Origin: Pseudonocardia pini
GTDB lineage: Bacteria > Actinomycetota > Actinomycetes > Mycobacteriales > Pseudonocardiaceae
Direction of reading: 5' to 3'
Length of the DNA stretch: 63,341 bases
NCBI RefSeq assembly: GCF_013870575.1
Contig: NZ_JACBXB010000002.1
Span: 1 to 63,341, forward strand
A program made the position numbers and the translations under genes. The notes beneath the pieces were generated by a model. It did not search any database. It was not told the origin of the DNA and saw only the letters and a program-made list of their open reading frames with translations. This document shows, piece by piece, positions 1-63,341 of this stretch; the stretch's first letter is position 1; each line of letters opens with the position of its first letter.

Positions 1-1
1 A

Positions 2-706
2 CCGGTTTCGACCTGCGCCGGATGCACATGCTACGGCGGCGGGGCCAACGAGGAGCTCATCGCCACCGCGCTGCACCCGTACCCCGCCGACCTCGTGATC
101 GCCACGAAGGTCGGGGCGGCGCCCGGCCCGACGATCGACGGCAGGCCCGAGGTGCTGCGGGCCCAGGTGCACCGGGCCCTGCGCAGCCTGCGCGTGGAGC
201 GGATCGAGCTGGTGCAGCTGCACCGCGTCGACCCGCACGTGCCCCTCGCCGAACAGGTCGGGACGCTGCGCGAGCTCCGTGACGAAGGGACCGTCGGGCG
301 GGTCGGGCTGTCCGAGGTGGACGTCGCACAGCTCGCCGAGGCCCGCGGGATCGTGCCGGTCGCGAGCGTGCAGAACCGGTACAACCTGCTGGACCGCGAG
401 CACGAGCCGGTCCTGGAGGCCTGCGCCGGGGCGGGGATCGCGTTCCTGCCGTGGCGCCCGGTCGCCGCGGGCGGAACGGGGCAGGAGGCGGAGGTGGCGG
501 CCGTGGCCGCGGAGTGTGGGGCCACCCCGACCCAGGTCGCGCTCGCCTGGCTGCTCGCCCGCGCCCCCGTCGTCCTGCCGATCCCGGGCACCACGCGGAT
601 CGCGCACCTGGAGGAGAACCTGGCCGCGGGGGCGGTGCGGCTCACGCCCGAGCAGTACGCGCGGCTGGACCGATTAGGGTCGTCGGGTGCCGATCGACGC
701 CGCTGA
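2..706 (+). CDS. Aldo/keto reductase, 5'-truncated by the window edge
   Basis: The C-terminal two thirds or so of an NAD(P)H-dependent aldo/keto reductase, a cytosolic TIM-barrel oxidoreductase. The frame is open from base 2. Family blocks in order: GGGANEELIATAL near the window start, LVIATK, the helix/strand block IELVQLHRVDP (normally containing the active-site His), QNRYNLLDR, and the cofactor-binding C-terminus PIPGTTRIAHLEEN. The catalytic Tyr and Asp region lies at or before the edge. The segment just before GGGANEE (bases 2-40) reads unusually, with several Cys, where a DTAxxYG motif is expected, so a frame error or divergence there is possible. The end overlaps the next gene by 20 bases. 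The substrate cannot be told. Confidence 0.85.
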   Translation, partial: PVSTCAGCTCYGGGANEELIATALHPYPADLVIATKVGAAPGPTIDGRPEVLRAQVHRALRSLRVERIELVQLHRVDPHVPLAEQVGTLRELRDEGTVGRVGLSEVDVAQLAEARGIVPVASVQNRYNLLDREHEPVLEACAGAGIAFLPWRPVAAGGTGQEAEVAAVAAECGATPTQVALAWLLARAPVVLPIPGTTRIAHLEENLAAGAVRLTPEQYARLDRLGSSGADRRR

Positions 707-1109
707 GGTCCCCGCCCTGCAGGACATGCCTCCGGGACAGCTGAACGACCGGATGGGGATCGAGATCCTCGCCGTCTCGCGGGAGGAGGTCCGGGGCCGG
801 ATGCCCGTGGCGGGCAACCTGCAGCCGTACGGCCTGCTGCACGGCGGCGCGAGCGGGGTGCTCGCGGAGACCCTCGGCTCGGTCCTGGCCGCCCAGCACG
901 CCCTGCCGGAGCGGTTCCCCGTCGGCCTGGAGCTGGCCTGCACCCACCACCGGGCGGTCACCGAGGGCTGGGTCACCGGCGTGGCCCGCCCGATCCACGT
1001 GGGGCGCAGCACGTCCACCCACGAGATCGTGCTGACCGACGACCAGGGCCGCCGCACCTGCACGGCGCGGCTCACGTGCCTGCACCGGGACAGCCGCCCC
1101 AGGACGTAG
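687..1109 (+). CDS. PaaI-type hotdog-fold thioesterase
   Basis: 140-residue hotdog-fold acyl-CoA thioesterase of the PaaI/ComA-like group, which hydrolyses acyl- or aroyl-CoA in the cytosol. The central helix block LLHGGASGVLAETLGSVLA carries the family HGG signature, followed by ELACTHHRAV and a strand-rich tail, and the length is normal for the family. A GTG start at 687 lies inside the end of the aldo/keto reductase gene, which suggests coupled translation. An ATG at 726 is a possible alternative but would shorten the N-terminus. A strong hairpin follows directly, so this is the last gene of its operon. The substrate is unknown. Confidence 0.85.
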   Translation: MPIDAAEVPALQDMPPGQLNDRMGIEILAVSREEVRGRMPVAGNLQPYGLLHGGASGVLAETLGSVLAAQHALPERFPVGLELACTHHRAVTEGWVTGVARPIHVGRSTSTHEIVLTDDQGRRTCTARLTCLHRDSRPRT

Positions 1110-1110
1110 C

Positions 1111-1145
1111 GGCACTCCCGTGCGGTGGGTCCGCACGGGAGTGCC
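1111..1145. terminator. Bidirectional terminator hairpin
   Basis: Perfect inverted repeat: a 15-bp stem (ggcactcccgtgcgg and its complement) with a 5-nt loop, placed between the convergent thioesterase and livF genes. It can serve as a terminator from both sides. There is no U-tract, as is common in high-GC actinobacteria. Confidence 0.85.
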
Positions 1146-1157
1146 GCTCGTGGGTCG

Positions 1158-1883
1158 TTACTCGGCCCCGACGCCCTCGCCGAGGTAGGCCTCCTGCACG
1201 CGCGGGTCCGCGAGCAGCTCGTGGCCCGTGCCCGAGAGGGTGGTGCGGCCCAGGTCGATCACGTACGCCCGGTCGGACAGGCCCAGCGCCGCAAGGGCGT
1301 TCTGCTCGACCAGCAGCACCGTGGTGCCCTCGGACCGCAGCTCCTTGACGGTGTCGAAGATCAGCTGGGTCATGATCGGCGAGAGGCCCATCGAGGGCTC
1401 GTCGAGCATGAGCAGCTTCGGCCGCGACATGAGCGCCCGGCCGATCGCGAGCATCTGCTGCTCGCCCCCGGAGAACAGCCCGGCCTTGTTGCCGCGCCGC
1501 TCCCCCAGCACCGGGAACAGGTCGTAGACCCGCTGCATGTCCTTGGCGATGCCCTCCTCGTCCTTGCGGGTGTACGCGCCGAGGCGGAGGTTCTCCTCGA
1601 CCGTCATCCGGGCGAACAGCCGCCTGCCCTCGGGGCTGTGCGCCATCCCGCGGGACAGGATCGAGTGCGCGGGCTGCTTCTGGATCTGCTCGCCGTCGAA
1701 CGAGATGGTGCCGGACACCGGCCGCAGCAGCCCGGACAGCGTCCTCAGCGTGGTGGTCTTGCCCGCGCCGTTCGAGCCGATGAGGGACACGATCTGGCCC
1801 TGCTCGACGTCGAACGACACCCCGCGCACGGCCTGGATCGCCCCGTAGGCGACCACCAGGTCGCGGACCTCGAGGAACGCCAT
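1158..1883 (-). CDS. livF: Branched-chain amino acid ABC transporter ATPase LivF
   Basis: 241-residue cytoplasmic ABC ATPase, the second nucleotide-binding subunit of a Liv-type (HAAT) importer. Walker A is IGSNGAGKTTTLR near residue 37, the signature motif is FSGGEQQMLAIGRAL, Walker B is LLMLDEPSMGLSP, followed by the switch His region VLLVEQNA. Length and motif order are standard for LivF. Its start overlaps the livG stop, so it is the distal gene of livK-H-M-G-F. The solute may be an amino acid, but Liv-family transporters in actinobacteria also carry amides or urea-like compounds, so the substrate is not certain. Confidence 0.93.
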   Translation of the reverse strand: MAFLEVRDLVVAYGAIQAVRGVSFDVEQGQIVSLIGSNGAGKTTTLRTLSGLLRPVSGTISFDGEQIQKQPAHSILSRGMAHSPEGRRLFARMTVEENLRLGAYTRKDEEGIAKDMQRVYDLFPVLGERRGNKAGLFSGGEQQMLAIGRALMSRPKLLMLDEPSMGLSPIMTQLIFDTVKELRSEGTTVLLVEQNALAALGLSDRAYVIDLGRTTLSGTGHELLADPRVQEAYLGEGVGAE

Positions 1884-2782
1884 CAGGACTCACCCTCCGT
1901 GGTGTGCAGCTGCGCCTCGATCTCCTCGGGCGGGGCGCCCAGGTACGCCTCGACGACCCGCGGGTCGCCGCGGACCTCGTCCGGCGTGCCCTCGACCAGC
2001 AGCTCACCCTGGACGAGGACCAACACCCTGTCGCACAGCGTGAAGATGAACTTGGTGTCGTGCTCGATGACCACCACCGACACGCCCAGGTCGCGGATCG
2101 CGAAGATCAGCTGCCGGGTCGCCTCGGTCTCCTGGGCGTTCATGCCCGCCGTGGGCTCGTCGAGCAGCAGCACCGACGGGTCCGTGGCCAGCGCGCGGGC
2201 GATCTCCAGCCTGCGTTGGTCGCCGTAGGGCAGGTTGCGGGCCAGCTCCTCGGAGAACCGCGTGAGCCCGACGAAGGCGAGCAGCTTCTCGGCGCGGTCT
2301 CGCGCCTCGGCCTCGCTGCGCCGGAACCGCGGCCCGTGCAGCAGCGAGGAGACCGGCCCCTGCTTCATCCGGACGTGCCTGCCGACCAGGACGTTCTCCA
2401 TCGCGGTCATCGACGGGAACAGCCGGATGTTCTGGAACGTCCGGGCCACGCCCGCCTCGGTGACCCGGCTCGGGTCCTGCGGCATCGGCTTGCCGCGCAG
2501 GGTGACCGCACCCGACGTCGGCGTGTACAGCCCCGTCAGGCAGTTGAAGAAGGTGGTCTTGCCCGCGCCGTTCGGCCCGATCAGGCCGATGACCTCGCCC
2601 TCCTTGAGCGACATGGTCACCTCGTTCAGCGCGCGGAGCCCGCCGAACTGCATGGTGACGCCCGCGGCCTCCAGGATCGGCTCCCGGGTGCCCGTGGCGA
2701 TGTGCATGTCGTCGGCGAGCTCGGCCTTGACCTCCTCGGGAGGCGCCTCGAGCTCCGGAGGCAGTTCGGTGCTCTCACTCAT
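1883..2782 (-). CDS. livG: Branched-chain amino acid ABC transporter ATPase LivG
   Basis: 299-residue ABC ATPase partner of LivF. An acidic N-terminal extension of about 35 residues precedes the domain. Walker A is IGPNGAGKTTFFNCLTG, the Q-loop region is ARTFQNIRLFPSMTA, Walker B is VLLLDEPTAGMN, and the LivG-type C-terminal tail VEGTPDEVRGDPRVVEAYLG is present. The linker before Walker B reads LPYGDQRRLEIARAL, the usual LivG replacement for LSGGQ. It lies 1 bp after livM in the operon and together with LivF powers transport through LivH/LivM. Confidence 0.93.
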   Translation of the reverse strand: MSESTELPPELEAPPEEVKAELADDMHIATGTREPILEAAGVTMQFGGLRALNEVTMSLKEGEVIGLIGPNGAGKTTFFNCLTGLYTPTSGAVTLRGKPMPQDPSRVTEAGVARTFQNIRLFPSMTAMENVLVGRHVRMKQGPVSSLLHGPRFRRSEAEARDRAEKLLAFVGLTRFSEELARNLPYGDQRRLEIARALATDPSVLLLDEPTAGMNAQETEATRQLIFAIRDLGVSVVVIEHDTKFIFTLCDRVLVLVQGELLVEGTPDEVRGDPRVVEAYLGAPPEEIEAQLHTTEGES

Positions 2783-2783
2783 G

Positions 2784-4556
2784 TCACTTCACCTCCGTCG
2801 GAAGGGCGCCGGGACCCTCGCGGGCCACGTCCTCGGGATCGTCGTCGGCGAGCTCGGCCTTGCGGTGCTTGTCCGCGATGATGCCCTGCGGCCGGAACCG
2901 CATGATCAGGATCAGGGCGAGGCCGAACAGCAGCAGCCGGTAGTCCGCGAACTCGCGCAGCTTCTCCGGCAGGACGAACAGGATCGACGCGCCCAGCACC
3001 GCGCCCGGGATGGTCCCCATGCCGCCGAGGATGACCGCGGCGAGCAGGGTGACCGACTCGAGGAAGCGGAAGGAGTCGTACGCGACGACGGCGGTCTTGT
3101 GGGCGAAGAACGCGCCCGCGAGGCCGGCCAGCATCGCGCCGATGAGGAACGCGAGGATCTTGATGGGCCCGGTCCGGATGCCCATGGCGGAGGCGGCGTC
3201 CTCGTCCTCGCGGATGGCGATCCAGGCGCGGCCGAGGCGCGAGTTCTTCAGGTTGCCGAACACCAGCATCACGAACGCCACCAGCAGCACGATCGCCACG
3301 TAGTACATGACGCCGCTCGGCAGCCGGAGCGCACCGATGGTGATCGAGTCGTTGAACTGGAAGCCGCCCACACCCACCGGCGGGATGTTCGGGATGGCGT
3401 TCGCGCCGCCCGTCAGGCCTGCGATGTTGTTCTGCGCGCTGCGCACGAAGATCTCACCGAAGGCCAGCGTGACGATCGCGAGGTAGTCCCCGCGGACCCG
3501 CAGCGTCGGCGAGCCGACGATGGCGCCGAAGATCCCCGCGACGACCGCGGAGATCACCATGACCAGCAGGAACGGCAGGTGGATGCCGACGGCCGAGGCC
3601 GCGGCGCCGGACAGGTTGGCCGCCGTGAACGCCCCGATGCCGAGGAAGGCGACGTACCCGAGGTCCAGCAGGCCCGCGAGCCCGACGACGATGTTCAGCC
3701 CGATCGCCGTCGCGGCGTACACGCCGATGTTCGACGCGACCGTCATCCAGTACTCGGTGCCCGCGCCGGTGAACGGCAGCGCCAGCGCGCACAGCAGCAG
3801 GACCACGACGCTGAACACGCGGTGCCGCTCGGACACCACGCCGACCCAGGTGAGCAGCCCGGAGGCACTCAGCGCGCTGAGCGCCCCGGACAGCGCGGCC
3901 AGCAGGGACAGGAACACCACGCCCGCGTAAGGGTTGACGACGCCACCCTGGCCACCGCTGGTCAGCACCTCGGCGACCAGCAGCAGGACGAGCGCGAAGA
4001 TCACCAGCAGCAGGATCCACTCGACCCACCACGGGAGCTCCCACTCCCACTCCGGCCGGGCCTCGAGCCCACCCGACGTCGCAGCCAGCACGGTGACCAG
4101 GCCGCCGATCAGCGCCACGATCGCGCCGAACGCGATCGTCCCGTCCGCCGCGGTGATCGCGCCGAGGCCGCCGCCCTCCACGGTGATCCAGATGCCGTTG
4201 AGCAGCGCGACGGCCGCCACGCCGATCCCGAGCCCGCGCACGATCCGGTGCTTCGCCGGGACCGTGAGCAGCGCGATCACGATCGCGGCGATGCCGAGCA
4301 GCGTGATGTGCAGCCGGAAGCCGGAGACCCCGAAGGGCTCCACGAACATGTTGAGCGACGCGCGCTCCGGGTAGGCGCCCTCGTTGAGCACGAAGGTCAC
4401 CCACGGCAGGAAGGCGCCGAGGACCGAGAGCACCCCGCCGACGATCATGCCGATCTTGGCGAACGGGGCCACGGCGTTCAGCACGGCGCCGAAGCGGCCG
4501 GTGTGCTGCACGGGGGGTGCGGTGGTCGCCACGGGCGGGTCGATGGTCGTGCTCAT
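2784..4556 (-). CDS. livM: Branched-chain amino acid ABC transporter permease LivM, with extra N-terminal membrane region
   Basis: 590-residue integral membrane permease. The LivM core occupies about residues 255-570, with the typical GLNIVVGLAGLLDLGYVAFLG motif, GDYLAIVTLAFGE and GAMLAGLAGAFFAHK, and ends with LMRFRPQGI. About 230 residues come before it and contain roughly five further hydrophobic segments, so the protein is clearly longer than the usual 330-420-residue LivM. The ATG at 4556 overlaps the livH TGA (ATGA), which fixes this start; the frame stays open further upstream only as a shadow of livH. The role of the extra membrane region is unknown. Confidence 0.9.
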   Translation of the reverse strand: MSTTIDPPVATTAPPVQHTGRFGAVLNAVAPFAKIGMIVGGVLSVLGAFLPWVTFVLNEGAYPERASLNMFVEPFGVSGFRLHITLLGIAAIVIALLTVPAKHRIVRGLGIGVAAVALLNGIWITVEGGGLGAITAADGTIAFGAIVALIGGLVTVLAATSGGLEARPEWEWELPWWVEWILLLVIFALVLLLVAEVLTSGGQGGVVNPYAGVVFLSLLAALSGALSALSASGLLTWVGVVSERHRVFSVVVLLLCALALPFTGAGTEYWMTVASNIGVYAATAIGLNIVVGLAGLLDLGYVAFLGIGAFTAANLSGAAASAVGIHLPFLLVMVISAVVAGIFGAIVGSPTLRVRGDYLAIVTLAFGEIFVRSAQNNIAGLTGGANAIPNIPPVGVGGFQFNDSITIGALRLPSGVMYYVAIVLLVAFVMLVFGNLKNSRLGRAWIAIREDEDAASAMGIRTGPIKILAFLIGAMLAGLAGAFFAHKTAVVAYDSFRFLESVTLLAAVILGGMGTIPGAVLGASILFVLPEKLREFADYRLLLFGLALILIMRFRPQGIIADKHRKAELADDDPEDVAREGPGALPTEVK

Positions 4557-5497
4557 GCGCGCACCCGCTCGGACTCGCCGAAGAAGCCTTGCGGCCGGAA
4601 GACCAGGACGATGATCAGGACCACGAAGATCCAGACGTAGTCGTAGGCCGTGCCGCCCGGCAGGTACTGCCCGCCGAGCGCCCTGACCAGGCCGATGACC
4701 AGGCCCCCGACGACGGCGCCCCGGATGTTCCCGATGCCGCCGAGCACCGCCGCGGTGAAGGCGAAGATGCCGTTCTGGAAGCCCATGTCGATGTTGATGT
4801 TGTTGAGGTAGCTGCCGTAGAGCACACCCGCGACCCCCGCGAGCGCGCCGCCGATGGCGAAGGTCAGCACGATCACGCGGTCCGGGTCGATGCCCATCAG
4901 CCGCGCGACGTCGCGGTCCTGCGAGGTGGCCCGCATCGCGCGGCCGAGCCGGGTCCGCTCGACGAACCGCTCCAGCGCGAAGGCGAGGGCGAGGGAGACG
5001 ACGATCAGCAGCACCCCGGTGTAGCGGATGACCACGCCGTCGCCGATCGGGATGACGAACGCGCCGTCGAGGAACAGCGGCGGGAACGGGATCGCCGCGG
5101 TGGCGCCGGGATAGAACACCCGGACGGCCTCCTGCAGGGCGACCGAGACCCCGAGCGCGGTGATCAGGGGAGCCAGCCGGGGCGCGTTGCGCAGCGGCCG
5201 GTAGGCGAAGCGCTCCATGGCGATGGCGACCAGCATGGCGACCAGTGCGCCCGCGACCAGGGCGATCGGGAGCGCGAAGTACCACTGCGCGACGACGGCC
5301 GTGGGCACCCAGTAGGTCAGCGTGGCCAGGCCGCCGTAGGCGCCGACCATGAAGATCTCACCGTGGGCGAAGTTGATCAGCGTGATGATGCCGTAGACCA
5401 TCGTGTAGCCGATGGCGATCAGGGCGATCAACGAGCCGAACATCAGCCCGTTCGCGATCTGGGACAGGAACGTGGACAACCGAGGGGTCTCCTCCAC
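4553..5497 (-). CDS. livH: Branched-chain amino acid ABC transporter permease LivH
   Basis: 314-residue membrane permease pairing with LivM. It begins LSQIANGLMFGSLIALIAIGY, has the LivH block TLINFAHGEIFMVGAYG, the cytoplasmic EAA-like loop with TRLGRAMRATSQDRDVARLMG, and ends VLVFRPQGFFGE. A GTG at 5497 is used, because no ATG lies at a sensible position. It overlaps livM by four bases and is separated from the upstream binding-protein gene by a hairpin-containing gap of 85 bp. Confidence 0.92.
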   Translation of the reverse strand: MEETPRLSTFLSQIANGLMFGSLIALIAIGYTMVYGIITLINFAHGEIFMVGAYGGLATLTYWVPTAVVAQWYFALPIALVAGALVAMLVAIAMERFAYRPLRNAPRLAPLITALGVSVALQEAVRVFYPGATAAIPFPPLFLDGAFVIPIGDGVVIRYTGVLLIVVSLALAFALERFVERTRLGRAMRATSQDRDVARLMGIDPDRVIVLTFAIGGALAGVAGVLYGSYLNNINIDMGFQNGIFAFTAAVLGGIGNIRGAVVGGLVIGLVRALGGQYLPGGTAYDYVWIFVVLIIVLVFRPQGFFGESERVRA

Positions 5498-5504
5498 CCG
5501 CGTG

Positions 5505-5544
5505 CACGAACGGGGACGGGTGTGGTGGCCCGTCCCCGTTCGTG
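5505..5544 (-). terminator. Intercistronic hairpin between livK and livH
   Basis: A 16-bp perfect inverted repeat (cacgaacggggacggg at 5505-5520, complement at 5529-5544) with an 8-nt loop. A smaller gcccc/ggggc hairpin lies at 5561-5575. Placed between the binding-protein gene and the permease gene of one operon, such structures usually cause partial termination or protect the upstream mRNA. Either would give more binding protein than permease. That role is inferred from position. Confidence 0.75.
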
Positions 5545-5582
5545 AACTTGCTTCAGCAGCGCCCCTGTAGGGGGCCGCCCGG

Positions 5583-6815
5583 TCAGCTCGCCGTGTAGGT
5601 CCCGGTCTCCAGCGGCTTGAAGGAGCCGCCCTGGACCGAGTAGACGGTCAGCTGCTTGTTGGTGGTGTCACCGAACTGGTCGAACGAGATGGCGCCCGTC
5701 GCACCCTGCAGGTTGGTGGCCTGCACCGCGGAGATCAGTCCGTCGCGGGTGGCGTCGGAGAAGGTGCCGTTGCCGACCGCCTTCGAGAGCCCGTCGATGA
5801 TCACGTTCGCCGCGTCGTAGGTCAGCGCACCGTAGGCGCTGTACGGCTCCGGGTAGCCCGCGGCGGCGTACGCGTCGATGAAGGCCTTCGCGCTGGGCAG
5901 CTGCTCCGGCGGGGCGCCGACGTTGGTCGCGAAGTCACCCTCGCGGCCACCGAGCTGCGTGTAGGTGGCGTCGACGATGCCGTCGCCGCCCATCAGCGGG
6001 ATGTTCAGGCCCGCGTCGGCGAGCTGCTTCGACAGCGGCCCGGCGACCGGGTACTCGCCGCCGTAGTAGACCGCGTCCGGGTTGGCCGCACGGACCTGCG
6101 TGATGACACCGGAGAAGTCGGTGTCCTTCTCGCCGACCTTCGCCTGCGTGACGATCGTGGCGCCCAGCTTCTGCGCCTCGGCGGCGAACTGCGCCGCGAG
6201 ACCCGCGCCGTAGGTCTTGCCGTCGTCGATCACGGCGATGTTCTTCTTGCCCTGCTTCTGCACCAGGAACTGCGCGGCGAACGGGCCCTGGATGGCGTCC
6301 GTGGTCGCGGTGCGGAAGTAGGTGGCGTTCGGCCGGTTCGGCGCGGTGGCGTAGTTGTCGCCCTGGGTCAGCGCCGGGTTGGTGTTCGCAGGCGAGATCT
6401 CGACGATCTTCTTCTGCGCCAGGATCGGCGCCGCCGCCTGGGCGGTCGACGAGTTCAGCGTGCCGACGACACCGACCACGTTCGGGTCCGACGCCAGCTT
6501 GGTGGCCGCCTGGCCCGCGATCTGCGCGGTGCCCTGGTCGTCCTCGGCCTGCAGCGCCAGGCGGTAGCCCGGCACCTTGCAGGCCTGGTTCGCCTGGTTG
6601 ACCGCGAGGTCGGTGGAGTTCTTCATGCCCAGGCCCAGGGCGGACAGGCTGCCCGAGAGCGGGGCGATGAAGCCGATGACGAGGGTGCCCTTGCTGGTGT
6701 CGCAGGTCCCTCCGCCGCCGCCCGACGCCTCTTCGCGGTTCGTGCTGCACGCGGAGAGCGCGAGCACCCCGGCGAGCAGTGCGGCGGTCGTGGCGACCTT
6801 CCGCGTCCGACTCAT
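5583..6815 (-). CDS. livK: Branched-chain amino acid ABC transporter substrate-binding lipoprotein
   Basis: 410-residue extracytoplasmic type I periplasmic-binding-fold protein (Peripla_BP_6 family), anchored as a lipoprotein. The signal peptide MSRTRKVATTAALLAGVLAL ends in a lipobox LSAC, with the acylated Cys at about residue 23. The mature part starts GTLVIGFIAPLSGSLSALG and shows the family blocks VVGVVGTLNSSTAQAAAPI and YFRTATTDAIQGPFAAQF. The start at 6815 was preferred over the in-frame codon at 6839 because a GGAAGGA ribosome binding site precedes it and the signal peptide then begins correctly. It is the first gene of the transporter operon and sets its substrate range. Confidence 0.92.
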   Translation of the reverse strand: MSRTRKVATTAALLAGVLALSACSTNREEASGGGGGTCDTSKGTLVIGFIAPLSGSLSALGLGMKNSTDLAVNQANQACKVPGYRLALQAEDDQGTAQIAGQAATKLASDPNVVGVVGTLNSSTAQAAAPILAQKKIVEISPANTNPALTQGDNYATAPNRPNATYFRTATTDAIQGPFAAQFLVQKQGKKNIAVIDDGKTYGAGLAAQFAAEAQKLGATIVTQAKVGEKDTDFSGVITQVRAANPDAVYYGGEYPVAGPLSKQLADAGLNIPLMGGDGIVDATYTQLGGREGDFATNVGAPPEQLPSAKAFIDAYAAAGYPEPYSAYGALTYDAANVIIDGLSKAVGNGTFSDATRDGLISAVQATNLQGATGAISFDQFGDTTNKQLTVYSVQGGSFKPLETGTYTAS

Positions 6816-7130
6816 GTTGTGTCCTTCCGTACCAACCACGTCTAGGGCGGCCCCCGAAACGACCCGCCTCGTTCACGATCAGTGCTCGTGAGCGTCGCGG
6901 ACGTTAGGGGAACGGAAGGGGGGCCGTCATCCCGAGACCGGCCAGCTTTACCAGACCGCAACCGGATATCGCGGAGCGTCACCACAGAGTGACCTACAGT
7001 GCGACGTTATCAGATCGTTATCAAGCGCCGAGCCGCTGACCAGCGCAGACGCCGTTAACACGTGGCCAAAGTCGCACCAGCCCCGGGGGCATTACCGCTG
7101 AGTAACAGGTGTTTCCGGCTCCGGACACGA
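6816..7130. promoter_or_regulatory. Upstream region of the liv operon, with a tandem 8-bp repeat
   Basis: This gene-free stretch holds the promoter of livK (transcribed leftward) and is slightly AT-richer than its surroundings. At 7005-7012 and 7016-7023 the octamer cgttatca occurs twice, 11 bp apart, about one helical turn. That spacing is typical of a site bound side by side by two regulator subunits. No clear -35/-10 pair could be assigned. Confidence 0.4.
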
Positions 7131-7162
7131 CTCGGGGCCGCCCCGAAAGAGGCGGCCCCGAG
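7131..7162 (-). terminator. Terminator of the ANTAR regulator gene
   Basis: A 12-bp perfect stem (ctcggggccgcc with its complement at 7151-7162) and an 8-nt loop, 28 bp after the stop codon of the minus-strand ANTAR response regulator gene. Confidence 0.8.
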
Positions 7163-7190
7163 TGGGTGACGCGGTGGTGCGGGCGGGCGG

Positions 7191-7820
7191 TCAGCCCTTG
7201 GCCGGGGCCAGCCCCTCGATGACGGCCTCGGCGACCGCCTTCATCGTGGTGCGGCGGTCCATGGCGGTCCTCTGGATCCACCGGAACGCCTCGGGCTCGG
7301 TCATGCTCTGCTTCGCCATCAGCAGGCCCTTGGCGCGGTCGATCACCTTGCGGGTCTCGAACCGGTCGTTGAGGGAGGCGACCTCGTCCTCCAGCGCGCG
7401 CTTCTCGGCGAAGCGGGACACCGCCAGCTCGATCGCGGGCACCAGCTCGTGCCGGGCGAAAGGCTTGACCAGGTACGCCATCGCGCCGGCGTCCCGCGCC
7501 CGCTCGATGAGGTCGCGCTGGCTGAACGCCGTGAGCATCACGACGGGGGCGATCTTCTCGTCGACGATCGTCGCGGCCGCCTCGATGCCGTCCTTCTTGG
7601 GCATCTTGACGTCCATGATCACGAGATCGGGCTTGAGGTCGCGGGCCATCTCGATGGCCGCCTCACCGTCGGGGGCCTCGCCCGCGATCCGGTAACCCTC
7701 TTCCCCGAGCATCTCGGTCAGGTCGAGGCGGATCAGCGCCTCGTCCTCCACCACGAGGACACGCCAGCCGACGGCAGGACCGTCGTCGGTCGTCTTGTCC
7801 TCGGACACTGGCTGGCTCAC
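7191..7820 (-). CDS. pdtaR: ANTAR-domain response regulator (PdtaR type)
   Basis: 209-residue cytoplasmic two-component response regulator that acts on RNA. The receiver domain (about 20-135) has the acidic pocket VVEDE, the phospho-acceptor Asp in LVIMDVKMPKKDG, and the Thr and Lys switch residues in MLTAFSQ and YLVKPF. A short coiled segment leads to the ANTAR RNA-binding domain (about 150-205) with RKVIDRAKGLLM and the conserved EAFRWIQRTAMDRR block. This is the architecture of mycobacterial PdtaR (Rv1626), which pairs with the orphan kinase PdtaS and acts as an antiterminator on hairpin-containing leaders. A GTG start with AAGGAG 9-10 bases upstream is used. It is single-gene and lies next to the tRNA that hosts the island. 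Confidence 0.9.
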   Translation of the reverse strand: MSQPVSEDKTTDDGPAVGWRVLVVEDEALIRLDLTEMLGEEGYRIAGEAPDGEAAIEMARDLKPDLVIMDVKMPKKDGIEAAATIVDEKIAPVVMLTAFSQRDLIERARDAGAMAYLVKPFARHELVPAIELAVSRFAEKRALEDEVASLNDRFETRKVIDRAKGLLMAKQSMTEPEAFRWIQRTAMDRRTTMKAVAEAVIEGLAPAKG

Positions 7821-7949
7821 GGGAGGTTCTCCTTAGTGGGACGGGTCGAGCGCGAGGTTCAAGAGTACCGGCGATAAGGTTGCTCCCTGGTTGCCCCGGC
7901 CGTGTGATCCCGCCCGACGCGAGCGAGAACACACCCTGGGCACCGGTGC

Positions 7950-8025
7950 GCCCCCGTAGCCCAACGGCAGAGGCAGCGGACTCAAAATCCGTCCAGTGTG
8001 AGTTCGAATCTCACCGGGGGCACCA
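7950..8025 (+). tRNA. tRNA-Leu(CAA); integration target of the island
   Basis: A cloverleaf folds cleanly. The acceptor gcccccg (7950-7956) pairs with cgggggc (8015-8021), followed by A and an encoded CCA (8023-8025). The T arm is gtgag-ttcgaat-ctcac (7998-8014). The anticodon stem is gcgga/tccgt with loop ctcaaaa, giving anticodon CAA (Leu, UUG codons). The variable region is only about 5 nt, whereas leucine tRNAs normally have a long variable arm; identity is therefore assigned by anticodon alone. The 3' part from 7987 to 8019 recurs in degenerate form at 61531-61564. Confidence 0.85.
7987..8019 (+). repeat. attL-like half of the island direct repeat
   Basis: The tRNA 3' segment from the anticodon stem through the T arm into the acceptor. 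It matches 61531-61564 at 32 of 33 positions with one extra G in the distal copy (the substitution is t8004 to c61549; the insertion is 61545). Integration at the tRNA 3' end leaves the intact gene at the integrase side, as here. Confidence 0.8.
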
Positions 8026-8125
8026 CCCTGACCTGCGGAAACGCGGGTTTCACGATCGACCCGCGGCCGCTTGGCCACAGTTTCGGCCACGAACCCGCGA
8101 ACGAGCTTCTTCTCTTCTCGAGTTC

Positions 8126-9230
8126 GTGAGCCCGCCGAACACCCCCTCCGACCCCCGCCGACGCGGCACCATCCGCGCCCGCGGCGGGTCGCTGCAGGTG
8201 CGGGTCTCGGCCGCAACCGCCCCCGTCACGGGCCGCCGCTCGACGCTCACCGCCACCGTCCACGGCACCGACGCCGCGGCGTGGAAGCGGGCCGAGAAGC
8301 ACCTGACCCGCCTCCTGCGGCGCGTGGACGTCTCCCGCACCGTCGAGAGCTCGGTGTCCCTGCGCGACGTCTCCGGCGAGTGGCTGCGGGCCGCCGAGCT
8401 CGAGGAGAGCACCCGCCGCGCCTACCCCGGCCTGCTCGACCTCACCCTGCTCCCGACCTTCGGTGACTTGCCGCTGCGCGACCTCAGCCCCCGCGTCCTG
8501 GAGTAGTTCTACGCCGACCTCCGACGCTGCCGCCTGCGCTGCACCCCGTCGCGGCCGTCGAGACCACGTCTGCCAGCCGTTCGCCGCGTCCACCGCCCGT
8601 CAGAGGCACTGGGTCACCAGCGGCACCATGCAGAGCGCCGTGCGCCGGAGCTGGCTGGACAGCAACCTCGCCCGCGGCACCCGCATCCCCCGCCCCAAGG
8701 TCCCCGAGCCGGACCCACCCACACCCCGCCAGCCGCCATCCTGCTCGACCGAGCGTTCGCGATGGACGACGACTGGGGCACCCTCATCTGGCTCGTCATG
8801 ACCACCGGCATCCGCCGCGGCGAGCTCCTCCGCGAAGACCGCGAGCAGGTCTCCGAACGACTGCAAGCGCTGGGCACCCACCTGACCGACAAGACCTTCA
8901 CCTGACCGACAAGACCTTCGTCTTCTCCGGCCACAGCACCCCGGAGAGCCCTACTCCCCCAACGCCGTCACCCAGCGGTACAAGTCGATGGCCGAACGAG
9001 CCGGCATCGACACCCACCTCCACGCCCTCCGCCACTTCTCCGCCACCGAGCTCCTCACCGCCGGCATCGACCTCCGCACCGTCGCGGGCCGCCTCGGCAA
9101 CGGCGCAGGCGGCGCGACGGCCCTGAAGGTCTATGCAGCCTGGGTCGCCGCCGCCGACCGCAAAGCCGCCGAAATCCTCGCCTCCCGCATGCCACCCCCA
9201 CCTTTGCGAACGAGAGCGAACGAGGTGTGA
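8126..9230 (+). pseudogene. Decayed tyrosine recombinase (island integrase)
   Basis: Remains of an actinobacterial phage-type integrase spread over several frames. The N-terminal arm and core-binding domain run from GTG 8126 to an in-frame TAG at 8504. The continuation HVCQPFAAST and the WLDSNLARG block lie in another frame (about 8568-8728). MDDDWGTLIWLVMTTGIRRGELL returns to the first frame (from 8762), and the C-terminal catalytic part HALRHFSATELLTAGIDLR to VYAAW is at 8988-9230. The middle of the catalytic domain is deleted. Next to the lost segment is a 20-bp tandem duplication (8880-8899 and 8900-8919). The conserved LGHGGGG is LGNGAGG, losing a catalytic His; the nucleophile Tyr and the Arg of HALRH remain. 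It cannot be functional. Confidence 0.88.
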
Positions 9231-9254
9231 GCGGCAGCGAACGAGGATCGGGCC

Positions 9255-9391
9255 ATGCCGAGCACCCGCACCTTCCTCACCGTCCCCGAAGCCGCCGAGC
9301 TCCTGAGAGTGGAAACCTCCACCCTCTACCGAGCCATCCGCGCCGAAGAGTTCCCCGCCGTCCGAATCCGCGCCGAGTCGTCGTCTGCGCC
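9255..9391 (+). pseudogene. Truncated excisionase / HTH DNA-binding protein
   Basis: Starts as a typical AlpA/MerR-like excisionase of actinobacterial integrative elements: FLTVPEAAELLRVETSTLYRAIR, then EEFPAVRIR. After about residue 40 (near base 9375) the family sequence stops and the frame runs into the start of the next gene, ending nominally at 9467 in an unrelated tail. The normal C-terminal wing is missing. It sits directly behind the broken integrase, the usual int-xis neighbourhood. The abrupt end marks a deletion or recombination joint with the cargo genes. Confidence 0.65.
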
Positions 9392-11314
9392 ATGGCCGCG
9401 AACGGAGCCACGCCCGACCGACGCCTCCGACGGGCTGAGCGCGACCTGCGGTGTACGGAGCGCGTGATCGAGGGAGCGACGTTGCACGCCCACGACGCCT
9501 TCGTCAGCAGTGACAACGCCTGGCAGCAACGAGCACGGCTGCACCAGTCGCTGTGGCGCGAGGCGCACGGGCTCCCCGCGGGCCAGCACAACGGCCGCCG
9601 CCTCGGATCTCGCCTCGAGCCGGCAGACGCCGAACCGCCCACGCTGAGCAACTACCTGACGCCGTCAGCACGGAACCAGGTACAGCGGGCGGTCGAGATG
9701 TCGGCTGAGTCGGGAGCGCCGCTGTCCCGGCCCCGGCTCTGGGTCGACCTGTTGTCCAGCCAGCCGCTCTGCTTCAACCTCTTTGGCCCCCTCGCCGAGG
9801 ATCTCGACCTCGCGACGAAGACCTTGCAGATGATGTGGCCCGACATTCGCACGGTTCGAGAGATTCGCTTCGAGTGGTCGCCGGGCCGCGGCAGCATGCG
9901 CTACACGGGCAACCGCTCGGCCTTCGACGTCTTCGTCGACTGCGACGGCGACCGAGGCCGCTCCTTTCTGGGCATCGAGGTCAAGTACCACGAGGACCTG
10001 AGCGGAAGCCCCGCGAAAGACGCAGACGGCAGGTACCCGAAGCTCGCAGCCGAGCACGGTGTCTTCCATCAGGACTCGCTCCCGGCGCTGATGCGGCTGC
10101 CCCTGCAGCAGATCTGGCTCGACCACCTGCTCGCCCTCCAGACGCTCGCCAAGGACGACTGGGGCAGCGGCAGGTTCGTCCTGCTCTCCCCCATGGGCAA
10201 CACCGCCTGCACGAGCGCCGCCGCCCATTACCGCCGATGCCTGACCGACGACACGACCTTCGATGCCCGCACGCTCGACGACCTCGTCCAAGCGGCCCGG
10301 CTGGCGGCGCCGAGGTCCTGGCCTGACACGGTTCACGCTCGGTATATGGACCCGGCTCTGGTCGATTCGGTCGTCGCACCCGAGGTCGGTCGCCGCCAGA
10401 CCGTCCGAGAGGACCAGCCGGACTATGTGGTCCACACTCCCCAGCCCGGCCGCGTTGTCGAGGGGTTCTCCCGCGTCCGGCTCCCCTTCGAGCCGAGGGA
10501 CGGACTGCTCGCCTTCCGACGCGACCTCGCCCAGGCCTGTCGTGCGCTCATGGCGGAACCAGGCCAGGTTCTCCATGCGGTGTACGAGTCAGACGACACC
10601 AGCCGCGTCGACATCGAGAACGTCCTCACCTACAACCTCGGCGCCGGCGCTCTTCGAGACGCGGCGCGCAACGGCCTCGTCCTCGAGCGGTCTTACGCCA
10701 ACCCGCCCCACGACTGGAACCACGGCCACCGCTACGCCCTCTCCTCGGCGGCCGCCCCTTGGGGGTTCTGGCACGAAGGCGACCGTCTGGCGTCGCTCGA
10801 CCTCGACGCGCCGCCCGACCTGTTCGCCGACCCGAAGGCCGGACGATGGTGGCTCGCGGCCAAGCGAGGGGCGCTGGTCGCTCACACGACCAGCGACATC
10901 CCGCCTACCGCTTTCGCGGTACGGCTGACGGTGTCGCCGCCGGCAGGATGGCGTGGTCGCCTGATCGGGCTGCTCAAGCCGCTCGTCGACGGCGTCGTCT
11001 CGGCCCTGCACGCACACACCGGCCCGATCGAGACCGTCCTTGACCGCGCCGGCGGCATCGACCCTTCGCTCAGCCGCTCCGAGTTTCATGAGCTGCTGAC
11101 GAATCCCGCGGTCGCGCCGTTGGGTGGCGTGCGGCTCGTCGTCCCCTGGGGCCAGACACTGCAATGGCACCCCGCCGACGACGGCATCGTCGTCCTCGAC
11201 GCGCGACTCGACCCGTCAAGTCGACCCGGCCGCGTCACGGCCGAGGTCTGCCACGCCGTCGTTCTGACGGATCCAGCCATCGCCGGAGTCCCAGTAGGCG
11301 GCGGCACAGCCTGA
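9392..11314 (+). CDS. Putative PD-(D/E)XK restriction-type nuclease (PGN_0703-like)
   Basis: 640-residue protein. In the N-terminal third, SAFDVFVDCDG (about 177-187) followed by LGIEVKYHEDL (about 193-203) gives the D-x(n)-E-x-K signature of the PD-(D/E)XK superfamily, with the acidic metal ligand and catalytic Glu/Lys in the usual spacing. This arrangement and the length recall the PGN_0703 family of putative restriction endonucleases; that name is from memory and was not searched. The C-terminal 300 residues (from about LPFEPRDGLLAFRRDL) have no motif I recognise. The ATG at 9392 was chosen because the frame upstream is a shadow of the excisionase remnant. It probably forms a two-gene unit with the next gene. 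Confidence 0.55.
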   Translation: MAANGATPDRRLRRAERDLRCTERVIEGATLHAHDAFVSSDNAWQQRARLHQSLWREAHGLPAGQHNGRRLGSRLEPADAEPPTLSNYLTPSARNQVQRAVEMSAESGAPLSRPRLWVDLLSSQPLCFNLFGPLAEDLDLATKTLQMMWPDIRTVREIRFEWSPGRGSMRYTGNRSAFDVFVDCDGDRGRSFLGIEVKYHEDLSGSPAKDADGRYPKLAAEHGVFHQDSLPALMRLPLQQIWLDHLLALQTLAKDDWGSGRFVLLSPMGNTACTSAAAHYRRCLTDDTTFDARTLDDLVQAARLAAPRSWPDTVHARYMDPALVDSVVAPEVGRRQTVREDQPDYVVHTPQPGRVVEGFSRVRLPFEPRDGLLAFRRDLAQACRALMAEPGQVLHAVYESDDTSRVDIENVLTYNLGAGALRDAARNGLVLERSYANPPHDWNHGHRYALSSAAAPWGFWHEGDRLASLDLDAPPDLFADPKAGRWWLAAKRGALVAHTTSDIPPTAFAVRLTVSPPAGWRGRLIGLLKPLVDGVVSALHAHTGPIETVLDRAGGIDPSLSRSEFHELLTNPAVAPLGGVRLVVPWGQTLQWHPADDGIVVLDARLDPSSRPGRVTAEVCHAVVLTDPAIAGVPVGGGTA

Positions 11315-11397
11315 GGCGCCTGCTCAGCTAGCCCGCTCGCCCAGACCTGTCCCTAGTGCGTCATAGCCGTGCCAGCAGGCGCACTACCGTCATTCCC

Positions 11398-12408
11398 GTG
11401 GCCGACCTCATTCTCGTGACCTGCGTGAAGGCCAAGCGCTCCACACCCGCCGCGGCAAAGGACCTCTACACCTCACCGTTGTTCACCAAGCAGCGCGCCT
11501 ACGCCGAACGGCAACAAGCGCCGTGGTTCATTCTGTCCGCCGAGTACGGCCTGGTCGGGCCGGACGAATGGCTCGCCCCGTACGAGCGGTATCTCCCCGA
11601 CACGCCCCGCAGCTACCGGGCCGCATGGGGTTCCTGGGTCGTCGAGCGACTGGCCCTTCTCGCAGGCCCGCTGGCTGGGAAGACGATCGAGGTCCATGCC
11701 GGATCGACCTACGTCGACGCCATCCACGACCAGCTGCTGGCGAAGGGCGCCACAATCACGCTCCCGCTGGCGGGGCTCGGCGTCGGTCAACGGCTGAGCT
11801 GGTACGCGTCTGCGGTGGGTGTCGAGGCGACGCGGATGGACGGCGTGTCCACGTCCGTCGCGGCGACCGCCCCACAGCCGAGTATCGCTGAGTTCCTCGC
11901 TGATCCCTCCGGGGCTTTGGCCCCGGCGGCCTTCCTTGCCCAGGGCAGCGACGACCTCAAGGTGCCCGGTCTCTACAGCTGGTGGGTCGACGAGGAAGGA
12001 GCCGGCGATCTCAGCGCCGGGCTCGGCATCCCGCTGACCGCGGGCCTGATCTACGCAGGGCTCGCGGGAGCGACTCGTTGGCCGAGTGGCCGTCGCTCGA
12101 CCAACACCCTGTGGTCCCGCATCGCGGGGATGCACCTCGGCGGCCGCCACGAGTTCTCGACCTTCCGCCGGACGCTCGGCGCGATCCTGGCGCACGCCGC
12201 GGACTCGCCCGAGATCGACGAAACAGCGCTGACCGAGTGGATGTCCACGCATCTCGTCGTCGTCACGGCGCCCTACCCGGACCCGGACGACCTCGGACGA
12301 CTCGAGGAGCAAGTCCTCGACACGCTCGACCCGCCCCTGAACCTTCGAGGGAGACCGACCTCACCGATCCGGGCGCGGCTCACTGAGCTGCGCCGCCCAC
12401 ACCGGTAG
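11398..12408 (+). CDS. DUF6884 / GIY-YIG nuclease fusion protein
   Basis: 336 residues with two parts. The N-terminal half (about 1-150) matches DUF6884: LILVTCVKAKR, KDLYTSPLFTKQRAYAE, WFILSAEYGLVGPDEWLAPYE. The C-terminal half (about 185-325) looks like a GIY-YIG catalytic domain: GLYSWWV (190), LIYAGLAG (216), an arginine-containing helix TLWSRIAGMHLGG, and a late Glu in LEEQVLDTLDPPLNL (301) in the position of the catalytic Glu. GIY-YIG domains cut DNA with one metal ion. DUF6884 occurs in phage and defence loci but has no settled role. A GTG at 11398 starts the DUF6884 domain cleanly; the frame is also open from a GTG at 11356. It lies 84 bp after the nuclease gene and 8 bp from the convergent HerA-type gene. 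Confidence 0.6.
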   Translation: MADLILVTCVKAKRSTPAAAKDLYTSPLFTKQRAYAERQQAPWFILSAEYGLVGPDEWLAPYERYLPDTPRSYRAAWGSWVVERLALLAGPLAGKTIEVHAGSTYVDAIHDQLLAKGATITLPLAGLGVGQRLSWYASAVGVEATRMDGVSTSVAATAPQPSIAEFLADPSGALAPAAFLAQGSDDLKVPGLYSWWVDEEGAGDLSAGLGIPLTAGLIYAGLAGATRWPSGRRSTNTLWSRIAGMHLGGRHEFSTFRRTLGAILAHAADSPEIDETALTEWMSTHLVVVTAPYPDPDDLGRLEEQVLDTLDPPLNLRGRPTSPIRARLTELRRPHR

Positions 12409-12416
12409 GAGCATCG

Positions 12417-15400
12417 TCACTCGCGGGACATGAATACCTTCCTGGCCTCGGCCTGGTCCGGCGTGGAAACGTAGGCCTCCCCCACGCCGAGCTTCTCCAG
12501 CGCCACGGACATGTTCTGTCCCTCGCGGCCTCGGAGGAAGCCCGCGACAGTCTTGCTCTGCGGGAAGTTGCAGCGGAACGAGACCTTGGTACCGGCGTTG
12601 CTGAGGACGTCCTTATGGAAGTCGTCCACGCCCTGGCTGGCGACGACCACCGCGACGCCGTACTTCCGTCCCTCCTTCATGATCTTGGGGAGGGTGACGT
12701 CTCGGGCGAGGCGGTGGGCCTCGTCCAGGACGACGGCGAGGCGCAGGCGACCGGTGGCGCCCCAGCGGAACATCTCCCGGTAGACCTTGCGGAGCACGAA
12801 CGCTCCCGCCGCGAGCTGGACCTGTTCCATGAGCCCGTGGACGTCGAGCACGAGACCGCGGCGAAGCAGGTCGGCGAAGGTCGGACCGGAGTCCTGGTCC
12901 TCGACGAACAGGCCGAAGTCCGTCAGCGGTCGGAGTCGCGCGACGGTGTTCTTGCTCCTCCCGGACGCCTCCAACTCGGACATGATCTCGCCGAGCTCGG
13001 TCATCGAGGGCAGGCCGGTCGGTCCACCTGCGGAGCCGAAGCCGTGGCGCTCGTAGAGCTCCCGTGCACCCTCGTAGACGCCGTTGCGCTGGATTTCCCC
13101 CATCCCGCAGACGTAGGCGATCACCTCGGACAGCTCCCACGCGGCCTGGGCCGAGCGGCGGTGGTTGTCGTCCCGCATCTCGAAGGGCCGGATGGCGAGG
13201 CCTTCGGAGGCGTCGAGCACCGCGGCGCCGCCGGCCGGTTCCGCTGCCATGTCGCCGTGGAAGTCGAGGACGAGTGCGGGGAGGCCTTGGGCCGCAAACG
13301 AATTCAGCACGTGCCGGGTCGTCACGGACTTGCCCTGGCCGGGGATCCCGAGCACGAACATGTGCGGGCTACCTGCCGTGCTGATCCGCCAGCGCGCCGG
13401 TTCGCCGTGCCCGTCCTGCCCCAGGACGACCTCGACCTGTTGCGGGGCCCGCCGGTCGACACTGCTGGCGCCCAATGTGGCAGCAGGGAGCTCGACGGAA
13501 GGTGGTTCGGAACTGGTGGGCACCGGAGGCTCCGGACGCAGCGCGGGCTCGACCGCCGCTGCCGGGGTCTCAGGCGGCGCCACCGGGCGAGGCGCAGCGG
13601 CGTCACGATGGTCCGGCTGTGTCCCAGGGACCTCGACCGGCATCGCCGACCGCGGTCGCGGGGACGGACGGGGCCGCGGCGAGGGCCGAGCTGGCGCCTC
13701 GCGCAGCTCCTGAGCCTCCGCGACCTCAGGGGCGGGACCCCGACTCGGGTCCTGCTGCAACGACCGCTCAGATCCTCTCTCAGCCGCCGTGGAGGACCCG
13801 ATAGTCCCCTCGGCCCCGGCTGTCGTCGCCGCCGCGGACTGCACGTCGCCATCCGGGGTGACCACCGGGGCCTTGTGGCTCGCGCGCAGCCCGATCGGCG
13901 CGAGGTGCTCGGCGGTGAGCACCTCGATGCTTACTCCGCGATGCTCTCGTGGGAAGACCTCCTTGGCCCCCAGGCTCACGACATACCCCCGCCTGCCGAT
14001 CTCCGGCACCAGCGAGCCGTCCTCCACCTTCTCGAACATGCGCTCAGCGTCGGCGCGGCGGCGGTCGTCGAGCAGGCCGGTGGCCAGTGCACGGTCCGCG
14101 TGATGCCGCAGGATGCCGACCAGCCGGGCGCGCTGGAGCTGGGCGTCGATCCGGGGTGGGTCGGCGCGGAAGAAGGTGTCCAGCAACATGCTGCGGGTGG
14201 CGTCGACCTGCTCGACGATGTCGTCGACGAGCGCGGCAGGCAGGGCCGCCGCCTTCCTCGACTTCACCTCGACGCACTCCATGCGGAGGGTGCGGCTCGT
14301 CGCCCGGACGAGGATGAGATCGCAGCGCCGCGAGCCGGTTGCGTCGCCGGCGTCTCCGAACATCTCCTGATGGGCGTCGACCGGCACGATCACCGTGTCG
14401 TCGAGTTCCCCGCGGTGGCGCAGATACGCGACCAGTGCGGCGAGGCTGACCGCCTCGGTGGCCAGACTCGACTTGCCCACCAGCCGCAGGGCCAGCCGCC
14501 CCGACACGATCTGCAGGTTGCCCAGGATGTCGCGGATCGAGTCGTCCACGGTGGCCAGATCGAGCTCGGTCATGGCGTCGGCAAGCAGACGGGTCACCTC
14601 GCCGCGATGGCTCGTCGTGACGGTGAGGCGTGGGCCGAGGCCTTCGATGAAGTCCGGCGCGTAGTCCAGGATGTACGGCCGTTCCCGGCCCTCGGCCGCG
14701 ACCGCCTCGGCGAATAGGTCGATTCCGACGTTGCGGTCCAGGGTGAGCACCCAGTCCGAACGCTCATGGACCGCGTGCAGCGCGGCTACCTCGTCGGAGC
14801 CGAGTCGCGCGGTGACCGCCATCCCTGCACCTGGGAAGCCCAGCCGCGTCGCCAAGGCGCGCTGGTAGGCCCGGTGGCAGTCGACGACGTCCGCCGCGCC
14901 GTCCCGCCCCCGAGCGCGCAGGGCGGGGGCGGTGCGCCAGGCGATCCCGTTGCCGTCGGCGACCCGGACCGTCGTGGCTGGCGTCAACAGGTTGCGGAAC
15001 GAGGCGGCGACGTCCTGCGCCTGCTCGGCTCCGGAGGCTGACACCTGCGCGAGGTCGGACACCACGCTCAGCTGTGCGGCGGCGGACTGCTCGGAGAGCT
15101 CGTGGTGCGGCCGCACGCTCAGTCCGAGCGCCGGAGTGAGGTAGCTCCGAGTACCCCGGACCTGCTGGGAGGCGACCTGCTTCTGCAGATCGGTGAGCGC
15201 AGCCAGGGGGTCCGTGAACGAGGGCCTGCGGCTGTAGGCGATCACCTCGACGCGCGGCGGCGGGGCGACGACGTCGTCGTCATCGGTCGTCTGCTTGAGT
15301 GCCGACGCCGCGAGGGCCTGCGCGACGAGCTCACCGGAGCCCGGGTTGTAGGCGAGCATCCGCACCGAGTCCTGACCCGGATGCACGGTGCGGTACGCCT

Positions 15401-17537
15401 CGATGCGCTCCGCGACGACGGACGGTGGCAGGTCCGGCGGGACGTCACGGCGGTCCAGCCCGACCATGTCGAACACTGCCTGGACGGCGGCACCGGGCTC
15501 CGCTTCGCCCGGGTCGAGGTACAGGCCGGTGCCGAGCGTCGCCTCGCGGAGGTAGACCAGCGGCGAGCCCTCGACCGCGAGCACCGTGTACGGCAGGTTC
15601 GCGGGGGTGATCCGGGCGGCGAGGCGCGAGTCGACAGACAGCTTCCGTCGCGCCTTGGGCATCCCGGCGTCGATCATTTCGCGAGCCCAGGAGCGCAGGA
15701 CCGCATCGTGCTCGGCGAACCACGCCAGTCGCATGGGGTGCAGCGGCAGGACGGCGACGGCGGCGATGGGGAGGTGCCCAGCCGTGTCGATGCTGATCGA
15801 CACCGTGTCCATGGTCAGCAACGCGAACCGGGTCTCGTCGTCCGCCACCGCGTCCAGGGCCCGCCGATAGGTCTGGCAGTAGGCGGCGACCTCCTCGCGC
15901 AGTCCCTCGTCCCAGTCGAGGGTCTCGACGACGTCGCGGGGCGCGCGAGCGGCCAGCGTCGCGAAGAGCTTGCGGCGGCGCTCGGCGAGCGTCGGCGGGA
16001 GAGCGAGGGCGTGGCCCTCGATGTCCCGCTGGTCCAGCAACTCCCCCTGCCTGCCCTCGGTGGTCCACAGTGTCCGGCGACCCTGCTCCGCGAACGCCCT
16101 GCGCTGCAGGTCCACGAGCACGGGACTGAGCCCGAGCAGCACGGTGCGGCGGCCGCCGAGACGCAGCGAGAAGCCTCCGCCGCTCCAGCTCGGGGCATCC
16201 TCGGAGAGGTCGTTCTGCCCGTCGAGCGCGGCGTCGAGCCGAGCCTGGGCTAGGGAGAGCGCGGTCGAACGGCGTCCGCTGGTGCTGAGCACCTCCGCCT
16301 CCCACCGCAGGGCGAACTGCTCGCCGTCCGCGACGGCCTCGGAGCGGTCGGTGAGCAGGACCGGCTGGCCGTCGGCGTCGAGGCCGGTGACCCGGAGATA
16401 CAGCAGAGCCGCCCCGGCGAGGTCGTCCTCGTCGAGTTCGATCTTGACGGTCGCCCGGCGCTTGTCCCCCTTCACCGTGGTCCGCGCGACGGGCTCGGCG
16501 TCCGCTTCGCGGAGGTCCTCCGGGGGCAGCGCTTCGACGAGCCAGCGATGGACCTCGTCGGACTTGTCCGGGTCCGTCTTCCAGGTCACCGTGACCGAGG
16601 CGGGGGTCGACTCGCCGATCTCGGCGTACGGGAGCGTGCCCGGGCCGTCCTGCTTCAGCTTGGTACCCACCCGGAGCAGGCCGTCCTCCTTGAGGAACGG
16701 CACGACGGTCACCGTGTGGATCGGCACCGACTGCTGAATCGCCAGCGGCCAACAGTCGAAGGTCAGCTGTTCGTCGACGAGACCGGCCGCCCAGGCGTGC
16801 GCATTGGACAGGTCGACGTCCGGGCGGCCGAGGTAGCGGGCGATCCGGTCGCGGACGGCGCCCGCCTGCAGTCCGGCAGCTGTGATCCGGTCGGCGACCG
16901 AGGCGACGGCCCGCAGCGGCCGGGAGATCTCCTTGACGCACCGGGCGTTGCGGTCGAGCCGCTCGCTCAGATCGTCACCGCCCAGGTCGGGGATGAGTCC
17001 CACTTCAGGGAGCATGCGGCCCAACGTTGTCCACTCCGGGTCGGCGGAGATCGCGGCCACGTACCGCGCCCACGCCTCGACCGGCCGGTTCCGCCCCAGT
17101 GCTCGCGCCACCCGCTGGACGGCACGGCGAAGGTCGTCGTCGAGGTCCTGCACCAACGCGTCGGCCGCGGCGCGCAGCAGCCCGGAGAGGTCGGTGCGCT
17201 CGAAGCTGTTGTCCAGCGAGCTCGCGGCGGAGCCCGATCCGACGGGCACCATCAAGAGGAGCTGGCGCTCCTTGCGGTTCCGCAACTCGACCGCGCGCTC
17301 CGCGGCGATCACCACCTGCCCGTCGGCGGTGGCGGGGTCGTCGGCGAGCACATGGACGTCGGCGACGTCGTTCGGCAGGGCGACCTGCACCGCACGGACG
17401 AGCAGCGGTGCGTCATCGGAGCGGATCGAGTCGATCCGCATGCAGTGGCCCGGTGCATGGGCGTCCGTCTGCTCGACGAGCTGCTCGGCGATCTTCTCGA
17501 CGACGAGGGTGGGCAGCGGCGGGAACGTCACCGGCAT
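12417..17537 (-). CDS. Giant HerA-type ATPase with embedded PD-(D/E)XK motif (DptH/MAD8-like)
   Basis: 1706 residues. Residues 1-1000 form a long region with no motif I can name. Around 1060-1100, CDLILVRATSRTLRMECVEVK has the D-x(n)-E-V-K pattern of a PD-(D/E)XK nuclease. A proline/alanine-rich linker (about 1240-1370) leads to a HerA/FtsK-type ATPase: HMFVLGIPGQGKSVTT (Walker A, about 1399), LALVLDFHGD-like strand, Walker B LRLAVVLDEAHRLA (about 1600), then VVVASQGVDDF. Size, order and position as the last of three coupled genes match DptH of DNA-phosphorothioation restriction and MAD8 of the MADS system. HerA ATPases act as ring translocases on DNA. Its ATG at 17537 overlaps the previous stop by one base. 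It is probably the DNA-translocating and cutting arm of the module; that function is inferred. Confidence 0.65.
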   Translation of the reverse strand: MPVTFPPLPTLVVEKIAEQLVEQTDAHAPGHCMRIDSIRSDDAPLLVRAVQVALPNDVADVHVLADDPATADGQVVIAAERAVELRNRKERQLLLMVPVGSGSAASSLDNSFERTDLSGLLRAAADALVQDLDDDLRRAVQRVARALGRNRPVEAWARYVAAISADPEWTTLGRMLPEVGLIPDLGGDDLSERLDRNARCVKEISRPLRAVASVADRITAAGLQAGAVRDRIARYLGRPDVDLSNAHAWAAGLVDEQLTFDCWPLAIQQSVPIHTVTVVPFLKEDGLLRVGTKLKQDGPGTLPYAEIGESTPASVTVTWKTDPDKSDEVHRWLVEALPPEDLREADAEPVARTTVKGDKRRATVKIELDEDDLAGAALLYLRVTGLDADGQPVLLTDRSEAVADGEQFALRWEAEVLSTSGRRSTALSLAQARLDAALDGQNDLSEDAPSWSGGGFSLRLGGRRTVLLGLSPVLVDLQRRAFAEQGRRTLWTTEGRQGELLDQRDIEGHALALPPTLAERRRKLFATLAARAPRDVVETLDWDEGLREEVAAYCQTYRRALDAVADDETRFALLTMDTVSISIDTAGHLPIAAVAVLPLHPMRLAWFAEHDAVLRSWAREMIDAGMPKARRKLSVDSRLAARITPANLPYTVLAVEGSPLVYLREATLGTGLYLDPGEAEPGAAVQAVFDMVGLDRRDVPPDLPPSVVAERIEAYRTVHPGQDSVRMLAYNPGSGELVAQALAASALKQTTDDDDVVAPPPRVEVIAYSRRPSFTDPLAALTDLQKQVASQQVRGTRSYLTPALGLSVRPHHELSEQSAAAQLSVVSDLAQVSASGAEQAQDVAASFRNLLTPATTVRVADGNGIAWRTAPALRARGRDGAADVVDCHRAYQRALATRLGFPGAGMAVTARLGSDEVAALHAVHERSDWVLTLDRNVGIDLFAEAVAAEGRERPYILDYAPDFIEGLGPRLTVTTSHRGEVTRLLADAMTELDLATVDDSIRDILGNLQIVSGRLALRLVGKSSLATEAVSLAALVAYLRHRGELDDTVIVPVDAHQEMFGDAGDATGSRRCDLILVRATSRTLRMECVEVKSRKAAALPAALVDDIVEQVDATRSMLLDTFFRADPPRIDAQLQRARLVGILRHHADRALATGLLDDRRRADAERMFEKVEDGSLVPEIGRRGYVVSLGAKEVFPREHRGVSIEVLTAEHLAPIGLRASHKAPVVTPDGDVQSAAATTAGAEGTIGSSTAAERGSERSLQQDPSRGPAPEVAEAQELREAPARPSPRPRPSPRPRSAMPVEVPGTQPDHRDAAAPRPVAPPETPAAAVEPALRPEPPVPTSSEPPSVELPAATLGASSVDRRAPQQVEVVLGQDGHGEPARWRISTAGSPHMFVLGIPGQGKSVTTRHVLNSFAAQGLPALVLDFHGDMAAEPAGGAAVLDASEGLAIRPFEMRDDNHRRSAQAAWELSEVIAYVCGMGEIQRNGVYEGARELYERHGFGSAGGPTGLPSMTELGEIMSELEASGRSKNTVARLRPLTDFGLFVEDQDSGPTFADLLRRGLVLDVHGLMEQVQLAAGAFVLRKVYREMFRWGATGRLRLAVVLDEAHRLARDVTLPKIMKEGRKYGVAVVVASQGVDDFHKDVLSNAGTKVSFRCNFPQSKTVAGFLRGREGQNMSVALEKLGVGEAYVSTPDQAEARKVFMSRE

Positions 17538-19171
17538 CAGGCGGCTCCGAGGGGATGGTGGACGACCTGCACGGAGAAGTCGTCGGAGAGGCTGTCGAAG
17601 CAGCCGAGCAGCTGCAGGCGGACCTTGAAGGCCTCCAGGTTGGCGTCCGCGGCGGCACGGGCCTCGGCGCCGTCGAGGAAGGCGGGCGGCCGATCGATGA
17701 GAATGCCGAACCGCTCGTGGAGGAGGTCGAGGACGGCGCGCAGAGACAGTCGGGAGCTCACGACTCGGGTGTCCGAGTCGACGAAGACCGCCAGTAGGAG
17801 CGCCTGCAGGAGCTCGTCACTCGGGGCGTAACGCCAACTGCGGCGGTGCGGCTTGCTTCCCTGAAGGATCCCGTAGGGCTTCTTGATCCCGCCGACACTG
17901 GCGTACCAGTCCACGGAGTTCTTCGTCGCCTTCGACTGGTTCACGTAGTCCAGGACGTCGAGAAGCTTGTCCAGCTCGGAGCTGTCGGACGCCTGGATCC
18001 GGCGCAGGAACTCGATCTCCGCCTCGGTGGCGCCCTCCTCGGAGGCCCCGTCGATGAGATCGTCGAGCCGAGCTCCCGCGAAGCTCTCGACCCTTCGATG
18101 CCCCTTCAGCGCTGCAAGCGCGACCAACTCGTCTGGGCGCGGGAGCGCGCGGATCCGCTGCATCTCCTCCGGGACGCGCGACAGGGCGTTCTCGACGACG
18201 ACGAAGGTCATGCGGTCGCGGAAGGCCTGTCGAACCCGGTCGAGGTCACGCTCGATGCAGCGGCGGGACATCCGGTCCGACTCCGAGCCGAGATCACCGG
18301 TGAAGTCGCAGTAGAGCTCCAGGCCCGACGCCGGAGCGGACTCCGCCATGTCCGCCGGCCGCTCGCCGGCGAGAATCAGCTCTCGAGCCACGCGGTCGGT
18401 GCGCAAGGTGTAGGTGAAGAGTCCCACCGCGAGAAGAGCGGAGAACGTCGACATCAACGCGGGGGTCGGCAGCCGGTCCCCGTAGCACTCCACGTGCGCG
18501 AGCAGCGTCGCTCCGAGATCGGCTGCGACTCCGGGGAGCGGACTCGGGAACACACCACCCACAACGGGGCGGGCGTCCCCCATCTCGATGCCCTGGACGA
18601 AGCGGAACTCCAGCAGCGCGCCGATGTCGAGCTGGTCGGCATTCATCAGCTGCGGATCCCATCGCGGCTCCGGGCCCAGAGTGAGCCCCTTCCCCGTGGC
18701 ACGGGCGATGGTCTCGCGGAGGGTTGCCCGTGGGTTGCCGGCGCCTCGGCGCTCCAGATCCTCCACGAGGAGCCTGTATACGACGTCGTCGACTCCCCGG
18801 TGTCGCGCTCGCTGGGTGGGTAGGCCCGCCCGATAGGAGGCGAGGCTCAACGGAGCGGCAGCGAGCATCTGCTCGCCCTTTCGACTGAGGCCCACCGTCC
18901 CCATCTCCACCACGCACGACCGCAGCCAGCCGTCAAGCAGCACCCGGTCCGCCTTCTCGTCGAACCCGACGACGGCACCCGACGCCAGCATCTGGTCCCG
19001 ATAACCCGCGAAATCCTCGGCGTCGGTTGTCGGCGGGCTGGAGCGGCCGCCTTTCACACAGAGTTCGAGAAGGCGAGGAAGTACCCGATCTGTGTCCACG
19101 TCGAGCAGGGAGAACACCGTCAGCGGCCGGTACTGGTACGTCCGCAGCGCCTTGGGCAGGCTGATCGTCAC
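17537..19171 (-). CDS. Middle protein of the Dpt/MAD-like module (DptG/MAD7-like by position)
   Basis: 544 residues, largely alpha-helical by composition, with no catalytic motif and no membrane segment that I can see. It begins ISLPKALRTYQYRPLTVFSLL and carries a charged central region with ERDLDRVRQAFRDRM. A GTG start at 19171 overlaps the TGA of the kinase gene (GTGA), and its own stop overlaps the ATG of the HerA gene, so all three proteins should be made in step. Position between a DptF-like and a DptH-like gene suggests a DptG- or MAD7-like structural partner. This assignment rests on context only. Confidence 0.5.
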   Translation of the reverse strand: MTISLPKALRTYQYRPLTVFSLLDVDTDRVLPRLLELCVKGGRSSPPTTDAEDFAGYRDQMLASGAVVGFDEKADRVLLDGWLRSCVVEMGTVGLSRKGEQMLAAAPLSLASYRAGLPTQRARHRGVDDVVYRLLVEDLERRGAGNPRATLRETIARATGKGLTLGPEPRWDPQLMNADQLDIGALLEFRFVQGIEMGDARPVVGGVFPSPLPGVAADLGATLLAHVECYGDRLPTPALMSTFSALLAVGLFTYTLRTDRVARELILAGERPADMAESAPASGLELYCDFTGDLGSESDRMSRRCIERDLDRVRQAFRDRMTFVVVENALSRVPEEMQRIRALPRPDELVALAALKGHRRVESFAGARLDDLIDGASEEGATEAEIEFLRRIQASDSSELDKLLDVLDYVNQSKATKNSVDWYASVGGIKKPYGILQGSKPHRRSWRYAPSDELLQALLLAVFVDSDTRVVSSRLSLRAVLDLLHERFGILIDRPPAFLDGAEARAAADANLEAFKVRLQLLGCFDSLSDDFSVQVVHHPLGAA

Positions 19172-22100
19172 TGTCGCCTCCCGATGATCCGGCCGTCGAC
19201 CGCCTCCGCGGTCAGCCTGTTCCCGGCCCCGTCGACGACGAGAACCGACCGCGCAGGCTCCAGCCGTAGCCGCTGCCCGAACCCCTCGATCTCCTGACGC
19301 AGCGCCGCGGAGGCGGTGTCGCCGAGGACCTCGCCGTCGGCTGCGCGCAGGATGAGCTCTGCGGCATCGAGAGCGATCGCCAGTCGCTGGCCGCGCGCGT
19401 GCCGCAGCTCCAGGCGGTCGGCGAAAGACTCGATGTAGCCCGAACCCGACCCCACCGCGGCCAGCTCGAAGGTCGACGCCGGAAGCTCCTTGACCACGAC
19501 GATCGCGCGCACCGCCGGATCGTCGTAGGTGCGGTCGCGCAGGCCGAGCCCCTCCCCCTCGAAGCGCGGGAAGGCCAGGATCCGGGACAGCCCGAGGAGC
19601 ACCCGCGGCAGCGCGGACCCCGGCTTGTCCAGCGCCTCGAGGTACTCCTCGTAGTACCGGTAGCTCCGCACCTCGGCGCGGCCGCCGGGAGCGGTCCACT
19701 CGCCGAAGTACAACGACCGCTTCAGTCGGCCGAGCGACTCCGTCGTGACTGCGGCCAGGTCGGGCACCAGCGACCTCGACGACCTGGCCGCGCGAGCGGC
19801 GGCGGGAGCCGCCTGCCGCGCCGGGTCCAGCTCCCGCCACTCCTCGACGAGGTAGTCACCGGTGTTCGCCGCGAAGGCCAGATCGGGGGCACGGCGGCCG
19901 GATCCCGCACGCGGGTCCTGCCCCGACCGATTCTCCGCGTGCACGTCCTCACAGGAGAGGTCTCCGGTGATCAGCCACCCGTAGGCCGACCGGACGTCTC
20001 GCATCGTGGCGCGCCGACGCCGTCGGAGATGGCTGGTCAGGAGCAGTTCGGACACCGCCTCACGAGCACCGGGGGTGCGAAGCCGTTCGGCGTTGTCCCG
20101 GATCGGACAGACGTCCCGGGCGGTGCAGTTCTCGCAGTCCTCCCATCGCTCGTCCGCGGTGAACAGCGCAAGGACGTCGGTACCGAGCCCGGCGGCTCGC
20201 CGGTCCGGGGTCGCCAGCGCGCGGCGCTTCAGGTCGACCAGCACGATTCGTCCTTCGGCGGGCTCTCCTGCACGCTGCCGGTCGATCTCCTCGGCCAGCT
20301 CCTGGTAGCGGTCACCGAAGTCGGTGAGGAACTGGGCGATCCGGCCGTCGTTGGCCGCGAGCAGGGCCGTGTGCGCATAACCACCGGACGGGGTGAGCGC
20401 GGCGTGGATCAGATCGTCCGAGCTGAGCTCGCCGTGCGACTCGGAGGCGTCGTAGACAGCACTGAAGGTGCGTCCGTCTAGCTCCTTGGTCCATCCCGCC
20501 GCGTCCGAGCGTCTGGTGGTGGCACCGCGACGGTCGAGTGCCACCCCGACCTGCACGAGGAACGACGTCTTGCCGTCCCCCGGATTCCCGCTGAGCACGA
20601 CGACATCCAGTTCGCCCCCGACGACAGCCGGTAGCAGTGCCGTGTCAAGCAGCGTCTGCGCGTAGGTGCTACGGGCGAAGTCGTCGTCCATCCCGCGGTT
20701 TCCGGCGTTCCCGATCCCGCTGCGCCGGTACAACCCACGGAGTGCGGCGACGGTCGGGTTCACGACCGGACGTCCACTCCGGACGGACGTGTCGCGGGCG
20801 CGCAGGATCCGGTCCGCGTAGGTCGCGGCGTCCTGAGGCCGTGTGCCCGGATCGGCCGCGACGCCCTCGTACAACGCGGTGAGGAGGGCCCGGCCGAAGC
20901 GGGCGAAGTGCGCCTCGGTGGGCGGGACGAGGACCTCTCGCTCCTCCACACCCGGGCCGGAGTACGGGTACCGCCCCAGCATGACCCGCAGCAGAGACGC
21001 GCAGGCGCTGTAGATGTCCGCCGCCGGCGTCCAGTGCCGCCGTGCCCATACCTCCGGGGCGGTGAACGGCGGCGATCCGACCGCCGACTGCGCAGCGTCG
21101 GCCTTCGCGGCCAGGCCGAAGTCGATGAGCGCAGCACTGCCGTCGTCCCGCACGATGATGTTCGTCGGGCTCACGTCGCGGTGGTAGACGAGTTGCTCGT
21201 GAGCGTCGGCGAGCCCGCGCAGAACGTCCACGGCGATGCGACGGAACTGCTCCGCGTCGAGGTCGCGCCCCGCCGTGAGTTCCACCAGCGTCTGGCCGGG
21301 GATGTACTCCTGGACCAGGACGCCGGGTTCGGGCGCGTCGAGCACGTCGTACGGCCGAGCGCACCGCGAGCTGCGCAACGCGTTGCCATGGCGATACTCG
21401 TCGAGGACCTGCGCGTAGTCGACGCGACCGGGCCGCATGTGCTTGAGCGTGCGCGGCTCCCCGAGCTTCTCGTCGAAAGCCAGCCAGGTGACCGCCCACG
21501 CGCCCTCGCCGAGCTTGCGGTCGATTCGATACCGCGCAGCAAGCAGCGCCCCCGGCTCGAGGAGCGCGGGGCTCACCGGCGGCGTGACGGGTGGCGGGAT
21601 CGGCTTCGGCATCGGCATCGGCTGGGGTGCCGTTGCATCGGCAGCCTCGGCGGCATCCGGACGGTCGTCGTAGCGCGGCGACAGACAGCGAGCCAACAGC
21701 GCCCCGACGGCGGGATAGGACTGCACCCACTCGCGAGCCTCGGCATGGTCCGGCTGGTCCGACGGGTCGCCGCGCAACCATTGTGTGAGGCAGAGCGCGA
21801 GGCTGTAGACGTCGTCACGAGCGGTCAGGAACTCCAGCGGCGTGCCGGGTGCTTGGAAGGCCGCCGAGGGATGGTCCTCGTCGAGCGACGGGGCGATGGT
21901 CTGGGTGCGGGGCAGCTTGGAGCGGCTGAAGTCCCGGAACCGAACCCGGTTCGCCGGTGTGACCTCGACAGTTCGGAGCTGGAGGGCACGATGGAGGATC
22001 CCGGCGGAGTGCACCTCGGCCAGCGCGGTGAACGCGTCGTGCACGACCGCCACGCCGATCTGCTCGGGAACCCGGCCCTCGACGTGCGGCGGGAGCTTCT

Positions 22101-22965
22101 CGGCTGCCAACTTGCCCAGGCTCGACGCGTCCAACGCGACAATGACCGGCGTGACCCGGTAGCCCTCCCAGTCGAACCACTGCTGGACCCGCCAGGTGCG
22201 GCGCGCCGCAGCGAGCCTGTCGAGCGCATCGTGGTCCCGCACCGCGAGGCGGGCCGCCTCAGCAGGGTTCTCCGAGCCGGCGACCGGGACGCAGTAGAGC
22301 ATCACCGGGTGCCCGGCCGGAGTCTGCGCCGGGAAGGTCAGGGTGTTTCCCTGGACCGAGGGCTTACCCAGGACGTGGTACATCATGATCGTGGGTGGGA
22401 ACTCCGCGTCCCGCCGCTGTGGCAAACCGACCAGGTAGTTCATCAGCGACGAACGCAGCGGGGCCATCGTCGGCGGGAGCGCCGCGTCCTCCGCCACCAG
22501 CACCGAGGCCGCATCCTTCAGCCGGACGACGACGTTCGCACCCAGCTCGGCCGCCCCCTCCAGCCGGAGCGCGTCGTGCGACATCACGATGTGCCCGACG
22601 ACGGGATGGACACCGCGCGGCAGCTGCCGCTGCGCGCCGGCCCAGCCGGCCACCTTCTCGCGCAGCCGCCCGGCGAGGACCTTCGTGGCATGGACGACCT
22701 GGTTGCCGGGATTCGGCCGGTGCTCGCCATTGGAGTACCACCCGACCTCCCCGACGACGACGTGCGGCCCCCACGCCTTCTCCTCGCAGACGTACACGCC
22801 GTTCTCGCCCACCACGACGAGATCGAGGTCGACGGCGCTCATGTTGTGCGGGACCTGACGGCCCGCGATTACGTCCCACGACGATGGCAGCTCGGCCGCC
22901 AGCCGCCGCGCGGCCTTCTCCTCGCCCGGCCCGTGCCAGTCCCCCAGAACGTGCAGCCGTGCCAT
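19168..22965 (-). CDS. NERD / pseudokinase / Ser-Thr kinase / P-loop NTPase fusion (MAD6- and PglW-like, DptF-like C-terminus)
   Basis: 1265 residues with four parts. (1) A NERD nuclease-related domain at 1-130: DLDLVVVGENGVYVCEEKAW. (2) A kinase-like region at about 250-430 with HRAL instead of HRD and no DFG, so probably a pseudokinase. (3) After a proline-rich linker, a protein kinase at about 478-740: LGEGAWAVTWLAF, YHRDVSPTNI (593), LIDFGLAAK (615). (4) A P-loop NTPase with VVLSGNPGDGKTSFL (about 791), the motif style of DptF, and a Cys cluster CENCTARDVC near 942-951. NERD plus kinase is the make-up of PglW (BREX type 2) and MAD6. It is cytoplasmic, with no membrane segment. First gene of its operon; likely the sensor or switch. 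Confidence 0.7.
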   Translation of the reverse strand: MARLHVLGDWHGPGEEKAARRLAAELPSSWDVIAGRQVPHNMSAVDLDLVVVGENGVYVCEEKAWGPHVVVGEVGWYSNGEHRPNPGNQVVHATKVLAGRLREKVAGWAGAQRQLPRGVHPVVGHIVMSHDALRLEGAAELGANVVVRLKDAASVLVAEDAALPPTMAPLRSSLMNYLVGLPQRRDAEFPPTIMMYHVLGKPSVQGNTLTFPAQTPAGHPVMLYCVPVAGSENPAEAARLAVRDHDALDRLAAARRTWRVQQWFDWEGYRVTPVIVALDASSLGKLAAEKLPPHVEGRVPEQIGVAVVHDAFTALAEVHSAGILHRALQLRTVEVTPANRVRFRDFSRSKLPRTQTIAPSLDEDHPSAAFQAPGTPLEFLTARDDVYSLALCLTQWLRGDPSDQPDHAEAREWVQSYPAVGALLARCLSPRYDDRPDAAEAADATAPQPMPMPKPIPPPVTPPVSPALLEPGALLAARYRIDRKLGEGAWAVTWLAFDEKLGEPRTLKHMRPGRVDYAQVLDEYRHGNALRSSRCARPYDVLDAPEPGVLVQEYIPGQTLVELTAGRDLDAEQFRRIAVDVLRGLADAHEQLVYHRDVSPTNIIVRDDGSAALIDFGLAAKADAAQSAVGSPPFTAPEVWARRHWTPAADIYSACASLLRVMLGRYPYSGPGVEEREVLVPPTEAHFARFGRALLTALYEGVAADPGTRPQDAATYADRILRARDTSVRSGRPVVNPTVAALRGLYRRSGIGNAGNRGMDDDFARSTYAQTLLDTALLPAVVGGELDVVVLSGNPGDGKTSFLVQVGVALDRRGATTRRSDAAGWTKELDGRTFSAVYDASESHGELSSDDLIHAALTPSGGYAHTALLAANDGRIAQFLTDFGDRYQELAEEIDRQRAGEPAEGRIVLVDLKRRALATPDRRAAGLGTDVLALFTADERWEDCENCTARDVCPIRDNAERLRTPGAREAVSELLLTSHLRRRRRATMRDVRSAYGWLITGDLSCEDVHAENRSGQDPRAGSGRRAPDLAFAANTGDYLVEEWRELDPARQAAPAAARAARSSRSLVPDLAAVTTESLGRLKRSLYFGEWTAPGGRAEVRSYRYYEEYLEALDKPGSALPRVLLGLSRILAFPRFEGEGLGLRDRTYDDPAVRAIVVVKELPASTFELAAVGSGSGYIESFADRLELRHARGQRLAIALDAAELILRAADGEVLGDTASAALRQEIEGFGQRLRLEPARSVLVVDGAGNRLTAEAVDGRIIGRRQ

Positions 22966-23274
22966 CAGCGAACGGGCCCGGCCGGTCCAGTCTCCACACT
23001 CATCGCTTCCCCACCCGGAACCCGTTCGGCATCAGCCATCCCCCTCGTGCGCTATCCACCCATCGCCAGAAGATCACCCACCGTTACCGCTACGCCCTCC
23101 GGGGTAACCACTACCGACGTCCGGCGCATCGTCCCGCTACTCGGCGCCTCCCGCGGAGCCAGTCACTCGTTCGAGTGAGTACGAGATGGTCGGCCGCCCT
23201 CGCGACAGCCCGCTTGCCACGTGCGTGCGAGCGAAGCGTTCGACACCCTCGGCGGCCAGGGCGCTCCTGCGCGC
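22966..23274. promoter_or_regulatory. Gap upstream of the kinase-fusion operon
   Basis: 309 bases without a credible gene. It must carry the promoter for the leftward kinase/HerA operon unless transcription reads through from the nuclease gene upstream. The only clear structure is a compact palindrome, cactcg-tt-cgagtg, at 23164-23177, an operator-like site 200 bp before the start codon. No terminator hairpin was seen. Confidence 0.35.
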
Positions 23275-24362
23275 TTACCGCTGATCGGGTGTCCATTCCG
23301 CCGCCCGCCGCGAGAACTCGACGGCGAGCGCCACGACCTGATTCACCGTGATTTCCTTCGGAACCCGGCGATACCGGTAGACGAAGTCAGGGTCGTACTT
23401 GTTGAACCCGCCGGTCAGTGAGGCGTTCGCCCTGGGCCGGAGCGTCGTCTCCGCGACGCGAGGATCGAGGTCAGAGCGGTGAAGTCGAACCACTGCTCGT
23501 GGTCGAGGGCGACCGCGGCACGGTCCGGATGACGACCAACGCCCTTCAGGTGAGGCGATGTCAGGATCATCGCCAGCCGCCACTGTCCACCTTGGAGCTG
23601 CCAGCCCACCCACATGACCTCGGTGACCTGCCAGAAACCCGCCAGCAGGGGACGCTTGTTCGTGAACCCGATCTCGAGTGGGCGTCCCGGTGACGGAACG
23701 CCGGCCACCTCCAAGGCATTGCCGACACGCGCCATGACCTGGTGGGCGCGTGACTTCCCCACTGCGTCACCGAGGCCGACTTCGTCGAGATGGGCCTGCA
23801 CGGTGGTCTCCAGCGCGAACGACTCCTCGCCGTCGCGCACCTCGACTTCTCGGATGATCTCGTGAAGACGCCGGAGCAAGTCGGCCTCGTGACGAACGAC
23901 CTGAGACCGGAAGTCCGCGGCTACCGGGATGGATGCGAGCCTCGCGCCCAGCTCGTCATAGGACACCCACCGCCACTGTCGCCCCTCGGCCTCGTACGCG
24001 GACCAGCCGGGGTTCGAGAGGCTGAGCAGCACGAGCGACGAGCGCGGATCGAGCTTCGCGATAGGCCCCCGGGAGTAGCCGGCGAGTTGTGCCTCGTCGG
24101 GGAGCGCGAACGCCTTGTTCTCGATCACCAGCGGAGCGAAGCCCGGGAACTCCAGAACCAAGTCGAGCTTGCGGTACTCCCTACGCACCCGGAGTGCGGC
24201 GGTTCCGTCAGCCTTGACCAGCCAGGGACGGAAGACCTCGATCGCATTCTGCGGGTCCGTCGTTACGAACCACGCGAGCATGTCGGAGTGGAAGAGTTCT
24301 TTGGAGCCTCGTGACGCGTGGTAGAGCGGCTCCGCGTCGAGACGCTGGAGGAGCGCGGTCAG
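23275..24362 (-). pseudogene. PDDEXK_4-like nuclease, frameshifted near its 3' end
   Basis: PD-(D/E)XK nuclease-superfamily protein of the PDDEXK_4 type. ELFHSDMLAWFVTTDP is the usual N-terminal block. REYRKLDLVLEFPGFAPLVIENKAFALPDE contains the catalytic Asp and E-x-K, with LDLVL and IENK clearly visible. The frame ends early at 23415 with an arginine-rich tail. The expected continuation TTLRPRANASLTGGFNKYD to the end is in another frame and stops at 23275. A single-base indel near 23450-23465 would restore one protein of about 360 residues. The first ATG is at 24281, but conserved sequence extends upstream to a CTG at 24362 that overlaps the preceding TGA as CTGA, so a rare CTG start is likely. 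The catalytic part is intact, so a truncated product could still be active. Confidence 0.6.
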
Positions 24363-25444
24363 CCTTTCGATCGGTCAGCCCCCTCGTTCGGTCCCGACAA
24401 CGGGACGATCCGAATCCTTGCGCCGGGAATTTCGCCGGCACCGGCCGTTCGCTTCGACGCGACGATTCTGTCCACGCACTCGTCATCGGCCTGAGGCATC
24501 CCCTGCCAGCGCCGCCACCCGAGCACACCCCCGAGAGCATCCAGCGTCGGCTTGATCAGGTTGTCGAGGTCCCAGCCGTCGTTGCGGGTCGCCGGAGCCG
24601 GAAGCCGGAACTCCAGCTCGACGGCGAAGCGCGATCCGGCGGGCACATCCCGGCTGCCGACGGCCGCGGCGACCGCCGCACGCCACGGACGCTCTCCCGC
24701 CGTCGCGAAGGTCGCCGGCCGGGCCGCGACGTCCACGACGAGGACAGCGAGCGGGACATGTGTCCGGGCGGGAACGCGTTCGACCGCGACGTCCGCCGAC
24801 GGCGCCGGGCGCGGAGACGTCCCGGCGTGGGCCGCAACCCGCCGCAGTGCGGCGCGGATGTGGTCCTCGCGCCGAGCGCGCTCGGCCGGGTCCGGATGCT
24901 GCAGCGCCTGGCGACTCGGATGGTAGGTCTCCACCGCCCGGATCCGCCTCGCCATCACCGTGGCGCCGTGGACCTCGGTGAACAGCCGCCACGCGGCCTG
25001 CGCGTCCTTCCCGGCGAGCAGCACCACACGCAGGTCCGTCATCAGATCGACGACTCGGCGGAGCGGCTCGATCCCCCTCCGAAGCTGGTCCTTCGTCGGA
25101 GCGGCGTTGATGTACCAGGGATAGGCGTTCCAGGGCACTACCTCCGCCGGGTCGAGCCCCGCCTCGGCGAAGAATTGCATCTGCCGCTCGGCCGTCTGGT
25201 CGTCGTTCTCGATGGAGAGGAACCCGGATCCTGCGACACCGCCTGCCTTGGGCCCCGGGTCGCGGAGGATAGCCAGAACGCGAGCGTGCACGCCGCGGTA
25301 CATCGGCGCGATGTAGGGCGGACGAGCGTCCGGATCGGACTCCCCCAGCTCGTCGACGAGCTGGTTCAGTGGCTCGACGTGCTCGGCGTAGCGATGCTTC
25401 CACTGCTCAGCCCTGTACCTCGGGTCCCGCATCCGTCGCGGCAT
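24359..25444 (-). CDS. Uracil-DNA-glycosylase-fold / RusA resolvase fusion
   Basis: 361 residues. The N-terminal part (about 50-190) has the UDG-superfamily layout: VLAILRDPGPKAGG with GSGFLSIEND, VPWNAYPW, LLAGKDAQAAWRLF, and a late TYHPSRQAL in the place of the HPS loop. The C-terminal part (about 230-350) is RusA-like: a β-strand FAVELEFRLPAP, WDLDNLIKPTLDALGG (about 296) with the paired Asp residues that bind metal, and DDECVDRIVASK. UDG-fold enzymes excise or recognise altered bases; RusA cuts Holliday junctions. Joined in one chain, they suggest base recognition coupled to branched-DNA cutting. It is translationally coupled to the following nuclease gene. Confidence 0.6.
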   Translation of the reverse strand: MPRRMRDPRYRAEQWKHRYAEHVEPLNQLVDELGESDPDARPPYIAPMYRGVHARVLAILRDPGPKAGGVAGSGFLSIENDDQTAERQMQFFAEAGLDPAEVVPWNAYPWYINAAPTKDQLRRGIEPLRRVVDLMTDLRVVLLAGKDAQAAWRLFTEVHGATVMARRIRAVETYHPSRQALQHPDPAERARREDHIRAALRRVAAHAGTSPRPAPSADVAVERVPARTHVPLAVLVVDVAARPATFATAGERPWRAAVAAAVGSRDVPAGSRFAVELEFRLPAPATRNDGWDLDNLIKPTLDALGGVLGWRRWQGMPQADDECVDRIVASKRTAGAGEIPGARIRIVPLSGPNEGADRSKG

Positions 25445-25538
25445 CGCATCACCTTGTCGTCATTCCTCCGGGTGACAAGGGGCGACACGCCGAGTGGCAA
25501 GGCGGTGACCGTCTTAGCCTCCTCGATCGGGGGGATCC
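25445..25538. promoter_or_regulatory. Divergent promoter region with inverted repeat
   Basis: 94 bp between the leftward UDG-RusA gene and the rightward OGG-like gene. It contains ccttgtc (25452-25458) and gacaagg (25474-25480), an inverted repeat with 15-bp spacer, well placed to control both directions. A ggggggat ribosome binding site precedes the ATG at 25539. Confidence 0.4.
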
Positions 25539-26374
25539 ATGACTCAACTCGACGACGTTCCGCAGCCACTCCGCCACGCGTTCCACGAATGGGATCAGGC
25601 TGGCCGCCCATCCCAGCAGCCCAGTTCGTGGCGCTGGACGACCTGGGCGAAGTGGATCGACTCCGGTCGGCTACCCGGGACGACAAGCGTGGACCGCCAC
25701 GCGGCCGAGGCAGCGGCACGAGCCGCGTCCGAGAGCGACGACCAGGCGATCACGGCCTTCGTCACCGCGATGATCTGGGGCTATGGCCCGGTCGGCTACG
25801 GAGCTTGGCGAACCCGCCGCGTCCTCGACCACAGCGGCGACACCGCCGGCCCACGGCTCCGCACCGTCGCGAAGGCGGCTCACGATGGTCCAGAAGCAGC
25901 GTTCGCTGCCATGGCCGCTACTCCGCTGCCCTACCTCGGCCCGGCGTTCGGCACGAAGTACATCTACTTCTGTACGGCTGCCGTTCGCGACCGGCACGAG
26001 GACCGGACGCTCCCGTCCTCGACGAGGTGGTGCGTCGGTGGCTCGCCCAGCACGCCGACCTGCGGCTCGCCGGGACCCGGTCCACCCGCCAGTACGGTGT
26101 CTATCTCGAGCGGCTGGAGGCCTGGGGAGCCCGCCTGGGCGTCCCGGGCGACCAGGTCGAGGAGCTGATCTTCCACGCTCAGGTCTCGGCGGACGGCAAC
26201 CGTCTGTGGTCCGAGCAGTTTCTCGTGGAGTCCGACCCCCAGGGTGAGGCACTCGCTGCCCTCGATGATCTCCACACCGCCGTAGGCCTCCTCGGCCTCA
26301 CCACGGCCGACGCCGCCGAGCACCCGTTGCAGCAGCTCCGAAAGTTGATCGAGGGGGATCCGACCCGAGGCTGA
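25539..26374 (+). pseudogene. OGG-fold DNA glycosylase-like protein, frameshifted
   Basis: The only plus-strand gene inside the minus-strand stretch. The first frame (25539 to about 26000) shows FVTAMIWGYGPVGYGAWRTRRVL and YLGPAFGTKYIYFC. These blocks I associate with bacterial 8-oxoguanine DNA glycosylase OGG-fold proteins found near defence genes (from memory, not searched). The conserved continuation APVLDEVVRRWLAQHADLRL and YGVYLERLEAWGARLGV lies in another frame, ending at 26374. A one-base change between 25990 and 26020 joins the two into one protein of about 278 residues. As it stands it is split and probably inactive, unless the change is a sequencing error. Confidence 0.5.
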
Positions 26375-26467
26375 GCTCCGGTGAGCGATGACCGGGACGT
26401 CCGCCTCGCCACGGTTCGAGACACAGGGAGCTGACTGGGTCCTCGAGAACCTCCGAGACCGGCCCGG

Positions 26468-26640
26468 CTATGGCAGATCGCCCGCCGCAACCGCCCAGAC
26501 GCGGGTCAGCGGAAGTCGGCTGCGCAGCTCCGACCCCAGTGCGTCGTAGTGCCGGAAGACTTCGTCCAGCAGGTCATCCGCGTCCCACAACCTAACTGCG
26601 AAGTGGCTCGTCCTCGCCTCCTGCCGCACCGATCCTTTGA
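26468..26640 (-). pseudogene. C-terminal remnant of a restriction-endonuclease-like gene
   Basis: A short minus-strand frame encodes SHFAVRLWDADDLLDEVFRHYDALG then LPLTRVWAVAAGD. That resembles the C-terminal tail of Mrr-like restriction endonucleases. No nuclease core precedes it; the frame upstream becomes arginine-rich shadow sequence and meets the end of the HelD-like gene. I read it as a fragment left by a deletion. The rest of 26375-26737 shows nothing else. The family assignment is weak. Confidence 0.35.
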
Positions 26641-26737
26641 AGCCCGCCCCGGAGCGCGGCGCCCGGTGCCGGACAGACGGCCCCACGACTGCCGACTCCC
26701 GGTGCGGTGCGCCGAGCGCGACCGCGCTTTCCGTGCT

Positions 26738-28717
26738 TCAGGCACCGCGCTGTCGTCGCGCGGCTTTCCATGCGGGATCGGCCGGAGTCGTCGACGCACC
26801 GCCGGGCCTGCGCAATGCCGCGGGCAGTGGGTTGGAATGGATGATCACGAGTTCGCGGTTCGCCCGGGTCAGGCTGGTGTAGAGCAGCCCGTGCCCGCCG
26901 AGTCGCGGCGGGAAGTTGCCCGGCTCGACGACGATCGCGGCGTCGAACTCCAGCCCGCGCGCCTCCTGCGGATCCAGCACCCGCACCCGCTCGCCATCTC
27001 GGACCATCGTGGTGTCGTCGGCTGGGTCCTCGTGGTAGCCGGCGATCCGGAGGGCACGCACGACCTGCTGTGGAGCCATGCTGATCACGGCCGCGGTCCC
27101 CTCCGGATGGCGAGAAAGCACGGCCGACACCTCAGCGGAGACCCGTATATAGAGCTCCGTCGGGCGCGCCTTCCGGATGGCCGGCGGGACACCTCCGGTT
27201 TGGAGTGACTCCACGGTCTGCTCTTCTCGAGACAGCAGCCTGCCGGCGAACTGCATGATCGCGGCCGTGCTTCGGTAGCCACACCGGAGAGTCTCGACAG
27301 CGAGGGGTCGCCCGAGCACGGTCGAGACCCGGGACCAGCTGTGGCAGCTCAGGTCAGAGCGACGCTGGTTGATGTCACCCAGCAGAGTCCAGGAACCGCG
27401 GTTCATCCTCATCAACACGGCCCACTCGAGAGCCGTGAGATCTTGCGCCTCATCGACGATCACATGGTCGTAGGCGTACGGGGGTGCTCCGGCCGCTGCC
27501 ACCCCACAGGCCGCCAGCAACCCCAGGTAGCGGCGCTGAGTGCTCGCGAGCTCGAACTCCGGCAGTTCACGGAGGTACCTGGCCCAGTCACGATCGCGGG
27601 TGAGGCGTGCCCGACCTACTCTGTTGTGCCGAAGCGCCTCGTATACGTGCCGCACACAGTCGGCGTGCGCCACCCGCGGACCGATCTCACCCTCATCGCG
27701 GAGCAGGCGCGCGGCCTGCTCCGCGAATTCCGCGAGTTCGCTGTGGGTGTCACGGAGTACGACAGGCTGGCTCCCGTCGATCTGAGCGGAGAGCCCGCGG
27801 AACTCGAGCAGCACCTCCTCGATGGCCAGGGAATCGACGCTTCCCTCCTCCTCGACGAGGTCATCGATCACACCACTGATGTGCCGGACGTAGTGCGCAG
27901 TCGGCCCGACGATCAGGACACTGCGGCACCGCTGTTCGTTGTCGCGATGGACGAGGAACGCGGCACGATGCGCGGCGATGACGGTCTTCCCGGTTCCGGG
28001 GTGGCCCTGGATCACGACGGACGCGTCGGCAGCCGCCGTGACGTGCGTGTACTGGTCTGGCTGCAGGGTCGCCAGCACGCTGGTGAGCCGCTCGGCACGC
28101 GGCGCCTCGATGGCGGCCAACACGGCAAGTCCTGCGCGGAGCGTCGAGGCTGTCTGCTGAGGCTGGGCGGGCTGGCGATCGGTTCGCGCCTGCGCGGCGG
28201 ACTTGAGGGAGCGCTGCTCAGGGATGGATCGACCGGGAAGCGGCCGCCGCGCAGGTGCCTTCGGAATCGAGAGCCTCCGGGCGGCGAACGGCTCGGCGGT
28301 CCGGGGCGCCGGCCCGTCGTCGTCCACGTAGTCGGTGATCTGCCCGCCGCGGCGCAGCAGCGTCCGACGTGCCGTGACCCGTGGGCACAGGTCATGCGTT
28401 CCGCGGTTCTGGAAGAACGTGCTCGCGATCGGCGCCGCCCAGCTGAACACCATCAGGCCGTCGGCATCGAGGGGGCGCGAGCCGATGTAGAAGTTCGTGC
28501 CGTCGAAGAAGTCGGTGTGCTCGGCCAGCTCGACGCGACCGAGCAGACCGCGGCGCGGTGGCACCGGGGTCAGGGCTGCCTTCGAGGGAATCCGTCGAGC
28601 ATCGCCGTATCCCTGGTGGACGGGAACGCGGCGGCTCTCCTCTCGTCGCAGACCGATCCGGTACCGCTCGTCGGCGGCGCGCTCGTCGGCGATGGCACGC
28701 TCGGCACCGTGCTTCAT
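26738..28717 (-). CDS. HelD-like superfamily 1 helicase/ATPase
   Basis: 659 residues. The N-terminal block NFYIGSRPLDADGLMVFSWAAPIAS followed by RRTLLRRGGQITDY matches the conserved HelD/HelR segment (usually YIGR, then DWRAP, then RR). Superfamily 1 motifs: Walker A VIQGHPGTGKTVIAAH (about 237), Walker B HVIVDEAQDLT (about 420), LLGDINQR, and motif VI region LLYTSLTRANRELVII (about 612). HelD proteins are UvrD-like motors that remodel RNA polymerase, and relatives act on DNA. Its ATG overlaps the stop of the SNF2 gene (ATGA), tying it to the same operon. Lys- and acid-rich coiled arms typical of HelD are not obvious, so the target could be DNA. Confidence 0.7.
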   Translation of the reverse strand: MKHGAERAIADERAADERYRIGLRREESRRVPVHQGYGDARRIPSKAALTPVPPRRGLLGRVELAEHTDFFDGTNFYIGSRPLDADGLMVFSWAAPIASTFFQNRGTHDLCPRVTARRTLLRRGGQITDYVDDDGPAPRTAEPFAARRLSIPKAPARRPLPGRSIPEQRSLKSAAQARTDRQPAQPQQTASTLRAGLAVLAAIEAPRAERLTSVLATLQPDQYTHVTAAADASVVIQGHPGTGKTVIAAHRAAFLVHRDNEQRCRSVLIVGPTAHYVRHISGVIDDLVEEEGSVDSLAIEEVLLEFRGLSAQIDGSQPVVLRDTHSELAEFAEQAARLLRDEGEIGPRVAHADCVRHVYEALRHNRVGRARLTRDRDWARYLRELPEFELASTQRRYLGLLAACGVAAAGAPPYAYDHVIVDEAQDLTALEWAVLMRMNRGSWTLLGDINQRRSDLSCHSWSRVSTVLGRPLAVETLRCGYRSTAAIMQFAGRLLSREEQTVESLQTGGVPPAIRKARPTELYIRVSAEVSAVLSRHPEGTAAVISMAPQQVVRALRIAGYHEDPADDTTMVRDGERVRVLDPQEARGLEFDAAIVVEPGNFPPRLGGHGLLYTSLTRANRELVIIHSNPLPAALRRPGGASTTPADPAWKAARRQRGA

Positions 28718-31700
28718 CGCGCGACCTCCAGGTAGCAGACGGCGATGTGCTCCATCCGCAGCTCCGTCGACTTCTTGTCCTCGAGGAGGCGCAGCGCCTC
28801 TCGATGCCGCTCCCGAGCGCGGCGTTTCTGCCCTTCGAAGAGCTGGAGCGCTCCGCGCCCATTGGCACGGGCGGTCTGCATCCGGCGCTCGATCACGCCC
28901 TCCTTGCGGCGAAGCTGCTCCTCGAGGCTCAGCCGTCGGCTGTCGGCGAGGGCAGCGCCTTCAGCGGACCGTCGCTGCTCCTCGTCCCACTGCCGCTCGT
29001 CGAGCAGGTCGGTCGCCCGCGAGATCGGCCCGACGAGCTGTCCGGCATCGGCCGGGCCGTCGGCCTCCCTCAGCTCCCCCCGGGCCAGGGCCGCGAGGAG
29101 GGCGTGGGGCACAGCTGTCGGAGCCTCGCGTCCGTTCAGGTCAACTGCAGCGCCCCAGAGCTCTCGAACTGCGCGTTCGCCGCCGCCCTCGACGCGGGCG
29201 AGAACGACCGCGTACCGGCCGGGCTCGGCGACGCCGTCCGGATCGTGAACGCGAACCTGCGCGAAGCGGGCCTGCCTGTGGCCGGGCACCGACACCGCGG
29301 CGAGGACGAGCGGGTGGGTCGCGGTGAGCAGCGCTCCCCCCGTGGTGCGCGCGTCCTCCTGGTCGAGAGCGAGCGGCAGGTCGGCCTCGTCACGCAGCGC
29401 TCGCGCGAGTTCGACGACTTCGGTCTGCAGGCGGTCGCCCCGGCGGGCCACGTCCTGGAGTTGGTCGCCCATCGCCGCGTTCCCCCGCAGGGTGACGTGC
29501 ACGTCGTCGGCACGGGTGATGCCAGGAGCCCCAGCCGTGTCCGCCCAGTCGTGCAGGAGGTGCGCCAGCTCCTTCTGACCGACATAGCGGCCGGCCCGCA
29601 CGAGCTCACGCTCGAGCCCGGTGACGTCGACGTCGTTGCTGACAAGTAGATCTGCCGCGGCGCCTGCCAGCCGTTCGGCCTCGGCCTTCTTGGCGGCGAT
29701 GGCGGTCATCACCTGGTCCGCCTTCGCCTCACGCTGCGCGACGTCGAGGTCGAAGCTGTAGACCGCTTCGCGAAGCGAGGAGAGCTCGGACTGGATGATC
29801 GGCTCCAACGCGCCGATGGCGCGGGTGAAGACGCCGATGCGCTCGAGCACGCGCGTGAGGATCTTCTCGTCGATGGTGTCCTCGTTGTAGAAGTTGACGA
29901 TCCGGATCTTCTGCTCGCGCTGTCCGATCCTGTCGATCCGGCCGATCCTCTGCTCGACCTCCATGGGGTTCCAGGGCAGGTCATAGTTGATCACTGTCGA
30001 GCAGAACTCGAAGTCGAGGCCCTCACTGGCCACGCGGTTGGCGAGCACGACGTCGAACTCGCCCTTGCGGAACTGCGTCATGACGCGCCGCCGCTCCTCC
30101 CGTGGAACACCGCCGTGCAGGACCGCGACACGGGCCTCGCCCGAGAGGCGGTTCCTGAGATAGGTGAGCGTCGGCCGGGAGAACGTGAACAGCAGCGTCT
30201 GCTTGCCCTGCCGGATCAGGTCCTTGAGGATCGGCAGCAGCACGTCGAACTTGGAGTCGACTCCGCTCGGCAGGGCTTTCGCCGCCGCGAGCAGGTCGCT
30301 GTGGGGCGGCACCGTCGAGGCGGCGCTGGCGGCGGCGGGATCGTCCTCGTCCTGCGGTGCCCACTGCTCGGTGTGACCGAGGACGGCGGCGCGGGCGGCG
30401 GGGAGACAGGCACTGGCCAGCCGAAGCGGCATCTGCATCGCGAAATGCAGAGGCATGTTCACCGCCTCCGCACGCCGACGGCACCAGTTCAGGTACTCGC
30501 TGTAGAAGTCACGCTCGGCGTCGGTCCAGACGACCCGCTCGGTGTGCGGGTCACGGAGAGCCTTGGCGTCGTCGATCTCCGCCTTCCGGGTGCGGGTGAC
30601 CGCAGAGGACAGGGCGTTCAGGTCCGCGAGGATGCGGCGCGCCTCGACGACTTGAGCCGGATCCAGGATGTCCTGGCCGACGAGCTCCCTGAGCACCTTG
30701 TAGTCCGGCCTGCTCATCAGCGCAGAGCCGAAGGTCATGTCCTTGAGGTCGTCGAGGACCGCGAGCCGCTCGGCGCCGTTCGCGGTCCGGTTGAGGAGCA
30801 GGCTCTCGATGCGGTGCAGGACCGCATTGGGCTCCAGCCGCAGCTCCAACACGTGGGGGTCGTCGAAGTCCTCGGGTGCCAGCAGCTCGAGCATGCTCGC
30901 CAGATCGTGGTAGCCGAGGTTGACCGGCGTCGCGGTGAGGAACACGCGGGCGTCTGCCCAGTCGTTCAGCCGCACACCGAGCTCGTGGCTCTTGGTGCCG
31001 GGGTTGCGCATCTGGTGTGCCTCGTCGACGACGATCAGGTCCAGTTGCGGCGGGGCGTCGTCGAACTCCTCGAGCCCACCCCACTTCCGCAGACGCTCGA
31101 GGCTTGTGATGTATCGGAAGCGCTTAGGCAGCCGGTCCTGCCGATGCTGCTCGAGGAACCGCGCCAGGCCCTTGGTGTCGAGCTCCTCCAGCTCGAAGGT
31201 GAAGCGCTCCTCCATCTCGTGCTGCCACTTCCCCACCAGCGACGACGGCGAGATGATCAGTACGCGGTCGGCCGCCCGCCGAGCCTCCAGCTCCGTCCAG
31301 ATGAGACCCGCCTCGATGGTCTTGCCCAGGCCCACCTCGTCCGCGATGAGGATCCGGGTGGCTCCGGTGTGCAGCAGCCGGAGAACGGGCTTGAACTGAT
31401 ACGGGCGGAAGACGGTCCGGGTCGCCCGGAACGAGAAGACCGTGTCCGTCAGCGAGGCCGCGAGCTTGCCCCGGGTGAGAGTCGCGCCGAAGCGGTCGAT
31501 GGCGGCCGGAGCCGATCGAACCCACTCCGCCGGGCCACCGAACTCGGGCGCAGACTCCAGCGCCGACTCCGTGAAGCGCTGCGAACGGCCGTCGAGCCGC
31601 ACCTCGTAGCGCCACACGCCGGCAACGAATCTCCGGGACTTGATCTCGGAGTCCTTGCCGTCGGAGCGGGTGACGACGCTCTCGCCGATCCCGAACCGGG

Positions 31701-32064
31701 GCCGCGGCACGGCGTGCCCCTCATCCCATAGGTGTTCGGCCCATTCGTAGGCACTCATGAGCGGCGCATCCTGCGTCAGATCGTCGACAGCGATCGCAGA
31801 CCCGTCCTCCGTGGCTAGTCCGCCGTCGACCACCATTGCGACCGGCGACTCTATCCCGGAGAACCAGTACACGCCGTTGGGCAGTTCCACCGTCGGGGCG
31901 GTACGGATCTGCGCGACCGAGGACGTGACGTCCGGAACTCCGCCGCCCACCACGACGAGCCTGGAGAACGGCGAAGCGTGGAGGAGCGCGGGAAGGTCGG
32001 TTGAGAGCGGGTGATACCCGAAGGTCCGAGCCACGTCACCGCCGGAACGAACGAACTGCTCCAC
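28714..32064 (-). CDS. SNF2-family helicase (DrmD/HepA-like)
   Basis: 1116 residues. An N-terminal region of about 215 residues is followed by a SNF2 motor: YQFKPVLRLL, ILIADEVGLGKTIEAGLIW (Walker A about 241), LIVVDEAHQMRN (about 345), VFLTATPVNLG. Helicase C follows with LLFTFSRPTLTYL, VAVLHGGVP, and EQRIGRIDRIGQ (about 710). A long charged C-terminal coiled region (about 990-1090) is rich in E, R and K. The build recalls the SNF2 helicases of DISARM (DrmD) and RapA/HepA. The GTG at 32064 was chosen for a GGGGGAG ribosome binding site; the frame is open to an ATG at 32145 with none. Gap to the PLD gene is 117 bp, the longest inside this operon. Likely a double-strand DNA translocase. Confidence 0.8.
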   Translation of the reverse strand: MEQFVRSGGDVARTFGYHPLSTDLPALLHASPFSRLVVVGGGVPDVTSSVAQIRTAPTVELPNGVYWFSGIESPVAMVVDGGLATEDGSAIAVDDLTQDAPLMSAYEWAEHLWDEGHAVPRPRFGIGESVVTRSDGKDSEIKSRRFVAGVWRYEVRLDGRSQRFTESALESAPEFGGPAEWVRSAPAAIDRFGATLTRGKLAASLTDTVFSFRATRTVFRPYQFKPVLRLLHTGATRILIADEVGLGKTIEAGLIWTELEARRAADRVLIISPSSLVGKWQHEMEERFTFELEELDTKGLARFLEQHRQDRLPKRFRYITSLERLRKWGGLEEFDDAPPQLDLIVVDEAHQMRNPGTKSHELGVRLNDWADARVFLTATPVNLGYHDLASMLELLAPEDFDDPHVLELRLEPNAVLHRIESLLLNRTANGAERLAVLDDLKDMTFGSALMSRPDYKVLRELVGQDILDPAQVVEARRILADLNALSSAVTRTRKAEIDDAKALRDPHTERVVWTDAERDFYSEYLNWCRRRAEAVNMPLHFAMQMPLRLASACLPAARAAVLGHTEQWAPQDEDDPAAASAASTVPPHSDLLAAAKALPSGVDSKFDVLLPILKDLIRQGKQTLLFTFSRPTLTYLRNRLSGEARVAVLHGGVPREERRRVMTQFRKGEFDVVLANRVASEGLDFEFCSTVINYDLPWNPMEVEQRIGRIDRIGQREQKIRIVNFYNEDTIDEKILTRVLERIGVFTRAIGALEPIIQSELSSLREAVYSFDLDVAQREAKADQVMTAIAAKKAEAERLAGAAADLLVSNDVDVTGLERELVRAGRYVGQKELAHLLHDWADTAGAPGITRADDVHVTLRGNAAMGDQLQDVARRGDRLQTEVVELARALRDEADLPLALDQEDARTTGGALLTATHPLVLAAVSVPGHRQARFAQVRVHDPDGVAEPGRYAVVLARVEGGGERAVRELWGAAVDLNGREAPTAVPHALLAALARGELREADGPADAGQLVGPISRATDLLDERQWDEEQRRSAEGAALADSRRLSLEEQLRRKEGVIERRMQTARANGRGALQLFEGQKRRARERHREALRLLEDKKSTELRMEHIAVCYLEVAR

Positions 32065-32181
32065 GTCACTCCCCCGCCGCCATTGTCCAGTCGTCGTGAC
32101 ATCGCCACCGCAGGTGCGAATGCGACGAATCGCGCAGCAGATCATCTATTTGGAGTAGACCGTTGAACTGTTTGGGCCTGG

Positions 32182-34848
32182 TCACCAGTCCCAGTCGGTC
32201 CACGCAGCATCCTTTGCCGGTGGGCGCCCCTTCGGGCCGTACTTCGCGAGCACCGCGTCGAGATCCGCTTGTCCCGCAAGGGATGCCACCGCCGGTGGGA
32301 TCGGACGCGCAGCGAGGACCTGCTTGGTTGGGGGTACCCCTTCGCCCTGTCCGAAGACGGAGAGCGGGGTACTCGGACGTCGCATCGCGTAGACGCGCCA
32401 TTTCCCGATCGCAGAGTCGAGCATGGCCACCGCACCCTCGGCCCGCACCATCGTCACCGAGCGGGCGCCGTTCGTCGCGACGCAGGTCAACGGCGCACCG
32501 TCGTAGAGCTCGGTCGCTAGCTGCGCCGCCGGACGCATCGGGTTCTTGAAGGTGCCCTGTGCGACCCAGGCCCCGTGCTGCTCTTCGAGGTCCAGCCCCG
32601 CCGCGGCGAGGCCTGCCTTGACCTCCGCCTTCGGATCGGCGGTCGCCCGCCGCGCGAGTTCCACGGTGGCCAGTACCTCGGCACGACCCGCAAGCCGCGC
32701 GCCGATCTCGCTGGACCGCAGGAGAACGGCCTCGAGCACGACGTCCTCGGTCAAGGTCGCAACGTCGTGCGCGGGCTCCCATGCTCTCGTCAGCACGATG
32801 TCGGCGGGTCGACCACCGTGGACTCGGGCATCCTGCCCGAGCACCGCAAGACACACCGCCACGAGCGCACCGAGGTAGGCGTACGACTGTTCCGGGCTGT
32901 CGTCGATCTCGGCCCGGTCCTCGACGAGCGAGCGGACCACGTCGGCAAGATCGTCTCGCCACGACTCGTCGGCTCCCCAGATCCCGGCGGCAAGAAGCTC
33001 CAGGAAGAGGGCGGCCACCGTCATCCGCAGCGGAAGGGTGGGCAGAGCCGTCGAGGGGCCCGGTGAGATCGACCTGACCCACCGGTGTATCCACGCGCGG
33101 TACCGCGCCCGAGCCTCGGGTGGAACCCGGCGAGCCTCCCGGCCGAGTTCGACGTCGAGCAGCTCGATGTCGCTCTCCGTCTCGTCCTCGGCGAGCTCGG
33201 TCTCGTCGTCGACCGCGCCCACCGCCCACTCACTGGCCTCGACGGTGCTCACCGGGGAAGGCAGTGCGCCCGGGAACGCCAGCTCGACCAGCCCGGCGCC
33301 CATCGAGTGGGTCGCATGGTCGAGGAACTCCGTCCATGCGTCCTTCCCCGCCTGCACCTCGGCCGTGCCCGCTGCGGGCGCTCGCAGAGTCGCCGTGGAC
33401 GCACGCTGCTCAGCCGACAGTTTCAGCAGGTTGAGAAGGTCCTTGCTGAAGCGCGCCATCACCTCGGAGTCCCCGATGAGCTCATCGAGCTCGTACGCCG
33501 CGCGAAGCCGTGGCTCCTTGCCGAAGTCCGTTCGCGGTCGGCACCGATGGGGATCGGTCACGAAGGCCGGCACGGACTCGACAACGGTCTCCCCGAGGGT
33601 CGCGACGAGTCGGATGGCGGCGCCCGCCGGTTCAGGCGAGTCGACGGTCCAGTGCACTGCGGCCGAGGCCCGGGCCGCAGCGAACACGCCACGCGGCTGC
33701 CAAGAACCCGGAGCTCCGTCCGGCGAAAGCTCGACGGTGACCGTGGCATCGATGCCGCTGACGACGGTCACCTCGATCGTCCGGTCCAGCCGGCGGGCGC
33801 CGAGCAGACGCAGGGCCGGCGACGGCTGCTCCCGCTCCGACGGCGCCGTCGACGGCCACTGAGCGACCACCTCGGCCGAGACGGGCCGGGCGTCGGGCAG
33901 CAGGCTGCGTTCCACCGACGCGGCGATGGCGAGCTCGCAGTTTCCGCCTTCTCGGACAGTCCTGAGTAGCGCCGGAGTGGTCACGTTCGCGCTGCCGACC
34001 ACGACATGCACACGGCCGTCCCGGTCGACGTGCTCGATCAACTTGCCGTGCATCGTGCGCTCGTCGTCCACCTCACGGAACTCCGCCGTGGTGCGACTGG
34101 CAGCCGCAAGGAGAGTGCTGGGGACGAAGGACGACAGCTCGCTCTGGAGTGCGACGCGAACTCGGGTGGGACGGGCCCGATCGAGGACTGCGCGGACCGC
34201 TGCTCCGGAGGGATCGATGAAGGGGGCAGCCAGATTCACCTCGGCCGCCTCCGTCGGCAGTGCGTCGACCATCGGCACCTGCAGGTTGTGGAGCAGCCGG
34301 ACGTCCGGGCGGCTGTCGTCGATCTCCGTCGGCCGTAGAGCGGCTCCGATGTCCGAGAGCGTCTCGGCGATCCAGCCGGGCATGGCGACGTGGCGTGGAA
34401 GGTCCTGCAGCCAGGACGCCAGCTCACCCTGCACGCGGAGCCCACGGTCGCGGCGACCGCGCAGGACGCACCACAGCTCGTGATTGTGGCCCCACCCCGA
34501 CATGGTCGGGTTGCCCGAACCGATGGCCACCCATACATCCTCTTCCCCGACGAGGATTGCGAGCTTCGGGTGGAACGCTCCGGGAATCGTCGCGGCACCG
34601 TACTGGTAGACGTGGCCCGCGAAGCGGACGTCGATCGGGTCGTGAATCTGCTGGTCCGCGTCGGACAGGACGGTCACCCGCGCCCCCATCTGGCGCGCCT
34701 TGGACACTGCGAACCGCTCGAGGAACGCCAGGTCCGCCGTGTACCCGAGCACGAGGAACTCGCGGAGCGGATCTCCCTCCGGGCGGTCCTGCCACTGGCT
34801 GAGCAGGGTCAGCGGGGAGGCGAAGGCGGTGTGCTCGATCGTCGTCAT
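32182..34848 (-). CDS. Phospholipase-D-superfamily nuclease-like protein
   Basis: 888 residues. Two HKD-type half sites: FHPKLAILVG with GSGNPTMSGW (about 92-116), and MHGKLIEHVD with VVVGSANVTTPAL (about 265-287). Both keep His and Lys and the following GS-N, so the PLD active site can form within one chain. PLD-fold enzymes in defence loci (for example DrmC) cut nucleic acid without metal. The remaining 600 residues include a beta-rich part (VTVELSPDG) and a helical C-terminus with no motif I recognise, much longer than a plain PLD enzyme. Coupled by ATGA to the gene before it. Confidence 0.7.
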   Translation of the reverse strand: MTTIEHTAFASPLTLLSQWQDRPEGDPLREFLVLGYTADLAFLERFAVSKARQMGARVTVLSDADQQIHDPIDVRFAGHVYQYGAATIPGAFHPKLAILVGEEDVWVAIGSGNPTMSGWGHNHELWCVLRGRRDRGLRVQGELASWLQDLPRHVAMPGWIAETLSDIGAALRPTEIDDSRPDVRLLHNLQVPMVDALPTEAAEVNLAAPFIDPSGAAVRAVLDRARPTRVRVALQSELSSFVPSTLLAAASRTTAEFREVDDERTMHGKLIEHVDRDGRVHVVVGSANVTTPALLRTVREGGNCELAIAASVERSLLPDARPVSAEVVAQWPSTAPSEREQPSPALRLLGARRLDRTIEVTVVSGIDATVTVELSPDGAPGSWQPRGVFAAARASAAVHWTVDSPEPAGAAIRLVATLGETVVESVPAFVTDPHRCRPRTDFGKEPRLRAAYELDELIGDSEVMARFSKDLLNLLKLSAEQRASTATLRAPAAGTAEVQAGKDAWTEFLDHATHSMGAGLVELAFPGALPSPVSTVEASEWAVGAVDDETELAEDETESDIELLDVELGREARRVPPEARARYRAWIHRWVRSISPGPSTALPTLPLRMTVAALFLELLAAGIWGADESWRDDLADVVRSLVEDRAEIDDSPEQSYAYLGALVAVCLAVLGQDARVHGGRPADIVLTRAWEPAHDVATLTEDVVLEAVLLRSSEIGARLAGRAEVLATVELARRATADPKAEVKAGLAAAGLDLEEQHGAWVAQGTFKNPMRPAAQLATELYDGAPLTCVATNGARSVTMVRAEGAVAMLDSAIGKWRVYAMRRPSTPLSVFGQGEGVPPTKQVLAARPIPPAVASLAGQADLDAVLAKYGPKGRPPAKDAAWTDWDW

Positions 34849-36329
34849 CGGGGCAGCTCCAGGAGGTCACACCCGAGGTCGGTGACGGTGTCGTCGGTGA
34901 GACCGAGCTGCATGGCGAGCCCGGCCAGTTGCTCGACGCGCAGGCCCACGTTCCCGGAGCCCTCCCGGCTGTTCGCGGTGAAGGTGTCGTTGCGCTCGTG
35001 CAGGCGGGAGAACACCTGCATGCGGCCGTGTTGGAACTGCACCTTGCGAAACGCGACCCGCCGGGACTGGGCGAGCATGTCGTCGACGAGGGCGCATCCG
35101 AGATCACGAAGGGACCTCGCTACGTTGTCGCCGATACGTCGGCCCACCCACTCCGGGCCGAGGATGCTGTTCCGGACCGACTTGCCGCCGCGGAAGGCCT
35201 CGAGAGCGAGCCCGTCGAGGGACTCACGGCGGCGGGCACCGACGGCCAGCAGGGCGATGTTCTCGAAGACGTCCTCGCCCTGGTCCAGGACCTGTTGCTC
35301 AGCGGGAGCGGGATGCCCTGCCGTGTCCGTCAGCTCGGGGAGCATCGCCTCCCACTCCTGGAGGCTCAGCGGCGGGAGCCGGTCGGCTATCCAGGCGTGG
35401 ATCTGAGCACGGGTGGTCACCCCGTTGTCGCGGACGAAGTCGACAAGCCCGGCCCACAACCGCCGCCACGCGCCGACCGAGTAGTGACGCAGCAGGAGGC
35501 CGCGCCACGCGAGAGCCCGCTCCTCGTCGGCGAGGACCGGGTCCTCCGTCGCACCGGGACCGAACGCCAGCGCTCGCCGGAGAGCAACCGACCAAGGCTC
35601 GCCTGGCGACAGTTGCTTGGCGCGCAACAGGATCCGCATCGTCGCCCGGCGCGTGAGGTCGGTGGTCTCCCAGCCGTCGGGGTCGTGCGTTCCGGCCCGG
35701 GTAGCAGTGAACAGCTCCCGCAGCGCTTCCGAGTCGGCTCCCTCTGACGACCCGACTGACAGCTGCGCGAGGTGGGGGAGGAGGTCACTCGGCGGCGTGG
35801 CATCACGGCTCGCGGCGGAGAAGACCGGAGCGAACATCCGGCGGACCGACTCCGGGCAGGCGTGCCGCGCCGGCCGGATCGCTCCGTCCTTCGTGGTCGC
35901 CGTCCCGAGCACATCGGACGGACCGCCGTACTGAGACCAGAACCCCCAGTTCCGCGGCGAGTATGACGTCTTGCCCAGCTCCGCCAGCTCCCAGGCTGAG
36001 CCACCCCTGTTCAGCCCTCGCTGCAGTGCGTCTGCGCCATGAGCGGTCACGCTGTCCGGGTCGTGGGTCTTCGTCGCCAGCGCCAGCAGAACCTCGGATC
36101 GGCGAAGGATTCGCTGACATCCCGCCCCGTCGAGATCCTGCCGCTCGGCGTAGTCGGCGAGTGCCCAGTAGAGGCCGTAGTACCGGGCGAAGTCGGTCAG
36201 CGTCGACACCCCGGGCATGAGCATCGCGACCATGCCCAACACAGGTGCCTCGACGGCGAGCGGGTAGCGCCCATCGCGCTGGTCGAGCCCCTTCTGCGCC
36301 CAGGCGGGCCCTTCGACGACCGCGGTCAC
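34845..36329 (-). CDS. Unknown protein, fixed partner in the PLD/SNF2 cassette
   Basis: 494 residues, not recognised. No signal peptide, membrane segment, nucleotide-binding or nuclease motif. It is helix-rich, with FARYYGLYWALADYAERQ near residue 60, a run of Arg-rich helices in the middle (ALAWRGLLLRHYSVGAWRRLW), and a C-terminal segment RVAFRKVQFQHGRMQVFSRL. A GTG at 36329 overlaps the preceding TGA as GTGA, the pattern of its neighbours, so it is preferred over the ATG at 36356. It is coupled on both sides, to the DUF932-like gene and the PLD gene, so its product probably works with them. Confidence 0.6.
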   Translation of the reverse strand: MTAVVEGPAWAQKGLDQRDGRYPLAVEAPVLGMVAMLMPGVSTLTDFARYYGLYWALADYAERQDLDGAGCQRILRRSEVLLALATKTHDPDSVTAHGADALQRGLNRGGSAWELAELGKTSYSPRNWGFWSQYGGPSDVLGTATTKDGAIRPARHACPESVRRMFAPVFSAASRDATPPSDLLPHLAQLSVGSSEGADSEALRELFTATRAGTHDPDGWETTDLTRRATMRILLRAKQLSPGEPWSVALRRALAFGPGATEDPVLADEERALAWRGLLLRHYSVGAWRRLWAGLVDFVRDNGVTTRAQIHAWIADRLPPLSLQEWEAMLPELTDTAGHPAPAEQQVLDQGEDVFENIALLAVGARRRESLDGLALEAFRGGKSVRNSILGPEWVGRRIGDNVARSLRDLGCALVDDMLAQSRRVAFRKVQFQHGRMQVFSRLHERNDTFTANSREGSGNVGLRVEQLAGLAMQLGLTDDTVTDLGCDLLELPR

Positions 36330-37303
36330 GTCACCACCTCCACGAGCCGTCGCCATGCCTTCTCCTTCAGCTTCGTGCCCGCGCCGAGAGCGAGCCGCTC
36401 GTCACGGTCCTTGGTGAAGTCGCCGCGCTCGCACGCCTCGGACTCGTTGTCGAGAAAGGCGCAGATCCGGCCGAAGGCGTCGTAGGCCGAGTTGCAGAAC
36501 CCGAGTTCGGCGGCGAGATATCGGCCAGGGTGCGATCCGGGCCGCTCAGGATTCGGCGGATCTTCCCACAAGTCGGTGAGCACTGGCGCGGACCACTCCA
36601 CTTTCCATTCGGTCTTCTTGAGCTGCCACCGCCTGCTCTCGGTCTCCTCGAGGAACCGGTCGACCATCGCCCCGACGCGGAGCAGGTCGAGCTTCTCCTG
36701 CATGTCCCCGGTGTGTGCGATCTCGTGAGAGGACCAGATCGCCGGCGGCGCGAGGACGGCGTTCGTGTTCACATTGACCACGAAGGCCCGAACCCGGACA
36801 GCTCCTTCGCCACCATGCCGGTTCTGGACGAGGAGCATCAGCATCTCGTCCTCATCCAGGCGGATCACCCGGTAGGCGAAGTAGGTGCGTGCCCGGTTCC
36901 GCCCGAACGACGCTGCCCCCAGGCGACCCGCATCGGCTCCGTATCGCTTGGCGAGACCGAGCACGGCGCCCGCCAGGTCCCGGTTCTCCGCGACTCGATA
37001 GGACGATGAGACGACGCTCATCACCGTCTCGGGTAAGGGCCTCACGAGGGCGCGATAGCCCGAGACGAGTGCGTGATCGTCGCCGCTGTCGGTGTAGACG
37101 GGGCGGGAGTCGACTTCCCAGTCGAGCTTTGCACGGGCGAGTGTCGATTCAACGGACGGCGCCGACCCCAGCAGGTCACCGACCCCAGCGCCGTTCGTCT
37201 CGCAGAACCGGAGGAAGGGCGGAAAGCTCGGTCGAGCCGGCCTCAACTCGTGGGCGGGAGCGAGATGGAATGCCCCACCCTTGCTGTCGCGGTAGTGCTG
37301 CAT
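36326..37303 (-). CDS. DUF932-like protein
   Basis: 325 residues. The central block, SSSYRVAENRDLAGAVLGLAK, then FAYRVI, MLLVQNRHGG, RVRAFVVNVNTNAVLAPP and SSHEIAHTGDMQEKL, follows the plan of DUF932 (phage/plasmid-like TIGR03299) proteins: NxHDG, then VxCxNT, then H with a helix. DUF932 proteins are common on phages, plasmids and islands; their biochemical role is not settled. The ATG at 37303 has a GGGGGAG ribosome binding site; the longer frame to 37402 lacks one and crosses a hairpin. It ends by overlapping the start of the unknown 494-residue gene. Confidence 0.5.
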   Translation of the reverse strand: MQHYRDSKGGAFHLAPAHELRPARPSFPPFLRFCETNGAGVGDLLGSAPSVESTLARAKLDWEVDSRPVYTDSGDDHALVSGYRALVRPLPETVMSVVSSSYRVAENRDLAGAVLGLAKRYGADAGRLGAASFGRNRARTYFAYRVIRLDEDEMLMLLVQNRHGGEGAVRVRAFVVNVNTNAVLAPPAIWSSHEIAHTGDMQEKLDLLRVGAMVDRFLEETESRRWQLKKTEWKVEWSAPVLTDLWEDPPNPERPGSHPGRYLAAELGFCNSAYDAFGRICAFLDNESEACERGDFTKDRDERLALGAGTKLKEKAWRRLVEVVT

Positions 37304-37353
37304 GGCGTGTCTCCCCCAAGACCTTGCTGAACGATCACTCGGGCAAGCGCGGC

Positions 37354-37390
37354 TTGCACAAGTTCCGGCGCTTCCGCCGAGGTTGTGCAA
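37354..37390 (-). promoter_or_regulatory. Two-part hairpin between the kinase and DUF932-like genes
   Basis: Outer arms ttgcacaa (37354-37361) and ttgtgcaa (37383-37390) enclose an inner cggcg-cttc-cgccg hairpin (37366-37379). It lies in the only non-coupled junction of this part of the operon and could act as an attenuator, a weak terminator or an RNA processing site, changing output between the type I/kinase genes and the PLD/SNF2 cassette. Confidence 0.5.
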
Positions 37391-37409
37391 CGTGGCGCGC
37401 ACCTCGCGC

Positions 37410-38951
37410 CTACCCCTCCGCGAACTTCTCGATCTGCCGCTCCAGGTTCTTGACGTGCGTCGACCCGGACCCGTAATGGTGTCGGAACTCCGATCGGAGT
37501 CCCTCGAGCTCCGCTCGCGCCTCCTCGGGCCGGCTGTCGGAGGCGAGCATCTGCGCGATGACGAACCGGCTTTCGAGAAGGGGCTCCGCGTTGTCGGGCT
37601 CCGTCGAGTCGACGTGCTGGAGGTAGAAGCGCAGCTGCGCCAGCGCCTTCAGCGGTTCACCGAGCTCGGCGTAGGCGTGACCTGCGTAGAAGGCGCACTG
37701 CACCGTACGAGGGTGGTCGTCGCCCAACCTCGCGCGGTAGGTCTCCTCGGCCATCGTCAAGTGCGCCGCCGCCGCGCGATACTCGCCGCGTAGGAACTGG
37801 ATCATTCCGAGCTGGAAACCGAGCTCCAGCGTGAAGTACGGCTCGGCGGCTGCTCTCGTCAGCCCGTCCTCGAGGGTCTCGACCGCGAGGTTCTGCTGGT
37901 CATCCGCCATCAGCGCGGCCGCACCGTTCTGGATCCGCACGAACTCTTCGTCAGTGAGGGGGTCTCCGTGGCCCGGTTCCGCCGGCCTCGGACGGGGTGC
38001 GAGGAGCGGGACGCGGAACGGCCGCGTCGGGTCCTGCACGTCATCGCCGCCCGCACTCACTCCCCCGACCAGAGGAGCCAGTCCCGCGTAGACCTGCTCC
38101 GCGGTCGGGCGCGCCTCCGCCTCCTTGTCGAGCATCCGGCTGAGGAGGCCGTCCAGGTCCTCGGGGAGGTCGTCCCGGGCCTTCGCGGCAGAGGGGACCG
38201 GAGACTGCAGGTGGTGGGCCCGCACCGGCGTGCCCGACGAGTCGAGGTACGGCGGGTCCCCGACGAGCAGTTCGTAGAGGAGGCACCCCAGCGAGTACAC
38301 GTCCGACGCCGCGGTGACGACGCGACCCAGGTGCTGCTCGGGCGACATGTAAACGGGCGTCCCGACGGTCCGGTCGACCTGGGTGAGGCGGGGCAGCGCG
38401 CTGGCTCCACGCAGAATGGCGATGCCGAAGTCCAGCACCTTGACCAGGCCGTTCTCGACGATCATCACGTTGGCTGGCTTGATGTCCCGGTGGACGACGT
38501 CGACGCGGTGCAGGTCGGTGAGCACCGCCGCGATCTGGGCCGCGATCGCCGTCGCCCAGGCGATGGTCGGCCTGGCGTCCACGTCGTAGGTGGTGCGATC
38601 GAGCACGGACTCCAAGGTGGAGCCACGGAGGAGCTGCATGACCAGCCAGATGCGGCCGTCGTCGGTGAGCCCGGTGTCGTAGACGGCGGGTGTGCCCGGG
38701 TGCTCGAGCTGCGCCGCCATGCGGACCTCACGCAGGAACCGTTGCCGATTGCTCGCCTGCGCCTCCTGAAGCTCGAGCAGTTCGGTGCTGCTGACGCCCG
38801 ACCCGATCGACGGCTGGCGGAGCATCTTGATGGCGACGGGTCTGCCGAGCCTCTCGTCGTAGCCCTGGTACACCTCGCTCATCCCACCGCGGCCGAGTAG
38901 GCCGTCGACGCGATAGAGATCTCCGAGCAGGCGCCCCGGATCAGCCGACAT
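37410..38951 (-). CDS. Cytoplasmic Ser/Thr protein kinase with TPR-like C-terminus
   Basis: 513 residues. The N-terminal kinase domain (about 10-275) is complete: P-loop GLLGRGGMSEVYQG, Lys in PVAIKMLRQ (about 40), VVHRDIKPANVMIV (about 154), VLDFGIAIL (about 173), GTPVYMSPEQ. The C-terminal half (about 320-510) contains helical repeats, including LELGFQLGMIQFLRGEYRAAAAHL and FYAGHAYAELGEPLKALAQL, a TPR-like scaffold for partner binding. There is no membrane segment, unlike most actinobacterial PknB-type kinases, so it acts in the cytosol. It overlaps the RhuM gene by 11 bp. Placed directly behind the type I genes, it probably phosphorylates operon partners; targets are unknown. Confidence 0.85.
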   Translation of the reverse strand: MSADPGRLLGDLYRVDGLLGRGGMSEVYQGYDERLGRPVAIKMLRQPSIGSGVSSTELLELQEAQASNRQRFLREVRMAAQLEHPGTPAVYDTGLTDDGRIWLVMQLLRGSTLESVLDRTTYDVDARPTIAWATAIAAQIAAVLTDLHRVDVVHRDIKPANVMIVENGLVKVLDFGIAILRGASALPRLTQVDRTVGTPVYMSPEQHLGRVVTAASDVYSLGCLLYELLVGDPPYLDSSGTPVRAHHLQSPVPSAAKARDDLPEDLDGLLSRMLDKEAEARPTAEQVYAGLAPLVGGVSAGGDDVQDPTRPFRVPLLAPRPRPAEPGHGDPLTDEEFVRIQNGAAALMADDQQNLAVETLEDGLTRAAAEPYFTLELGFQLGMIQFLRGEYRAAAAHLTMAEETYRARLGDDHPRTVQCAFYAGHAYAELGEPLKALAQLRFYLQHVDSTEPDNAEPLLESRFVIAQMLASDSRPEEARAELEGLRSEFRHHYGSGSTHVKNLERQIEKFAEG

Positions 38952-39969
38952 GATCCCCCTCGTCCGGGCGCTCGATGGCGGTCAGCTCCTGCAGGTCGTC
39001 CCACTCCTCGATCGCCGCACGCTCCGCTTCCTCTTCGCGGCGACGGCCGTCGAACACCTCGTAGCGCTCACCTGTGGTCTCGCGCATGCTGGCTGCGGAG
39101 ACGGAACCCGCTCCCGTGAGGACCTCCCGCTCGTCGAAGGTCAGGAACCTGTCCGTCTGCACCATCCAGTCGGCCATCACGGTGGTGAGACGGCGACGGG
39201 CCCGGTCTTCGGCGAAGTCCAGGAAGCGAGTGGTGAGGAGGTTGAGCTCGGACATCTCCCCCTGCAGGAGGTAGTTCTTCGCCGTGTCGATGTCCTTCTT
39301 CTGGACTCGCCGCCCGGCCCACGAGGTGAGCCCCAGGTTCATTACCGCCGGATCACACCGCATGACGATCAGCTCAGCAGCGGTGTGACCCGTCACCGCA
39401 TAGAGCAGCTTGTTCTGGATCGTCTTGAAGAAGGTCCGAGCGGCCTCGGCGTCCTTGTCATAGTCGGCGCTCGTCGCGGCGAAGATGTCTCTGACCTTGA
39501 GGTAGAACCGCCGCTCGGACGCCCGGATGTCCCGGATGCGTTCCAGCAGCTCGTCGAAGTAGTCCGTGCCACCCGGGTCCTTGAGCCTCCGGTCGTCGAT
39601 GGCGAAGCCCTTGACCAGGTACTCGCGCAGAACAGTCGTGGCCCACTGCCGAAACTGCACCGCTCGGGGCGTGGTAACCCGGTACCCGACGGCGAGGATC
39701 ATGTCGAGGCTGTAGACCTTCACCTCGCGCCTGACCTGACGGCTGCCCTCCTGGCGAACTATCAACGCAGAGTTGATAGTTGCCTGGGTCACTTCGCCGT
39801 CGTCGAGAACGCGGCTGACGATCTGCTGAATGTTCTGCACAGATGTCGCGTACAGCTCCGCCAGCTGAGCCTGCGTCAGCCACACGGTCCCCCCGACCGC
39901 CCGCAGCTGCACCAGGCTCTGCCCGTCGTCGCTCCGATAGACGACCAGCTCTCCCCCCGGCTCGGTCAT
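38941..39969 (-). CDS. RhuM-family protein of the type I restriction locus
   Basis: 342 residues of the virulence RhuM (PF13310) family. It has the family beginning LVVYRSDDGQSLVQLRAVGGTVWLTQAQLAELY, a KilA/Bro-like helix segment, VKVYSLDMILAVGYRV and RQWATTVLREYLVKGFAIDD. The C-terminal part contains FYLKVRDIFAATSADYD and RTFFKTIQNKLLYAVTGHTAAEL. Such genes are frequent neighbours of type I and BREX loci; the exact role is not established. Its start overlaps the hsdR stop by one base. Confidence 0.8.
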   Translation of the reverse strand: MTEPGGELVVYRSDDGQSLVQLRAVGGTVWLTQAQLAELYATSVQNIQQIVSRVLDDGEVTQATINSALIVRQEGSRQVRREVKVYSLDMILAVGYRVTTPRAVQFRQWATTVLREYLVKGFAIDDRRLKDPGGTDYFDELLERIRDIRASERRFYLKVRDIFAATSADYDKDAEAARTFFKTIQNKLLYAVTGHTAAELIVMRCDPAVMNLGLTSWAGRRVQKKDIDTAKNYLLQGEMSELNLLTTRFLDFAEDRARRRLTTVMADWMVQTDRFLTFDEREVLTGAGSVSAASMRETTGERYEVFDGRRREEEAERAAIEEWDDLQELTAIERPDEGDHVG

Positions 39970-42900
39970 CAGCCCCCTGTCTCCCGCCGCATCTGCTCCC
40001 GCAGGGCCGCCAGCGCCTCGTCCCGGATCGGGTTGTTGATGATCTGGTAGGCGCGCTTGCGCGCCGCTTCCTTGATCATGCCCCGGAAGTCACCGTTGTC
40101 GAAGTAGTGCTTCACGAACTCGGCGTTGCCTGTTGCGTTGTCGATGATGATCTCGTCGAGCTTGTCGTCGGCGACCTGGCCGAACCGGGCCTCGTCGTTC
40201 ATCAGCGCGATCTGCTGCATTTCCGCGTTTTCGACGAGGCTGATGACCTGCTGATACACCAGGACGGCGTCTTCGGTGCCCAGGCCGAGCCCGAAGCGGT
40301 CGTTGAGCTCGGAGATGACCTGGGACATCGGCACCAACTCGGGCTCGCGCCGCCCGCCGCCATCCGCCGCGTGGCCACGGACGGTCCGATCCCCCACGTC
40401 GGACAGCGACACGTCGTGCTGCCCGGTGAACTGGAGCCGGAAGTGCGTGAGGTCAGCGTCCCCGATGTCGACCTTCACCGGGGGGCGCCCGGGCAGGCGG
40501 ACCAGCAAGAGCTTACCGAACTGGTAGAGGCGTTCGAGGTCGCGATCTCCCCAGTCGACGATCTGGGCGAGCAGGCTGTAGGCGCGGACGTAGGACTCGA
40601 GCGCGCCGCGGAAGCCCTCCCGCTCGTCGTCGTCGAGCTCGGCGAAGCGGTCCAGGGCCGGCTGGAGCACCCCGTGCAGCCGCGCATGGAGCTTCTTATC
40701 CGCCGATGCGCTCAGCCGCCCCGGCCCTGCCTCGCCGAGGATGTCGACGAGCGTCTCCATCTCGGACGTCACGACGATCTCGTAGTCCATGACCTCCCGC
40801 TGTCTGGCGTAGAGGACGTTGGGGTCCGACGGCGGGGTCAGCGTCGTCTCGAACCAGTCCTTAAAGGACTCACGAATGGACTCAGCGTCGTTGACGAAGT
40901 CGAGGATCCGGACGTCGTCCTGGGACTTGAGCGGATGGGTGCGGTTGAGCCGGGACAGCGTCTGCACCGCGGCCACGCCGGTGAGCGCCTTGTCCACGTA
41001 CATCCCGCAGAGCAGCGGCTGGTCGAAGCCGGTCTGGTATTTGTCCGCGGCGACGAGCAGCCGGTACTCGTCCTGGTCGCGGGCGACGGCCTGCGGGTCG
41101 TCCGCCTTCGTGTAGGCGAACCGGTCCGGGAGCTGGCGCTCCGAGAAGCCATTGAGCTGGGCCTCGGTTCGCTCGACGCCTTGCTCGGTCAGACTGCCCG
41201 AGTAGGCGACGAGCACACCGAGCTTCTTCCCCGTATCGGCGAGGTGGGCCAGGATCGCCTGATAGAGGTCCAGGGCGTCCTGACGGCCGCGGGTCACCAC
41301 CATCGCCTTCGCCCGGCCGCCGAGCCGCCCCGCGTGGTTGTCCTCGAAGTCCTCGATGATCAGCTTGGCCTTCTGCGCCACCGACGTGGGGTGCTGCATC
41401 GCGTACTTGACGAACGCAGCCTTGGCCTTGCTCTCGTCGACCTCGGGATCGTTGATCGTCGCGTTCTGCTCGACGGCCGCGTTGCGCAGCCGCCACTTGG
41501 ACTCGTACGTCAGGTAGTTCGCCAGGACGTCGAGGATGTAGCCCTCGTCGATCGCCTGCCGCATCGAGTAGACGTGAAAGGGCTCGTACATCCCCTCGCT
41601 GTCGCCGTCAGGGCCGACAAGCTCGGGGTTCGTGCGACCGAACAGCTTGAGTGTCCCGGACTTCGGGGTGGCGGTGAACGCGAAGTACGACAGGTTGGGC
41701 TGCTTGCCCCGCACCCGCGTCCGGTAGGTCGCGTCGTCCTCCTCCTCGGGCTTGCGAACGGCGTTAGCGCCCAACGCCTCCTTGAGCCGGTTCGCGGCGT
41801 CCCCGCCCTGGGACGTGTGGGCCTCGTCGATGATGACCGCGTAGCGCCGCCCCTGAAGACCCATCTTCGCGATCTTGTCGAGGATGAACGGGTACTTCTG
41901 CAACGTGCTGACGATGATCTTCGAGGTCGAGTCGTCCAACGCCGCCGCCAGCTGCGTCGCATCCTCGTCAATCTTCTTGACGACGCCAGGCTCGTGGTCG
42001 AACTGGTAGATCGTGCGCTGGAGCTGCTGGTCGAGCGCCGTGCGGTCGGTGATGACCACGGTCTTGTGGAAGACGGGCTCGTTGGCCTTGTCGAACAGGT
42101 TCGACAGCCGATGAGCCAGCCAGGCGATGGTGTTGGACTTCCCGGAGCCCGCGGAGTGCTGGATCAGGTAGCTCTGGCCGGCGCCGTTGTGCTGCGCGTC
42201 CTTGACCATCTGCTGCACGGCGTGCCACTGGTGGAAGCGCGGGAAGATCCGGTTCGCGGTATGCGGGTTCGTTTTCACACCGCGCTTCTTCGGCGCCTCG
42301 ACGTGGACGAAGCGCTGCAGGATCTCCAGCCAATTGTCCCGCTGCCAGATCTGCTCCCACAGATACGAGACGGCGTACTCCCCCGGCTTCGCCGCCGGGT
42401 TTCCCGCGGCCCCGCTCTTGCCGGGCCCGGCGGTGCCGACGTTGAACGGGAGGAAACGGGTGTCCGCGCGTTCCAGACGGGTCGCCACGTAGGCCCGGTC
42501 GGGGTCCACGGCGAAGTGGACCACAGCCCGCTTCGCGAAGATCAGCTCGTTCGGGTCGCGGCGACGGTACTGCGCGATCGCCTCGTCCGTCCCCTGCCCC
42601 GTGTTGGGGTTCTTCAGCTCGATCGTCGCGACGGGCAGCCCATTGACCAGCAACACCATGTCAATCGACTCGCCGGTGCGTGCGCTGAACCGCACCTGCC
42701 GGGCGACGGTCAGGAAGTTCTGGCTGTAGTCGTGGAGCGCGTCCGCGGCGAGCGTGTGGCCTGGGCGGAAGTAGGCGAGGTCAAATGCCACCCCCCGGTC
42801 CTTCACCCCCTGCCGCAGCACATCCAGCACACCCCGCTCGTCGATCTCCGCCGCGAGCCGCTTGGTGAACTGCTGCTGGGCGCTGTTCTGGTCCCCGCCG

Positions 42901-43079
42901 TACAGCTCGATCAGCTTGTCCCACTTGGCCTGCTGGGTGCGGCCGATAAAGACAAGCAAGTCGGACGAGTCGAGGCCGCGGTCGGGGCGGTACTGGCCGG
43001 AAGACGGAGCCCAACCACGGGCGAGCAATTCCCCCTCGGCAGCACCCTCGAACGCCTCCTCGCTGTGCGCCCGGCTCAT
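39969..43079 (-). CDS. hsdR: Type I restriction enzyme, endonuclease/translocase subunit HsdR
   Basis: 1036 residues. N-terminal nuclease domain: IDMVLLVNGLPVATIELKNP gives the D-x(n)-E-L-K motif (about 153). The motor follows with Walker A LIQHSAGSGKSNTIAWL (about 308), RYAVIIDEAHTSQGG (about 417), FAFTATPKSGTL and LVAADKYQTGFDQP. The C-terminal helical region contacts the methyltransferase. In the R2M2S complex it pumps DNA and cuts far from unmethylated sites. Length and motif order are normal and no damage is seen. It overlaps hsdS by four bases. Confidence 0.93.
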   Translation of the reverse strand: MSRAHSEEAFEGAAEGELLARGWAPSSGQYRPDRGLDSSDLLVFIGRTQQAKWDKLIELYGGDQNSAQQQFTKRLAAEIDERGVLDVLRQGVKDRGVAFDLAYFRPGHTLAADALHDYSQNFLTVARQVRFSARTGESIDMVLLVNGLPVATIELKNPNTGQGTDEAIAQYRRRDPNELIFAKRAVVHFAVDPDRAYVATRLERADTRFLPFNVGTAGPGKSGAAGNPAAKPGEYAVSYLWEQIWQRDNWLEILQRFVHVEAPKKRGVKTNPHTANRIFPRFHQWHAVQQMVKDAQHNGAGQSYLIQHSAGSGKSNTIAWLAHRLSNLFDKANEPVFHKTVVITDRTALDQQLQRTIYQFDHEPGVVKKIDEDATQLAAALDDSTSKIIVSTLQKYPFILDKIAKMGLQGRRYAVIIDEAHTSQGGDAANRLKEALGANAVRKPEEEDDATYRTRVRGKQPNLSYFAFTATPKSGTLKLFGRTNPELVGPDGDSEGMYEPFHVYSMRQAIDEGYILDVLANYLTYESKWRLRNAAVEQNATINDPEVDESKAKAAFVKYAMQHPTSVAQKAKLIIEDFEDNHAGRLGGRAKAMVVTRGRQDALDLYQAILAHLADTGKKLGVLVAYSGSLTEQGVERTEAQLNGFSERQLPDRFAYTKADDPQAVARDQDEYRLLVAADKYQTGFDQPLLCGMYVDKALTGVAAVQTLSRLNRTHPLKSQDDVRILDFVNDAESIRESFKDWFETTLTPPSDPNVLYARQREVMDYEIVVTSEMETLVDILGEAGPGRLSASADKKLHARLHGVLQPALDRFAELDDDEREGFRGALESYVRAYSLLAQIVDWGDRDLERLYQFGKLLLVRLPGRPPVKVDIGDADLTHFRLQFTGQHDVSLSDVGDRTVRGHAADGGGRREPELVPMSQVISELNDRFGLGLGTEDAVLVYQQVISLVENAEMQQIALMNDEARFGQVADDKLDEIIIDNATGNAEFVKHYFDNGDFRGMIKEAARKRAYQIINNPIRDEALAALREQMRRETGG

Positions 43080-44335
43080 GCCTCCACACCCCTCGCTGTA
43101 CTGACGTCGATCTGACCGGTTACGGCGGCGGTGATCAGAGCGCGCCGACGCTCAGCAAGCAGAAGCTGCTGCCGCTCCAACGCAGCGCTCAGCGTCGCAA
43201 ATTCTTCATCGATTTCTTGCAACTCCCGTACCGCAGCACTCTGCTCATCCACGCTTCGTGGCCATGCAATGGTGAAGTTGCCCAAGTCTTCCATCCCTAA
43301 GGTAGGTTGAGCACTGTCACTAGCAGTAGCCATCGCGGCCTGATCCGCAAACATCCCGGTCGACATCCACGCACTTAAGAGGGCTGGAGCCACATCTTTC
43401 GCCACACGAAGAATCGCAAGTGGACGATTCACATTTGCGCCAATGAGTTCTGCAGATGCGACAATCGACCTACCCAATGTGCCCACGACGCTAACGAGTA
43501 CATCGTCGACCTGTATCACCGTACGAGGATACTGCTGGGACAGCGCTTCAGGGATACGACGGAGTTCTGAAACTCTCCCACTGAGACTTGCGAGGTCGCC
43601 GATTCGGATCAAGGGGACGCCTTCGTCCACAAACTGCGGGACAAGTACGCCATACCGCGGCTTCGAGCGCAGTAGATACTTAATGCGCGTGACCGAGCGC
43701 TGCTTCTCATAAAGACCTTCGACCGCTCGGCGGCGCCGCGCCGCACCAGCCTTCAATTGTCTACTACGAAGATCCAGCAGTGAGTCGACTCGCCGCGTCT
43801 CAACATCCAGGAAAGCTGCGACACGGCGTTGCTCTACGAGCGACGGCAGAAGAATTAAGGCGGATGCCAGTCGGTCCCGGTTGAGCTCGATCTGGTTCGT
43901 AGCTCCGACCACAAGCGATGAGAGCGCATATTCGTTGAACGCGGACGAAGCGAGCCAGTAGTACTGGAAGCGTGAATCCAACACCGCCTGGTTCGAGCGG
44001 GAGATCGTGACATGACCATCCGCCACACACGGTCGACTATCAGGCCCCTTCTCGAAGTATCCAACCCTTCCCAAGGTTCCCGTACCCGTTGAATTGATTA
44101 GACTATCACCGTCTATTAGGAGCCCTTGGAGATCGACACCTTTGCCATCAGGACTATGAAAGCGGGTTCGCGACCAGTCCAGACCGCTATCCTGATTCGC
44201 CGCCTGCCCGATGACTCGGACCGCGCCTTCGTCGATGTAGTTCGGCGCGACACCCCGATTCAGGAACGTCGTCACATACTTGAGAGGGATCCATCTCCAC
44301 CCTTCGGGTGGCGCAACTCCGAGAATGCCACTCAC
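43076..44335 (-). CDS. hsdS: Type I restriction enzyme, specificity subunit HsdS
   Basis: 419 residues. Two variable target-recognition regions, each followed by a conserved helix. The central repeat reads LPSLVEQRRVAAFLDVETRR then SLLDLRSRQL; the C-terminal one is AWPRSVDEQSAAVREL and ALERQQLLLAERRRAL. It sets the bipartite DNA sequence recognised by HsdM and HsdR. Base composition is visibly less GC-rich and less codon-biased than the flanking genes, as expected for specificity genes exchanged by recombination. A GTG at 44335 overlaps the hsdM stop (GTGA). Confidence 0.9.
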   Translation of the reverse strand: MSGILGVAPPEGWRWIPLKYVTTFLNRGVAPNYIDEGAVRVIGQAANQDSGLDWSRTRFHSPDGKGVDLQGLLIDGDSLINSTGTGTLGRVGYFEKGPDSRPCVADGHVTISRSNQAVLDSRFQYYWLASSAFNEYALSSLVVGATNQIELNRDRLASALILLPSLVEQRRVAAFLDVETRRVDSLLDLRSRQLKAGAARRRRAVEGLYEKQRSVTRIKYLLRSKPRYGVLVPQFVDEGVPLIRIGDLASLSGRVSELRRIPEALSQQYPRTVIQVDDVLVSVVGTLGRSIVASAELIGANVNRPLAILRVAKDVAPALLSAWMSTGMFADQAAMATASDSAQPTLGMEDLGNFTIAWPRSVDEQSAAVRELQEIDEEFATLSAALERQQLLLAERRRALITAAVTGQIDVSTARGVEA

Positions 44336-46326
44336 CCGGTCACCACACCCAGGAGAGCCTGGACCTGCTTTTCCAGATCCCGCAGCTCAGCGTCGATCTC
44401 AGCCAGCGGTCGAGGCGGGGTGTAGACGTAGAAGTGGCGGGTGAAGGGGATCTCGTAGCCAACCTTCGTTTTCTCGTTGTCGATCCAGGCGTCCGGGACG
44501 TGCGGGATGACCTCGCGCTGGAAGTACTCCTTGATGTCCTCGTCGAGCGGCACGTTCTCGTAGTCGCGCAAGTCCGGGTCGGGGAGGACCTCGCCCTTTG
44601 CCGTCTGCACCTCGCCCTCGGGGTCCGACACCGCGACCGCGCCCCACAGCGCCTTGACGATCCCCGCAGTCGTCGGCCACGGGACCTCGGCGCCCTTCGA
44701 GGCAGCGCGCAGGTCGTCGCCCGCGGCGGCCTTGGTCCACCACACCTTGCCGAGCAGCGGGCGCAGGGCCTCCACGAAGCCGTCGCGGTCGGCCCATTTC
44801 ACCAGGGGCTTTGCGTGCTGGAGGGCGAGCAGGGTGTCCTCGGTGATCTCGAAGCGCTGCTTGAGAGGGCGCTCGACGGTGATGCGGTGATAGCCGAAGT
44901 CTCGGGTGCCGAAGACCCTCACGCGGGCGTGGTCCGGGTCGTCCGGATTGTCGGCGATCTCCAGCGCGCGAGCGTAGACCTGCGTGATGTGGCCGATCTG
45001 GGCCTCGCTGATCTCCTTGCGCTTGTCCCCCAGAGACTTGCGCATCTTCTCCCACTGGTCTCGGGCGTCGAGCAGTATGACCTTCTTGCGCCGCGAGTCG
45101 TCCTTGCGGTTCGACAGGATCCAGAAGTACGTGGAGATGCCGGTGTTGTAGAACAGCTGGTCCGGCAGGGCTACGATGCCTTCGAGCAGGTCGTTCTCCA
45201 GGATCCACTGCCGGATTCGCGACTCCCCCGAGCCTGCGGCGCCGGTGAAGAGTGGCGAGCCGTTGAAGACGATCGCCAACCGCGAGCCCTTGCCATCCGC
45301 GGACTCCATCTTGGAAATCATGTGCTGCAGGAAGAGGAACGAGCCGTCGTTGATTCGCGGCAGGCCTGCGCCGAACCGGCCCGCGTGACCCAGCTCGGCC
45401 TCGGACTCGATGTCGTCCTTGACCTTCTTCCACTCCACACCGAAGGGCGGGTTGGCAAGCATGTAGTCGAACTTCACGTCCCCGTGGGCGGGCTCAGAGA
45501 AAGTGTTCGCGAACTCGACCTTGCCGGGGTTGCCGCTCATCAGCATGTCGGCCTGGCAGATAGCCCAGGACTCGCCGTTGACCTCCTGGCCGTACAGGTA
45601 GGTGTGCGCGTCGGGATTGATGCTCTTGATGTACTCGTCCGCCGCGGTGAGCATGCCACCCGTCCCGCACGCCGGGTCGAGGATGTTGATGACTTGGCCG
45701 GGACCCTTGACGTGCTCATCGTCCGGCCCGATCAACAGGCTGACCATCAGCCGGATGACTTCCCGCGGGGTGAAATGCTCACCGGCCGTCTCGTTCGAGT
45801 CCTCCGCGAACTTCCGGATGAGGTGCTCGAAGACGTAGCCCATGTCATGGTTCGACAAGTGCTCGAGGTCCTTCATCGCCGCGAACTTCCCGACGACCTG
45901 GTACAGCAGCTTGGAGCTTGCGAGCCGGGAGATCTGCTCGTCGAGCGAGAAGCGCGCCAGGATCTCGCGGACCGCAGGGTGGAACCCGTTCACGTAGTCA
46001 CGAAGGTTCTTCGCGACGTTGCTCGGGTCCGCGACGATCGTGCGGAAGTCCTGAGCCGAGGTGTTGTAGAAGCGCCGCCCAGCCACCTTCTCCAAGATGA
46101 TCGTCTTGTTGTTCATCTCCGGCAGCTCGGTATCCCGCTTGCGCACGGCGTCGCGAGTCGGCGCCATGACCGCGTCAAGCCGGCGCATCAGCGTGAACGG
46201 CAGGATGACACCGCCGTACTCGTGCCGCTTGTAGTCGCCGCGGAGCAGGTCGGCGACGGCCCAGATCTCGGCGGCCATGCGCGTGTGGGTGGGCCCGGAG
46301 CCGATGGGCTGCGTGGACGAGGTCAC
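44332..46326 (-). CDS. hsdM: Type I N6-adenine DNA methyltransferase subunit HsdM
   Basis: 664 residues. The N-terminal HsdM domain begins IGSGPTHTRMAAEIWAVADLLRG. The SAM-binding motif I is INILDPACGTGGMLTAADEY (about 214), and the catalytic motif IV is MLANPPFGVEW (about 291), the NPPF form expected for N6-adenine methylation. A C-terminal coiled segment IDAELRDLEKQVQALLG probably docks HsdS. All catalytic residues are present, so this is the active methyltransferase of the locus, and perhaps of more than one module in the island. A GTG start at 46326 overlaps the upstream stop (GTGA). Confidence 0.93.
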   Translation of the reverse strand: MTSSTQPIGSGPTHTRMAAEIWAVADLLRGDYKRHEYGGVILPFTLMRRLDAVMAPTRDAVRKRDTELPEMNNKTIILEKVAGRRFYNTSAQDFRTIVADPSNVAKNLRDYVNGFHPAVREILARFSLDEQISRLASSKLLYQVVGKFAAMKDLEHLSNHDMGYVFEHLIRKFAEDSNETAGEHFTPREVIRLMVSLLIGPDDEHVKGPGQVINILDPACGTGGMLTAADEYIKSINPDAHTYLYGQEVNGESWAICQADMLMSGNPGKVEFANTFSEPAHGDVKFDYMLANPPFGVEWKKVKDDIESEAELGHAGRFGAGLPRINDGSFLFLQHMISKMESADGKGSRLAIVFNGSPLFTGAAGSGESRIRQWILENDLLEGIVALPDQLFYNTGISTYFWILSNRKDDSRRKKVILLDARDQWEKMRKSLGDKRKEISEAQIGHITQVYARALEIADNPDDPDHARVRVFGTRDFGYHRITVERPLKQRFEITEDTLLALQHAKPLVKWADRDGFVEALRPLLGKVWWTKAAAGDDLRAASKGAEVPWPTTAGIVKALWGAVAVSDPEGEVQTAKGEVLPDPDLRDYENVPLDEDIKEYFQREVIPHVPDAWIDNEKTKVGYEIPFTRHFYVYTPPRPLAEIDAELRDLEKQVQALLGVVTG

Positions 46327-48005
46327 GTCGTTCTCTTCTCGTTCTTGGCTGTCTCGGTAGTCATGGTCTCGCGCCGCGTGACGGCGCTGGGATCGAGGGC
46401 ACCCGTAGTGAGCCCGTAGCTGGTCTGGGCGACAACCGCCTTGGTGACGGTCGCGAGCTGAGTCGCGACGCGGCCGAGTTCCAGGAGGTGCCGGTATGCC
46501 TCGCCGTACCTGCGCTGCTCAGCGATCGGCAGCCGAGGCACCCGACATCGCTTGACGTCATCGCGGGTCAAGGCACTCAAGGTGTTTCCGACGGGAGCGG
46601 CAAGCGCATCGACTCGTACGAACAGGGCGAAGAAGTAGGCATCGAGCCGGTCGGGGTCGAGCCCGAGCACCTGAGCGACGCCGCGGTCGTCATCCGGTGT
46701 CCCGGTGGCGACGACCGGCTCCCTGTTCATCGTCCGAAACAGAATGTCGCCTGCGCGCGGTTCCGCGTCGCGCGGCAGGAGGGTGAGTGCACGCGACCGT
46801 TCGAGCTCGGCGACCGTCACCACGTCGGCGAGAGGTGAGCCCGTCCGACCGAGTGGCTGGGGCAACGCCCGCCCGACATCGCCGTACAGCGCACGGAGCC
46901 GCTCGGTTGCGGCGGCGAGCTCGGCCGGGTCCGGCTCGACGGGCCTGCGAACGTAGCGGGACGGGAGGAGCGGAGTCTCGCCGTCGAGCAGCTCGATCGT
47001 CGGCACGAGCTGGGAGACCAGCGGATCGCGGCCATCGAGCAGCCGCTGCCAGACGGGGTACTCCAGAGGCACGTCCCGGATGTCGCCGAGACCGCTCAGC
47101 TCGATCATCGCGACGCCGCGGCCCGGTTCTCGATGCTCCAGGACCCATAGCTGAGTCGCACCTTCGCCGGACCGGGTCAGGCCGGCGGGGAGTGCGATCA
47201 CCGCGCTCAGCACGCCGGCCCGGACGAGCATGTCGCGGACGTGCCTGCCCGAGGGACGGACCGCCGCCACCGGCGACACCGCGACCACCGCCACACCGCG
47301 CGGGCTGAGAAAGGCGAGGCAGGCCTGTACCCAGGCAAGATCGGGATCGAGCGGATCGGGCAGACCGAAGCGCCACCGCGGATCGGCGGCCAGCTTGGTG
47401 GCAGGCCACGTCTTCTGCTGGGGCGGAGTGCAGACCACTGCTCGCGCCTGGCCCGCTACGTCTGTGAAGCGATCCTCCTCGAGGAATCGACCCACCCGCA
47501 GATCCACACCGCCGACGGCCCCGTTGACCAGCGACTCGCTGTGAGAGTCGGACACCTGACCCGCCAGCCGAGCCTGCGCACCGAAGCGCTCAGCGACGGC
47601 GCCGAGCAGCAGCCTGTCGACACATGCGGGATCGAGGACGACGGGGCTGTGCTCCGCTGAATCGTCAGCGTCGTCGAGCGGGGGAAGAACGGAAGCCATC
47701 ACTCGCGCGAGCACCTCAGGGGCCGTGAGGTCGGACAGATCTCGGTCGATGCCTGGGCCGGCGTCTCGGAGGAGCTGAGTCCCGGTGCTTGTGCGGCCCG
47801 ATGCCGCCAGTTGGTCGGCCTTCCCCGTGCCGACGAGCCATTTCTCCACCTGCTGCCAGGAGTAGAGCGTACCGCTCCCCGCGTCGCTGACCGGCTGCGG
47901 AAAGTCCGGGTAGCGCTTGCGCCAGTTGGCGACCGCGGCTCGACCGACCCCGGCGCGCCGGGCCACGGCTGCCGCCGTGACGAGGTCACGCTCCTCTAGG
48001 CTCAC
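46323..48005 (-). CDS. HTH / degenerate methyltransferase / HsdS-like protein
   Basis: 560 residues. (1) An N-terminal helix-turn-helix, TAAAVARRAGVGRAAVANWRK (about 8-28), with a wing-like GTLYSWQQVEKWL. (2) A type I methyltransferase-like fold whose motifs are broken: motif I reads VVLDPACVDRLLLG without the Gly-rich loop, and motif IV reads AVVCTPPQQ instead of NPPF/Y. (3) A C-terminal part like a target-recognition domain: AGDILFRTMN, TLSALTRDDVKRCRVPRLPIAEQRR. The protein probably no longer methylates but may bind DNA and the HsdM/S complex or regulate the operon. A GTG at 48005 lies a few bases from a possible -10 (TACGTT), suggesting a leaderless mRNA; an ATG at 48053 is a possible alternative. 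First gene of the long operon. Confidence 0.7.
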   Translation of the reverse strand: MSLEERDLVTAAAVARRAGVGRAAVANWRKRYPDFPQPVSDAGSGTLYSWQQVEKWLVGTGKADQLAASGRTSTGTQLLRDAGPGIDRDLSDLTAPEVLARVMASVLPPLDDADDSAEHSPVVLDPACVDRLLLGAVAERFGAQARLAGQVSDSHSESLVNGAVGGVDLRVGRFLEEDRFTDVAGQARAVVCTPPQQKTWPATKLAADPRWRFGLPDPLDPDLAWVQACLAFLSPRGVAVVAVSPVAAVRPSGRHVRDMLVRAGVLSAVIALPAGLTRSGEGATQLWVLEHREPGRGVAMIELSGLGDIRDVPLEYPVWQRLLDGRDPLVSQLVPTIELLDGETPLLPSRYVRRPVEPDPAELAAATERLRALYGDVGRALPQPLGRTGSPLADVVTVAELERSRALTLLPRDAEPRAGDILFRTMNREPVVATGTPDDDRGVAQVLGLDPDRLDAYFFALFVRVDALAAPVGNTLSALTRDDVKRCRVPRLPIAEQRRYGEAYRHLLELGRVATQLATVTKAVVAQTSYGLTTGALDPSAVTRRETMTTETAKNEKRTT

Positions 48006-48265
48006 CACCCCAACGTAGCTCACGTTCACAGAATCGCGCAACTTTGTGAACATTGCTCGGGCGCTCACATCTGTGTACGCTCGTGCCTGCCGGGCTACCG
48101 CTCTGGCGCATTGGGCCCGGCGAGGCTGCGGCCCGCAACGCTTCTCGAGGCCGCAAAGCCTTGGCGGCTCCATCGCCGCGCCCGCCACCCGAAGCCCCGG
48201 GGCGACGGCTCCATCGGTCGGTTCGATCCCCCAAGGACGGCTCCCGCGTACCGAGAGGATCTGAG
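48006..48265. promoter_or_regulatory. Divergent promoter and operator upstream of the type I operon
   Basis: 260 bp between divergent genes. gttcaca (48024-48030) and tgtgaac (48045-48051) form an inverted repeat with 14-bp spacer. On the minus strand it overlaps a possible promoter, TTGCGC then TACGTT (48017-48012) with 18-bp spacing, placing the transcription start close to the GTG at 48005. The HTH protein encoded there may bind the site and repress its own operon. The remaining 200 bp show no gene. Confidence 0.5.
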
Positions 48266-48700
48266 ATGTCGAGTTCCGCCGAGCACGTCGTTCTCCCCGT
48301 CGAGGTCATCGGACGGTCGGACGACGCTTCTTCGAGCACCGTCGCTTCTGGTCAGCGGGCCGCGATCCTCGCTCTCGCGATCGCCACACCGGAGATCCAC
48401 CTCGACGCGGAATCGGTGGTCCTCACCTCGCACGCGGTGCAGCGGTACCGCGAGCGGGTGGAGGGGGTGCAGCAGCGGATCGCGGTCCGCCGTCTCCGGC
48501 ACCTGGTCAGCACCGCCGACTGGCAGCACCGGCCGCGGTCCTGGACCGAGATCGTGCTGCATCCCGACGTGGTTTACGGCTACAGCCCGGACCGGCCCGA
48601 CGTCTGCCTGCTCGTGCGAGGCACTGCATTGGTGACCGTGTTGTCGCGACGGTTCTTCGCTCAGGCGATCCCGCTCCCCCGGTCTCGTCGAGCCGGCTGA
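48266..48700 (+). CDS. Small unknown protein
   Basis: 144 residues, not recognised. After a Ser-rich N-terminus the conserved-looking core is VVLTSHAVQRYRERVEGVQQ, with RRLRHLVSTADW, then alternating strands LVRGTALVTVLSR. The pattern, a helix with His-x3-Arg-Tyr-x-Glu-Arg, then strands, recalls small toxin- or RNase-like folds, but there is not enough to assign one. The ATG at 48266 has an agagga ribosome binding site. It is divergent from the HTH/methyltransferase-like gene and shares its upstream region; a hairpin follows it. Confidence 0.6.
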   Translation: MSSSAEHVVLPVEVIGRSDDASSSTVASGQRAAILALAIATPEIHLDAESVVLTSHAVQRYRERVEGVQQRIAVRRLRHLVSTADWQHRPRSWTEIVLHPDVVYGYSPDRPDVCLLVRGTALVTVLSRRFFAQAIPLPRSRRAG

Positions 48701-48722
48701 CGCCGCTCGACCGGCTGGTCGG

Positions 48723-48755
48723 CGCCCCGAACGCCGGAGGGGTGGGTTCGGGGCG
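48723..48755 (+). terminator. Terminator after the small unknown gene
   Basis: A 10-bp perfect stem, cgccccgaac (48723-48732) with its complement at 48746-48755, and a 13-nt loop, 22 bp after the stop codon. Confidence 0.7.
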
Positions 48756-48840
48756 TCGGCCGCTCCTCAGAACTGACGATCTTCCGCGCTCCGGCTGACA
48801 CCGGACGAAATGACATCGATGTGACCTGCAGGAGGTTCTC

Positions 48841-49515
48841 ATGCCGACGCTGGACGAGTTGTCCGTGCCTATCGAAGTCCCCACCTGGGCCACCGGATAC
48901 GCGGTGCTCACCGTGGACTCCGACACCCTCGCCGTCTGGCAGGTGAGCCTGGACGGGCGACCCACCGGTGCGTGGATCACCCCGCTCGAGGAGCTGCGGG
49001 CCGAGCCGGACACGGCGCGGCGGCTGGCGAGCTGCATCGAGCGGCGGGCGATCGCGCGGTCGGACGTGTCCGGAGCGGACATGGTGCTGAGCGAGCTCAC
49101 CACCTGCGCCAAGCTCGACGACGGTTGGTGGCGCGGGCAGACCTTCGACGTCGCCGGCGCGTTCGGCGACGTGCTGGAGCGCCGCGCCGGCGTGGAACAC
49201 ACCATCGCAGCAGTGCGGGAGTCCGGTCGGAAGGTCACCGACGTCGACTGGCGTCGTGAACTCGACGGGTCCGCCGGCTCGATCGCGGAACTCCGCCGCC
49301 TGGCCAGGCTGGGGGTGCCCAGCGGATCGCCTGCGGTGTCCGACGCCCTCGCCGTCGTGGGAGTGCTCAGGTGGATCGCCGAGGTGTGGGAGGAGACCGA
49401 GCAGGTCAAGAACCGGCGCAGCTACGTCCACACCGCCTTGGGGCCGCCGGAGCCGCTGCCGACGCGCTGGCGGGACGCGGCTCTGACGGCCGACCGCACC
49501 CGGCTGCCGCTGTGA
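48841..49515 (+). CDS. DUF6218-like protein
   Basis: 224 residues. The N-terminal part is strand-rich (GYAVLTVDSDTLAVWQVSLDG) with PTGAWITPLEELR, and is followed by helices; the last 60 residues include LAVVGVLRWIAEVWEETEQVKNRR. I associate this with the actinobacterial DUF6218 family, from memory. No catalytic motif is seen. A strong AGGAGG ribosome binding site precedes the ATG. Its stop overlaps the start of the exonuclease gene (GTGA), so it is probably a partner of that enzyme. Confidence 0.5.
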   Translation: MPTLDELSVPIEVPTWATGYAVLTVDSDTLAVWQVSLDGRPTGAWITPLEELRAEPDTARRLASCIERRAIARSDVSGADMVLSELTTCAKLDDGWWRGQTFDVAGAFGDVLERRAGVEHTIAAVRESGRKVTDVDWRRELDGSAGSIAELRRLARLGVPSGSPAVSDALAVVGVLRWIAEVWEETEQVKNRRSYVHTALGPPEPLPTRWRDAALTADRTRLPL

Positions 49516-50747
49516 GCGCCCCCGGCTACGCGGTCGTCGACGTCGAGACGACCGGGATCCAGCCCGGCTTCCGCCACCGCATCGCCGAGATCGCGATCGT
49601 GCACCTCGACCCGTCGGGCGTGGTCACGGACTCGTGGGACACGCTCATCAATCCCGGACGGGACCTCGGGCCGCAGTGGATCCACGGGATCCGGGCCGCC
49701 GACGTCCGGCGGGCGCCGGTCTTCGCGGAGGTCGCGGGCGAGATCGCGGCGCGGCTGTCGGGGCGGGTCGTCGTCGCACACAACTGGGCCTTCGACGCCA
49801 TGCACCTGCGCGCCGAGTACCAGCGGCTCGGGCACGAGGTCCCGTTGCGCCGAGAGGCCGGGCTGTGCACCATGCGCGCCACCGGAGCGGCGATCCCGTG
49901 GACGCGTCGCTCGCTGGTCGAGTGCTGCGCGGCAGCGGGGCTGCCCGAGCGCGACTGGCACACCGCGGCGGCAGACGCGGCCGCGGCCGCTGACCTGCTG
50001 CGGTTCCTGCTCGCCGCCGCACCGCATGTCGTCCGCCTCAGCGAGGAGCAGCTCCGCACCGCGGCGTGGGGCTGGCCGCCCCTGAGTGGCCACCGAGCGC
50101 GTGCCGTTCATCGGACACCGTCCGGGACTACGCGACCGCACTTCCTCGCCCGTCTCGTCGACCGGATCCCACGGGCCGAGCGTCCCGAGACCGACGCCTA
50201 CCTGGCCATGCTGGACCGCGCTCTGCTCGACCGGCACCTCTCCGACACCGAGGCGGACGGGCTGCTCGACCTCGCCCACGACTTGGGCCTGCACAAGGCC
50301 GAGGTCGTCGAGGTGCACCACAGCTACCTGACCGCACTCGCCCAGGCGGCGTGGGACGACGGTGTCGTGACACCCGAAGAGCACGCGGACCTGGTCTCAG
50401 TCGCAGGCTTGCTCGATCTCGACGAGGACGCGGTGGACGTTGCGCTGCGGACGGCGCTGGACGAGTCGACGACCGCACCGGTGGTCTCCGTCGGCGGCCT
50501 CTACCTCGAGCCCGGAGACACCGTGGTCCTGACGGGAACGATGCGCCGGGGCCGACGGGAGATCACAGCGGACGCCGTCGCCGTCGGGCTCAGGATGACG
50601 AGCTGTGTGAGCCGGCAGACGACCGTCGTCGTGGCCGCGGATCCCGACTCGTTGTCCGGCAAGGCGCAGAAGGCTCGCGACCTGGGCGTCCCGGTCGTCA
50701 CCGAGGACGCCTTCCTCAGCCTTCTCGATTCGGTGCGGCATGGGTAA
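49512..50747 (+). CDS. DEDDh exonuclease / TerB-like / BRCT protein
   Basis: 411 residues in three parts. Residues 1-185 form a DnaQ-like 3'-5' exonuclease with all DEDDh acids: AVVDVETTG, HNWAFDAMHLR, and WHTAAADAAAAADLL carrying the His and last Asp. Residues about 225-320 form a TerB-like helical domain (LLDRHLSDTEADGLLDLAHD, WDDGVVTPEEHADL). Residues about 335-411 form a BRCT domain (VVLTGTMRRGRREI, VVAADPDSLSGKAQKARDLG, VPVVTEDAFLSLL) of the kind that ends bacterial DNA ligases. It is cytosolic. Likely trims or senses DNA ends or RNA; its substrate is unknown. Coupled to the genes on both sides. Confidence 0.8.
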   Translation: MSAPGYAVVDVETTGIQPGFRHRIAEIAIVHLDPSGVVTDSWDTLINPGRDLGPQWIHGIRAADVRRAPVFAEVAGEIAARLSGRVVVAHNWAFDAMHLRAEYQRLGHEVPLRREAGLCTMRATGAAIPWTRRSLVECCAAAGLPERDWHTAAADAAAAADLLRFLLAAAPHVVRLSEEQLRTAAWGWPPLSGHRARAVHRTPSGTTRPHFLARLVDRIPRAERPETDAYLAMLDRALLDRHLSDTEADGLLDLAHDLGLHKAEVVEVHHSYLTALAQAAWDDGVVTPEEHADLVSVAGLLDLDEDAVDVALRTALDESTTAPVVSVGGLYLEPGDTVVLTGTMRRGRREITADAVAVGLRMTSCVSRQTTVVVAADPDSLSGKAQKARDLGVPVVTEDAFLSLLDSVRHG

Positions 50748-51339
50748 GCCGGATCAGCCGCGAAACGACGACGGGACGTGGCGCAAACGCGGCGTCACGT
50801 TCACCGTTGCCATCTCGATCGGGCTGGGCATGGCCTATTTCGGGACGACGGGTGGAGTGTCGACGGCGGCTCGGCCCGCCAGCTCCACCTCAGTGAAGGC
50901 CAAGGACCGGAGCTTCGCCAAGGTCGTCACCAGGCTGGAGAAGCAGGGCCGAGCGATCCGGCGACTCGACGAGGCCTTCGACCAGGACTGCGCGAGGCAG
51001 TCCTACGGCCAGGTGCAGGACTACCTCCGAGCGAATCCCTGCGAGGGACTCGGACGGGCGCTGTTCGAGATCACAGAGGCCGGGATCACCGTCGTCGTCG
51101 CCGTCGCGGTGGTCGACATGGCCGATGAGAACGACGCCCGGGAGCTGCACCGGCTCCTCGACACCCACGGCACCGGCAACATCACGGAGCTCCGCGGTAC
51201 GCGCCGGGTCACGTGGACCGGCGAGCAGTACGCGTCCGGACGCCACGAGACGACGGTCGTGAACGCCCAGGCGGAGCCCACCGGCCGAACCGCCGCCGCG
51301 GTTCGCCTGGCTTCCAGCCTCGCGGACAGCCTGGTGTGA
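50740..51339 (+). CDS. Membrane-anchored unknown protein
   Basis: 199 residues. A charged N-terminus (KPDQPRNDDGTWRKRG) leads to one hydrophobic segment VTFTVAISIGLGMAYFGTT at about 19-37, either a signal anchor or an uncleaved signal. The rest contains two Cys (DQDCARQSYG and ANPCEGLG) that could form a disulphide outside the membrane, and a strand ITVVVAVAVVDMADE. It overlaps the exonuclease gene by 8 bases. Not recognised; could be a surface component of the same small operon. Confidence 0.55.
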   Translation: MGKPDQPRNDDGTWRKRGVTFTVAISIGLGMAYFGTTGGVSTAARPASSTSVKAKDRSFAKVVTRLEKQGRAIRRLDEAFDQDCARQSYGQVQDYLRANPCEGLGRALFEITEAGITVVVAVAVVDMADENDARELHRLLDTHGTGNITELRGTRRVTWTGEQYASGRHETTVVNAQAEPTGRTAAAVRLASSLADSLV

Positions 51340-51394
51340 CGAAACACCGCGACACCCGCCGCCATCACCCGATCGTGAGCCCCCATGAGCGTTG

Positions 51395-51408
51395 GGTGAC
51401 CGATCACC
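51395..51408. promoter_or_regulatory. Short palindrome before the ATPase operon
   Basis: ggtga-ccga-tcacc, a 5-bp stem, 37 bp before the ATPase start and partly matched by an inverted sequence near 51364. Either an operator or the end of the preceding transcript. Confidence 0.3.
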
Positions 51409-51445
51409 GCTAGCGTTCTCGAAGCACGACCATCCGGGGGGATGT

Positions 51446-53863
51446 ATGGACAAGGCAGAGCTGGGTCTCTACGAGCTGCTCATCGAGCGCCTGCTTGCGG
51501 ACGACGGCGTCGACGACGCGACGTCTGGACTGGTCCTCGCCGCGTGGTCCGGCGACGGCGCACTCGCCGACGCTCTCGCCGGTCGTGGAGCACCCACCGC
51601 TGAGCCTCCCGGCGAGACCGAGGTCGAACACCCCGACGTCTACCTGGCCGCGGTCCGCGTCGAGGGGTTCCGAGGTATCGGCAGGCCCGCAACTCTGCAG
51701 CTGGCGCCAGGGCCTGGACTGACCCTGGTCACCGGCCGCAACGGTTCCGGGAAGTCGAGCTTCGCGGAAGCAGCCGAGCTCGTGATGACCGGCAGGAACG
51801 AGCGGTGGTCCGGCAGGACGGCCGTGTGGCGTGACGGCTGGCGCAATCTCCATTCCGGCGACGACGCGTCGGTCGCCGTCGACCTCACCGTCGCCGGCAC
51901 GAACGGCACCACGAAGGTGCAGCGCCGTTGGGCCCCGGAGGACAAGCTCGAGGGCGGCCGCTGGACCCGGCAGGAGCCGAAGGCCAAGGTTCAGGACTTC
52001 GACGGGTCCGCATGGGGTGCGTCGATGCAGACCTACCGCCCCTTCCTCTCCTACAGCGAGCTCGGCGCCCTGATCGACGGCAGGCCGACGGAACTCCACG
52101 ATGCGGTGCACGATCTCCTCGGACTCGGAGCCCTCACCGCGACACAGACGCGGCTCAAAGCGGCACGCAAGCCGCTCGCCGACCGCGCCCGGGACGCGAA
52201 CGCCGAACGCAGGGCCATCCGGACCGACCTGGCGAGCGCGGACGACCCGCGCATCGTCGAGGCGCTCGCTCTGCTGAAGTCGACGTCGCCGGACTTGGGA
52301 CGGATCGCCGGACTCCTCAGTGCCGCCGAGGATCCCGGTGGCAGTGCCGCAGGCCTGCGCGCGGTCCTGGACCTGAGGCTGCCGGCTGCTGAGGACGTGC
52401 GAGCTGCGGCCGAGCGGATCCGCGCCGCCGTCGACGCGCACACCGCGGTCGCCTCCGCCGAAAGCAGCCGCGCCGACCTCGTCGCCCGGCTCCTGCGCGA
52501 GGCGCTGCACGTTCATACCGACTACGGATCCACGACCTGTCCCCTCTGTGAACAAGGCACCCTCGACGACGCCTGGCGGGCCTCCGCCGCCACCCGTGCC
52601 GACCAGCTCGAACGCTCGGCCGCCGAGGTGCGCGGGGCAACCTCCGAGCTCGAGGCCGCCATCGCTGCCGGGCGCTCGCTGGTGCGGAGCCTCCCCGCTG
52701 TCCTCACTGGACGAGCGCGCGAGACCTGGCAGGACTGGGTGCAGGCCGGTCGAGCAGAGGGACCTGCGGCACTCGCACAGGGGTTGGAGACGGCCCACCC
52801 CGTCGTCGCGGCCGCCCTGGTGGAGGCGCGCACCGAGTCCGAGGCCGAGCTGGCTCGACGGGACGAGGTCTGGGCGCCGGTCGTTCGCAGGCTCGGCGCC
52901 TACCACGATGCGGCCGCGGAGGTCGCCGCCGAAGCCGACGCGAATGCCACACTGGCCAGAGCCGAGAAATGGCTCGCCGACACCGCGACCGAGTTGCGGA
53001 GCCAGCGCCTCGCTCCTTTCGCCGAACAGTCCCAGCATGTGTGGCAGGCACTGCGCCAGCAGAGCAACGTCGGGCTGGGGGCGGTGCGACTGACCGGCGC
53101 GCACAATCAACGCCGGGTGGCGGTGGACGTCAGCATCGACGGGGTAGACGGGGGTGCGGCGCTCGGTGTGATGAGCCAGGGGGAGCTTCACGCGCTCGGT
53201 CTCGCGTTGTTCCTCCCCCGCGCGACGGTCGACCAGAGCCCCTTCCGCTTCATCGTCATCGACGACCCCGTGCAGGCCATGGACCCGGCAAAGGTCGACG
53301 GGCTGGCCCGCGTCCTCGCCGAGGTCGCGCTCACCCGACAGGTCGTGGTCTTCACCCACGACGACCGCCTCGCCGACGCCGTGCGCCGCCTTGAGCTGCC
53401 CGCCACGATCTGGGAGGTCGTACGCGGCGAGCAATCGGCGGTCGAGATGCGACGCAGCGATGATCCGATCGCCCGCTACCTCGAGGACGCCAAGGCGATG
53501 GCCTCCACGAAGGAGCTCCCGTCGGACATCCGCAGCGAGCTGGTCGCCTCCTGCTGCCGCAGCGCCGTCGAGGCCGCGTGCCATTCCAAGATCCGCTCGG
53601 TTCGTCTCGCTGCAGGCCACACGCATGCCGACGTCGAACTCGTGCTCAAGAAGGCCGAGACGACGAACAAGAAGGCGACGCTCGCCGTCTTCAACGATCC
53701 GAAGCGCGGCAGCGACCTGCTCGGCCGCATCAGGTCAGGGCTCGGGCCGGGCGCGGTCGATGCCTTCCAGATGTGCAAACAGGGCGCTCACAAGGGCCTG
53801 GTCGGTGACCTCCACCCCTTCGTGAAGGACGTGAAGAAGCTCGCCGAGTGGCTGCAGAAATGA
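51446..53863 (+). CDS. SMC/Rad50-like AAA ATPase with zinc-hook motif
   Basis: 805 residues (AAA_23-like). An N-terminal helical lead of about 65 residues precedes LAAVRVEGFRGIG and Walker A LTLVTGRNGSGKSSFAEAAE (about 96). Coiled regions flank a zinc-hook-like STTCPLCEQGTLDD (about 364). After the second coil come MSQGELHALGLALFLPRA (signature), Walker B FRFIVIDDPVQAMD (about 605) and VVVFTHDDRL. The C-terminal 150 residues are helical and unusual for the family. Such ATPases bind DNA ends and drive partner nucleases. The ATG at 51446 follows ggggggat. The stop overlaps the next ATG (ATGA), linking it to a small protein and a GmrSD-type enzyme. Confidence 0.75.
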   Translation: MDKAELGLYELLIERLLADDGVDDATSGLVLAAWSGDGALADALAGRGAPTAEPPGETEVEHPDVYLAAVRVEGFRGIGRPATLQLAPGPGLTLVTGRNGSGKSSFAEAAELVMTGRNERWSGRTAVWRDGWRNLHSGDDASVAVDLTVAGTNGTTKVQRRWAPEDKLEGGRWTRQEPKAKVQDFDGSAWGASMQTYRPFLSYSELGALIDGRPTELHDAVHDLLGLGALTATQTRLKAARKPLADRARDANAERRAIRTDLASADDPRIVEALALLKSTSPDLGRIAGLLSAAEDPGGSAAGLRAVLDLRLPAAEDVRAAAERIRAAVDAHTAVASAESSRADLVARLLREALHVHTDYGSTTCPLCEQGTLDDAWRASAATRADQLERSAAEVRGATSELEAAIAAGRSLVRSLPAVLTGRARETWQDWVQAGRAEGPAALAQGLETAHPVVAAALVEARTESEAELARRDEVWAPVVRRLGAYHDAAAEVAAEADANATLARAEKWLADTATELRSQRLAPFAEQSQHVWQALRQQSNVGLGAVRLTGAHNQRRVAVDVSIDGVDGGAALGVMSQGELHALGLALFLPRATVDQSPFRFIVIDDPVQAMDPAKVDGLARVLAEVALTRQVVVFTHDDRLADAVRRLELPATIWEVVRGEQSAVEMRRSDDPIARYLEDAKAMASTKELPSDIRSELVASCCRSAVEAACHSKIRSVRLAAGHTHADVELVLKKAETTNKKATLAVFNDPKRGSDLLGRIRSGLGPGAVDAFQMCKQGAHKGLVGDLHPFVKDVKKLAEWLQK

Positions 53864-54228
53864 GCCACTCCGCAATCCACCGCCTCGACGTCGCCGACCG
53901 GATCCTCCACGCGCCGGATCTGGTCGAGGACGGTGCCTGGCCGCGCGCTTGCACGTGGCTCATCCGCCTGGCCCTCGAGCACGGTCTCGACGACTTCTGG
54001 GCCACCCATCGGCCGGAGGTCGCCGAGGTGTCCAGACGAGCGCAGCTCCTCACCCTGACCCGCACGGTCGACTCCGACCTCGGCTCGCGCGCCACGGAGC
54101 TCTGGTACGCCCTCAGCCGAGCGGCCCACCACCACGCCTACGAGCTCGCCCCCACCGGCGCCGAACTCAGGACCTGGCACACCGATGTCCACCTGCTCAC
54201 CGAGGATTTGAGGTCTCGCAGCGCATGA
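53860..54228 (+). CDS. Small helical partner protein
   Basis: 122 residues, not recognised, mostly helical: ILHAPDLVEDGAWPRACTWLIRLALEHGLDDFWA and ATELWYALSRAAHHHAYELAPTG have a His-rich middle (AAHHHAY). The ATG overlaps the ATPase stop, and its own stop overlaps the GmrSD ATG, so it is made in a fixed ratio with both. It may be an adaptor or a toxin-like effector; nothing in the sequence decides this. Confidence 0.65.
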   Translation: MSHSAIHRLDVADRILHAPDLVEDGAWPRACTWLIRLALEHGLDDFWATHRPEVAEVSRRAQLLTLTRTVDSDLGSRATELWYALSRAAHHHAYELAPTGAELRTWHTDVHLLTEDLRSRSA

Positions 54229-56351
54229 AGGCCACGGAAGCATCCCTCCTTCAGTTTCTGAAGAAGTCCCCACAGTTCGTCATCCCGATCTACCAGCGCA
54301 CCTACAGCTGGACGGACAAGGAGTGCCTCGAGCTGTGGACGGACCTCCTGCGCGCGGGAAGCGACGACGAGATCAAGGCGCATTTCGTCGGATCGGTGGT
54401 CTACGTCGAGGAGGGGCTCTACCAGGTCTCCAGCCAGTCTCCGCTCCTCGTGATCGACGGGCAGCAGCGTCTGACGACGGTCTCACTCTTGCTGGAGGCC
54501 CTTTGCCGGCACCTCGACGGGGAGCCCGTGGACGGTTTTTCGGCGAGGAAGATTCGCAACTACTACCTGCTCAACCCGGAGGAGGACGGAGAGAAGGCGT
54601 ACAAGCTCCTCCTGACCCGAACCGATCGGGAGAGCCTCAAGGCTCTGGTGCAGCAGCAGTCGCTTCCCGAAGAGCATTCGTTGCGCATCGCGGAGAACTT
54701 CGCCCTCTTCGACCGGCTTGTTGCCGATCGGAAGGGCGACTTGGAGTCGCTCTGCCGCGGGTTGAGCAAACTCGTCGTCGTCGACGTCGCTCTGAACCGC
54801 GACCAGGACAACCCGCAGCTGATCTTCGAGAGCATGAACTCGACCGGTCGCGAGTTGAGCCAGGCCGATCTCATCCGCAACTTCGTCCTGATGGGCCTGG
54901 AGCCGAAGCATCAGACGACGCTGTACGAGCAGCACTGGCGGCCGATGGAACGCGGCTTCGGTCAGGAGGGCTACGGCACCTACTTCGATGCGTTCATGCG
55001 GCACTACCTGACGGTGAAGACCGGCGACATCCCGAATGTCAAGGCCGTCTACGAGGCGTTCAAGTCGTACTCGCGTCAGGGAACGATCGCCGAGGCCGGA
55101 GTCGACGCACTGGTTGCGGAGGTACACCAGTTCGCAGGCCACTATTGCGCGATGGCGCTCGGTCTGGAGAAGGACCCCGACCTTGGAGAGGCGTTCCACG
55201 ATCTACGTGAGCTGAAGGTCGAGGTGGCCTACCCGATCCTGCTCGAGCTCTACCACGCGTATGACACGAAGACATTGACGAAAGCAGACTTCCTCAACGC
55301 TATTCGCTTCATCGAGTCCTACGTCTTCCGTCGAGCCGTCTGCGCGATCCCGACGAACTCGATGAACAAGACCTTCGCCACGATCGGCCGATCGCTGAAC
55401 CACGAAAGCTACTTGCAGGACCTGCAGGTAGGCCTTCTCACGCTGCCGTCGTACCGACGATTCCCGTCCGACGACGAGTTCAAGCGCGAGCTCGCCAGCC
55501 GAGACCTCTACAACCAGCCTCGGCGGAGCTACTGGCTCCGTCGAATGGAGACCGACGGACGCAAGGAGAAGGTGTTCGTCGAGGCATACACGATCGAGCA
55601 CATCATGCCCCAGAACCCCAACCTGTCCGCCGAGTGGCAAGCAGCGTTGGGTCCGGACTGGGGAGAGATCCACGCCAGGAAGCTGCACACTCTCGGCAAC
55701 CTGACGCTGACCGGTTACAACAGCGAATACAGCGACCACCCGTTCCCCGCCAAGCGAGACATGCCCGGAGGCTTCAGTGAGAGCCCGCTCCGGTTGAACA
55801 AGGGCCTCGGCGCTGTCGACGTCTGGGACGAGGCTGCCATCGACGCTCGCGCCCAGGACTTGGCGGAGAAGGCTGTCGCGATCTGGCAACGTCCGCCCCT
55901 CCCGCCCGGAGTATCGGTGTCACGCCGCGGCTTCCAGGCAGCGAGCAACTCCGTGTACACCCTCGCCGATCATCCTCAGCTCGCTGTCGGTCGCCCCGCG
56001 CGAGCGCTCTTCGATCTCCTCCGGCCGCAGTTGCTCGACCTCGACCCGACCGTGACCCAGGAGATCAAGAAGCTATACATTGCGTTCAAGGCGGAAACCA
56101 ACTTCGCCGATATCGTGCCGCAGGCCAGTCGGCTTCGGCTCGCCTTGAACATGCCGTTCCCCGAGATCCGCGACCCGCGCGGATTATCGAAGGACGTCAC
56201 CAACGTGGGCCGTTGGGGCAATGGGGACGTTGAGGTCATGCTCACGAACGCCGATGACCTGCCCTACGTCGTAGGCCTCATCCGACAGGCTCTCGAGCGT
56301 CAGCTGGAGACGAGCTCGCTCCAGTTGGACCTGCCCGTCGCGGGCGCCTGA
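54225..56351 (+). CDS. GmrSD-type (DUF262/DUF1524) type IV restriction enzyme
   Basis: 708 residues. The GmrS-like DUF262 domain shows FVIPIYQRTYSW (about 18-29) and LLVIDGQQRLTTVSLL (about 73-88), the nucleotide-using DGQQR motif. The GmrD-like DUF1524 part has the HNH-type site YTIEHIMPQNPNLS (about 455) and LHTLGNLTLTGYN (about 490). The last 130 residues (FDLLRPQLLDLDP and FADIVPQASRLRLALNMPF) look like a DUF5655 domain. Single-chain enzymes of this build cut phage DNA carrying modified bases. It is the third gene of a coupled trio with a zinc-hook ATPase, an unusual pairing. Confidence 0.85.
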   Translation: MKATEASLLQFLKKSPQFVIPIYQRTYSWTDKECLELWTDLLRAGSDDEIKAHFVGSVVYVEEGLYQVSSQSPLLVIDGQQRLTTVSLLLEALCRHLDGEPVDGFSARKIRNYYLLNPEEDGEKAYKLLLTRTDRESLKALVQQQSLPEEHSLRIAENFALFDRLVADRKGDLESLCRGLSKLVVVDVALNRDQDNPQLIFESMNSTGRELSQADLIRNFVLMGLEPKHQTTLYEQHWRPMERGFGQEGYGTYFDAFMRHYLTVKTGDIPNVKAVYEAFKSYSRQGTIAEAGVDALVAEVHQFAGHYCAMALGLEKDPDLGEAFHDLRELKVEVAYPILLELYHAYDTKTLTKADFLNAIRFIESYVFRRAVCAIPTNSMNKTFATIGRSLNHESYLQDLQVGLLTLPSYRRFPSDDEFKRELASRDLYNQPRRSYWLRRMETDGRKEKVFVEAYTIEHIMPQNPNLSAEWQAALGPDWGEIHARKLHTLGNLTLTGYNSEYSDHPFPAKRDMPGGFSESPLRLNKGLGAVDVWDEAAIDARAQDLAEKAVAIWQRPPLPPGVSVSRRGFQAASNSVYTLADHPQLAVGRPARALFDLLRPQLLDLDPTVTQEIKKLYIAFKAETNFADIVPQASRLRLALNMPFPEIRDPRGLSKDVTNVGRWGNGDVEVMLTNADDLPYVVGLIRQALERQLETSSLQLDLPVAGA

Positions 56352-56374
56352 CCCCCTCGGCCAAGTCCTCGTGC

Positions 56375-57880
56375 TCAACCGCCCAGCTCACAGCCCGCAA
56401 GCTGGAGCTTCGCTCGGCTGAAGGTGTTCAGGATCCGCTGGTGGGTCTGCCTGGGAAGTGAGCGCGTGCCCGGCTCCCCCAGCGGCGTTCCCGGCTGAGC
56501 GGCGGCGTCGTCGAGGAGCTGGTCCAGGCCGTTGCGGGCGACCATTAGCAAGCCGTGGGTGGCTCGCGTGCAGGTCACGGCGAGGCGGCCGAAGGCGGAG
56601 TTGAAGTCGTCGAGCTTGTCGGCGCCGGAGAGGGGATGGATCGCGACCGTGATGGCGTTGGTCTGGCCCTGCCATGAGTCGACCGTCGAGGCGCGGATGA
56701 CGCCTTCGGGCAGGTCAAGGCGGGTGGTGAGGCGCTCGACCATCTCGGCGGCGTCGTCCACCGCCTGGTTGCGGGTCGCGAGAATGACGATCAACGGGTC
56801 GTCGCCCGGTGCTGCCGAGTCGACGATCTTCTCATCGGTCGGCTGGCCGGTGCCGTCGTAGCGGGTGGAGACGGCAGAGAAGCCGCCTGCGAGGAGGGGC
56901 TCGAGGAGCCGCTCCAGCTCGTCCAGCAGGGGCTGGTCGATGTCCGCCGCCTCGGCCTCGGCGAGCCCGTCGATCTCGACGAGGGTCGGCGCACCGGTTG
57001 CCACTGCCTCCCAGACCGTCCGGGCGGGGCCGTCGAGCGCCGGCAGGTCGAGGCGGCGGTCGCCCGGAGCCGCGACGCAGTCGAGGTGGTCCCAGTCGCT
57101 GTAGAAGGCCCGCCAGAGTGGGAGCTGTGCGGCCGTCGGGCGCCACACAGCGGGCAGGTCCACAGCAAAGGTCTTCGGCTTGTCCTCGTACGCCGTCGGC
57201 CAGGCCCGGTACGGGTTGTAGCCGGGGTCGCCGCGCCACGGGTTCTCCGACGGATCGATCGGCGGGAGCTGCCCGACATCGCCGACGCCCACCGACAGCG
57301 GCGCCAGCTTCTCCACGGTGACGTACCGGTGGAGCGGGAGCTGCCAGGCCTCGTCGACGAACAGGACGTCGAAAGGGGCCTTGCCGTTCGCCGACGCTCC
57401 GAGTTGGAACCACTTGTTCCGATAGGCCATCGAGCCGAGCTTGTGCGAGGTCCCGAGGACGACGGTCGTCGTGCCCGGGATCTCGTCGAGCTTGGTCGCC
57501 ACCGTGACGGCGGACAGCACGTGGTCGGGGATCTCGTCGAGACGTTCGGCGCTGACGAAGAGGCAGACCTGCGGCGCGCCCAGCTCCGTGCCGAGTGCCC
57601 CGGCGAGCGGAAAGATCTGTTTGTTGGCGAAGGCCGTGACCGCTACTCGACGGCATTGTGCGTGTTCGAGGGCGGTCGCGACCATCCGGACCAGCGCGTA
57701 GGACTTGCCCGCGCCCGCCGCCGCGCGCAGCAGGATCTTGTCGTGGTCGGCGGTGCCCGAGAGGGCCTGTTGCAACGCGGCGATTGCCCGCTCCGAGGCG
57801 ATGTGGTTGCCCCGAGCCGCCTCGGCGTGGTGCGAGGCGTCGCCCAGGTGTCCGGCTGCAGGAGTGAAGCTGATGGTCAC
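56375..57880 (-). CDS. UPF1-like superfamily 1 helicase
   Basis: 501 residues. Walker A KILLRAAAGAGKSYALVRM (about 53), Walker B FDVLFVDEAWQLP (about 176), VGVGDVGQLPPIDP (motif III), STVDSWQGQTNAITVAIHPL (motif V) and FGRLAVTCTRATHGLLMVA (motif VI). This is the DNA2/NAM7/UPF1 style of helicase, short and without extra nuclease domains. It lies 3 bp after the RecB-like nuclease gene, so the two probably form a helicase-nuclease. Larger relatives fuse both activities in one chain. Confidence 0.8.
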   Translation of the reverse strand: MTISFTPAAGHLGDASHHAEAARGNHIASERAIAALQQALSGTADHDKILLRAAAGAGKSYALVRMVATALEHAQCRRVAVTAFANKQIFPLAGALGTELGAPQVCLFVSAERLDEIPDHVLSAVTVATKLDEIPGTTTVVLGTSHKLGSMAYRNKWFQLGASANGKAPFDVLFVDEAWQLPLHRYVTVEKLAPLSVGVGDVGQLPPIDPSENPWRGDPGYNPYRAWPTAYEDKPKTFAVDLPAVWRPTAAQLPLWRAFYSDWDHLDCVAAPGDRRLDLPALDGPARTVWEAVATGAPTLVEIDGLAEAEAADIDQPLLDELERLLEPLLAGGFSAVSTRYDGTGQPTDEKIVDSAAPGDDPLIVILATRNQAVDDAAEMVERLTTRLDLPEGVIRASTVDSWQGQTNAITVAIHPLSGADKLDDFNSAFGRLAVTCTRATHGLLMVARNGLDQLLDDAAAQPGTPLGEPGTRSLPRQTHQRILNTFSRAKLQLAGCELGG

Positions 57881-57883
57881 GGA

Positions 57884-60472
57884 TCAGTCCAGGTCGTCGA
57901 GGGTGAGGCCGTCGGGGGCGACGGAGGGTGGCACGGCGGCGGTCGCCGCGGCGTCCTGGCCGACGTCGAACCGCTCCTCGTCGACGAGCGGGGGCCAGGT
58001 GTCGGGGTTCAGCTCGCCGCGCGCCCGGCGCGCCGCGAGGGTGTCGGACCACTCCGCCTCGGCGGCGGCGTGCGGGCGGCAGCACCAGTAGTGCTCCCCC
58101 GCGTCCGAGGCATAGGAGTCCGGCCCGCAGGTGGGCTTCGGCGCAGCCTGTTGGTCCTGGCTCGGACGGGCCACCGCGATCTCGTGCCCGTTCTTGAAGG
58201 GCTTGCCGAACCACTCGACGTCGGCGAGGACGAGCTCGTCTCCCACCGCCAGCGTCGGCTCGACGACGGGCTGCCACTCAAGCTCGGTGTCGGCGGTCTC
58301 GCCGAGCAGCCCGGTCGACATCTGGCCGAACTTGAACGAGCCCTTCTGGACCTTCAGCGTCGTGGACTCGAGCTCGACCTGGCTCACGCCGTCCACGTGC
58401 AGGGCGACGACCTTCTTGCCCGCCTTGAGCCGACGAGACCGCACCTGCAGCCGGAGGGGCTCGACCCCGGTGACGACGGCGAGGGCGAGCTCGCGCACGC
58501 CGGCGTCGGCGGCCTTGTCGTGGGCGAACCCGTAGTCGCCCAGGCAGGCGAGCTGGGTCGCGCACTTTCGGTCCGCGTCGAGCATCTCGACGTGGGAGTT
58601 GCGCCAGCTGGTGTAGGTCCGCGAGAAGCGCACGAGGTCGGACGCCTCAAGGGCCAGCCGGCGCCCCCACACCTCCTGGGCGTCTGCTTCCAGCGCGCTG
58701 TAGACCTCGCGCAGCCGGGAGGACGGCACGGTGTCGAGCACGGCGAGCGCGCGCTCGACGACGTCGATCCGGTAGTCGAGGGCGTCGGCCACGAACGACT
58801 CGTAGGCGTCGCCATCGTGTTCGCGACGTGCGCCGTGGAGCGCGTCCGAGACGACGTTCGACAGGCGCGCGCCGGGAGTCTCCTCCTGTCCCGCGATGCG
58901 GTCGGAGACCTCGCGGTGGTTGATCGGCTTCGTGGCCTCCGCCCAGGTGACGAGGTAGTCGAGACGTCCCGAGTCCATGGCCGGACCCCCGGCAGTCACA
59001 TGGGCGGCCAAGACCGAGCGCAGGTCGACGATCGGCGTCCGCAAGCTCATGGCGCGAGCACGATCCTCTTCGAGCAAGAAGCTGACCGCGAGTCGCTCGT
59101 CCTCGTGGAGCGGCTCCGGGATGGTGGCGTCCGCGCCGTCGAACGTGAGAGCGGGTCGTCCCTGCTCGAGGTCGCGCTCCCAGCGGAGCCGACTCAGCTC
59201 GACGCCGGCGAGCGAGTCCGCGGCCGTGGCCAGGAGATCGGCGGTCGGCCGGTCAGGCACAACGAGATGCACGGAGACCCGGCCCACCTCGTGGTGGCCG
59301 CGGATCGCCTCGCCGATCAGCCGCATCACCGCCCGTCGGGTGAGCGGCGACTGCGGGTCCTCGAATACCTGCCGGATCCAGCGGCCCGGGTTCGCCCGCA
59401 CGGCTACGCCGTGTACCCCGAGAGCCGCCGAGTCCGACTTCGCCACGACGACGTCGATCGTGCCGGGCTGTCCGGCCGGGTCGGTGCGCAGGCGTCCCCG
59501 CCACTGCGGGAGCCCGGTGACGGTGGCGGTGACCTGCTCGACCACGCTCTTGGGTGCTTGCGTCTGATCGCCCAGCAGCGTGGCGTGCAGGTGCCGGTCC
59601 ACGCCGATCTCGGTGAACAGCGCCGTCGGCTCCTCGGACGCCCGGAGCTCGGCACGGCAGTAGCTGAACAGGCTGCACGTGACACAGGTGCGAGGGTCGA
59701 AGACCGCGGTGCGGTGGGCGACGAAGTCAGCGAGCTCGGCCTCGGTCGGCCGATCGTCGCCCAGCTTGGCGCGCATCTCCAGCCGCTCCTCGGCGCGGGC
59801 ACGGACCTCTGCTCGGTGGTCGTCGAGTAGCTCGACTACGGGTTCAGGCTGCAGGAAGGCGTTACGAGGCACGGCGAGCGCACCCGAGCGGTGGACGAGC
59901 ATGCCTGCGGGCAGCCGGGACCAGGCCGCGGCGGACTCGGCACCCAGGGCCACCTGCAGGAAGCCCTTCAACATTCGCTTGTCGTCGATGCGGGAGCGGA
60001 TGCGCTCGTAGTCCTTCGCGTCTCCCATGATCAGCCACGATCCCCCGCCTTCGCGCGGGCAGACGATGGCGAAGTCCGGTTGCACCGCCGTGGCGTCGGT
60101 CTGGTGCTCGAGGTGGAGGTAGGGCACGGCGAGCCGAGTCAGCATCGTGGCCTGCCCGGTCGACGCGCTCTGGTGTGCCCCTGCGAGCTCCGCGGCCGTG
60201 GAGCCGACCTTGCCGTGGCAGTCGCGGCGGCGGACCGAGTCCGGGCGCGGCAGGTCGAGCTGCCCGACCGTGCGCGTCAGCAGCTCGGAGACGAAGCGCT
60301 CGCCGTGGACGAGTGACTCGAAGGTCATCGCCCGCATCCAGCGAGCCTCGGGGATCCCCGCGCTGTCGTCGGGGAAGCCCAGGTGCCTCGCGGTCGCTCG
60401 GCGGGTCTTGGACGTGATGAACGGATCCGTCATCCTGAAGCGCTCGCACCCGGCGTGAGCCGACGCGGCCAC
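57884..60472 (-). CDS. RecB/Cas4-like nuclease with Cys cluster
   Basis: 862 residues. TAVQPDFAIVCPREGGGSWL followed by IMGDAKDYERIRSR gives a PD-(D/E)XK site of the D-x-K type (about 149). FDPRTCVTCSLFSYCRAEL (about 257-275) gives C-x2-C-x5-C, as in iron-sulphur RecB/Cas4/AddB nucleases. The remaining 550 residues hold long helical and strand segments without further motifs and end in a Cys/His-rich stretch (GEHYWCCRPHAAAE). A GTG at 60472 with GGAGGAGG 10 bases upstream is preferred to the ATG at 60433. It forms an operon with the UPF1-like helicase. Confidence 0.65.
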   Translation of the reverse strand: MAASAHAGCERFRMTDPFITSKTRRATARHLGFPDDSAGIPEARWMRAMTFESLVHGERFVSELLTRTVGQLDLPRPDSVRRRDCHGKVGSTAAELAGAHQSASTGQATMLTRLAVPYLHLEHQTDATAVQPDFAIVCPREGGGSWLIMGDAKDYERIRSRIDDKRMLKGFLQVALGAESAAAWSRLPAGMLVHRSGALAVPRNAFLQPEPVVELLDDHRAEVRARAEERLEMRAKLGDDRPTEAELADFVAHRTAVFDPRTCVTCSLFSYCRAELRASEEPTALFTEIGVDRHLHATLLGDQTQAPKSVVEQVTATVTGLPQWRGRLRTDPAGQPGTIDVVVAKSDSAALGVHGVAVRANPGRWIRQVFEDPQSPLTRRAVMRLIGEAIRGHHEVGRVSVHLVVPDRPTADLLATAADSLAGVELSRLRWERDLEQGRPALTFDGADATIPEPLHEDERLAVSFLLEEDRARAMSLRTPIVDLRSVLAAHVTAGGPAMDSGRLDYLVTWAEATKPINHREVSDRIAGQEETPGARLSNVVSDALHGARREHDGDAYESFVADALDYRIDVVERALAVLDTVPSSRLREVYSALEADAQEVWGRRLALEASDLVRFSRTYTSWRNSHVEMLDADRKCATQLACLGDYGFAHDKAADAGVRELALAVVTGVEPLRLQVRSRRLKAGKKVVALHVDGVSQVELESTTLKVQKGSFKFGQMSTGLLGETADTELEWQPVVEPTLAVGDELVLADVEWFGKPFKNGHEIAVARPSQDQQAAPKPTCGPDSYASDAGEHYWCCRPHAAAEAEWSDTLAARRARGELNPDTWPPLVDEERFDVGQDAAATAAVPPSVAPDGLTLDDLD

Positions 60473-60694
60473 CGCGCTGGTGCCTCCTCCGGACTGCAAC
60501 CCGCCCATTCCTTCTCCCCCACCCGACGACGACCGTTGTCACTTGCCCCATCGCTGGGTGTGCGCTCGCCGATTACGGGCGGACAAGCCCTTTCAGCAGG
60601 ATTGAGTAGGCCGAACAGTCGTACGTCGATACGCGTAACGCCCGCGCGCGGATCGGCGAAAGGTCCAGCGTCGAGACGGGGGCGGAGAGGCACG
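60473..60694. promoter_or_regulatory. Divergent upstream region
   Basis: 222 bp between the leftward nuclease/helicase pair and the rightward GIY-YIG-like gene. It should carry both promoters. No convincing repeat or promoter pair was seen. Confidence 0.3.
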
Positions 60695-61477
60695 ATGACG
60701 ATCACTGAGACCACAGCGACGGCGAAGTCGGTAGACACCGACTCGTTGACCTTCCTGACAGATCTCGTCCTCCGGTCGCTCGCGGCGGCCGTCGACGACG
60801 TACTGGAGGCACCCGAGGACGAGCTCGGCGACGAGGAGGGCGCCCTCGTACGACTGATCGACAACATCGTCGCCGTGGCTGAGGGCCTGGTCGTCGTGGA
60901 GGATCACGCCTCCGGCGAGTATGTGCGCCCGGCCGCCTACCGAGGGCCCGAGACGGCCGCGGGCGTCGCCCGGCATGTCGAGGCGCTGCTGCGATTCGCG
61001 GCTGCGCTGCCCAAGCCCACGCGCCCGCGCAACGCCCGAGAGCGGGTGCTCCGCATGCAGGAACGCGCCGCCTATCTCGCGCCCTGGAAGAAGCGCGTCC
61101 TCGGTGATCTGCGCGCCGACCCGACATCACGATCCTGGGAGTCGCGGGCGGATGCTCCGCAGCGGCTCTACCTCGTCGCCTGGAAGAACTGGGTCAAGCT
61201 CGGCCACGGTACGGACGCCCGGGTGCGCCAGCACCTCGCGAACCCCGACTGTGAGGTTCTTCAGGTCGTGGAGGCCAGCCACCTCGACATCACCCACGCC
61301 GAGCGGATCCTCCGCCACAGGTTCGCCAAGAAGCGCAAGCCCGGTCGGAACATCAAGCTGCAGATGCCCCGCAGCTTCGGCGCGGGGCGCGAGCTCGTGC
61401 CGTACCGAGACATCGCTGACTTCGACCTCGTCTCGGTAGTCCCGGGCGGGGCGAGAGACGTCACCTCCGAGTACTGA
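60695..61477 (+). CDS. GIY-YIG-like (T5orf172/MUG113-type) protein
   Basis: 260 residues. The first 145 are helical and acidic (VLEAPEDELGDEEGALV). The C-terminal part (about 155-220) reads QRLYLVAWKNWVKLGHGTDARVRQHLA and then VVEASHLDITHAERILRHRF. This matches the T5orf172 form of the GIY-YIG fold: Tyr in the first strand, a Lys-x-Gly strand, an Arg helix and a Glu in the HAE helix. The first strand lacks a clean GIY, so activity is uncertain. The ATG at 60695 has a GGAGAGG site. Last gene of the island. Confidence 0.55.
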   Translation: MTITETTATAKSVDTDSLTFLTDLVLRSLAAAVDDVLEAPEDELGDEEGALVRLIDNIVAVAEGLVVVEDHASGEYVRPAAYRGPETAAGVARHVEALLRFAAALPKPTRPRNARERVLRMQERAAYLAPWKKRVLGDLRADPTSRSWESRADAPQRLYLVAWKNWVKLGHGTDARVRQHLANPDCEVLQVVEASHLDITHAERILRHRFAKKRKPGRNIKLQMPRSFGAGRELVPYRDIADFDLVSVVPGGARDVTSEY

Positions 61478-61507
61478 TCACGAGGTCGGTTCTGACGCCG
61501 GGGAGCG

Positions 61508-61528
61508 CGCGAACGCCTCCCGTTCGCG
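61508..61528 (+). terminator. Terminator at the island's right edge
   Basis: An 8-bp perfect stem cgcgaacg-cctcc-cgttcgcg, 30 bp after the GIY-YIG-like gene and 2 bp before the att copy. Confidence 0.65.
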
Positions 61529-61530
61529 AG

Positions 61531-61564
61531 ATCCGTCCAGTGTGGAGTCCGAATCTCACCGGGG
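61531..61564 (+). repeat. attR-like degenerate copy of the tRNA-Leu 3' end
   Basis: Copies bases 7987-8019 of the tRNA gene with one inserted G (61545) and one t-to-c change (61549). The acceptor end then diverges (ctcccc instead of gcacca). It cannot form a tRNA and marks the distal junction of the island. Confidence 0.85.
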
Positions 61565-61621
61565 CTCCCCATCCACCTGTGAAGAGTGCGGCCCTCGTCG
61601 GCCTTCGTGGGGTGTGAGCCG

Positions 61622-62242
61622 TCAGCCGTCGGCTCGGGGTAGGACCCAGCCGACGAGGTGCTCGACGTCGTCCTCCGTCGGCCGGTCCTCCGCCCAGAGG
61701 AACTGCTCCATGACGGCGAACGTCGCGCAGGAGCCCGTCAGGGCGTCTCGATCCGGGTCGGTGCTGCCCAGTTCTCGCAGCGGCTCGACCAGCAGCTCGG
61801 CGATCCGGCGGCGGATCGCCACGCTGCCCGCGGACGGGTCCCGACTCGCGTGCCGCAGCACCGCGCGGGTGGTGGCGGCGACCTCCGGGTCGGCGGCCTG
61901 CGCGAACACGGCCCGGACGCAGGCCCGTACCTGGTCCGCGGGGTCGGAGTGCTTGTCCCGCTGGTGGCCGATGTAGCCGAGCAGCCGGCGCGACCCGTCG
62001 TCCGCGATGGCGGCCATGAGGTCGTCCTTGCTGCGGAACGCGCGGTAGAACGCGTCGTTCGAGACCTTCGCGAGCCGGACGATCTCGGAGATCCGGGGCG
62101 AGCCCGCCGGGTCCGCGCGCATGAGCTCCAGCCCGACGTCGAGCAGCCGACGGACCTCGTCCTCCGCCGCGGCGTAGCGGTCCCCCGCGCGACGCCGCAC
62201 GGCGGCGGTCACGAGGGACTCCTCGGCCCGTGGACTCGTCAT
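61622..62242 (-). CDS. TetR-family transcriptional regulator
   Basis: 206 residues. The N-terminal HTH (about 30-75) reads VGLELMRADPAGSPRISEIVRLAKVSNDAFYRAFRSKDDLMAAI, with the TetR recognition helix VSNDAFYRAFRSKDDL. The C-terminal ligand domain is variable, as usual. It is divergent from the CoA-transferase gene, 80 bp away, and the gap contains an inverted repeat. It probably represses that gene and itself until a CoA ester or acid binds. Confidence 0.85.
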   Translation of the reverse strand: MTSPRAEESLVTAAVRRRAGDRYAAAEDEVRRLLDVGLELMRADPAGSPRISEIVRLAKVSNDAFYRAFRSKDDLMAAIADDGSRRLLGYIGHQRDKHSDPADQVRACVRAVFAQAADPEVAATTRAVLRHASRDPSAGSVAIRRRIAELLVEPLRELGSTDPDRDALTGSCATFAVMEQFLWAEDRPTEDDVEHLVGWVLPRADG

Positions 62243-62322
62243 GGGCCCGAGTGTACGGTTCGGCCAGGACAGAACTGCATTCTCCTGACTCAGGCTTCTG
62301 TTCTGTGACGTGAGGAGCGCCG
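62243..62322. promoter_or_regulatory. Divergent operator region of the TetR / CoA-transferase pair
   Basis: acagaac (62269-62275) and gttctgt (62300-62306) are inverted copies separated by 24 bp. Inside, agaa-ctgca-ttct (62271-62283) is a smaller palindrome. Both are typical of TetR operators. A gaggag ribosome binding site precedes the GTG at 62323. Confidence 0.45.
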
Positions 62323-63341
62323 GTGTCGACGAAGCCCCTGGAGGGGATCCGCGTCCTGGAACGGTCGCTGGGGCAGCCCGGCCGGGTGGCGGGGATGCTG
62401 CTGGCCGATCTGGGCGCTGACGTCGTCCGCGTCGGACGCGGCGGCGGCCCCGTGCCGGAGGAGCTGGTGTGGGACCGCGGGAAGCGGCGCACCACCCCGG
62501 CGGACGACCGCGAGCTCGAGCGGCTCGTCCGGGCCGCGGACGTGGTCCTCGACGACGGTCCGTCCGCAGTGGACGGTGCCGAGCTCGTGGCCCGGTGTCC
62601 CGGACTCGTCCACGTCGCCCTGCCCGCCTACGGCGCCTTCGGTCGGTGGCGCGACCTCGCGCCGGACCCGCTGCTGGTCACGGCACTCGGCGGGTTCGCG
62701 ACCTTCCACCCGTCCCACGCCCCGGGCACGCCGGTCGCGTCCGCGGTGCCGATGGTGTCCTCCATCCACGGCGCGCTCGGCGCCGTGCTCGCGGTGGCGG
62801 GGATCCTCGGTGTCCGTCGCGGGCACGGCGGCCGCGCGCTGGAGGCGACGGGCCTGCACGCCTCGGCGGCCTGCCTGGCCAGCCTCGTGGTGCAGGGCAT
62901 CGACGCGGAGGACATGGTCACCCCGGACGGCACGCTCGGCAGCAGGCCGAGCTTCCGCACCTACCGCTGTGCCGACGACCGGTACCTGCACCTGTCCACC
63001 CTCACCGTGGAGTTCTTCCTGCCCGCGCTCACCGCGCTGGACCGGATGGACGTGATGGTCCTGCCCGGCGTGGACGGCGAGTTCCTGAACACCATGCGCC
63101 CGGACATCGGGCGGGTCGTCGGCGCGGAGCTGGAGCGCACGTTCGCCGAGCGACCCCGGGACGAGTGGCTGGCCGTCCTCACCGAGGCGGGCGTGCCGTG
63201 CGCCCCGGTGCTCCCCCGCGAGGAGTGGCTGACCAGCGACATCGTGGCCGCGACGGCCCCGCCTGTGACAGTGGCTCACCCCGTGCTCGGACCGGTCGTG
63301 CTGCCGGGCACGCCGTGGGCGTTCTCGGGCGAGGTGCCCGC
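62323..63341 (+). CDS. Class III CoA-transferase (CaiB/BaiF family), 3'-truncated by the window edge
   Basis: The frame is open from GTG 62323 to the window end (339 codons). The family N-terminus KPLEGIRVLERSLGQPGRVAG and MLLADLGADVVRV, the block LVHVALPAYGAFGRW, and a later GTLGSRPSFRTYRCADDRYL segment are present. These enzymes move CoA between acids in the cytosol. The family's catalytic Asp (often in a NRxK/LD context) is not clear: the corresponding stretch reads VLDDGPSAVDGAELVARCP, and the GYD-type sequence is diverged, so the donor/acceptor pair is open. Probably regulated by the divergent TetR protein. Confidence 0.85.
   Translation, partial: MSTKPLEGIRVLERSLGQPGRVAGMLLADLGADVVRVGRGGGPVPEELVWDRGKRRTTPADDRELERLVRAADVVLDDGPSAVDGAELVARCPGLVHVALPAYGAFGRWRDLAPDPLLVTALGGFATFHPSHAPGTPVASAVPMVSSIHGALGAVLAVAGILGVRRGHGGRALEATGLHASAACLASLVVQGIDAEDMVTPDGTLGSRPSFRTYRCADDRYLHLSTLTVEFFLPALTALDRMDVMVLPGVDGEFLNTMRPDIGRVVGAELERTFAERPRDEWLAVLTEAGVPCAPVLPREEWLTSDIVAATAPPVTVAHPVLGPVVLPGTPWAFSGEVP

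Follow-up and report, generated by a model that had tools for sequence, protein, structure and literature searches.

In most accounts, DndFGH-type nucleases supply the cutting activity in a restriction-modification pair. A 63,341-nucleotide stretch of the Pseudonocardia pini genome (NZ_JACBXB010000002.1, hereafter the window) carries three genes of this type, F, G and H, at 12417-22965 on the reverse strand, which also carries the Hsd genes described below, and raises the question of how the host would spare its own DNA. An earlier note, made from the sequence alone, held that self-recognition must come from elsewhere, most simply from an HsdM/HsdS pair upstream. DndF proteins fused to NERD and tandem kinase domains were known beforehand, as was stand-alone DndFGH; Rakesh et al. 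(2024, PMC10853773) argue that DndFGH commonly stands alone, propose sensing by DndF and do not regard linked phosphorothioate genes as a defining need.

The F, G and H genes

The three genes overlap by 4 bp (F/G) and 1 bp (G/H), are intact with frames open throughout, and their dN/dS values against the P. halophobica trio (F 0.082, G 0.095, H 0.091) indicate selected genes rather than chance frames. F (19168-22965; 1265 aa) is assigned by Pfam, PADLOC, NCBIfam and motifs to a NERD - pseudokinase - Ser/Thr kinase - P-loop layout of the MAD6/DndF type. Its NERD nuclease-like domain (residues 14-111, 22633-22926; Pfam 5.7e-10) carries a DLD...EEK motif that is conserved in the alignment, in which late frame starts cut the NERD stretch of two relatives (G487 and G353). 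A pseudokinase with HRA/DFS instead of HRD/DFG (motifs at residues 322-349) precedes a kinase domain with HRD...DFG (residues 479-671, 20953-21531; Pfam Pkinase 1.8e-30). The PADLOC profiles mad6 and SspF both match F, the latter at E 2.1e-20 over residues 788-1011, and together with the Walker A motif GNPGDGKT (residues 788-803, 20557-20604) this gives F the P-loop core of DndF. F has the same layout as MAD6 and scores 337.7 bits with the NCBIfam MAD6 profile, below the cut-off of 460; the Hymenobacter control scores 644.1. PMC12839542 notes the NERD-pseudokinase-kinase order for DndF and for PglW of type 2 BREX, and describes domains after the PglW kinase other than the DndF core; F reaches 58.5 of 990 bits with NCBIfam PglW.

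G (17537-19171; 544 aa, GTG start at 19171) is a DndG/MAD7 subunit that scores 460.4 bits with NCBIfam MAD7, above the curated cut-off of 410. Its predicted structure shows the DndG fold: DndG (7exx) was ranked first by VIA-align 2 (Z 19.4, rmsd 8.6, 379 aligned), the next match having a Z of 3.5. DndG was absent among the 50 Foldseek matches listed for the G model, and the G profile matched no sequence in the PDB.

H (12417-17537; 1706 aa) is a DndH/MAD8-type subunit by Pfam HerA_C/DUF87, PADLOC mad8 and a sequence match to DptH (7es4) at 1.9e-5; with NCBIfam MAD8 it scores 67.8 bits, below the cut-off of 175, to which the Hymenobacter control itself comes only to 165.5. The predicted structure of about residues 638-978 (14604-15626) matches class I methyltransferases (Z up to 12.6, rmsd 2.9, 165 aligned), and the catalytic motif [NDS]PP[FYW] is found in this region in 0 of 33 H proteins; we therefore rejected methylation of self DNA by H. 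A PD-(D/E)xK nuclease motif, D...EVK (14241-14330; EIK in the Hymenobacter protein), and the conserved Walker A and B of a HerA/FtsK-type ATPase domain (residues 1368-1701, 12435-13436; PADLOC mad8 stretch) are retained in all 33 aligned H proteins. H has in this way the dead methyltransferase, nuclease and HerA parts of DndH. The trio resembles DndFGH/DptFGH/SspFGH in its three coupled genes, DndG fold, DndF-type P-loop and composite H, and differs from them in having no phosphorothioate genes. Open frames, Pfam domains and motifs thus bear out the earlier description of three tightly overlapping genes with a kinase-fused F in first place.

The trio behaves as a unit with sharp ends. Homology with the trio of Pseudonocardia autotrophica covers 12417-23256 except 13476-13883; it stops precisely at the H stop codon on one side and 291 bp ahead of F on the other, so no methylase is part of the unit. 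The shared upstream stretch (22966-23256) is the presumed leader or promoter region, in which a sigma-70-like site was sought and none found. Two related loci (L041 and L043) share one block of 12,168 bp, from 236 bp before a helicase gene to the H stop codon, and no further gene; their trios are near-identical (dN 0.013-0.021) and the methylases nearby are different. The unit is independent of any one methylase gene. Carriage on plasmids was rejected, as a G-like protein (E up to 1e-5) occurs in 1 of 72,556 plasmid records and this one is a true MADS.

Relation to true MADS loci

In a tree of 36 loci the trio falls within an actinobacterial clade of 29 members, beside true MADS loci. A single sequence serves as the root, which leaves it uncertain in what order genes were lost and gained. 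The F-G overlap is 4 bp in 26 of the 29 loci, the remaining three having disturbed F frames, and late H starts explain apparent G-H gaps in two genomes (G573 and G456). An extra UvrD-like helicase gene precedes F in 11/29. The window shares with MADS a G that scores above the MAD7 cut-off. Its F and H align with MAD6 and MAD8 from six actinobacterial MADS loci and from a locus on a Hymenobacter plasmid, and have the motifs of these proteins for NERD, kinase, P-loop, nuclease and HerA; it differs in its separate clade, in F and H scores under the MAD6 and MAD8 cut-offs, and in having neither MAD2 nor MAD5. A cognate MAD2+MAD5 pair is present at all six actinobacterial MADS loci, whereas none is tied to any of the 29 trio loci: in the stretches available around them neither protein was found, barring a separate MADS beside one trio (L035). 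MAD2 also matched weakly, at 24% and 27%, the window's HsdM and a type I-like methylase in the vicinity of L038. In NCBIfam tests the window's HsdM reaches 48.2 of 720 bits for MAD2 (Hymenobacter control 844.1) and its HsdS 24.5 of 400 bits for MAD5 (control 444.5).

Phosphorothioation was likewise rejected as the self mark. A search for DndC in 20 trio genomes found none in 19, among them the 91%-complete genome of the window, and in the remaining one it lies on another contig than the trio. The earlier note had seen no dnd modification genes in the window and proposed a search of the genome, and its reading of a kinase-fused DndFGH/MAD6-7-8 module without dedicated modification genes agrees with the missing DndC and with the HsdM and HsdS scores far below the MAD2 and MAD5 cut-offs. 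The absence of a MAD1-5 block, which it also described, is established for MAD2 and MAD5; for MAD1, 3 and 4 the scans are negative or weak, with none of the NCBIfam MADS1/3/4 names among the matches listed for 30 window frames, a weak PADLOC mad1 match (19.9 bits) at 46323-48188 and a weak mad3 match (76 bits) at 51392-53863, where the protein is a generic SMC-like ATPase.

Proposed mechanism

We consider it an even bet that the trio makes up the restriction-effector core of a system of MADS/DndFGH type without the methylation block, a self-contained cassette that stays off until infection. F, G and H would form one complex; G, together with the dead methylase-like region of H, would hold on to DNA while the HerA domain of H moves it and the H nuclease cuts it. 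F may act as sensor and switch: its P-loop domain would bind nucleotide or a phage product, and its pseudokinase-kinase pair could release the H nuclease and, as a further line of defence, the NERD nuclease of F itself. The host's own DNA would be spared by the complex staying off until infection and not by marks that a partner enzyme places on the chromosome.

Alternative explanations

A possible but rather unlikely alternative is that the trio reads methylation laid down by resident defence systems (type I, ARMADA ArmB or others) and that the part which reads it co-evolves with them locally. Methylases of varied families lie within about 20 kb of the trio in many relatives, among them G212, G300, G309, G312 and G314, and an intact HsdM lies in the same island of the window's genome. 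ARMADA-like genes (ArmA, a RapA-like helicase; ArmB, a PglX-like methylase; ArmC, YprA; ArmD, a GajB-like helicase) surround the trio, adjoin it or lie within about 9 kb, as neighbours or as host operon, at 6/29 loci (G271, G299/L028, G302/L031, G456, G556, G475); in G271 the helicase-F-G-H genes sit between ArmB and ArmC. The sole control for this closeness is the stretches at the six true MADS loci, with ArmA/ArmB in 0/6, and it may be ordinary clustering of defence genes, which cluster anyway. The window itself has only a distant ArmA-like helicase at 28714-32145 (31-33% over parts) and no ArmB or ArmC YprA helicase, and no ArmB-like protein was found in its genome. We found no description of a helicase-F-G-H unit, or of such a unit nested in an ARMADA-like operon, in the open-licence literature; the words UvrD, PglX and DrmD are absent from the main text of PMC10853773, and HerA, kinase, DndF and MADS from PMC12458937.

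Against borrowed methylation, no single methylase family recurs among trio genomes and neighbourhoods, in genome-wide searches that cover 20 or 21 of the 29 clade genomes, and near-identical trios (L041 and L043) have different methylases nearby. At the thresholds applied, one trio genome (G303) gave no match to five methylase families (PF02384, PF01555, PF07669, PF00145, PF02086) and no ArmB-like protein or DndC. These thresholds and the families chosen could leave a methylase hidden there, for instance one of MmeI type. Indeed such scans do miss methylases, since the ArmB of G271 escaped PF07669 at 1e-6 and was found only with its own sequence as query.

Apart from a self-contained switch and borrowed marks, the F kinase and NERD could be the main effectors and kill the host upon infection, so that discrimination of self from non-self DNA would be unneeded. 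Rakesh et al. (PMC10853773) read such domains as backup suicide effectors, and the aligned F proteins of the clade, that of G456 included, retain the motifs of both the kinase and the NERD domain. We regard this as unlikely: the nuclease and HerA motifs kept in 33/33 H proteins suggest that DNA cutting by H matters, and five F proteins have HAD or HGD in place of HRD.

That the window's HsdM/HsdS marks self DNA for the trio, as first proposed, now appears improbable. The pair does lie upstream on the same strand (HsdS 43076-44335; HsdM 44332-46326, NPPF motif intact), but some 20 kb off and directly followed by its own HsdR (39969-43079), a gene that the earlier note does not mention and whose product keeps the D...ELK nuclease motif; profiles and gene order place the three in a separate six-gene type I cassette (MT2-HsdM-HsdS-HsdR-RhuM-STK) and not in the module. 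Several points speak for the pair: its cassette lies in the same tRNA-Leu-flanked island as the trio, true MADS employs a methylase-specificity pair (MAD2/MAD5), and HsdM is the only intact methylase detected in the 91%-complete genome, beside two C5-methylase pieces. However, the six cassette genes occur in the same order in another trio genome (G302) on a different contig (C42) from the trio (C3). HsdM orthologs (E up to 1e-80), present in 59 of 297 family genomes, are found in 1/8 trio-bearing genomes, the window's own, versus 58/289 others. The pair also scores far under MAD2 and MAD5 and lies outside the P. autotrophica block. On cassette structure, co-occurrence and homology boundaries we thus rejected HsdM/HsdS as the partner of the trio. 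Nor does self-recognition have to rest on modification, as the earlier note supposed, since stand-alone DndFGH has been argued by Rakesh et al. and G303 gave no methylase in five families.

A decaying, functionless remnant is highly improbable, because the window copy is intact with dN/dS of 0.08-0.10 against P. halophobica, even though frames are disturbed in L037 (F, H), L030 (F end, H) and L029 (where F continues into G) and the H of G556 is truncated; assembly errors may be involved.

Evolutionary implications

Returning to a self-contained effector, we speculate, tentatively, that one MADS branch lost its methylase and turned into a restriction effector that needs no mark and is switched on by a kinase-and-nucleotide sensor. 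Such an effector would move as a unit, from leader to H stop codon, would have gained a UvrD-like helicase, and may plug into systems such as ARMADA, its nuclease being kept off to protect self DNA. Whether DndFGH-type nucleases need a host-sparing DNA mark is disputed, since they are seen either as one half of restriction-modification or as stand-alone systems (Rakesh et al.). The clade offers a natural contrast, with related actinobacterial loci that have the methylase pair (6/6) and 29 that do not. Both kinds lie side by side in Actinomadura xylanilytica, so that dependence on a mark is directly testable.

Results

The window is an entire contig of 63,341 bases from a 6.05-Mb genome assembly (91% complete, 1,246 contigs). 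The three-gene module reported in the earlier note was confirmed as three intact overlapping frames at 12417-22965 on the minus strand: F (19168-22965, 1265 aa), G (17537-19171, GTG start, 544 aa) and H (12417-17537, 1706 aa), with overlaps of 4 bp (F/G) and 1 bp (G/H). F joins a NERD domain, a pseudokinase, a kinase and a P-loop, and its PADLOC matches are mad6 and SspF. G scores above the NCBIfam MAD7 cut-off (460.4 vs 410 bits) and its structure model (mean pLDDT 80, built with 18 sequences) matched the solved DndG 7exx with a Z of 19.4 over 379 aligned residues and an rmsd of 8.6, the second-best row reaching a Z of only 3.5. H matched the solved DptH ATPase at the sequence level (1.9e-5), and its residues 440-1235, when modelled (mean pLDDT 77, 16 sequences), include a fold of the class I methyltransferase type (165 residues aligned, rmsd 2.9, Z up to 12.6). 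This modelled domain looks dead because the string [NDS]PP[FYW] never lies inside the fold in the 33 aligned H proteins, its one occurrence, in a single protein, being at residue 310 outside it.

Relatives were collected from one GTDB contig scan (18 loci), a family search that added G212 and G271, and a class-wide MAD7-model search, which was positive in 15 of 394 genomes, that of the window included. Among named genomes, those with the trios closest to that of the window belong to Pseudonocardia. In a Hymenobacter-rooted tree built from 36 concatenated loci, 29 loci including the window fell in one clade and six actinobacterial loci in another, both with a support of 1.0. The methylase MAD2 and specificity subunit MAD5 of the methylation-associated defence system (MADS) were present in all six loci of the latter, whereas they were tied to the trio in none of the 29 (examined stretches of 16.9 to 63 kb each). 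The 29 are not independent, and a single loss in the ancestor of their clade, or a single gain in the other loci, explains this contrast; the root is one sequence only. L026 and L027, both among the 29, are nearly identical. In Actinomadura xylanilytica (L035, also L046) two related systems adjoin: about 5 kb downstream of a window-type helicase-F-G-H unit begins a MADS that has MAD2, MAD5, MAD6 and MAD7 of its own.

That helicase gene, UvrD-like and encoding 520-590 aa, immediately precedes F in 11 of the 29 loci (L034, L035, L038, L039, L041, L042, L043, G271, G401, G475 and G525), overlapping F or lying within about 30 bp of it. It was found in none of the examined stretches of the six MADS loci and is missing before F in 12 of the 14 members of the window's own subclade. 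The simplest reading of the tree would be one gain and a later loss in that subclade.

Comparison of the window with 60 kb of Pseudonocardia autotrophica gave a single homologous stretch (12417-23256, interrupted at 13476-13883) and, apart from it, one match of 156 bp. Homology ends at the H stop codon on one side and 291 bp before F on the other. Similarly, two Nocardioides loci (L041 and L043) share one block of 12,168 bp (94.7% identical) that runs up to the H stop codon, and no further common genes were found beyond it. In the window, a PDC-M57A-like gene (11356-12408) ends at a distance of 8 bp from the stop codon of H. The 156-bp match (11397-11552) falls within this gene, and its counterpart in P. 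autotrophica is on the leader side of the trio. The L041 trio has a homolog of the gene downstream. The site of this gene is possibly a shared insertion spot.

The earlier note proposed that the HsdM/HsdS pair of the window provides the self mark of the trio. The trio does share an island of about 53.5 kb with the type I cassette and other defence genes: the 3' half (7987-8035) of a tRNA-Leu gene (7950-8035) is repeated at 61531-61579 near the right contig end (local score 57, compared with 26 for the best of 177 control pieces), a pattern that an integration site would leave. The proposal is nevertheless unsupported. HsdM and HsdS scored 48.2 of 720 bits against MAD2 and 24.5 of 400 bits against MAD5, while the MADS locus of a Hymenobacter plasmid, used as control, gave 844.1 and 444.5 bits. 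Both genes are embedded in the series MT2-HsdM-HsdS-HsdR-RhuM-STK (37410-48188), a type I system carrying RhuM and a kinase-TPR gene with its own HsdR, whose nuclease motif is retained, and both fall outside the block homologous with P. autotrophica. In Pseudonocardia sp. MH-G8 (G302, also L044) the six cassette genes occur in unchanged order on contig C42 and the trio on C3; identities with the window are 77% for HsdM, 71% for HsdR, 70% for RhuM, 54% for STK, 50% for MT2 and, over part only, 30% for HsdS. Among 297 family genomes trio G was detected in 8 (E up to 1e-20) and window-type HsdM in 59 (E up to 1e-80), and the window's own genome alone has both. MT2 (46323-48188) combines an HTH-like N-terminal part with an N6-methylase-like part that has CTPP in place of the expected NPPY; it is coupled to HsdM, and the pair also occurs in G302, G311 and probably G305.

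The trio is independent of any fixed methylase. A genome-wide search of 20 or 21 of the 29 genomes (PF02384, PF01555, PF07669, PF00145, PF02086, DndC and the G271 ArmB protein) found no methylase family common to all, in scans that are non-exhaustive, the G271 ArmB falling below the PF07669 threshold used and being detected by its own sequence alone. Actinomycetospora endophytica (G303) had no match to the five Pfam families, DndC or G271 ArmB; G212, G299, G307 and G308 lack PF02384 and have other methylase families. DndC was found in one of 20 trio genomes (G299, on another contig) and PF02086 in none of 20.

ARMADA-like genes lie near or around the trio in six of the 29 loci, assigned here by domains and mutual similarity and not by the models of the paper that describes ARMADA (PMC12458937). 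In G271 an ArmA-like RapA-type helicase and an ArmB-like methylase stand before the helicase gene, and a 2030-aa DEAD-helicase-MZB protein (ArmC, YprA type) and a UvrD-type ArmD follow H. In G299 all four genes lie upstream of the trio; the series stops 4 kb short of F and is interrupted between ArmB and ArmC by about 6 kb of other sequence. G302 has all four within about 9 kb. ArmA-ArmB-ArmC are directed away from F in G456 and G556, a kinase gene being interposed in G556, and ArmB-ArmC-ArmD adjoin H in G475. ARMADA is a recurrent neighbour of the trio, but because defence genes cluster this closeness is no proof of partnership.

Other units were seen in the window. An 874-aa protein, matching nothing in Pfam, NCBIfam or PADLOC, is paired with a 501-aa AAA/SF1-like helicase (56375-60508), and G212, L032/G227 and G525 have pairs 53-76% identical to it close to their window-type trios. 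A PLD-nuclease protein and a 503-aa protein of no known type (32182-36356) have counterparts (35% and 46%) in G353, where the pair follows downstream of a genuine MADS. The plus-strand series at 49371-56351 (DEDDh exonuclease, small gene, SMC-like ATPase with a PADLOC mad3 score of 76 bits, GmrSD-type nuclease) is likely another defence unit.

Discussion

The layout of the window trio and the absence of dnd genes are already known, since Rakesh, Aravind and Krishnan (PMC10853773) describe DndF fused to NERD and to an inactive and an active kinase in tandem, and argue for DndFGH as a stand-alone system. In the same paper DndH combines a nuclease and HerA with a dead methylase domain, and DndFGH components are counted in 1,798 taxa but all eight dnd genes together in only 316. 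PglW shares the F-type kinase layout, according to PMC12839542.

Nuclease, ATPase, kinase and P-loop motifs are conserved across the clade, with the exception of five F proteins in which HAD or HGD replaces HRD, and dN/dS of the trio against P. halophobica is 0.08-0.10. L037, L030 and L029 have disturbed frames, and the H gene is cut short in G556. We infer a complex, its trigger and a role for the kinase: F, G and H together would grip, move and cut DNA, and the complex may be kept off until F senses infection. The trio appears to be a methylase-free offshoot of MADS, with a helicase-bearing form and an ARMADA-nested form among its relatives; we found no description of these two forms in a search of the open-licence literature.
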